Below are positions 1 to 20,754 of a stretch of 20,754 nt of DNA, piece after piece (the first letter of the stretch is position 1; each line of letters opens with the position of its first letter). The notes beneath the pieces are model-generated. The model worked only from the letters and a program-made list of their open reading frames with translations, had not been told where the DNA came from and searched no databases. This DNA is from a virus. The DNA lies in the IMG/VR virus record IMGVR_UViG_3300013137_000129, positions 1 to 20,754 of that record; one strand, written 5' to 3'. The position numbers and the translations under genes are program-made.

Positions 1-1
1 C

Positions 2-388
2 AACAATACCCTTTTCTCCAAAGACGTGTTAATCCCGACCAATAACCCGGCGTATTACCTGCAAATTAAGCATAGCTCAAGCGCAAGCACTACCGGCACC
101 GCATTAAACTATGATGATGGCGCCGATAATAGGCTTGAGTCAGCTAATGCCGGAGCAGCAACCGCAACTATGGACTTGTCGCTTAACAGCCAGTCCTTCA
201 ATGATTACACACTGCCAGGCTCTAAAGGAAAACTTTACAGACAAGGAACTTACGGAGATGTAAAGCTTCGTGCCGGGCGTACTTGGTCTAATGGCTCGAC
301 TTGCGGCTCGCGTGGTCGTTTTGCGAATAGCTACCGCTGGCATGCGCGTACGTTTCTCGGTTGCCGGTTTTGCGCGGAGCCAGTGTAG
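2..388 (+). CDS. DGR target (variable) protein, 3' part only
   Basis: The reading frame is open from base 2 of the window, so the true start lies upstream and only about 128 C-terminal residues are seen. The last 41 codons carry the variable repeat. The pattern LRAGRxWxxG...R...GCRF resembles the C-terminal core of the formylglycine-generating-enzyme-type C-type lectin fold used by many DGR targets. Fixed residues (R, G, W, C) alternate with residues encoded by template AAY codons. The segment before the repeat is rich in Ser, Thr, Ala and Asn, as in structural virion proteins. By family knowledge such proteins are ligand-binding tips, in phages usually receptor-binding. That role is inferred here. 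The protein ends ten bases after the repeat, so the diversified face lies at the extreme C-terminus, as is normal for DGR targets. Confidence 0.85.
   Translation, partial: NNTLFSKDVLIPTNNPAYYLQIKHSSSASTTGTALNYDDGADNRLESANAGAATATMDLSLNSQSFNDYTLPGSKGKLYRQGTYGDVKLRAGRTWSNGSTCGSRGRFANSYRWHARTFLGCRFCAEPV
265..378 (+). repeat. DGR variable repeat (VR)
   Basis: This 114-bp copy aligns without gaps to 459-572. The 15 differences are at 282, 287, 288, 300, 307, 320, 321, 330, 341, 344, 347, 348, 353, 354 and 356. In each case the partner base in the template is A; here it is C seven times, T five times and G three times. Fourteen of the changes alter the amino acid and one (GGA to GGC) is silent. The last 22 bases (357-378) match the template exactly and contain one A, at the final position. 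This fits the role of the IMH region where mutagenic homing begins. Confidence 0.97.
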
Positions 389-458
389 ACGAAGTAAACA
401 GATAACGTAACACGGGTCGTTTTTTGAAAATCAGGCTAATGTGTCACCGGTTGCTGCC

Positions 459-572
459 GCTTCGTGCCGGGCGTAATTGGAATAATGGCTCGAATTGCGG
501 ATCGCGTGGTCGTAATGCGAATAACTACCGCTGGAATACGAATACGAATATCGGTTGCCGGTTTTGCGCGGA
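459..572 (+). repeat. DGR template repeat (TR)
   Basis: This is the donor copy of the variable repeat, 194 bp downstream of it on the same strand. It has 26 adenines, 15 of which are replaced in the VR. In the frame of the target it holds ten AAY (Asn) codons, at 475, 481, 484, 493, 514, 520, 523, 535, 541 and 547. Eight of them are changed in the present VR. AAY codons are the hallmark of DGR templates: substituting their first two bases gives many amino acids and never a stop codon. Transcribed RNA from this repeat is copied by the adjacent reverse transcriptase with errors at A, and the cDNA replaces the VR. Confidence 0.97.
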
Positions 573-695
573 TACAGGTGCGGAACTAAACTCCTGGCTG
601 GACACGTTGGCCTTGCCGATAAAAAGGCAAAACACACAACGGAGGGGCAGGGCGGTTAGTAGCGTAAGCGAAAGTCACCCGGCCCAATATAATTA
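459..695 (+). ncRNA. Probable DGR template RNA (TR plus spacer)
   Basis: No gene is expected between the target stop (388) and the reverse transcriptase start (696), 307 bases in all. The TR occupies 459-572 and is followed by 123 nt up to the RT start. In the Bordetella phage element a spacer of similar size downstream of TR is needed for cDNA priming. That role here is inferred from position. Small hairpins can be drawn in the spacer, for example TTGCC/GGCAA at 613-617 and 626-630, but none is strong. The 389-458 stretch shows no clear feature. The true RNA ends are unknown. Confidence 0.55.
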
Positions 696-1724
696 ATGAG
701 ACGGCATAACAATCTTTATAAAAAGATAACTTCGATGGATAATCTTCGCCTTGCGTTTAAGAACGCCAGCCATGGAAAAAACTGGCAGCGCGCGGTTAAG
801 GAGTTCCGCATCGATACCGAAGCGAAGTTGCTTGCCATTAGGGAAATGCTGACAAACAAGACCTATAGACCGTCTCCTTACCGGGTAAAGCAGATTTACA
901 TACCCAAGACAAGGGATATTTATATTGCGCCTTTTACGCCTGACCGGATAATCCATCATGCGATCATGAACGTATTAGAGCCGATTTGGGAAAAGCTTTT
1001 TATCCACGACTCTTACGCTTGCATTAAGAACAAAGGGATACATAAAGGCAGTAAGCGTACCATGGAATTCGTGAGGCATAACAGATATTGCCTTAAGTGT
1101 GATATCTCAAAGTTTTATCCGAGCATGAAACACGATGTTCTTTACCGGATCATCCAGCGTAAGATTAAGTGCAAAGATACGCTCAAGCTATTAAAAGATA
1201 TAATTTATAGCATCCCAGACGGAAGGAATGTGCCGATAGGTAACTATACGAGCCAGTGGTTCGGTAATATCTACCTTAACGAAGTAGATATGCGCGCAAA
1301 GCATCTTTACAAGATTAAACACTACATCCGGTATTGCGATGATTTCTTGTTCTTCAGCGACAGCAAAAGCCAGTTGCGCGAGATCGCCAAGGACTTAAGG
1401 GTCTGGCTGGATAGAGATTTGGGCTTGCGGATGAGTAAATGCGAGCTGTTTCCGGTAACCCAGGGCGTTGACTTCTTAGGATACCGGCATTTCCCAGGAT
1501 ACGTACTCTTAAGGAAATCAACGGCAGTAAGGATAAAGCGTAGATTAAAGATTCTACCACGACTTTTTGAAGCCGGCAGGATCACCTTAGAGCAGTTTAG
1601 ATCATCAATCGCCTCAAGCGTAGGCTGGATGAAATGGGCCAATACGCATAACTTGAGCCTTAAAACTCAAATTGATCAACTTCAGGAGTTCATCAATGGA
1701 AAAGCAGCCCAAGCGGTTCAGTGA
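696..1724 (+). CDS. DGR reverse transcriptase
   Basis: A 342-residue RNA-dependent DNA polymerase that copies the TR transcript into mutagenised cDNA. Palm motifs appear in order: HDSYACIKNKGIHKG (residues 104-118), KCDISKFYPSMKHDVL (134-149, catalytic D136), VPIGNYTSQWFGNIYLNEVD (179-198), YCDD (213-216, catalytic aspartates) and GVDFLGYRHFPG (257-268). The IGNxTSQ form of the fourth motif is typical of DGR and group II-related enzymes, not retroviral ones. Length is normal for DGR RTs, with a short thumb and no maturase or integrase domain. The ATG at 696 has no visible SD site and lies in a TAATG junction with an upstream frame that runs through the TR. ATG 735 is a less likely alternative because it would remove part of the N-terminal region. 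Confidence 0.96.
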   Translation: MRRHNNLYKKITSMDNLRLAFKNASHGKNWQRAVKEFRIDTEAKLLAIREMLTNKTYRPSPYRVKQIYIPKTRDIYIAPFTPDRIIHHAIMNVLEPIWEKLFIHDSYACIKNKGIHKGSKRTMEFVRHNRYCLKCDISKFYPSMKHDVLYRIIQRKIKCKDTLKLLKDIIYSIPDGRNVPIGNYTSQWFGNIYLNEVDMRAKHLYKIKHYIRYCDDFLFFSDSKSQLREIAKDLRVWLDRDLGLRMSKCELFPVTQGVDFLGYRHFPGYVLLRKSTAVRIKRRLKILPRLFEAGRITLEQFRSSIASSVGWMKWANTHNLSLKTQIDQLQEFINGKAAQAVQ

Positions 1725-2001
1725 ATTTGCGCGCGAGAATATGCCCTTGGAGGGCTCGAAGCTTAAGCTTGATGAGGTAGTTAATCGGGAGATAACGGTT
1801 ACAGACTACCGGATTAAGGATAGCCGGTATAAAAAAGATAGCGCGCCGCGTTGTTTGACTTTGCAATTCTCATTAGATAGTAAAAAATATATCTTGTTTA
1901 CCGGATCGAATGTTTTAGTAGACCAGATTGATAAATATAAAGCCGAGATACCGTTTATCACGACCATTAAGAAGATAGATAAATATTACACATTTACTTA
2001 A
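1696..2001 (+). CDS. Small protein of unknown function in the DGR operon
   Basis: A 101-residue protein whose start overlaps the reverse transcriptase end by 29 nt in another frame. The ATG at 1696 is preferred over the TTG at 1672 because AGGAG (1684-1688) stands seven bases before it. The N-terminus is basic and hydrophilic. The rest alternates short beta-type segments (EITVTDYRI, CLTLQFSLDSKKYILF, FITTIKKIDKYYTF), which could suit a small beta-barrel or OB-like nucleic-acid-binding fold. That is only an impression. It does not look like Avd, the all-helical DGR accessory protein. The tight overlap points to co-expression with the RT, and a role in retrohoming is possible but unproven. Confidence 0.75.
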   Translation: MEKQPKRFSEFARENMPLEGSKLKLDEVVNREITVTDYRIKDSRYKKDSAPRCLTLQFSLDSKKYILFTGSNVLVDQIDKYKAEIPFITTIKKIDKYYTFT

Positions 2002-2015
2002 CGAGGAGGTAGCAG

Positions 2016-2327
2016 ATGAAAGGTTTTCCTAAATTCTTTAATACAAAGCAAGACGTCTTGAATGTTATTACCGAATATCCAGCAGAGACAAAAGTATTCT
2101 TGCAGAAGTGCATTGATGAGCGCTTTGATTGGATTACCATCAAGAAACTCGAAACAGGCGAATCCGGAGTAACCGATTCCACTCATCGTATCCAGGAATT
2201 AAAAGATGATCGCACGCAAGAAATAACCGAGAGATATCAGGAAGAATACAAAGAAGATCCGAATTGCAAGCTTTTTAGACTCGGTTTTACTGTTGAAGAG
2301 GCTCAAAATCTTGTTACCACAGCGTAG
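2016..2327 (+). CDS. Hypothetical protein following the DGR genes
   Basis: A 103-residue soluble, acidic protein I do not recognise. It follows the previous gene by 14 nt, and a near-perfect SD, GAGGAGGT (2004-2011), precedes its ATG. The N-terminal part (FPKFFNTKQDVLNVITEYP) suggests a short helix-turn region. Residues from about 58 to 80 (HRIQELKDDRTQEITERYQEEY) are strongly helical and charged. There are no cysteine motifs, TM segments or signal peptide. It is the last gene before an intrinsic terminator, so it probably shares a transcript with the reverse transcriptase. It could be a DGR partner or an unrelated small phage protein. Confidence 0.7.
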   Translation: MKGFPKFFNTKQDVLNVITEYPAETKVFLQKCIDERFDWITIKKLETGESGVTDSTHRIQELKDDRTQEITERYQEEYKEDPNCKLFRLGFTVEEAQNLVTTA

Positions 2328-2338
2328 TAACGACCATC

Positions 2339-2367
2339 TTTACAGGAATTTGCATTAAGCATAAACT
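2339..2367 (+). promoter_or_regulatory. Possible sigma-70-like promoter
   Basis: TTTACA (2339-2344) is followed, after exactly 17 bases, by TAAACT (2362-2367). The first box fits TTGACA at five of six positions and the second fits TATAAT at four of six. It lies in the only sizeable intergenic gap before the head genes (2328-2473), a sensible place for a late-operon or leader promoter. The match is modest and could be chance in AT-rich DNA. Confidence 0.3.
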
Positions 2368-2393
2368 ATAAGTAACAAAACATAAAAAATATT

Positions 2394-2409
2394 TTCGGGG
2401 ACGCCCGAA
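2394..2409 (+). promoter_or_regulatory. Short hairpin in leader region
   Basis: TTCGGG (2394-2399) pairs with CCCGAA (2404-2409) across the four-base loop GACG. It stands eight bases before the stem of the intrinsic terminator at 2417-2463. The two structures together look like a compact structured leader or the end of a small RNA. No protein is encoded here. Confidence 0.45.
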
Positions 2410-2416
2410 TTTATCG

Positions 2417-2463
2417 AAGCGGCAGTTAGGTGCCTAACCATCTAATTGCCGCTTTTGTTTTTT
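2417..2463 (+). terminator. Rho-independent terminator after the DGR genes
   Basis: A 13-bp stem with one G-T pair is formed by AAGCGGCAGTTAG (2417-2429) and CTAATTGCCGCTT (2442-2454). A T-rich tract, TTTTGTTTTTT (2453-2463), follows. This is a textbook intrinsic terminator placed between the DGR block and the morphogenesis genes. Inside it, GTTAGG/CCTAAC (2425-2430 with 2433-2438) can form a competing small hairpin that would break the longer stem, so conditional read-through is possible. Confidence 0.85.
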
Positions 2464-2473
2464 AGGAGAAGAC

Positions 2474-2695
2474 ATGGTAAGCCCTACAAATCAAGAAATG
2501 CTCGACGCTGTCAATACCGCGATTTATGCAATATTAAATGGTGGGGCAGTTCAATCCTATAGTATTGGTGGGCGTAATATTCAGAAAGCATCGTTAAACG
2601 AATTATACACTTTGCGTAGGAAATTAGAGGCAGACATCGCCGCGGGAAATGGATCCGGCAGGACCTACGCTAAATTTATGAACGCTGATGATTAA
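2474..2695 (+). CDS. Head-tail connector, lambda gpW-like
   Basis: A 73-residue protein like lambda W in size (68 residues), position just before the portal, and pattern. A helix (NQEMLDAVNTAIYAILNGG) is followed by a beta hairpin (AVQSYSIGGRNIQKAS) and a second helix (LNELYTLRRKLEADIA). W-family proteins close the portal channel after DNA packaging and make the tail-joining surface. The start at 2474 has an SD (AGGAG at 2464-2468), and the stop overlaps the portal start by 8 nt. Terminase genes, normally just upstream, are not in the window; the DGR block occupies that place. Confidence 0.75.
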   Translation: MVSPTNQEMLDAVNTAIYAILNGGAVQSYSIGGRNIQKASLNELYTLRRKLEADIAAGNGSGRTYAKFMNADD

Positions 2696-4346
2696 AGACA
2701 TAGTAAAAAGAAAACAAACCAAGAAAACCTTTTCCGATAAGGTCGATGATTTTATCGGAATATTTTCTCCCTTAGTAGCCGCGCGCAGGAGATATTTTCG
2801 TTTTATCTCCAGGCAGATGTTCGGCGCCTATCGCGGTTCCGAAGCCGGAAGGTTGAGAGGTTCTTGGACTCCTGGCGGTGGATCAGCCGATAGAGATCTA
2901 TTACCGGAATTAGCGACTTTGCGCGAAAGAAGCCGGGACCTGGTACGCAATGACGGTATCGCTTCCGGTGCAGTAGATACGATCACCACAAATATTATTA
3001 GCTCTGGGATAAGGCCCCAAAGCACTCTTGATAGAGAGTCTTTAAAAATTAACGAAGATTACGCTGATCAATTACAAAAGCAAATTGAGAAAATCTGGGA
3101 GCGCTGGGTTCCGTACGCGGATGCCGGGGAAAGAATGAATTTTTATGAGATAGAAGAACTTTCCGAGCGGTCCCGGATGGTAAATGGCGAATCTATTATC
3201 ATCCCTTTACGGCTCCCGGGATCCAATCGTAAGCGGCCATATAGTTTCGCATTGCAGGTTGTAGAGGCAGATCGGCTTAATACTCCTATGGATCTTTACG
3301 CGGATAAGAGCGTTCGTCTTGGTGTGCAAATTGGTGAGTATGGAGAACCACTCGCTTATTATATCCGCAATACTCACCCCGGTGATATAACTTACGCGAC
3401 AAATTTAGGCAATAACAGTCTTAATAGCTTTATACGATATCCGGCGTTCAATGACCTCGGGGATCCGAATATCTTTCATCTTTACCATTTAAAACGTTCC
3501 GGACAAACCAGAGGTGAGCCTTTCTTTGCGCCGGTGCTTAATCTTTTTAAAGACCGCTTTGAATATATGGAAGCAGAGATTGTGGCTTCCCGGGTAGCGG
3601 CATGTTTTGCGGTATTCATCAAGAAAGAGAACGCCTACGAAGTGAGTGTTAACAGATCATCGCAGGACTCTACAGGGAAAAGGATCGAAGAATTAAGCCC
3701 TGCCATGGTGGAGTATCTTAATCCCGGTGAATCCATCGAATCGTTTAACCCGAATCGCCCCGGAGGAACTTTCGGACTTTTTATGGAGAGGATCCTTCGG
3801 GATATCTCTTCCGGGTTAAATATTCCCTACGAAATCTTAGCCAAGGATTTCTCAAAATCTAATTATTCAAATACCCGGGCCGCATTACTCGAGGCGCGCA
3901 GATTCTTCATGATGCAGCAGCGTTTTGTCGCGGATAAATTAGGTCAACCGGTATTAATAGCTCTTTTAGAGGAGGCTTATCTTAAGGGAGAGCTTCCGAT
4001 TTTAGATTTTTATCGCAATCGCGAGGCATACGTTCGCACTCGCTGGATCGCGCCCGGATGGCAGTGGGTGGATCCGCAGAAAGAAGTTGCAGCTGCTGTA
4101 GATGGTATCAATAACAACATCTCAACCTTAGCCGAAGAAATGGCAACGCAAGGCCAGGATTGGGAGGATACCTTAGAACAACGCGCCAGAGAGCAGAAGA
4201 AGGTTAAAGAACTCGAAGATAAATACGGCATAAAGTTAGCGCCGCAACCTACGACAATAAAGCAACCACCGGCAGGGAACGCTCCAGAGGATCCTTCAGC
4301 TGATCCGGGAAATGACCCTAAACCGGGAGATGAATCAAATGGATAA
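2688..4346 (+). CDS. Portal protein, lambda gpB family
   Basis: A 552-residue protein close in length to lambda B (533). Such proteins form the dodecameric ring at the capsid vertex through which DNA enters and leaves. Recognisable parts are the N-terminal AARRRYFRF segment, the RERSRDLVRNDGIASGAVDT segment with the following SSGIRPQS stretch, and the C-terminal clip and crown region (SGLNIPYEILAKDFSKSNYS, then ALLEARRFF). The last 40 or so residues are proline-, aspartate- and glycine-rich and look disordered. The start ATG lies inside the end of the gpW-like gene, which suggests coupled translation. Its last codons overlap a small downstream gene by 8 nt. Confidence 0.93.
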   Translation: MIKDIVKRKQTKKTFSDKVDDFIGIFSPLVAARRRYFRFISRQMFGAYRGSEAGRLRGSWTPGGGSADRDLLPELATLRERSRDLVRNDGIASGAVDTITTNIISSGIRPQSTLDRESLKINEDYADQLQKQIEKIWERWVPYADAGERMNFYEIEELSERSRMVNGESIIIPLRLPGSNRKRPYSFALQVVEADRLNTPMDLYADKSVRLGVQIGEYGEPLAYYIRNTHPGDITYATNLGNNSLNSFIRYPAFNDLGDPNIFHLYHLKRSGQTRGEPFFAPVLNLFKDRFEYMEAEIVASRVAACFAVFIKKENAYEVSVNRSSQDSTGKRIEELSPAMVEYLNPGESIESFNPNRPGGTFGLFMERILRDISSGLNIPYEILAKDFSKSNYSNTRAALLEARRFFMMQQRFVADKLGQPVLIALLEEAYLKGELPILDFYRNREAYVRTRWIAPGWQWVDPQKEVAAAVDGINNNISTLAEEMATQGQDWEDTLEQRAREQKKVKELEDKYGIKLAPQPTTIKQPPAGNAPEDPSADPGNDPKPGDESNG

Positions 4347-4470
4347 AAAGAAGGCGAAAAACATTAAGGAACCAGAAAAGAAAAAGGAAATTACAGTGAC
4401 AATTGCACCTAAGGGAATGATGGTTAAAGCAAAAACTTTCATAGTATCACTTTTTAAGAAGCAATTATAA
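4339..4470 (+). CDS. 43-residue basic protein between portal and protease
   Basis: A short frame, MDKKKAKNIKEPEKKKEITV..., runs from the ATG at 4339 to TAA at 4468-4470. It overlaps the portal stop through ATGGATAA and ends 13 nt before the next gene. The first 17 residues are almost all charged. The remainder (ITVTIAPKGMMVKAKTFIVSLF) is amphipathic or hydrophobic. The same stop-start overlap style is used by confirmed neighbours (for example at 13795), which supports real translation. The function is unknown. No family is recognised. Confidence 0.55.
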   Translation: MDKKKAKNIKEPEKKKEITVTIAPKGMMVKAKTFIVSLFKKQL

Positions 4471-4483
4471 AGGGGGAATCAAG

Positions 4484-5641
4484 ATGCCAAAGACTGAATT
4501 TTTAAGATCGAATATAGCCCAGGGCATAGAAGAGGGCGCCAAGGGAGTAGATCCTAGTTTCAAACACGATAAGGGTAAGGGCGCTATTTTTGGTTATGCC
4601 GTGATCACTAAGGGCAAGCTCAACGAACAGGATGTTCGCGATTGGGAGATGGACGAGGTGTCCTTAGATCAAATTGTTGTCTTAGGCAATAAAAACAGCA
4701 TAGGAATTAAATCCCGATTTGGTCACCCCAATATGAGTGGCGAGGCATTAGGAACGTTTTTGGGCCGGGCAAAAAATTTCCGCAAGGATGGCGGCATAGT
4801 GAGAGCAGATCTATATTTTGATGAGACCGCATATAAGACCCCCAATGGCGATTTAGCAACATATATTTTAGATCTTGCCGCAAGTGATCCGGAGTCTTTC
4901 GGTACATCAATAGTATTCTCGGCGGATTTTGAAGTGCGACTCGAGAAGGATGGAACCCGAAAGAAAGATGAGAAAGGAAAGGAGCTGCCTAAATTAGTTA
5001 GGTTTAAAAAATTATATGGCTCTGACGTTGTTGATGATCCCGCAGCCACGAAGGGATTATTTAATATATTTTTCAATGAAAGCGTGGAGTTGTCAGCAAA
5101 AGCCACAGAGTTTTTAGATAAATTACTTTGTAATCCCGATGCATTGGAACGCGTGATCAGTTTTCTCGAGAGGTATCGCGAGAATCGGGTGGATATAGAT
5201 CAGGTGGCAAAAGGAAAAGTAAAAACAGGAGAAGCATTAACCAAGGAGGCTAAAATGCCGGTAGAAATGAAGGATCTAACCGTGGACCAGTTAAGGAAAG
5301 AACGCCCTGACCTGGTAGCGGCGTGTCATCAGGAGGGAACAAAAGAAGAGCGTTCAAGGGCCTTAGCAATCGTTAAAAATGCACATACCGAATTTGCTGG
5401 TATGGGCATGGAAGCGATTGTCGAAGAATCACTGGAAAGCGGAAAGACCGTTGATGCCTCGTTGGCCGCGATGAGGAAAAAGAGGCTCGATGATCTCTCT
5501 GCCAAGGGTAATAAGGCGCCCGGGGCCGATACAGAAGTACCTGCCAAGAAAACGCATCTTGAATTGGCAAAGGAATACGCAAAAGAGCACAAATGCAGCA
5601 TCGTAGAGGCTCTGCGGGCAACGGCTGAACCGCGTAAATAA
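4484..5641 (+). CDS. Prohead protease with C-terminal scaffold domain
   Basis: A 385-residue protein at the place of lambda C. The N-terminal part (about 1-230) looks like a phage capsid-maturation protease. The conserved-looking block SRFGHPNMSGEALGTFLGR (77-95) contains H81, and PESFGTSIVFS (136-146) contains S138 and S142; a His and a Ser from these blocks are likely catalytic residues. That assignment is inferred. GSDVVDDPAA (near 180) resembles the region that ends such protease domains. From about residue 258 the sequence is helical and charged with a lysine-rich tail, as in scaffolding proteins. SD AGGGGG precedes the ATG. An internal in-frame ATG with a strong SD at 5255 would give the scaffold part separately. 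The arrangement matches lambda C/Nu3. Confidence 0.82.
   Translation: MPKTEFLRSNIAQGIEEGAKGVDPSFKHDKGKGAIFGYAVITKGKLNEQDVRDWEMDEVSLDQIVVLGNKNSIGIKSRFGHPNMSGEALGTFLGRAKNFRKDGGIVRADLYFDETAYKTPNGDLATYILDLAASDPESFGTSIVFSADFEVRLEKDGTRKKDEKGKELPKLVRFKKLYGSDVVDDPAATKGLFNIFFNESVELSAKATEFLDKLLCNPDALERVISFLERYRENRVDIDQVAKGKVKTGEALTKEAKMPVEMKDLTVDQLRKERPDLVAACHQEGTKEERSRALAIVKNAHTEFAGMGMEAIVEESLESGKTVDASLAAMRKKRLDDLSAKGNKAPGADTEVPAKKTHLELAKEYAKEHKCSIVEALRATAEPRK
5255..5641 (+). CDS. Nested scaffolding protein from an internal start
   Basis: ATG 5255 is codon 258 of the protease gene and in the same frame. AAGGAGG (5243-5249) stands five bases upstream, one of the best SD sites in the window although it lies inside a coding region. 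The product would have 128 residues: helical, charged, ending in a lysine- and glutamate-rich segment. This is the lambda C/Nu3 layout, in which a separate scaffold is made from the 3' end of the protease gene in large excess. The shared C-terminus would let the protease bind into the scaffold core. The protein has not been observed; the call rests on the SD and the analogy. Confidence 0.75.
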   Translation: MPVEMKDLTVDQLRKERPDLVAACHQEGTKEERSRALAIVKNAHTEFAGMGMEAIVEESLESGKTVDASLAAMRKKRLDDLSAKGNKAPGADTEVPAKKTHLELAKEYAKEHKCSIVEALRATAEPRK

Positions 5642-5661
5642 TCGCCGAGGGGATATCGTGT

Positions 5662-5686
5662 TTAATTCACGTGAAATAAATTAACC
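5662..5686 (+). repeat. Start-associated repeat, copy 1
   Basis: The sequence starts TTAATTCACGTGAAATAA and ends ATTAACC. It has a perfect 10-bp palindrome, TTCACGTGAA (5666-5675), inside the outer inverted arms TTAATT (5662-5667) and AATTAA (5679-5684). It lies between the protease-scaffold stop and the AAGGAGG SD of the decoration gene. All 25 bases are identical at 8958-8982. Confidence 0.9.
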
Positions 5687-5699
5687 AAGGAGGATTCAG

Positions 5700-6437
5700 A
5701 TGTCACAGGAAAATGTAGGAGTTAAGACGTTTACGGCGACAGAGGCATTAGAAGCCTATCGCCGGGTAAAATTAACCACCGGAAGCGGAACCGCTGTTGA
5801 GTATGCGGATGCCGGTGAAGAATTTATTGGTATTACCGCTTGCAAAGCTGCACTGGGCGAAAGCGTTCCAGTAACGTTACGTTCAGCATCCAGAACATAT
5901 AAAGCTGTTGCAGCCGAAGTGTTGGCTGTTGGGGCAGTTTTGTATGGTGCCAATGATGGCAAAGTGCAGGATACCGCTTCTGGTACCGCGCAAGGCACAG
6001 CATTAGAGGCCGCAACTGCTGATGGCGACGTCATTGAGATTCTATCAAATAATGGCGCTGCCGGAAATATCGGCCCGAGCTCTTTTGTTGATGAAGCTGC
6101 CAACAACGGAGCAGTTCCGATTTTGATCCGCAAGGTCTGTAATTTCAACGCAACCCCGGATGCAATTGCCGTGGCCACAGCCGCTCGCAAGTTACGCATC
6201 TTGGATTGGTGGATTCGCGCCATCGATACTACGGACAGCAATATTACTGTTAAAAACGCCGGAACGTCAATATCTACTGCCGTTTTGGCAAAAGGTGCCA
6301 CAGCAGACGCGATTGTGCGTGCCGCTAGCATCGTAGATGCCCAGGCTGAAGTCGCATCAGGCGCAGCGATTACCGTAGAATCATCTGCTGCAAGTGCGGA
6401 TATCGAGCTTTATATTCTCGCAATACCCGTAGCCTAA
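5700..6437 (+). CDS. Capsid decoration protein (DUF2190-like N-terminus)
   Basis: A 245-residue protein in the position of lambda D, between protease/scaffold and major capsid. The N-terminal 115 residues are rich in Ala, Gly and Val with short beta segments (ALEAYRRVKLTTGSGTAVEYA, FIGITACKAALGESVPVTLR, AVGAVLYGANDGKVQDT), like the small beta-rich cement proteins of the DUF2190 type. A second domain (about 138-245) begins VPILIRKVCNF and is probably exposed on the capsid surface. Such proteins bind capsid vertices or facets and stabilise the filled head. The SD block AAGGAGGATTCAG is identical to that of the capsid gene, which fits similarly high output. The second domain has no clear identity. 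Confidence 0.78.
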   Translation: MSQENVGVKTFTATEALEAYRRVKLTTGSGTAVEYADAGEEFIGITACKAALGESVPVTLRSASRTYKAVAAEVLAVGAVLYGANDGKVQDTASGTAQGTALEAATADGDVIEILSNNGAAGNIGPSSFVDEAANNGAVPILIRKVCNFNATPDAIAVATAARKLRILDWWIRAIDTTDSNITVKNAGTSISTAVLAKGATADAIVRAASIVDAQAEVASGAAITVESSAASADIELYILAIPVA

Positions 6438-6509
6438 GCAGTAGGAAGGTAATAAAAGGTTAACCCGTGTATCAAATACAAAACAGCAACACTAAAAAGG
6501 AGGATTCAG

Positions 6510-7475
6510 ATGCCAGGTATTGATTATTCAGGATCGAGGGCTACGCCTAGATTGGATCTTGGGGCGGCAGTCATGGAGTTCATGCAGCAGGATAGCGATT
6601 ATATCGGGACGAAAGTTTTCCCGGTATTTCCTACCAAAGTAAAAAAGGCCACTTTCCCGGCAATCACCCGCGAAACAATCGCACAGACGGGTGATACCAA
6701 GAGGTCAGCAAGAAGCAATTACAACCGCGGAAGCTTCGGGGCAAAGGATAAAACCTATTCCTGCGAAGAGAACGGATGGGAAAGCCCGGTTGACGATTCC
6801 GAAAGAAATATGTATGCCAGCGATTTCGATGCCGATTTGACGGCCACAAAGATCGCCCTTGGCGTAGTGTTAAGGAATCAGGAAAAAAGGATCGCGGACA
6901 AACTTTTCAGCACTAGCACATTCACCGGAGCAGCTCTGTATACCGACATTTCCGGCAGCGCTCCTTGGGCCACGGTAACCTCTAAAGTTATCGCAGCCGT
7001 CCGCGCAGCAAAGCAGAAAGTGCGCGCAAATTGCGGTCTATTGCCGAACGCAATCGTCATGAGTGCAACGAATAGAGATCGGCTTATTGCTTTGGATGAG
7101 GTGAAAGATGCCATTAAGTATACATCCAGAACAACCGAGCAGGAATTGATCAACGCTTTGGCTGATCTTTTAGGCGTGAAATACGTTCTTGTCGGCAATG
7201 CCATCAAGAACAGTGCCAAAGAAGGACAGGCATTCTCCAGCGCCGATATTTGGTCAGCGACTTATGTTTCTCTGGCCGTGGTCGCGGAAAATGCGCTTGA
7301 TCTTTCTCAACCGTCAGTTGGCCGTACATTCCTTTGGACCCAGGATTGCCCGGACAACGCGTTTGTTGAACAGTATCGCGATGAGGATATCAGAAGTGAC
7401 ATCTTCCGCGTACGTCAGCACACGGATGAGAACCTGGTGGATGCATATTTCGCGCATCTACTGAAAGTAGCGTAA
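6510..7475 (+). CDS. Major capsid protein, lambda gpE-like (HK97 fold)
   Basis: A 321-residue protein (lambda E has 341) at the expected place after the decoration gene. The N-terminal segment (YIGTKVFPVFPTKVKKATFPAI) matches the start of E-type capsid proteins. A middle helical region (DLTATKIALGVVLRNQEKRIADKLFS) fits the long spine helix, and LPNAIVMSATNRDRLIALDEVKDAIKY fits the A-domain region of this family. No separate delta domain is evident, in agreement with a separate scaffold. It probably forms the icosahedral shell with the decoration protein. SD AAGGAGG is seven bases before ATG. A stable hairpin follows at 7495-7520. Confidence 0.88.
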   Translation: MPGIDYSGSRATPRLDLGAAVMEFMQQDSDYIGTKVFPVFPTKVKKATFPAITRETIAQTGDTKRSARSNYNRGSFGAKDKTYSCEENGWESPVDDSERNMYASDFDADLTATKIALGVVLRNQEKRIADKLFSTSTFTGAALYTDISGSAPWATVTSKVIAAVRAAKQKVRANCGLLPNAIVMSATNRDRLIALDEVKDAIKYTSRTTEQELINALADLLGVKYVLVGNAIKNSAKEGQAFSSADIWSATYVSLAVVAENALDLSQPSVGRTFLWTQDCPDNAFVEQYRDEDIRSDIFRVRQHTDENLVDAYFAHLLKVA

Positions 7476-7494
7476 CCGTAAGTAAAAGTCCATT

Positions 7495-7520
7495 GCCTCG
7501 GGGAAGAAATTCCCCGGGGC
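7495..7520 (+). terminator. GC-rich hairpin after the capsid gene
   Basis: GCCTCGGGGAA (7495-7505) pairs with TTCCCCGGGGC (7510-7520) over all 11 positions with one G-T pair, closed by the loop GAAA. GTGGTTTTTA follows, a modest T tract. It can act as a partial terminator or as a 3' stabiliser of the capsid mRNA. Downstream genes lack another clear promoter, so complete termination is unlikely. Confidence 0.65.
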
Positions 7521-7534
7521 GTGGTTTTTAAGCC

Positions 7535-7882
7535 ATGACTTTTAAGACACAAATGGCCGCAGATGCGGCAAATGCAATTTTAAACGGCGATGAGTTTGCT
7601 GAAGCGATAACCTACACCAGTAAGGGCGGTACCGCTAAATCTATTAAGGCTATCGTTGAACGCAAGAGAATTTCGCCGGCAAGTGAAGACACAGGCCGCA
7701 CACTTATAGATCAAGTTGAGATCTTTATCGCTAATGACGCTACTTATGGCGTGACATCGATAAACAAGGGCGGAGATACGGTCTCCTTGCCGGAACGTAT
7801 TGGCGGTTCAAATATAACATGGAGCGTAACTGATATTTTAGGCCAGGACGCGGGAATCTGGCATTTATTGATTACGAAATAA
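7535..7882 (+). CDS. Head-tail connector, lambda gpFII-like
   Basis: A 115-residue protein (lambda FII has 117) directly after the capsid gene. The N-terminal helix DAANAILNGDEFAEAITY and following beta strands (AKSIKAIVERKR, TLIDQVEIFIAND, NITWSVTDILGQDAGIWHLLI) match FII-type connectors, which form the ring joining the W-sealed portal to the tail terminator. No FI-like gene is present between capsid and this gene. No good SD is seen at the ATG at 7535. It is only 14 nt after the hairpin and may depend on it. Its stop lies 1 nt before the next start. Confidence 0.72.
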   Translation: MTFKTQMAADAANAILNGDEFAEAITYTSKGGTAKSIKAIVERKRISPASEDTGRTLIDQVEIFIANDATYGVTSINKGGDTVSLPERIGGSNITWSVTDILGQDAGIWHLLITK

Positions 7883-7883
7883 T

Positions 7884-8495
7884 ATGTCCGAGTTAACGGC
7901 TGAAATAAATACGAACAATTTAGAAAAAGCCTTGAGGCTATTCCCAAAGGAATTGAAATATAATATTGCCGATGGGATGGATCATATTAGCCGTAAATTC
8001 TTAAATACGTTTCGTAAATCACGGTTACAAGGTCCCCCGGGAGTACGTTCAGGATCCCATGGTATATTTGGCTATTTTCACCGGGCAAGTTTAGTATCGC
8101 AGGACATTGAGGGCATGGGAATGGAAATTTTTACCGATTCAAAGATCGCCCGGATCCATGAAACCGGCGCCACAATCACTAACCCTGGTGGAGGTAAGAT
8201 CGCCGTACCTTTGTCCCGAAGAACGGAAATGTTCCAGGCCGATGGAAGGTTAAAGCAGAAATTTCGCCGTCCGCAGTCAATAAACAGTGTTAAGAAGATC
8301 TCTTTGAATGGTAAGGGATATCTGGCAAAGATCGCAAAAAAGGCCAGGACAATAACGCCTATGTATATCTTAAAAAACAAAGTTAAAATCAAACCGCGCC
8401 TCGGTTTTATTCAAACGTGGGACGATATGCAGAATGTAAGAATTGAGATATTAAATAAATCGATTAAGGATACGCTGGAGAAAACATTTCTATGA
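7884..8495 (+). CDS. Minor tail / tail completion protein, gpZ-like
   Basis: A 203-residue basic protein (lambda Z has 192). The stretch ARIHETGATITNPGGGKIAVPL (about residues 89-110) is the family mark of Z / HK97 gp10-type tail completion proteins, where IHEtGaxI is followed by a segment ending in LAIPL. These act at the head-proximal end of the tail and are needed to make joined particles infectious. Location between FII-like and U-like genes agrees. The ATG lies 2 nt after the previous stop, suggesting coupled translation, and its own stop overlaps the next start by ATGA. Confidence 0.75.
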   Translation: MSELTAEINTNNLEKALRLFPKELKYNIADGMDHISRKFLNTFRKSRLQGPPGVRSGSHGIFGYFHRASLVSQDIEGMGMEIFTDSKIARIHETGATITNPGGGKIAVPLSRRTEMFQADGRLKQKFRRPQSINSVKKISLNGKGYLAKIAKKARTITPMYILKNKVKIKPRLGFIQTWDDMQNVRIEILNKSIKDTLEKTFL

Positions 8496-8956
8496 GCACG
8501 TCTTTGCGCGAATATATTTTAGCAAATCTTAAAACTACTCTTGAAGGCATAACGGTTGTCGGAGGATATAACAACACCATTTTAAGTGTTCAGCGTTGGA
8601 ATCAAAAAGGCAATCCGTTGCAGGCAGTGCCATGCATCGTGATTAATTCTGGATTAGAGGAAAAGAAACCGGAGCCTAACCCCCAGGCAACATGCAAATT
8701 CTCGGTATATCTCGATGTCTGGATGAGGCAAGACGATGACGCCACAGATCCATCGGATAAGGTTTTGGCCAGTCTCTTGGCTGATGTGGAAAAAGTCTTA
8801 ATGGTAGATCCTACGCGCGGAGGATATGCCGAAGATACAAACATAATAAATAATACGCCTTTTGAGACCGTTGATGGTCAACCAAGTTTTGGCATTATTG
8901 TTGAACTCGAAATCATTTATAAGCATAAATTAACCGACCCAACGGTCTATGTATAG
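8492..8956 (+). CDS. Tail terminator protein, gpU-like
   Basis: A 154-residue protein (lambda U has 131). The opening helix MSTSLREYILANLKTTLEGI, the strand VPCIVINSGLEEKK and the central FSVYLDVWMRQD strand, a helix DKVLASLLADVEKVLM and the final IIVELEIIYKHK strand agree with the U-type fold. U proteins stop tail-tube growth by forming a hexameric ring and then contact the FII-like connector. The ATG overlaps the Z-like stop (ATGA). After its stop comes copy 2 of the CACGTG repeat. Confidence 0.72.
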   Translation: MSTSLREYILANLKTTLEGITVVGGYNNTILSVQRWNQKGNPLQAVPCIVINSGLEEKKPEPNPQATCKFSVYLDVWMRQDDDATDPSDKVLASLLADVEKVLMVDPTRGGYAEDTNIINNTPFETVDGQPSFGIIVELEIIYKHKLTDPTVYV

Positions 8957-8957
8957 A

Positions 8958-8982
8958 TTAATTCACGTGAAATAAATTAACC
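8958..8982 (+). repeat. Start-associated repeat, copy 2
   Basis: Identical over 25 bases to 5662-5686. It begins 2 nt after the U-like stop and ends just before the AAGGAGG of the tail-tube gene. The same palindromic core TTCACGTGAA is found at 8962-8971. Confidence 0.9.
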
Positions 8983-8997
8983 ACAAGGAGGCTTACG

Positions 8998-10137
8998 ATG
9001 TTAATCAGAAAGAGGCAATTGGCGGCAAAGGTTGAAGCGGCAGAGGGAACAGCGGAAACGTTGGCCGCGGCCGATGCTAAATTATTGGTTTATTCTCCCA
9101 AGGTGACGCACGATGTGGAGTTTTTTACCCGTAATCCGGTAAGATCTTCGTTCTCTGGCATGGGCAAGGTCGCTGGCAGAAGGCCCGCGGGCTTAACCTT
9201 TAGCATGGAATTGAGAGGATCCGGGACCAAAACAACCGATGCCGAATGGGTAAAGTTATTAAAAGCATGCGGCTTTGAGTCCAATGTCCTTAAATCTAAC
9301 GCCATTGGCGCTATTACCAGCGGTCCTTTTCAACATGGCGAGACCATCACCGGCGGCACTTCCAGCGGCAAGGGTCGCGTTATTATTAACACAGCAACCG
9401 GCGCTACAAAAGTTTATTATGTCGTGATCAGCGGAACCATACAATCCGGCGAGGTCATCACTGGCGGCACTTCTGGAGCATCAGCAACCACTTCCGGAGC
9501 TGCCGTTACCGAAGGCCAGGAATATAGGCCCATAAGCACCACTGTTTCATCTTTGACCATGGGGTGCTATGAAGATGGCGTGCTTAAACTCATAAAAGGC
9601 GCCCGCGGCAGCGTAAAGTTCAATTTCAAGAGTGGCCAGCCGGTAATGCTCGATTTTACATTCCAAGGTGTAGAGGCTGGCATCACGGATGTCGCATTAC
9701 TGTCTGGGATCACCCATGAAACCACTAAACCCCCAGCATTGTTATCAGCTGCTTTGGCGCTGGATACTTATGCCGCGCGCATTGGGGAAATGAATATCGA
9801 TGTCAATAATACATTGTCCAGCCGGGATGATATTAATGATCCCCGGGGCCTGTTGTCGTTCCAGATTACAGACCGGAATATTTCCGGCAGTCTGAATCCG
9901 GAAATGGTGACAGTGGCGGCGTATGATTTCTATTCGAAGTTTGTCGGGAATACTGAAATCGCAATTGCGATTAGTTTAGGCGCCACAACCGGCAATATGT
10001 TCAAGTTCTTTGCTCCAAAAATGCAGTTAACCAAGGTAGATGATGAGGACAGGGATGGCATGCAGCTGGCCAAATGCTCATTTGATTTAAACGGAAGCGT
10101 AAACGGGGATGATGAGTTCAGCTTTATTCAACTTTAA
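8998..10137 (+). CDS. Major tail (tube) protein with an inserted repeat domain
   Basis: A 379-residue protein at the place of lambda V. The first 100 residues (LIRKRQLAAKVEAAEGTAET, then SFSGMGKVAGRRPAGLTFSMEL) and the region after 200 (MGCYEDGVLKLIKGARGSVKF, VMLDFTFQGV) are like tail tubes of lambda-type siphophages that stack as rings around the tape measure. An insertion (about 105-170) carries two similar units: GETITGGTSSGKG near residue 114 and GEVITGGTSGASA near 151, 37 codons apart. Such small beta-rich repeats are often surface-exposed on virions. SD AAGGAGG with the CACGTG repeat before it suggests a strong, separately controlled start. The tube assignment is sound; the insert's job is not known. 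Confidence 0.82.
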   Translation: MLIRKRQLAAKVEAAEGTAETLAAADAKLLVYSPKVTHDVEFFTRNPVRSSFSGMGKVAGRRPAGLTFSMELRGSGTKTTDAEWVKLLKACGFESNVLKSNAIGAITSGPFQHGETITGGTSSGKGRVIINTATGATKVYYVVISGTIQSGEVITGGTSGASATTSGAAVTEGQEYRPISTTVSSLTMGCYEDGVLKLIKGARGSVKFNFKSGQPVMLDFTFQGVEAGITDVALLSGITHETTKPPALLSAALALDTYAARIGEMNIDVNNTLSSRDDINDPRGLLSFQITDRNISGSLNPEMVTVAAYDFYSKFVGNTEIAIAISLGATTGNMFKFFAPKMQLTKVDDEDRDGMQLAKCSFDLNGSVNGDDEFSFIQL

Positions 10138-10154
10138 TTAGAGGAGGTAGAGAG

Positions 10155-10580
10155 ATGTTAACAGGAATAAACATTTATGAGGCAAAGCCGTACGTATCAA
10201 AATATGATCCGGATAAAGCGAACCCCACAACGTTTCATATAGGGTCATTAGATCCTTTTTTGAGATCGTATGTTGAGGATCAGACCACATCGTTAAAAAT
10301 CAGTTCGAAGAACCCGAATGATCAGGCCGAAGCGAATATCTTGATCAGCAAGAAGAACCTTTTAGCGGTTAAATTCGGGATTCGAGATATTGAGAATTTC
10401 GGAGATCCCCAGACAAAGAAGCCGGTAAAATTCGAATCAATCAGCACGTCAATCAACGGGAAGAATTATCCGGCTGTTTCTGATGAAATAATCAAGATGT
10501 TTCCAAAAGAGTTAATCGATGAATTAGCGGAGGTCGTCCTGTCGGCCAATAAGTTGACCGAGGAAGAAGCAAAAAACTGA
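10155..10580 (+). CDS. Tail assembly chaperone, gpG-like
   Basis: A 141-residue protein between tail tube and tape measure, the place of lambda G. It is soluble, moderately acidic at the end (TEEEAKN) and has the beta-helical pattern of tail chaperones. These proteins coat the tape measure before tube polymerisation. SD GAGGAGGT precedes the ATG. The last codons contain the -1 slippery heptamer A AAA AAC directly followed by TGA, so a share of ribosomes should continue into the next frame. The neighbouring position, the slip signal and the next frame make the call far more secure than the sequence alone. Confidence 0.82.
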   Translation: MLTGINIYEAKPYVSKYDPDKANPTTFHIGSLDPFLRSYVEDQTTSLKISSKNPNDQAEANILISKKNLLAVKFGIRDIENFGDPQTKKPVKFESISTSINGKNYPAVSDEIIKMFPKELIDELAEVVLSANKLTEEEAKN

Positions 10581-10619
10581 TCATGGCAGTTCAGGTCATG
10601 GATGCTGGCCTGGATTGCC
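10571..10619 (+). other. Programmed -1 ribosomal frameshift signal
   Basis: The heptamer AAAAAAC (10571-10577) is phased as A AAA AAC in the gpG frame, followed at once by TGA (10578-10580). Seven bases later starts an 11-bp stem: GGCAGTTCAGG (10585-10595) pairs with CCTGGATTGCC (10609-10619) with two G-T pairs and a 13-nt loop. Slippery site, stop, spacer and stem all fit the known layout for tail-chaperone frameshifting. A purine-rich GAGGAAG tract before the heptamer could act as an internal SD-like stimulator. Confidence 0.88.
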
Positions 10620-10909
10620 GAAAATGCACCGACGACGATAAGATCGAACGTGGGTGCAATACAGATTCACCGATTCCCGGCTATTGGAAATTCGATGATT
10701 TTGAGACGAACAGATGCCCGGCTAAACAGATAACAAGAAAGAGCATTAAGTTGCTCGAAGCTTTTTTATATTATAAGCAGGGATATTTACCTAATGCCGG
10801 TGGATGGATGGATCAACCGGCAAAATTATTTGAGGCGTTTGAAGTAGTTGAAGCGGAATTGGACAAGATAAGAGATAGGAAGGAGAAAGAAGGCAATGCC
10901 CACAAATAG
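10577..10909 (+). CDS. T part of the G-T tail assembly chaperone (frameshift product)
   Basis: After the slip the frame reads CTG ATC ATG GCA and continues to TAG 10907-10909. The fusion would have 251 residues: 141 from G, then L and I, then 108 from this frame. The T segment holds a cysteine cluster, DCRKC near its start, then RGC and NRCP, which could bind a metal. It also contains a conserved-looking QGYLPNAGGWMDQPAKLFEAF segment. T domains recruit soluble tube subunits to the tape measure. No SD of its own is seen before ATG 10583, which fits production only by frameshift. Its stop overlaps the tape-measure start by 14 nt. Confidence 0.82.
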   Translation: MIMAVQVMDAGLDCRKCTDDDKIERGCNTDSPIPGYWKFDDFETNRCPAKQITRKSIKLLEAFLYYKQGYLPNAGGWMDQPAKLFEAFEVVEAELDKIRDRKEKEGNAHK

Positions 10910-12422
10910 AGAATTAGAAATAATCATGAAGCTTAAGGATGAGATTTCTAAAAAACTCCAGGGGGTTGAGGGCGGCCTTCGTAGATTCGCCAATTCTGCC
11001 CGGGAACTGGGCCAGACCCTAAGATCTACCGGAAAAGAGATCTCCCAGATGGGGAGTGCTTTAACTATGCTGGGTGCCAGCATAACCGGACCCATGATGC
11101 TTGCCTTTAACAACGCCGCGCAGTATTCTTCCGCGGTATCTTACCAAATTGAGCGCGCGAAGGGTGCCACGCTTCAATTTCAGATATCAATAGCTAATGC
11201 ATTGGTCCCGATAATGGAGAAATTTACCAATATCCTTGGCAATTTGTTGAATGCCTGGAACAGTCTTAGCCCAGCGACTCAACAGCAGATCGTTCAGGGG
11301 GCCTTTATGGTAGGTACTTTCTTGACGCTCGGCGGAGGCGCTGTTTGGCTTATTGGTAAATTAACGACTCTTACCGGAACTGTCATTAACCTGGGAGGTA
11401 AATTTTTAAGCCTCATGCTCGCCAATATTCCCTTGACTATAATTATCGCTTCCGTGGTCATTCTTATAGCCTTAATGTTTAAATTCAAAGGCGTTGCGGA
11501 TACCGTTATGAGCACGCTGGAAGTATTATTTTTATTCTTTATGAATGGACTCGAGGCTATCAGATTAGTTTTTTCCCGCGTCATTGCATTTATCTTGGGA
11601 GGATTTGAAAAATTATATACATTACTCGGGAAGATCCCGGGACCTATAGGAAAAATGTATCAATCTATAGCCGAGGGAATGAAGAAAGCCCGGGAGGAAT
11701 TGGATAAGTTCGGAGATGGAGCTTTACCGCACCTTGAGAAGAATACCCAGAAAATAGGCCAAATCTTTCAAACCGGCGAGGGCGATTGGTCCCGCGGATT
11801 CGATAATTTAAAAAACGGCATCGCCGGAACATTCGATTGGCTTGGTAAGCTGGGAGATAAGTTTACCGACATAAAGACAACCATATACGATTGGAGCATG
11901 GCGGTAAAAGACATAATCCAGAATCTTGCTCAAGGTTTAGAAAATACCATGTCTGATCTATTCTTTGACATTGTTACCAGCAAATTTGACGATTTGGGTA
12001 AGGTCATTTCTGATTTTGGCAACCAGATGCTTAAGATGATCATCCAGGTATTAATGAAGATGTTGCTGATAAATACCATCGGTAACATAGGATTAGGTAA
12101 ATTCGGTAAACTCGCGCAATACTTCCATGAAGGTGGCATCATCCGGGCTCACAGCGGTCTTGCTGTTGATGAGGTGCCTATTATCGCCCAAACCGGCGAA
12201 GGGGTCCTTTCCCGGAAGGGTATGTCTGCCTTGGGCCGGAATAACTTTGATCGGCTTAATAGAGGTGATTCACTTGGCGGAGACGTAACAAACCAGCCAA
12301 TTGTTGTGATACAGGCTTGGGATGTCCGCGATATACAGAGAAATTCAAAAGCTATTGAAGGAGTAATTTCCAACGCTTTGGACAGGCGGAGTCCGTCAAT
12401 GCAGAAATTTCGCCGTAAATAG
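10896..12422 (+). CDS. Tape measure protein, gpH-like
   Basis: A 508-residue protein, short for the family (lambda H has 853), so the tail should also be short. The N-terminal helical segment (LKDEISKKLQGVEGGLRRFANS) is followed by hydrophobic stretches, for example GAFMVGTFLTLGGGAVWLIG (about 134-153) and ANIPLTIIIASVVILIALMF (about 177-196), able to cross the inner membrane during DNA ejection. The middle is helical. The end has the signature AHSG...VDEVPIIAQTGEGVLS (about 419-437), as in lambda-type tape measures. SD AAGGAG is found before the ATG but within the T frame. Confidence 0.9.
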   Translation: MPTNRELEIIMKLKDEISKKLQGVEGGLRRFANSARELGQTLRSTGKEISQMGSALTMLGASITGPMMLAFNNAAQYSSAVSYQIERAKGATLQFQISIANALVPIMEKFTNILGNLLNAWNSLSPATQQQIVQGAFMVGTFLTLGGGAVWLIGKLTTLTGTVINLGGKFLSLMLANIPLTIIIASVVILIALMFKFKGVADTVMSTLEVLFLFFMNGLEAIRLVFSRVIAFILGGFEKLYTLLGKIPGPIGKMYQSIAEGMKKAREELDKFGDGALPHLEKNTQKIGQIFQTGEGDWSRGFDNLKNGIAGTFDWLGKLGDKFTDIKTTIYDWSMAVKDIIQNLAQGLENTMSDLFFDIVTSKFDDLGKVISDFGNQMLKMIIQVLMKMLLINTIGNIGLGKFGKLAQYFHEGGIIRAHSGLAVDEVPIIAQTGEGVLSRKGMSALGRNNFDRLNRGDSLGGDVTNQPIVVIQAWDVRDIQRNSKAIEGVISNALDRRSPSMQKFRRK

Positions 12423-12430
12423 GAGCTAAG

Positions 12431-12769
12431 ATGTCAGAGTTCTCATACAATTGCGATTTCCCGGTAGAAGAAACAGTAATGCAGAAGACCGTAGTGTCTG
12501 AATTCGAAAATGGTTTTGAGCAACGCCGGCAAAAGTGGGCCAATCCTTTAAGATCATTCAATTTGGTATTCTCTTGCAGGACAAAAACAGAGATGGAGAA
12601 TGTTCGTAATTTTTTCACAACTAAAAAAGGCGCGCTGACTTCTTTTACCTGGACTAATCCGAACGACAGCGTTGAATACACGGTGCGGTTTAAAGAAGAC
12701 AGCTTTAAATACCAGCAGATTTCATATCGAATTTATGATTTTGAGCTGGAATTAATCCAAGTGAAATGA
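12431..12769 (+). CDS. Minor tail protein, gpM-like
   Basis: A 112-residue protein (lambda M has 109) directly after the tape measure. It is beta-rich: FSYNCDFPVEETVMQKTVVSE, RSFNLVFSCRTKTEMENVRNF and LTSFTWTNPNDSVEYTVRF. The pattern with a strand, one helix (TEMENVRNFFTTKKG) and FTWTNP is typical of gpM/Dit-like proteins which form the platform at the tail tip. It ends with an ATGA overlap into the L-like gene. A weak SD (AGGAG at 12421-12425) lies before the ATG. Confidence 0.82.
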   Translation: MSEFSYNCDFPVEETVMQKTVVSEFENGFEQRRQKWANPLRSFNLVFSCRTKTEMENVRNFFTTKKGALTSFTWTNPNDSVEYTVRFKEDSFKYQQISYRIYDFELELIQVK

Positions 12770-13386
12770 TTACTATCAATACTACCACTAAGAGTCAAAA
12801 GAACGCTTCAACGAATAAGCCGATATATCTTTATACCATTTTCGACTACGATGGGGTTGGCTCTAATCTTTATTTCGCGGGTTACGATACGGATATCATC
12901 TATAACGGAATAACCTATACCAGATTCCCTATAACTCATGAAAGTATTGGAGAGAATTCCCAGGGCGAAATCGAAGGGGTAAAGATATCGGTATCAAACG
13001 TTAGTCAAGCTATACAGACTTATCTTGAGCTTTATGATTGGAGGAAAAAGAAGGTTACCATTCGTATGGTATGGGCAGATCAGCTTGCCGACACGGATGC
13101 GTATATAGATTTTACCTATTTTATCGATAATTACATAGCAAACGAGAAGGTTGCGGAATTCAATCTTTTACCTAAGACCGATGTCCTGGACGTCAATGTG
13201 CCGGCCCGGGTATATTCGCGCAATTATTGTTCGTGGAAGTTTAAATCAACCGAATGCGGATATTCCGGTGCCACGACAACTTGCAATAAGACTAAGGCAG
13301 CATGTAAAGCCATGGCCGGAGGATCTAACTATCTACGTTTTGGGGCCTTTCCAAGTATTCCTACAAGACGTATATATGTGGGGTAA
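12766..13386 (+). CDS. Minor tail protein, gpL-like, with Fe-S cysteine set
   Basis: A 206-residue protein (lambda L has 232). Four cysteines at C155, C164, C173 and C180 in the NYCSWKFK...ECGY...CNKT...AC arrangement, followed by RFGAFPSIP (191-199), are the mark of L-type tail proteins. Lambda L is known to bind a [4Fe-4S] cluster through its C-terminal cysteines. The same is inferred here. The protein sits in the tip complex between M and the J-like fibre and probably forms part of the membrane-contacting hub. Its start overlaps the M-like stop (ATGA) and the next gene begins 2 nt after its own stop. Confidence 0.88.
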   Translation: MITINTTTKSQKNASTNKPIYLYTIFDYDGVGSNLYFAGYDTDIIYNGITYTRFPITHESIGENSQGEIEGVKISVSNVSQAIQTYLELYDWRKKKVTIRMVWADQLADTDAYIDFTYFIDNYIANEKVAEFNLLPKTDVLDVNVPARVYSRNYCSWKFKSTECGYSGATTTCNKTKAACKAMAGGSNYLRFGAFPSIPTRRIYVG

Positions 13387-13388
13387 TT

Positions 13389-13802
13389 ATGTTGACTCAA
13401 GTAGATGAAAAAACCGTAATTGACAAGTATCTTGGTACCCCTTATTTGCATGGAGGTAGAACCTTAGATGGACTGGATTGCTGGGGGCTTATCAAGCTGG
13501 TATACGCGGACAGAAGCATAAAGCTTTGGGATATTGACGAGGTTTACGCAAAAGACTGGTCCCGGAAAAATAAAAACCTATTCATTGAAAACTACTGGAG
13601 AGATTGGGAGAGGGTTATTAATCCGGGATTGTTTGATGTTGTGCTTTTTAAAAATAACCACGGGATAACTAATCATGCCGGAATAATCTTAAATGAAGAA
13701 ATGTTTTTGCATTGTCGGAGAGGCGGTACGGTAGTGAGTAAATTATATGATTGGGAAGATAAGATAGAGGGATTTTACCGACATAAAGGACAAAATGGTT
13801 AA
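13389..13802 (+). CDS. NlpC/P60-type tail peptidase, gpK-like
   Basis: A 137-residue NlpC/P60 domain. The catalytic triad is visible: C31 in LDCWGL, H96 in NHAGI and H108 in FLHC. Such proteins cut peptide cross-links in peptidoglycan and help the tail or ejection apparatus through the cell wall. Lambda K has an N-terminal JAMM peptidase as well; that domain is missing here, so only the cysteine-peptidase half is kept. The gene lies at the usual place between L and I/J and overlaps the large fibre gene by 8 nt (ATGGTTAA). Confidence 0.9.
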   Translation: MLTQVDEKTVIDKYLGTPYLHGGRTLDGLDCWGLIKLVYADRSIKLWDIDEVYAKDWSRKNKNLFIENYWRDWERVINPGLFDVVLFKNNHGITNHAGIILNEEMFLHCRRGGTVVSKLYDWEDKIEGFYRHKGQNG

Positions 13803-16800
13803 GATTACACTTATACCTAATATTTTAAATCACGATGGCCGCGTTTCCGCTACTTTGCCATTTGTCAGGAATCTTCCGCTTAAAGAATATATTAAGCTTT
13901 CAAGCTTCAAAGCTGATGGATGGAAGATAATCGTTTCCGGGAAGCAAATAAAAGACCTAAATCAGTCAATAGACAATGAAGATGAGATTATTATAACCCC
14001 GGATGTCCAGCTTGAAGCCATCGGAGCATTCTTGTATTGGGCATTTGTTACCCATTGGTTTACTACCCTGGTAGTCATTGCTACTATTGCCACAAGTGTT
14101 ATCAGCTTAATGATGGCCCAGGGTATCCGCGCGCCAAGTTTTGGCACTGTAGGTGATGGTTTGGATGAAAGTAGTCCTACCTATGGATGGGATGGTATAT
14201 CAACGCAACAGGATGTGGGGATCCCCGTACCTATCATATTCGGAGAACACAAGGCCGGAGGCAATCTTGTTAGCCAATTTATTTCAAGTGACGGCGATAA
14301 AAATTATCTTAATGTCCTAATTGCTCTTTGTGAAGGTGAAATAGAAAGCATATCTGATATCAAAGTAAATGATCAGCCTATCGCTAACTTTTCCGGGATC
14401 ACCAACACTACTAAGCTCGGGACATCAGCCCAAGCGGTAATACCTAACTTTGAAGACCTGCATAGTACTTATAGTGTGGGGGTAGCATTAAACACACTAA
14501 ACAGCAACCACATCTATACTACCGACGGAATTGATATTGAGGGATTTGATGTCTTATTAACGCTTCCGAGCGGCTTATTTCAAACCGATTCCGGGACCGG
14601 AGCAATAAATAGTTGGGAGGTAACATACAAGGTTGAGTACAAACTGCATGCGGATAGTTCTTGGACTAATCTTGGAAATACCACTATATCCGATAAATCA
14701 AGAACCGCACTGCGCCGGACATTCAGTAAGCGCGGGCTAACTCCCGGTCAATATGATATCAGGGTTACAAGGGTGTCTGATGCCAGTACGCTTGATCCGG
14801 TCAAAACAGGAGATCTCACCTGGAGCAGCGTTGACGAGGTGACTACCGATGATTTGTCTTATCCCTATACCGCATTATTGGGGATAAAAGCCTTAGCCAG
14901 TGATCAGCTTTCCGGGGCAACTCCCAACTTTTCAGCGGTCGTAAAAGGCAAAAAGATACTAGCTCCAGATATCCGATATGGTGGCAATCCTATTTCTTGG
15001 GAGGACTACTATTGGGATGATGTAAATAGCCTTTGGAAGAGATTGTCTGACGATGCTTCCTGTACCTGGGATGGCGTTTCTTATGTAGAAACCTACTGTG
15101 CTAACCCGATTTGGTGTCTTAAATATTTACTTACCGATACCCGGTTTGGTTTAGGGGAATTTATAGCATCCAGTAATATCAATGCAGGCCAGTTCCTTGA
15201 TATGGCAAAATATTGTGACACCAAAGTAAGCGATGGTAATGGAGGATATGAGAAACGCTTCCGGCTTGATTTAGTAATAGATGGATCCACCAAGGCTCTT
15301 GATGCCATTCTACAGATCTGCGCCACCTTCCGGGCATTTCCTTTTTACTCGAATGACAGTATCAGCATAGTAATAGATAAAGCTGGTACTCCTGTCCAGC
15401 TTTTTGGTATGGGAAATATTATCAAGGATAGTTTTCAGCAATCTTGGAAATCCGTCAAAGATGTTCCGAACGTTATTGAGGTGCAATTCCTCGATAAGGA
15501 TCTTGACTATAAGCAAGAAACAATCGCGGTAATTGATGAGACTGCCCTTGCCGCGGGAGATCCTATGCGTAAGAAGCAGATTAAAGTATTCACAACCCGC
15601 AAAAGCTACGCCTTACGTGAGGGCAAATATGCGCTACTTAATTGCAAATATGTAAACAGATCCGTATCATTCAAAGCCGGCATGGATGCTATAGCTTGTC
15701 AGGCCGGAGATATTATAAGCGTGGCCCATGATGTTCCACAATGGGGCTTTTCCGGCCGGGTTCAATCCGGATCAACCACCACAAAGGTTAAATTAGATCA
15801 AAGCGTCACAATAGAAGCCGGCAAAACCTATAAAATTATGGTTAGATTTGCTGACGATACAATTGTGGAAAAGACCGTTAGCGATGCAGCCGGGACCTAT
15901 ACAGAAGTAACGGTAAGTGTAGCCTTCAGCCAGGCGCCAGCGGCCGGAGATATCTATTCTTTTGGTGAAAATAACAAAGTTAAAAAGGATTTTAGGGTAA
16001 TAGGGATTAAAAGGGAGAATGAAGGTGAAGTTGAAATTCTTGGCATTGAATACAACAGTAACATTTACGATACAGATTCGATTACCATTCCAACCAATAA
16101 CTCTTCGTCCTTGACGTTAACCGTTCCACCTGTCACTTCACTTGAATTGACTGAAGGGGTTGCGGTATTACCTTCCGGTGTCGTTAAAAGCACTATAGAG
16201 GTTTGGTTTCAAAAACCGGACGATATCGGCTGTCAAAATAAATATTATTATGCAAAGATATTTCTTTCCGATGATGGCGGAGTGAGTTATTACCCGGTAG
16301 GGGTATCTTATGGCATTAATTATACAATCGATAAAGAACTGATTAAGAATACGACCTATTATGTTAAGGTGCTGACTGTTTGCACAAATGGCATGGAGGG
16401 GATTTTAAGCGATGCGCCAACAGATAGTATCTTGATCCAGGGACGCCAAACGCCCCCGGCATTAGTTACGGGATTCGCTTATTCATGGGGATCAGAATTG
16501 GAATTGACCTGGGGAAGCGTTACCAGCTTGGATTTAGCCGGATATGAGATTCGTGATGAGGATTCGAATTGGGGGACTGACAGTATTCATCTTATCTTTA
16601 GGGGGTTGGCAAACAAGAAAATATTAATACCTGCGACTCGTTCCCCGGGTACCTATTACATAAGGGCATTTAATTCAAGTAAGATATATTCGATATCTTC
16701 GGCATCAGTGACTCCGGCAAACGCCGCGCCGGCAGTTCCTACCGGGTTAGGCGTAGATATCTTTTTTAACATCGCAAGATTGTATTGGACTGACCTTTCG

Positions 16801-18210
16801 GCTACCGACATTTTAAATTATGAAGTTTGGGTATCAAAAACAAACGCCTGGGCGGGTGAAGAGACCCTTCTTTCTAAGGTATCAGGTAGAAATTGTACCG
16901 TTCAAGGTGAGACCGCTTTAAATGGTATAGCCGATGATGATGGTATTGCCAATACCGATTATATAACTGACTTGACACTTGCCGGATTTGGCACTGATTA
17001 TTGGGTGGGCAGTTATGTAGAGATCATTTCCGGGACCGGATCCGGACAGGAAAAGAAAATTACCGGATACAATACCACCACAGGGAAATTTACCCTAGCT
17101 TCTGCCTGGACTACAAAACCAGATACAACCTCTAAATTTTTCGTACACTCCACAAGATATTATAAGGTGAGAGGCGTAGATAGATATGGCGAGGGAGCGT
17201 TGACATCTTCCGTGGAGGTAAAGTTTATTGAATTTACCGAGAGTATGCTTTCTGATCAGGCAATAACTGGCCGTAAGATATATGCTTCAGATATTATCAC
17301 TTTATCAGCGCAGATAAAAGACGCGATCATTACAAGCGCAAAGATTTTGAGCTTGGATGGGAGTAAGATTACCGCTAATTCGATAACAGTATCGAAATTG
17401 GCCAGCGATGCGGTCCCACCTAAGACCTTTTATCAGAATGACGCTCCTACCACCGGCATGAACACCGGAGATTACTGGGTAGACACAAATGACAGCAATA
17501 AGCTTTATATCTATCAATCCAGTACGTGGGTAGAGGTTTCTTCCGGGGGCGGTGCCGGTGGAGGCATAACCGTATTTAGACAGACATCTATTCCTACGTC
17601 TACGAGTGCCGGGGATTTGTGGATCGATACAGATGATGGAGATAAGTTATATCGCGCGACAAACGCCGGAGACACAACGATTGCTGCCGGACATTGGGAG
17701 CAGATCAATATTGCCACCGCAACCGGATGGGCGCATGCATCTGACATCACAAAAATAGACGGTGGGGATATCTATACAGGATCCATTACCGCTAACAAGA
17801 TATCAGTATCCCAATTGTCGGCAATCGTAGCAGATCTCGGAACAATTACGGCCGGGACCATTACCGGGGCGACCGTTAGGACAGCTGCATCTGGGGCCCG
17901 GGTATTATTGGATACGGATAAGCTAGTCGCTTATGATGACGCAGCTGCCGAGGTTTTTAAGGTATTAATTACCGGAACTGATGTCGGAGATGTCATAATA
18001 GGTGATTTTGCCGGAGATAAGGGCGTTAAGTGGGATAAATCTACTGGCATTTTTGAAATGAGGGGTAAATTGAAGGCCACATCTGGAGATTTCACCGGTA
18101 CCGTGAACGTGGGCACTGCCGGTAAAGTATATATAGATGGGGCAAACGAAGTAATTAAAGTTTACGACGCCTCGAGTAATTTGAGGGTTGAACTAGGGAA
18201 ATTAAGCTAA
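13795..18210 (+). CDS. Central tail fibre: gpI-like N-terminus fused to gpJ-like host-specificity protein
   Basis: A 1471-residue protein at the end of the tail module. Residues 1-70 resemble a small beta-grasp domain (IIVSGKQIKDLNQSIDNEDE). Residues 75-108 form one long hydrophobic stretch (AIGAFLYWAFVTHWF, TTLVVIATIATSVISLMM), as in lambda I proteins. From about 128 (YGWDGISTQQDVGIPVPIIFGE) the J-type hub follows. Fibronectin-like segments lie near 777, 885 and 977, and two GDxWxDTxDxxKLY units at about 1221 and 1272 flank a SSGGGAGGG linker. The C-terminus is repetitive and beta-rich. J proteins form the trimeric tip that binds the receptor. There is no variable repeat here, so the DGR target is separate. 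Confidence 0.9.
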   Translation: MVKITLIPNILNHDGRVSATLPFVRNLPLKEYIKLSSFKADGWKIIVSGKQIKDLNQSIDNEDEIIITPDVQLEAIGAFLYWAFVTHWFTTLVVIATIATSVISLMMAQGIRAPSFGTVGDGLDESSPTYGWDGISTQQDVGIPVPIIFGEHKAGGNLVSQFISSDGDKNYLNVLIALCEGEIESISDIKVNDQPIANFSGITNTTKLGTSAQAVIPNFEDLHSTYSVGVALNTLNSNHIYTTDGIDIEGFDVLLTLPSGLFQTDSGTGAINSWEVTYKVEYKLHADSSWTNLGNTTISDKSRTALRRTFSKRGLTPGQYDIRVTRVSDASTLDPVKTGDLTWSSVDEVTTDDLSYPYTALLGIKALASDQLSGATPNFSAVVKGKKILAPDIRYGGNPISWEDYYWDDVNSLWKRLSDDASCTWDGVSYVETYCANPIWCLKYLLTDTRFGLGEFIASSNINAGQFLDMAKYCDTKVSDGNGGYEKRFRLDLVIDGSTKALDAILQICATFRAFPFYSNDSISIVIDKAGTPVQLFGMGNIIKDSFQQSWKSVKDVPNVIEVQFLDKDLDYKQETIAVIDETALAAGDPMRKKQIKVFTTRKSYALREGKYALLNCKYVNRSVSFKAGMDAIACQAGDIISVAHDVPQWGFSGRVQSGSTTTKVKLDQSVTIEAGKTYKIMVRFADDTIVEKTVSDAAGTYTEVTVSVAFSQAPAAGDIYSFGENNKVKKDFRVIGIKRENEGEVEILGIEYNSNIYDTDSITIPTNNSSSLTLTVPPVTSLELTEGVAVLPSGVVKSTIEVWFQKPDDIGCQNKYYYAKIFLSDDGGVSYYPVGVSYGINYTIDKELIKNTTYYVKVLTVCTNGMEGILSDAPTDSILIQGRQTPPALVTGFAYSWGSELELTWGSVTSLDLAGYEIRDEDSNWGTDSIHLIFRGLANKKILIPATRSPGTYYIRAFNSSKIYSISSASVTPANAAPAVPTGLGVDIFFNIARLYWTDLSATDILNYEVWVSKTNAWAGEETLLSKVSGRNCTVQGETALNGIADDDGIANTDYITDLTLAGFGTDYWVGSYVEIISGTGSGQEKKITGYNTTTGKFTLASAWTTKPDTTSKFFVHSTRYYKVRGVDRYGEGALTSSVEVKFIEFTESMLSDQAITGRKIYASDIITLSAQIKDAIITSAKILSLDGSKITANSITVSKLASDAVPPKTFYQNDAPTTGMNTGDYWVDTNDSNKLYIYQSSTWVEVSSGGGAGGGITVFRQTSIPTSTSAGDLWIDTDDGDKLYRATNAGDTTIAAGHWEQINIATATGWAHASDITKIDGGDIYTGSITANKISVSQLSAIVADLGTITAGTITGATVRTAASGARVLLDTDKLVAYDDAAAEVFKVLITGTDVGDVIIGDFAGDKGVKWDKSTGIFEMRGKLKATSGDFTGTVNVGTAGKVYIDGANEVIKVYDASSNLRVELGKLS

Positions 18211-18509
18211 TGTCTGATTATGGATTAAGAATAAAAGATGCTGTGGGAAATATCTTACTTGCGATTACTGATCGGATCACTCGCTTTAGGTATAGTAATT
18301 TGGTATCGTCTGGCGCATCGGGAAATACAACGTTAAGCGATATTGCCGGTCTTTCATCAGTAGAATTCGGAATAGTAGTTAATGCGGCTTCATATACCAC
18401 TACGCCGCACGCAGTAACAAGATCAGGGACGACATTATCATGGGCGCCCAACAGTGGAACTCAATACACATCAGGGGATACATTAGTATTTTTATTTTTA
18501 TATACTTAA
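18210..18509 (+). CDS. Small tail-tip protein with YGxRIK opening
   Basis: A 99-residue protein, start overlapping the J-like stop by one base (TAATG). It opens MSDYGLRIKDAVGNILLAI, a pattern shared with the next gene (MAYGIRIKNSSGEIQID), and ends in a short beta-rich region (SGTTLSWAPNSGTQYTSGDTLVFLFLYT). Small proteins with a YGxxIxNxxG opening are commonly found after J in marine and environmental siphophages and are thought to be tip or fibre components. That role is inferred. It abuts the next gene (TAA then ATG), indicating coupled expression. Confidence 0.7.
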   Translation: MSDYGLRIKDAVGNILLAITDRITRFRYSNLVSSGASGNTTLSDIAGLSSVEFGIVVNAASYTTTPHAVTRSGTTLSWAPNSGTQYTSGDTLVFLFLYT

Positions 18510-19223
18510 ATGGCATACGGCATACGCATAAAAAATAGTAGCGGCGAAATTCAAATCGACGGAGATTACCGGAACCTTGAATATAAGCAAGGAGGTACCG
18601 GAGCCACGATTTCGCACGGAGGTACGGGTTACACCTATGCGACAACAATAGGTATAACGGCCAGTTCATTGGTTCCGCTTATCCTTATTCGCCCGGGAAC
18701 ATCAAGGTTTGTTACCTTGTTAAGCTATGATAAAAGCGGCAGCGATTATAACGGGTTTAAGATGACCACAGAAAGCGGCCAATCAGATACCATAGATTGG
18801 AAATGCTACCGCGAAACTACAACAAATAGTACCGGTTATGGGATGAGGATTTTTAATAGTTCTGGGGATGCGGTATTTCATTCAGCATCGGAATACTTAA
18901 AGATTCTTCAAATAAATAGCATAAGTTTAGGTAATCCTTCATTTAGTTCTTGGCCATACACGGATATAACGCATTCATCTTACAGCAATCCGTATTATAT
19001 CTTAACTCCCATAGGGAAATGGATTACAGATTATGTTGGGCCAACGCCACCAATACCACCCGGCATGTATCATTTTTATGGAATGGTGATTGGGATGAAA
19101 AAATTAAGCTCAACTTCTGTTCGTGTGGGATGGTTTAATTTAGCAAATTACAATATTCCGGGAGCACCTTCAGGGACAAATACCGGATGGAATCCAACGG
19201 TTCAATTAATCGTTTGTCAATAG
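18510..19223 (+). CDS. Tail-tip or fibre-associated protein, two YGxRI units
   Basis: A 237-residue protein. The opening YGIRIKNSSGEIQID (residues 3-17) recurs as YGMRIFNSSGDAVFH (110-124), so the protein looks like two related units. The sequence is rich in Ser, Thr, Gly and aromatic residues, and the end (VGPTPPIPPG, then TSVRVGWFNL and VQLIVCQ) is beta-type. It has no signal peptide or TM segment. Together with the preceding paralogous opening, it probably belongs to the tail tip and may aid host recognition. The specific family is unknown. Confidence 0.68.
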   Translation: MAYGIRIKNSSGEIQIDGDYRNLEYKQGGTGATISHGGTGYTYATTIGITASSLVPLILIRPGTSRFVTLLSYDKSGSDYNGFKMTTESGQSDTIDWKCYRETTTNSTGYGMRIFNSSGDAVFHSASEYLKILQINSISLGNPSFSSWPYTDITHSSYSNPYYILTPIGKWITDYVGPTPPIPPGMYHFYGMVIGMKKLSSTSVRVGWFNLANYNIPGAPSGTNTGWNPTVQLIVCQ

Positions 19224-19231
19224 GAGAGGAA

Positions 19232-19450
19232 ATGAGGTTTGTATTTTTAGTTTTTATTATCTTAATTTCAGGATGTGCCGCCGGTGGAAAAGTCGATTCC
19301 CATTTTAGAGAAAGCATCTATGTCCGCAAGAGCATGTGTCCACAACGCACAATGCCGGAATATCATAATTACGGAGATGTCGTCGATAAATCAGTATATC
19401 GAAGGATGCCTTCATACATGCAAGATTGCTATGAAAGGATTGAGCAATGA
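19232..19450 (+). CDS. Small lipoprotein, possible outer-membrane lysis component
   Basis: A 72-residue protein. ATG 19232 is chosen because AGGAGAGG lies just upstream and gives a clean lipoprotein signal; the frame remains open to 19187. Residues 1-14 form a signal peptide, MRFVFLVFIILISG, followed by C15 in the lipobox LISGC. The mature part (about 58 residues) is hydrophilic with two cysteines. A phage lipoprotein of this size in this place could be an outer-membrane spanin or a superinfection-exclusion protein. It is not proline-rich like lambda Rz1. The lipobox is the main direct hint of a diderm host. Confidence 0.7.
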   Translation: MRFVFLVFIILISGCAAGGKVDSHFRESIYVRKSMCPQRTMPEYHNYGDVVDKSVYRRMPSYMQDCYERIEQ

Positions 19451-19617
19451 CAAGAGAAAAACTGATAAATCTAAAAGAACAATTAGTGACAAAACTGGCA
19501 GAGGTTGAGCAGGGGATTGAACGGGCCACGTTCGCTAAGCATCAATTGATTGGAAGAATTTCACAGTTGGATGAACTCATAATAGAGATAGATAAAAAAT
19601 CAACAGGGGGGTCGTAG
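19447..19617 (+). CDS. 56-residue coiled-coil protein
   Basis: A short gene joined to the lipoprotein by an ATGA overlap and ending 1 nt before the next start. Residues 4-50 (EKLINLKEQLVTKLAEVEQG then ERATFAKHQLIGRISQLDEL) have hydrophobic residues at heptad spacing, so a helical coiled coil is likely. There is no TM segment or cysteine. Position between a lipoprotein and a one-TM coiled-coil protein suggests a shared complex, but function is unknown. Confidence 0.6.
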   Translation: MTREKLINLKEQLVTKLAEVEQGIERATFAKHQLIGRISQLDELIIEIDKKSTGGS

Positions 19618-19618
19618 T

Positions 19619-19960
19619 ATGGATACCGCGGGGGCTATAGCGAGGACTGGAATAATCGATAGCGTTAAAGATCTAGGGTTTGGGGTTGGTTTTATGGCAT
19701 TATGCTTTATTATCGTATTTTATATTCTTAGGCAACAAAAGGAGATCCTTGAACAAGCCAAAGAAGAGCGCGCGGTATTTTTAGATACGATTCGACAATT
19801 TACTAAAGCAATTGAGGAGCACACGTCCCAAGCGCGAGAATTTCACTCTACGATGGCCAAGGCTAACGAATTCCAACGAGAAGAACATAAAGACATGGCT
19901 GATTCGCAGAATTCAATCTGTCAGACACTATCGTTGGTTGCCGCAAAATTGGCCAGTTAA
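19619..19960 (+). CDS. One-TM coiled-coil protein, holin/BhlA-like in form
   Basis: A 113-residue protein with an N-terminal amphipathic stretch, one TM segment at about 20-38 (GFGVGFMALCFIIVFYILR), then a long charged helix (QQKEILEQAKEERAVFLD, then EEHTSQAREFHSTMAKANEF). This form resembles BhlA/UviB holin-like proteins and also inner-membrane spanins. The lipoprotein lying 0.2 kb upstream makes an inner-membrane/outer-membrane pair conceivable. Start ATG 19619 has a G-rich SD (GGGGGG). Lysis function is inferred, and neither endolysin nor a second holin is seen in the window. Confidence 0.65.
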   Translation: MDTAGAIARTGIIDSVKDLGFGVGFMALCFIIVFYILRQQKEILEQAKEERAVFLDTIRQFTKAIEEHTSQAREFHSTMAKANEFQREEHKDMADSQNSICQTLSLVAAKLAS

Positions 19961-19961
19961 A

Positions 19962-20132
19962 ATGGAATACCATAAATTTTGCCCGGAGTGCAAGGGTAGA
20001 ATATTAACGATAGAACAGATGCGCGAAAACAAGCCATGCGAATGGTGTCAAAAGAAACATGGTGAGGATCCCGGAGAGGCGAAATGGCCGAATCCGGCGC
20101 AGGAGGTTAAATTACAAACCCATGGATACTAA
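19962..20132 (+). CDS. 56-residue zinc-ribbon protein
   Basis: MEYHKFCPECKGRI opens the protein, and CPEC (7-10) and CEWC (26-29 or so) form two CxxC knuckles separated by about 15 residues, the spacing of a small zinc ribbon. The remainder is polar. No SD is seen; the ATG follows the previous stop by one base (TAA then AATG), so translation may depend on the gene before. It could be a small regulator or a structural zinc protein; nothing fixes its role. It overlaps the next gene by 11 nt. Confidence 0.6.
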   Translation: MEYHKFCPECKGRILTIEQMRENKPCEWCQKKHGEDPGEAKWPNPAQEVKLQTHGY

Positions 20133-20322
20133 TCATTTGATCAAGCGTGAAGATTTTGTTAAGGATTTTCTAAAGATTATTGACCGGATATTATCACGGG
20201 AGTTGCCGAAGAAAGGATCAAACGAAGATATGATTCGGCAGTCGTATAACAGCATTTATATTCGGGTAAGGCATATCAATGAAGGGTGCCGGGCAATATC
20301 GCAGCCTAATAATGGCGATTAA
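20122..20322 (+). CDS. 66-residue hypothetical protein
   Basis: A short helical protein, MDTNHLIKREDFVKDFLKII opening, basic and acidic residues in balance, ending CRAISQPNNGD. ATG 20122 is chosen within an 11-nt overlap with the zinc-ribbon gene. AGGAGG (20101-20106) lies 15 bases before it, longer than usual spacing. The stop codon TAA is part of copy 3 of the CACGTG repeat. No family is recognised. Confidence 0.55.
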   Translation: MDTNHLIKREDFVKDFLKIIDRILSRELPKKGSNEDMIRQSYNSIYIRVRHINEGCRAISQPNNGD

Positions 20323-20340
20323 TTCACGTGAAATAATTAG
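20319..20340 (+). repeat. Start-associated repeat, copy 3
   Basis: The first 18 bases, TTAATTCACGTGAAATAA, equal those of copies 1 and 2; the end differs (TTAG in place of ATTAACC). The copy includes the stop codon of the preceding gene (TAA at 20320-20322) and is followed directly by the SD AGGAGG of the next gene. The TTCACGTGAA palindrome is at 20323-20332. Confidence 0.88.
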
Positions 20341-20352
20341 AGGAGGTGCGAC

Positions 20353-20484
20353 ATGTTAGGACTCGTGAAACTCGTTTTAAGCGCTAATTTCTGGATCGGG
20401 GCCGTTATTTCAGCCTTAGCGGTGGTTGGTTACCTATATTATACCGGATCCACGCTGAATTGGAAGCCAGCTAAGAAGAAATAA
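20353..20484 (+). CDS. 43-residue one-TM protein
   Basis: A short frame opening MLGLVKLVLSANFWIGAVIS, with one TM segment at about 12-30, a cytoplasmic or periplasmic tail TGSTLNWKPAKKK and a strong SD (GAGGAGGTG, ending five bases before ATG). The start follows copy 3 of the CACGTG repeat, as do the decoration and tail-tube genes. Small one-TM proteins near the lysis region can be holins or antiholins, but size alone does not prove this. Confidence 0.6.
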   Translation: MLGLVKLVLSANFWIGAVISALAVVGYLYYTGSTLNWKPAKKK

Positions 20485-20494
20485 GGGGTATAAA

Positions 20495-20754
20495 ATGGCA
20501 GAGGTAGAGAAATTCGATCTTAAAAAATTCTTTTCAGGTTTTATTAGCCCGGTAACAAATGCCAAGAATGTGCAATTTCTATTATGGCTCGCTGTCATTG
20601 TTTTTGCCGGATTCACTATCTGGAGGGCCTTTTTTATGCCTACGCAGGCCCAGAGACAGACAACCGGGATCCTGGCGTTACCGGGGAGCCATGTAACCTA
20701 TGCGCCCCAGCAATCGCAGAAACAAGAGGTAAAAAAGCGGCCTTGGTGGCTGCC
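20495..20754 (+). CDS. Membrane protein, truncated by the window end
   Basis: 86 full codons are visible and the frame stays open at the window end. The opening is hydrophilic (MAEVEKFDLKKFF). One TM segment lies at about 27-45 (VQFLLWLAVIVFAGFTIWRAF), followed by a Gln-, Pro- and Lys-rich region ending KKRPWWL. SD AAGGGG precedes the ATG. The topology suggests a single-pass envelope protein, but no family can be named from this part. Confidence 0.6.
   Translation, partial: MAEVEKFDLKKFFSGFISPVTNAKNVQFLLWLAVIVFAGFTIWRAFFMPTQAQRQTTGILALPGSHVTYAPQQSQKQEVKKRPWWL

What the first reader, a model, noticed from the sequence alone, without database searches (positions are those of the whole stretch)
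265..1724. DGR with adenine-only divergence between template and target
VR (265-378) and TR (459-572) align over 114 bp with no gap. All 15 mismatches lie at template A and none at its C, G or T. Ten AAY codons in the TR are in the frame of the target, eight of them changed in the VR, and 14 of the 15 changes alter the protein. With an intact DGR reverse transcriptase 123 bp away, the element looks complete enough to be active. This would let the phage change a surface protein by targeted mutation.
Basis: partly seen in the sequence, partly recalled or inferred. Interest (0 to 1): 0.9.

Follow-up and report, generated by a model that had tools for sequence, protein, structure and literature searches.

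The report
Phage self-mutating tail-fibre cassette, unusual helper
This virus carries a diversity-generating retroelement, a cassette that rewrites the tip of its own receptor-binding tail protein; the cassette itself is a known kind, but it lacks the usual helper protein (Avd) and, like dozens of related elements, carries instead a small predicted nucleic-acid-binding-fold protein that seems to take its place.

Summary
In detail: VR 265-378 and TR 459-572 align over 114 bp without gaps, and all 15 mismatches lie at template A (chance about 4e-12). It is a genuine diversity-generating retroelement (DGR). The RT is closest in the PDB to the BPP-1 DGR RT, and the target of close relatives has the Mtd fold. 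Near-identical relatives show the process at work: in one pair all 15 differences over 9 kb lie in VR at template-A sites. VR copies the lineage-specific non-A changes of its TR.

As a DGR it is a new member of a known kind. A search with acc alone gave 80 viral loci: 78 have a DGR RT, two are cut off at contig ends. In three loci acc sits between VR and TR, the Avd position. Three contigs hold two DGRs, one with acc, one with Avd. RT phylogeny separates the types, ANMV-1 excepted. AlphaFold predicts an OB-fold order. I infer that acc replaces Avd in an active DGR lineage (about 0.65); this is untested biochemically, and the protein may already be listed, unnamed, in a survey I could not read.

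The parts
2..388 (+). 3' end of the DGR target gene (5' end beyond the contig): C-terminus of an Mtd-type receptor-binding tail protein
   Evidence: phrog_11262 tail protein E 1.3e-8; 72-78% identical to full-length targets in L003/L004/L006, which carry PF21916 mtd_2nd (L003, L004) and the Mtd fold (L004)
265..378 (+). variable repeat (VR); the last 22 nt (357-378) are identical to TR and take the place of IMH
459..572 (+). template repeat (TR), 10 AAY codons in the target frame; the last 22 nt (551-572) are the IMH* equivalent
573..695 (+). spacer RNA between TR and RT, conserved and structured, with a long 3' hairpin
   Evidence: 16 of 21 pairs covary, 0/500 shuffles reach any measure; covariance model matches 569-695 with 124.5 bits (a model member); sub-threshold full-length match to Rfam RT-14 (22.8 bits, gathering 48.1)
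696..1724 (+). DGR reverse transcriptase, 342 aa, with IGNYTSQ and YCDD motifs
   Evidence: RVT_1 1.3e-19, phrog_1423 3.3e-118, best PDB match 8ub7 (sequence of 9 entries) E 2.8e-58
1696..2001 (+). 'acc': 101-aa basic protein (pI 9.3) of predicted OB-fold order, overlapping the RT end by 29 nt; proposed accessory factor in place of Avd
2016..2327 (+). orf3: conserved neighbour, likely part of the tail module rather than of the DGR
   Evidence: follows acc in many relatives, lies upstream of the target in L015/L055-L057, follows RT directly in L021/L022

Best explanation
An active-type DGR diversifies the tip of an Mtd-like receptor-binding protein of a tailed virus. The TR and spacer RNA is copied by the RT, which misincorporates opposite template adenines; the cDNA replaces VR in the target gene, so progeny carry altered receptor-binding surfaces. 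In this lineage the usual accessory protein Avd is absent, and a small basic protein of predicted OB-fold order (acc, 1696-2001) takes its role, most likely by binding the spacer RNA and/or the cDNA together with the RT. Shown by sequence: the VR/TR relation, RT family, target family in relatives, covarying spacer RNA, linkage of acc with DGR RTs, and adenine-restricted VR variation in relatives. Predicted: the OB fold and the Mtd fold. Inferred: activity in this particular virus, and the accessory role and binding partners of acc. (DGR: about 0.97; acc as accessory factor: about 0.65.)
For: DGR. Natural experiments: L017/L018, 15 differences in 8,997 bp, all in VR at template-A; L016/L024, 18 of 18 in VR, 17 at A; L070/L071, 14 of 16 in VR, 13 at A. 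VR follows TR at 114 of 114 non-A site comparisons between the window and 9 relatives. Target: mtd_2nd E 4e-18; Foldseek top five hits are Mtd structures, E 3.5e-14 to 1.2e-13. acc: an acc-only search gave 80 viral loci, 78 with a DGR RT and 67 with a detected TR/VR pair; all 8 loci of the genome-contig scan have the RT; 7 of 616 sampled genomes carry acc, 5 with an RT, 1 at a contig end between VR and TR with the RT start, 1 a remnant beside a weak RT remnant. acc lies between VR and TR in L073, L114 and L152. bAvd: 0 of 50 acc records, while BPP-1, BalMu-1, PE002 and ACA1 score 110-142 bits and have no acc. Three contigs hold both DGR types with separate TR/VR. RT tree: 100/99 split between 8 Avd rows plus ANMV-1 and 74 acc plus 4 rows with neither; Avd rows form one side at 99/94 when two long branches are left out. 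Fold: pLDDT 86.7, strand order b-b-b-a-b-b. acc pI 9.3, BPP-1 Avd 9.55.
Against: No biochemical or genetic test. PDB Foldseek hits for acc are weak (no E below 0.05), though RPA, HIN and RuvB-like OB domains are among the top hits. L021/L022 have a related RT with neither acc nor Avd nearby, and crAss cr52_1 and Perkons RTs fall on the acc side without either, so an accessory is not always found. ANMV-1 has acc but its long-branched RT groups with Avd RTs. In 11 loci acc is 304-633 nt from the RT, and in the four inspected another ORF lies between. The post-VR hairpin is not detectable in the window.
Confidence: 0.75

Rival explanations
1. The DGR is real, but acc is not part of it: it is a tail-module or virus DNA-metabolism gene that travels with the locus, and this lineage works without any accessory, as reported for crAss-type 'lineage 3' DGRs.
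For: About a quarter of DGRs are said to lack the accessory gene, and crAss DGRs lack avd (PMC7290462). L021/L022 and the crAss and Perkons relatives have neither. orf3, another small gene, also accompanies many of these cassettes.
Against: acc is found almost only beside DGR RTs: 78 of 80 viral loci, the other two truncated, across RTs as little as 41% identical and in bacterial and archaeal genome contigs. It changes place but stays inside the cassette, including the Avd slot between VR and TR. No acc was found with an Avd-type RT of the tested set except ANMV-1. orf3 occurs on either side of the cassette and in fewer loci.
Confidence: 0.22
2. A DGR relic: the VR/TR pattern is left from past activity and this virus no longer diversifies (hairpin after VR lost, fragmentary record).
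For: The post-VR hairpin seen in L004/L009/L025 is not detectable in the window. No population data for this virus.
Against: RT and acc ORFs are intact; VR has no non-A drift and matches TR at every lineage-specific non-A site, which needs recent copying. Deleting the hairpin in BPP-1 impairs but does not abolish activity (PMC12875486).
Confidence: 0.12
3. The VR/TR pair is an ordinary duplicated repeat with mismatches at A by chance.
For: None found.
Against: 15 of 15 mismatches at A (3.7e-12), an adjacent DGR RT, and the same arrangement in dozens of relatives.
Confidence: 0.01

Closest known systems
Bordetella phage BPP-1 DGR (mtd-VR, avd, TR, brt)
   Same: Target-VR-TR-RT order, adenine-only VR/TR differences, structured spacer RNA between TR and RT, Mtd-fold target, clearly homologous RT (37.6% identity; PDB 8ub7 E 2.8e-58)
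   Different: No Avd between VR and TR; a 101-aa predicted OB-fold protein after the RT instead. BPP-1's spacer is Rfam Phage_DGR, which is not found in the window
ANMV-1 DGR (archaeal virus, Paul et al. 2015, PMC4372165)
   Same: VR-TR-RT-acc arrangement; the acc homologue directly after the RT is 40-42% identical
   Different: RT only 35% identical and on a long branch near Avd RTs. The paper draws an 'Avd' ORF; its text as read here does not say which ORF this is, and GenBank calls the acc homologue hypothetical
Caudoviricetes sp. vir525 (BK063673, host given as Methanosarcinales)
   Same: phrog_11262 target, TR, 55% RT and 51.5% acc in the same order
   Different: The other structural genes shown in the record did not match the window in my searches; DGR parts are not annotated as such in the record
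crAss-like phage DGRs ('lineage 3' of Wu et al. 2018, as reported in PMC7290462)
   Same: Target-TR-RT without avd; cr52_1 RT falls on the acc side of the tree
   Different: No acc detected by sequence in cr52_1
Rfam RT-14 and RT-17 RNAs
   Same: RT-17 scores above gathering in the spacer of the more distant acc group (L072, L078, L104); RT-14 matches the window spacer full-length below threshold
   Different: The window's spacer group is not covered above threshold by any Rfam family

Membership tests
Diversity-generating retroelement | TR/VR repeat pair whose mismatches lie at template adenines | tested here: met
   15 of 15 at A
Diversity-generating retroelement | RT of the DGR clade next to TR | tested here: met
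   Best PDB match is 8ub7, the BPP-1 DGR RT; phrog_1423; IGNYTSQ and YCDD motifs read in the sequence
Diversity-generating retroelement | Target with VR near its C-terminus, usually of C-type lectin fold | tested here: met
   VR ends 7 nt before the stop codon. Fold tested on the relative L004, the window target being truncated: Mtd structures are the top hits
Diversity-generating retroelement | Structured spacer RNA downstream of TR | tested here: met
   Covariation in 16 of 21 pairs
Diversity-generating retroelement | Adenine-directed VR variation with constant TR in a population | tested here: inconclusive
   Met for close pairs of relatives; not testable for the window's own population
Diversity-generating retroelement | Inverted repeat (hairpin) after VR | tested here: inconclusive
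   Hairpin seen in L004, L009, L025 folds but not in the window; known to be helpful, not essential (PMC12875486)
BPP-1-like (Avd-type) DGR | Avd (PF22296) in the cassette | tested here: not met
   No bAvd in the window record; positive controls score. The window is a fragment, but the 80 bp between VR and TR leave no room for Avd
acc-type DGR lineage described here | acc homologue in the cassette, no Avd, RT on the acc side of the tree | tested here: met
OB-fold nucleic-acid-binding proteins (acc) | Five-stranded barrel with helix between strands 3 and 4 | tested here: inconclusive
   AlphaFold strand order fits; PDB matches are weak though OB-type; binding not tested

The most novel reading that the evidence does not exclude
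acc is a second, structurally unrelated class of essential DGR accessory factor: an OB-fold protein that replaces the four-helix-bundle Avd across a whole RT lineage in bacterial and archaeal viruses and genomes, recruiting the RT to a distinct spacer RNA or handling the cDNA. Some viruses run both kinds of DGR side by side.
Probability: 0.6. Interest if true: 0.72.

Novelty: new variant of a known kind. Interest (0 to 1): 0.52.

Why it matters
About a quarter of DGRs are described as lacking the accessory gene (PMC7290462), although Avd is required in the model system; a conserved non-Avd partner would explain part of them. It would show that DGRs can run with a different helper, help separate what the RT does from what Avd does, and give a compact alternative system for targeted mutagenesis tools. 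Viruses holding one acc-type and one Avd-type DGR allow a direct test of whether the helpers are exchangeable.

Tried and rejected
1) Avd elsewhere in the record: none; the bAvd hits in the L013 and L025 records belong to separate second DGRs. 2) RT-acc fusion: the BFVD search gave phage RT proteins as top structural hits for acc (602 aa E 9e-7, 324 aa E 1.5e-6), which suggests fusions, but I could not read those records and found no fused ORF in my loci; left open. 3) Pfam, NCBIfam and PDB sequence searches for acc: nothing reliable; phrog_19665 (unknown function) matches 29 of 60 members weakly. 4) LCBv1 archaeal virus ORF as an acc homologue: E 0.7, treated as chance. 5) The ANMV-1 repeat 4434-4549/9363-9478 looked like a second VR/TR pair by score but is a near-identical duplication (6 differences). 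6) MFE folding of the single spacer is no better than shuffles (z -0.33); the structure rests on covariation. 7) Papers that list alternative accessory genes (Wu et al. 2018; Carrasco-Villanueva et al. 2024; Paul et al. 2017) are not held, so prior mention of acc could not be excluded. 8) A1 could not seed the genome scan; a tighter seven-sequence alignment A3 was used.

Full report
Observation. The claimed repeats are exactly where stated. VR 265-378 and TR 459-572 align over 114 bp with no gap; 15 mismatches, all at template A (7 A>C, 5 A>T, 3 A>G); identity collapses on both sides. The chance of 15 of 15 mismatches falling on the 26 A of 114 sites is 3.7e-12. In the target frame there are ten AAY codons in TR, eight changed; 11 codons change, 10 of them non-synonymously. 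An intact 342-aa RT starts 123 bp after TR. The window is the whole IMG/VR record, a linear 20.7-kb fragment, with lambda-type portal, head-tail and tail-tip genes downstream. The target gene is cut by the contig start.

Identity of the parts. The RT is RVT_1 and phrog_1423; its best solved relative by sequence is chain 8ub7 (that this is the BPP-1 DGR RT is from my knowledge, the table says 'Reverse transcriptase'). The target's end belongs to phrog_11262, tail protein. Full-length targets of the closest relatives (72-78% identical over the shared part) carry Pfam mtd_2nd (L004 E 4.3e-18). An AlphaFold model of the L004 target (pLDDT 81) has the five Mtd variant structures as its best PDB matches (E 3.5e-14 to 1.2e-13), followed by the Thermus DGR variable protein. 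The target is thus an Mtd-type receptor-binding protein.

Activity. A read-level test was not possible, but relatives give natural experiments. L017 and L018 differ at 15 of 8,997 positions and all 15 lie in VR opposite template A. L016 and L024 differ at 18 of 5,462, all in VR, 17 at template A. L070 and L071 differ at 16 of 5,941, 14 in VR, 13 at template A. Other pairs are uninformative (VR mostly absent or unchanged), and L056/L057 differ at six sites in TR, perhaps an assembly mix. For the window itself, comparison with nine relatives shows 114 non-A TR differences, at all of which both VRs agree with their own TR: VR is being overwritten from TR. Over 66 distinct acc-type VR/TR pairs, 1193 of 1890 A sites and 23 of 5811 other sites differ, with the caveat that the pair finder itself favoured A mismatches.

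The unnoticed part. ORF 1696-2001 ('acc', 101 aa, pI 9.3) overlaps the RT end. In the 23 loci found with the RT it is present after the RT in all but L021, L022 and L023; L023 instead carries true Avd. Searching with acc alone (alignment A1) returned 80 viral loci (best 80 of 111, some near-duplicates). 78 contain a DGR RT, 67 a detected TR/VR pair, and the two exceptions are truncated at contig ends. These RTs range down to 41% identity to my queries. All eight genome-contig hits (an Omnitrophota, a Bacillota, a Nitrospirae, a Chlorobiaceae and three Deltaproteobacteria MAGs, and the Methanogenium cariaci genome) have RT and acc together. In 616 sampled genomes of two groups, seven carry acc and all seven are linked to a DGR RT: five with an intact RT close by, one at a contig end with TR/VR and the RT start, one a truncated acc next to a weak RT remnant in a genome without an intact match. 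In L073, L114 (M. cariaci) and L152, acc lies between VR and TR, the position of the Avd gene in BPP-1.

Avd. The bAvd model finds BPP-1, BalMu-1, PE002 and ACA1 at 110-142 bits but nothing in the window and nothing in 50 acc-bearing records. Conversely an acc profile finds nothing in the Avd-type phages. The L013, L025 and L107 contigs hold two DGRs each, one acc-type and one with bAvd and an RT about 35% identical, each with its own TR and VR. An RT tree of 87 sequences splits eight Avd-type RTs plus ANMV-1 from 74 acc-type and four with neither accessory (support 100/99). Without the two long branches the Avd side is purely Avd (99/94). ANMV-1 is the one exception, with a long and unsure branch.

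Fold. AlphaFold on 60 acc sequences gives pLDDT 86.7 and strand order b-b-b-helix-b-b, that of an OB fold. PDB matches are weak but OB-type domains (RPA, HIN, RuvB-like) recur. In the viral library the top two matches are proteins annotated as reverse transcriptases, perhaps fusions; I found none in my loci.

Spacer RNA. The 123 nt between TR and RT are conserved. On 37 sequences 16 of 21 consensus pairs show compensatory change, and no shuffle of 500 reaches any of five measures. The long 3' hairpin carries most of it, with an invariant AGTA and near-invariant GAA across an internal loop, reminiscent to me of a loop-E motif (not tested). A covariance model recovers it in further acc-type loci and weakly or not in Avd-type ones. 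Rfam has related families: RT-17 in the distant acc group, Phage_DGR in BPP-1, RT-14 below threshold in the window.

Mechanism. The copying and adenine mutagenesis are as in known DGRs (established for BPP-1; PMC12875486). In BPP-1 the RT-Avd complex is recruited by the spacer RNA (same source). I propose that acc does this job here, or protects and hands over the cDNA. The steps supported are linkage, mutual exclusion with Avd, position, charge and predicted fold; binding and need are inferred.

Comparison and novelty. As a DGR this is a new member of a known kind, and 31,007 DGRs were already detected in public metagenomes (PMC8144416). The acc association makes it a variant. Prior art: Paul et al. 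2015 mark an 'Avd' ORF in ANMV-1, unclear which. PMC10053308 lists Avd, HRDC and MSL and mentions one further associated protein without Pfam or CDD entry, citing an earlier survey that I take to be Wu et al. 2018; it could be acc. That paper and Carrasco-Villanueva et al. 2024 were not held. I therefore do not claim first sight of the protein; I found no description of an OB-fold DGR accessory in the papers searched.

Host. Closest named virus relatives are given as infecting Methanosarcinales or an uncultured archaeon, while the nearest genome contig is binned to Omnitrophota (RT 69%, acc 74%). The bin assignment of a viral contig is weak, and the host stays open.

Noticed in passing
L006 3669-3832 and 7618-7781; L003 3666-3830 and 7607-7768; window about 2397-2462: A 164-bp direct repeat (identical in L006) with a terminator-like hairpin brackets the target-DGR-orf3 module in two relatives; the window has a similar element downstream of the module (its upstream side is beyond the contig). 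It might mark how the module moves or is transcribed.
   Followed up: partly
G011:C43 (L138/L139), G003 (L140/L141), G001 (L013/L142): Three contigs carry two complete DGRs of different RT type; in two of them the Avd-type DGR has two VRs for one TR.
   Followed up: partly
L066 3272-3589, L070 3353-3685, L078 3631-3966, L084 3690-3998: An extra ORF of about 102-111 aa, apparently conserved, lies between RT and acc in a more distant acc group.
   Followed up: no
window 2016-2327: orf3, a small conserved gene of the tail module found on either side of these cassettes, without reliable family match.
   Followed up: partly
L056 and L057 2690-2806: Two contigs 99.9% identical differ at six sites, all within TR; possibly reads of VR assembled into TR.
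   Followed up: no
L021 and L022: Close RT relatives with orf3 directly after the RT and neither acc nor Avd detected on the fragment.
   Followed up: partly

Follow-up and report, generated by a model that had tools for sequence, protein, structure and literature searches.

The 18-bp near-palindrome TTAATTCACGTGAAATAA occurs three times in the window (the whole stretch of viral DNA analysed, a linear record of 20,754 bases), each time with a stop codon on its 5′ side and a strong Shine–Dalgarno (SD) site on its 3′ side, and close relatives keep it at the same two structural genes. Its sequence, placement and conservation make a genuine control site probable, most likely one that a protein binds on the DNA. 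At somewhat less than an even chance, it is tentatively read as a clade-specific putative site for a dimeric DNA-binding protein that controls late genes.

Copies of the repeat and their placement

The source of the window is an uncultured tailed phage carrying a diversity-generating retroelement; end repeats are absent according to IMG/VR, so the window is probably a fragment. Its structural run comprises a lambda-type portal, a cement/decoration protein, the major capsid protein, a tail terminator, the tail tube, an NlpC/P60 protein and a very large tail protein. The genes following the three copies had been labelled decoration protein, tail tube and one-TM protein; Pfam matches support the first two labels, and the third gene encodes a 43-aa protein in which one membrane segment is likely (Table 1). 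The retroelement lies at the left end, with a variable repeat at 265–383 and a template repeat at 459–577 that differ mainly on template adenines (16 of 17 differences). Its reverse transcriptase (696–1724; PHROG 1423, 3e-118) follows the repeats, beside the portal and structural genes.

The three exact 18-mers, all on the plus strand, compare with a chance expectation of about 0.08 matches at ≤3 mismatches in the window, and the only further site within 3 mismatches, at 12752, is the coding end of a frame (...ELIQVK*). Apart from the retroelement, nothing else in the window is repeated exactly over at least 18 bases. The original prediction of a three-copy CACGTG repeat placed between stop codons and strong SD sites is therefore confirmed, and the identity of 25 bases claimed for copies 1 and 2 extends to 26 (5662–5687 and 8958–8983), with copy 3 sharing the first 18 only. 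The ATTAACC that follows the element in copies 1 and 2 is missing from copy 3. As claimed, the core TTCACGTGAA is a perfect palindrome, around which 16 of the 18 bases are self-complementary. All three copies have the same orientation, the asymmetric ATAA end included. CACGTG itself occurs three times in the window, always inside a copy; about 1.3 occurrences were expected, too few for any claim that it is avoided as a restriction site.

Table 1. Copies of the 18-bp repeat and neighbouring features in the window.
Feature	Position	Strand	Evidence and remarks
Copy 1, before the decoration (cement) gene	5662..5679	+	Exact 18-mer; differs by one base in L009 (position 2459)
AU-rich ATTAACC and AAGGAGG ribosome-binding site, 3′ of copy 1	5680..5693	+	ATTAACC also at copy 2
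Decoration/cement protein gene	5700..6437	+	Pfam PF09956, 1.6e-6; PHROG 673, head
Major capsid protein gene, 3′ of copy 1	6510..7475	+	PHROG 1005, major head, 5.8e-50
Copy 2, ahead of the tail tube gene and 1 nt past the tail terminator gene stop	8958..8975	+	Exact in L005, L009 and L076
ATTAACC, then AC, then AAGGAGG ribosome-binding site, 3′ of copy 2	8976..8991	+	TTAA...TAACCAAGGAGG frame also in L089/L090 without the palindrome core
Tail tube protein gene	8998..10137	+	Pfam PF18906, 1.3e-12
Copy 3, before the 43-aa gene, overlapping the stop of the upstream frame	20319..20336	+	Exact 18-mer; orthologous gene in L083/L084 without the copy
43-aa protein gene, 3′ of copy 3	20353..20484	+	Open frame; one likely membrane segment, judged from sequence

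Gaps of at least 15 nt are few between the listed genes, and three of them, 58, 41 and 30 nt long, contain the copies. The SD sites that follow read AAGGAGG, AAGGAGG and GAGGAGG, respectively, and copy 3 overlaps a TAA stop. From the dyad centre to the start codon (5700, 8998 and 20353) the distances were 29.5, 31.5 and 25.5 nt for copies 1, 2 and 3. Consistently, the coordinates in the relatives L005, L009 and L076 gave about 28–30 nt. The capsid gene at 6510 has a strong SD and lacks the element.

A scan of positions 1–20000 for sigma-70-like promoters (-35 and -10 hexamers with 16–18 nt spacing) found none at copies 1 and 2, where the statement that no promoter boxes are seen thus stands. 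Directly 3′ of the major capsid gene lies a strong terminator-like hairpin (7494–7521), so the decoration and capsid genes may share a transcript of their own that starts near copy 1. Another terminator-like hairpin, at 2416–2455 (AAGCGGCAGTTAGGTGCCTAACC...), lies ahead of the portal region; the relative L012 shares it, with one copy in front of the portal (6684–6728) and a second in front of the capsid gene (10777–10821).

RNA folding was also used to evaluate the repeat, since an RNA structure controlling translation had been proposed as one of its roles. The minimum free energy of the 25-mer was 0 kcal/mol, and the start contexts were not clearly better than shuffles, with z-scores of -0.7 to +1.6 (six folds, five contexts). 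Searches with Rfam and for tRNAs gave no match. Because no stable hairpin forms, an RNA-structure switch is unlikely.

The repeat in related and unrelated phages

The scan of viral contigs used six window proteins or protein parts together with two DNA patterns; for genome contigs a single pattern was used. The close relatives, about 74–77% identical at the DNA level, keep the element. In detail, L009 carries both copies, with CATGTG in the decoration copy and an exact tail-tube copy at 5770; L005 has an exact tail-tube copy at 1899 in surroundings identical to those of L009; and L076 has an exact one on the minus strand (8615–8632). The contigs of the close relatives end before the third site, so that the comparison covers copy 1 (in L009 only) and copy 2. 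A further scan for contigs reaching copy 3 found none closer, and two more distant records were without the motif.

The more distant relatives were without the site: those with 74% decoration protein identity (L011 and L012) and below, those matched by their capsid (L016, L018 and L019), and those with 65% tail-tube protein identity and below. Among the last, L089 and L090 (64–65% tail-tube identity; the capsid gene of L090 is unrelated) keep the AU-rich leader and the SD, with a 10-base gap in place of the core (TTAATTTATATAACCAAGGAGG in L089 and TTAACTTATATAACCAAGGAGG in L090). As leader and ribosome-binding site are kept and only the core is missing, the core is a separable unit. L083 and L084 are relatives at the right end (70%); there the small gene has an ortholog, upstream of the matched gene, which lacks the site. 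The check in relatives that had been suggested thus gave a divided answer, the near clade keeping the copies at the same two genes and the distant relatives lacking them. Since the near relatives keep a start-associated, non-coding repeat at the same genes, the prediction holds in the near clade, and the element appears from these comparisons to be clade-specific.

Across the tail-tube gap, all 24 columns were invariant among the window, L005 and L076, compared with 71.5% in the flanks. These were the best 24-column stretch of the alignment, and some nearby coding stretches reached 23 of 24; the naive figure for this conservation, 3e-4, is not overwhelming and comes from three lineages only. 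At the decoration gene, over the element and the bases up to the start codon, the window and L009 agreed at 36 of 38 positions, against 47% in the stretch just upstream. When the start-upstream regions of larger and sister phage records were screened, no comparable repeated element was found, three copies being present only in the window.

Searching genome contigs for the element together with its SD brought up one relative phage contig (L076, G011:C69), which belongs to the bin of a Dehalococcoidales MAG, and one site in Loigolactobacillus, 5′ of a metabolic gene. The 392 other genomes of the MAG's class contained no tail-tube homolog, so the MAG is doubtful as the host of the L076 phage, and this assignment is not supported. 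Among 50,697 records of known phage genomes, no match covered 80% of the 32-mer of element and SD.

The exact 18-mer was found as well in the unrelated contigs L006–L008, apparently inside coding sequence. In a further unrelated phage (L010/L079, G003) it lies at 9611–9628, 2 nt behind the stop codon that ends a capsid-like gene and 9 nt ahead of an AGGAG preceding the next start, a similar spacing. This occurrence is suggestive and may reflect chance or a shared host factor; as single chance matches exist (L006–L008), it was treated as a lead only.

Possible roles of the site

We infer that a dimeric protein, phage- or host-encoded, binds the 18-bp near-palindrome directly 5′ of the ribosome-binding sites that serve the decoration and capsid genes, the tail tube gene and the small membrane-protein gene. 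The bound protein would probably act on late-gene transcription, either by repressing or blocking it like scattered phage operators and stoperators, or by marking an internal late start. A continuous dyad, repeated exactly and independent of the leader, fits the site of a dimeric DNA-binding protein, and the near-perfect symmetry is that of a homodimer site. The three exact and intergenic copies, conservation above the surroundings and a near-constant start distance (25–32 nt in the window, L005, L009 and L076) likewise argue for an operator. Decoration, capsid and tail tube proteins are abundant in virions, as would suit late-gene control. On the other side, the constant orientation, with the ATAA end, is not needed by a pure dyad site, the fragment holds only three copies, copies 1 and 2 have no consensus promoter beside them, and no regulator gene, ParB-type or other, was recognised in the 20.7-kb fragment, the close relatives likewise being incomplete. 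Of the roles that the original prediction had offered, a conserved start-associated DNA site is likely and a regulator site is preferred; an RNA structure is improbable, and modular exchange lacks support.

Given the constant orientation and the nearby SD, a translation leader is also conceivable, and we give this reading a minor but real share. The element would then lengthen the ribosome-binding site in the 5′ direction by an AU-rich stretch without structure, one that enhances translation of abundant virion proteins or that a phage or host protein binds as RNA; the palindrome would be incidental. It is always on the same strand, about 10 nt or less from a strong SD; alone it folds to nothing; and the AU-rich TTAA...TAACC with its SD is kept where the core is missing. 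However, such a leader has no need of an exact 18-base repeat with its 16/18 dyad centred on CACGTG, L089 and L090 have the leader without the core, and other genes with a strong SD, such as the capsid gene, do without the element. Somewhat less probable is passive duplication, in which recombination copied a short intergenic segment, ribosome-binding site included, from one gene boundary to another; the segment would be functionless in itself or a recombination linker. This would account for the ATTAACC and SD shared downstream of copies 1 and 2, and for the restriction of the site to one clade and its lack in relatives of the same gene order. But the element was kept while its flanks diverged, copy 3 has the palindrome without the ATTAACC tail, and the two copies of L009 differ from each other and hence were not simply homogenised. 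Nor was module replacement seen at these borders, and the proposed modular exchange found no direct support, the order of the decoration and tail-tube genes being the same whether or not a relative has the site. A chance repeat can practically be dismissed: single chance matches occur in a database of this size, like the 18-mer in L006–L008, but the three intergenic copies exceed expectation, and conservation in relatives in effect refutes it.

A scattered ParB-family site, centromere-like or KorB-like, was considered improbable; in this reading, a partition protein of the phage or a ParB/Noc relative of the host could load onto it, with silencing or segregation of the phage genome as the outcome. 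At all three copies 13 of 16 bases match TGTTTCACGTGAAACA, and only these reach 3 mismatches in the window (0.07 expected). Each copy contains TTCACGTGAAA, the core of the bacterial parS TGTTNCACGTGAAACA, as well as the core TTNCACGTGAAA, and many microbial papers containing TTCACGTGAA concern ParB/parS. KorB, of the ParB family, acts from OB operator sites to silence genes near and far (PMC11790492). However, chromosomal parS consensus sequences carry an outer G and C (PMC7022226), and the outer G/C of GTTNCACGTGAAAC are A and T here (TAATTCACGTGAAATA), so that a canonical parS was rejected. The parS and Noc sites differ at two positions, and their proteins discriminate strictly between them (PMC7383237). 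No ParB_N frame was found in the window, L005, L009 or L089–L091, all of which are fragments; the ParB_N matches among relatives fall in phages without the motif, and parS-like matches in the MAG holding L076 were near the control level. Given the missing outer G/C, this strict discrimination, and the lack of a ParB_N gene in the window and closest relatives, the element was not filed as parS. Several relatives carry ParB_N-type frames; the only one that was read, near the terminase of L012 (1837–3159), continues into a DNA methylase and is thus not a partition ParB. A diverged ParB/KorB-type protein is a possible binder. A new phage centromere-like silencer, with a ParB/KorB-type clamp on parS-like palindromes before late structural genes that links the control of these genes with phage genome partition or with silencing, would be a very long shot. 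Only proof that a ParB-family protein binds the parS-like core would give that core wider interest.

For the preferred reading as an operator, the conserved exact palindrome at two major structural genes could serve as a DNA probe to fish out the regulator, and late-gene regulation in uncultured phages is little explored. The site also marks a phage clade of which at least one member carries a diversity-generating retroelement.

Comparison with known phage systems

Leaders of the T7 gene 10 type place an AU-rich unstructured stretch ahead of the strong SD of a capsid gene. Here, in contrast, an exactly repeated palindrome is added, which is absent from relatives that keep the AU-rich leader. 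The parS and KorB operators are likewise palindromic, and the parS core is shared, but they are oriC-proximal or plasmid promoter sites, whereas the element lies at phage late-gene starts.

The stoperators of cluster A (L5-type) mycobacteriophages measure 13 bp, are asymmetric, bind a monomer and number more than 20 per genome (PMC9283540). Similar to these, the copies lie in short intergenic gaps in one orientation relative to transcription; the 16/18 dyad and the three copies in the fragment differ from such asymmetric sites. A stoperator halts elongation when the immunity repressor of the phage is bound to it; no repressor gene was recognised in the window.

The start-associated sequences (SAS) of cluster K mycobacteriophages are 13-bp and asymmetric (GGGATAGGAGCCC) with many copies (PMC3203893), and lie mostly outside structural genes (PMC12699233). 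The likeness to them that had been proposed holds for placement but not for sequence, symmetry or number. Cluster K SAS and ESAS are also short repeats just 5′ of starts, mostly in one orientation, sometimes overlapping the upstream stop, and of unproven function (PMC3203893). The window copies lie upstream of starts in one orientation, too, but TTAATTCACGTGAAATAA does not match the SAS consensus within two mismatches. The ESAS consists of 17-bp arms and a spacer (PMC3203893), in contrast to the AT-rich continuous 18-bp near-palindrome, and the many SAS copies compare with three in a 20.7-kb linear fragment, two of them before structural genes. The element is best regarded as a new and uncharacterised member of the repeated intergenic control sites that phages carry.
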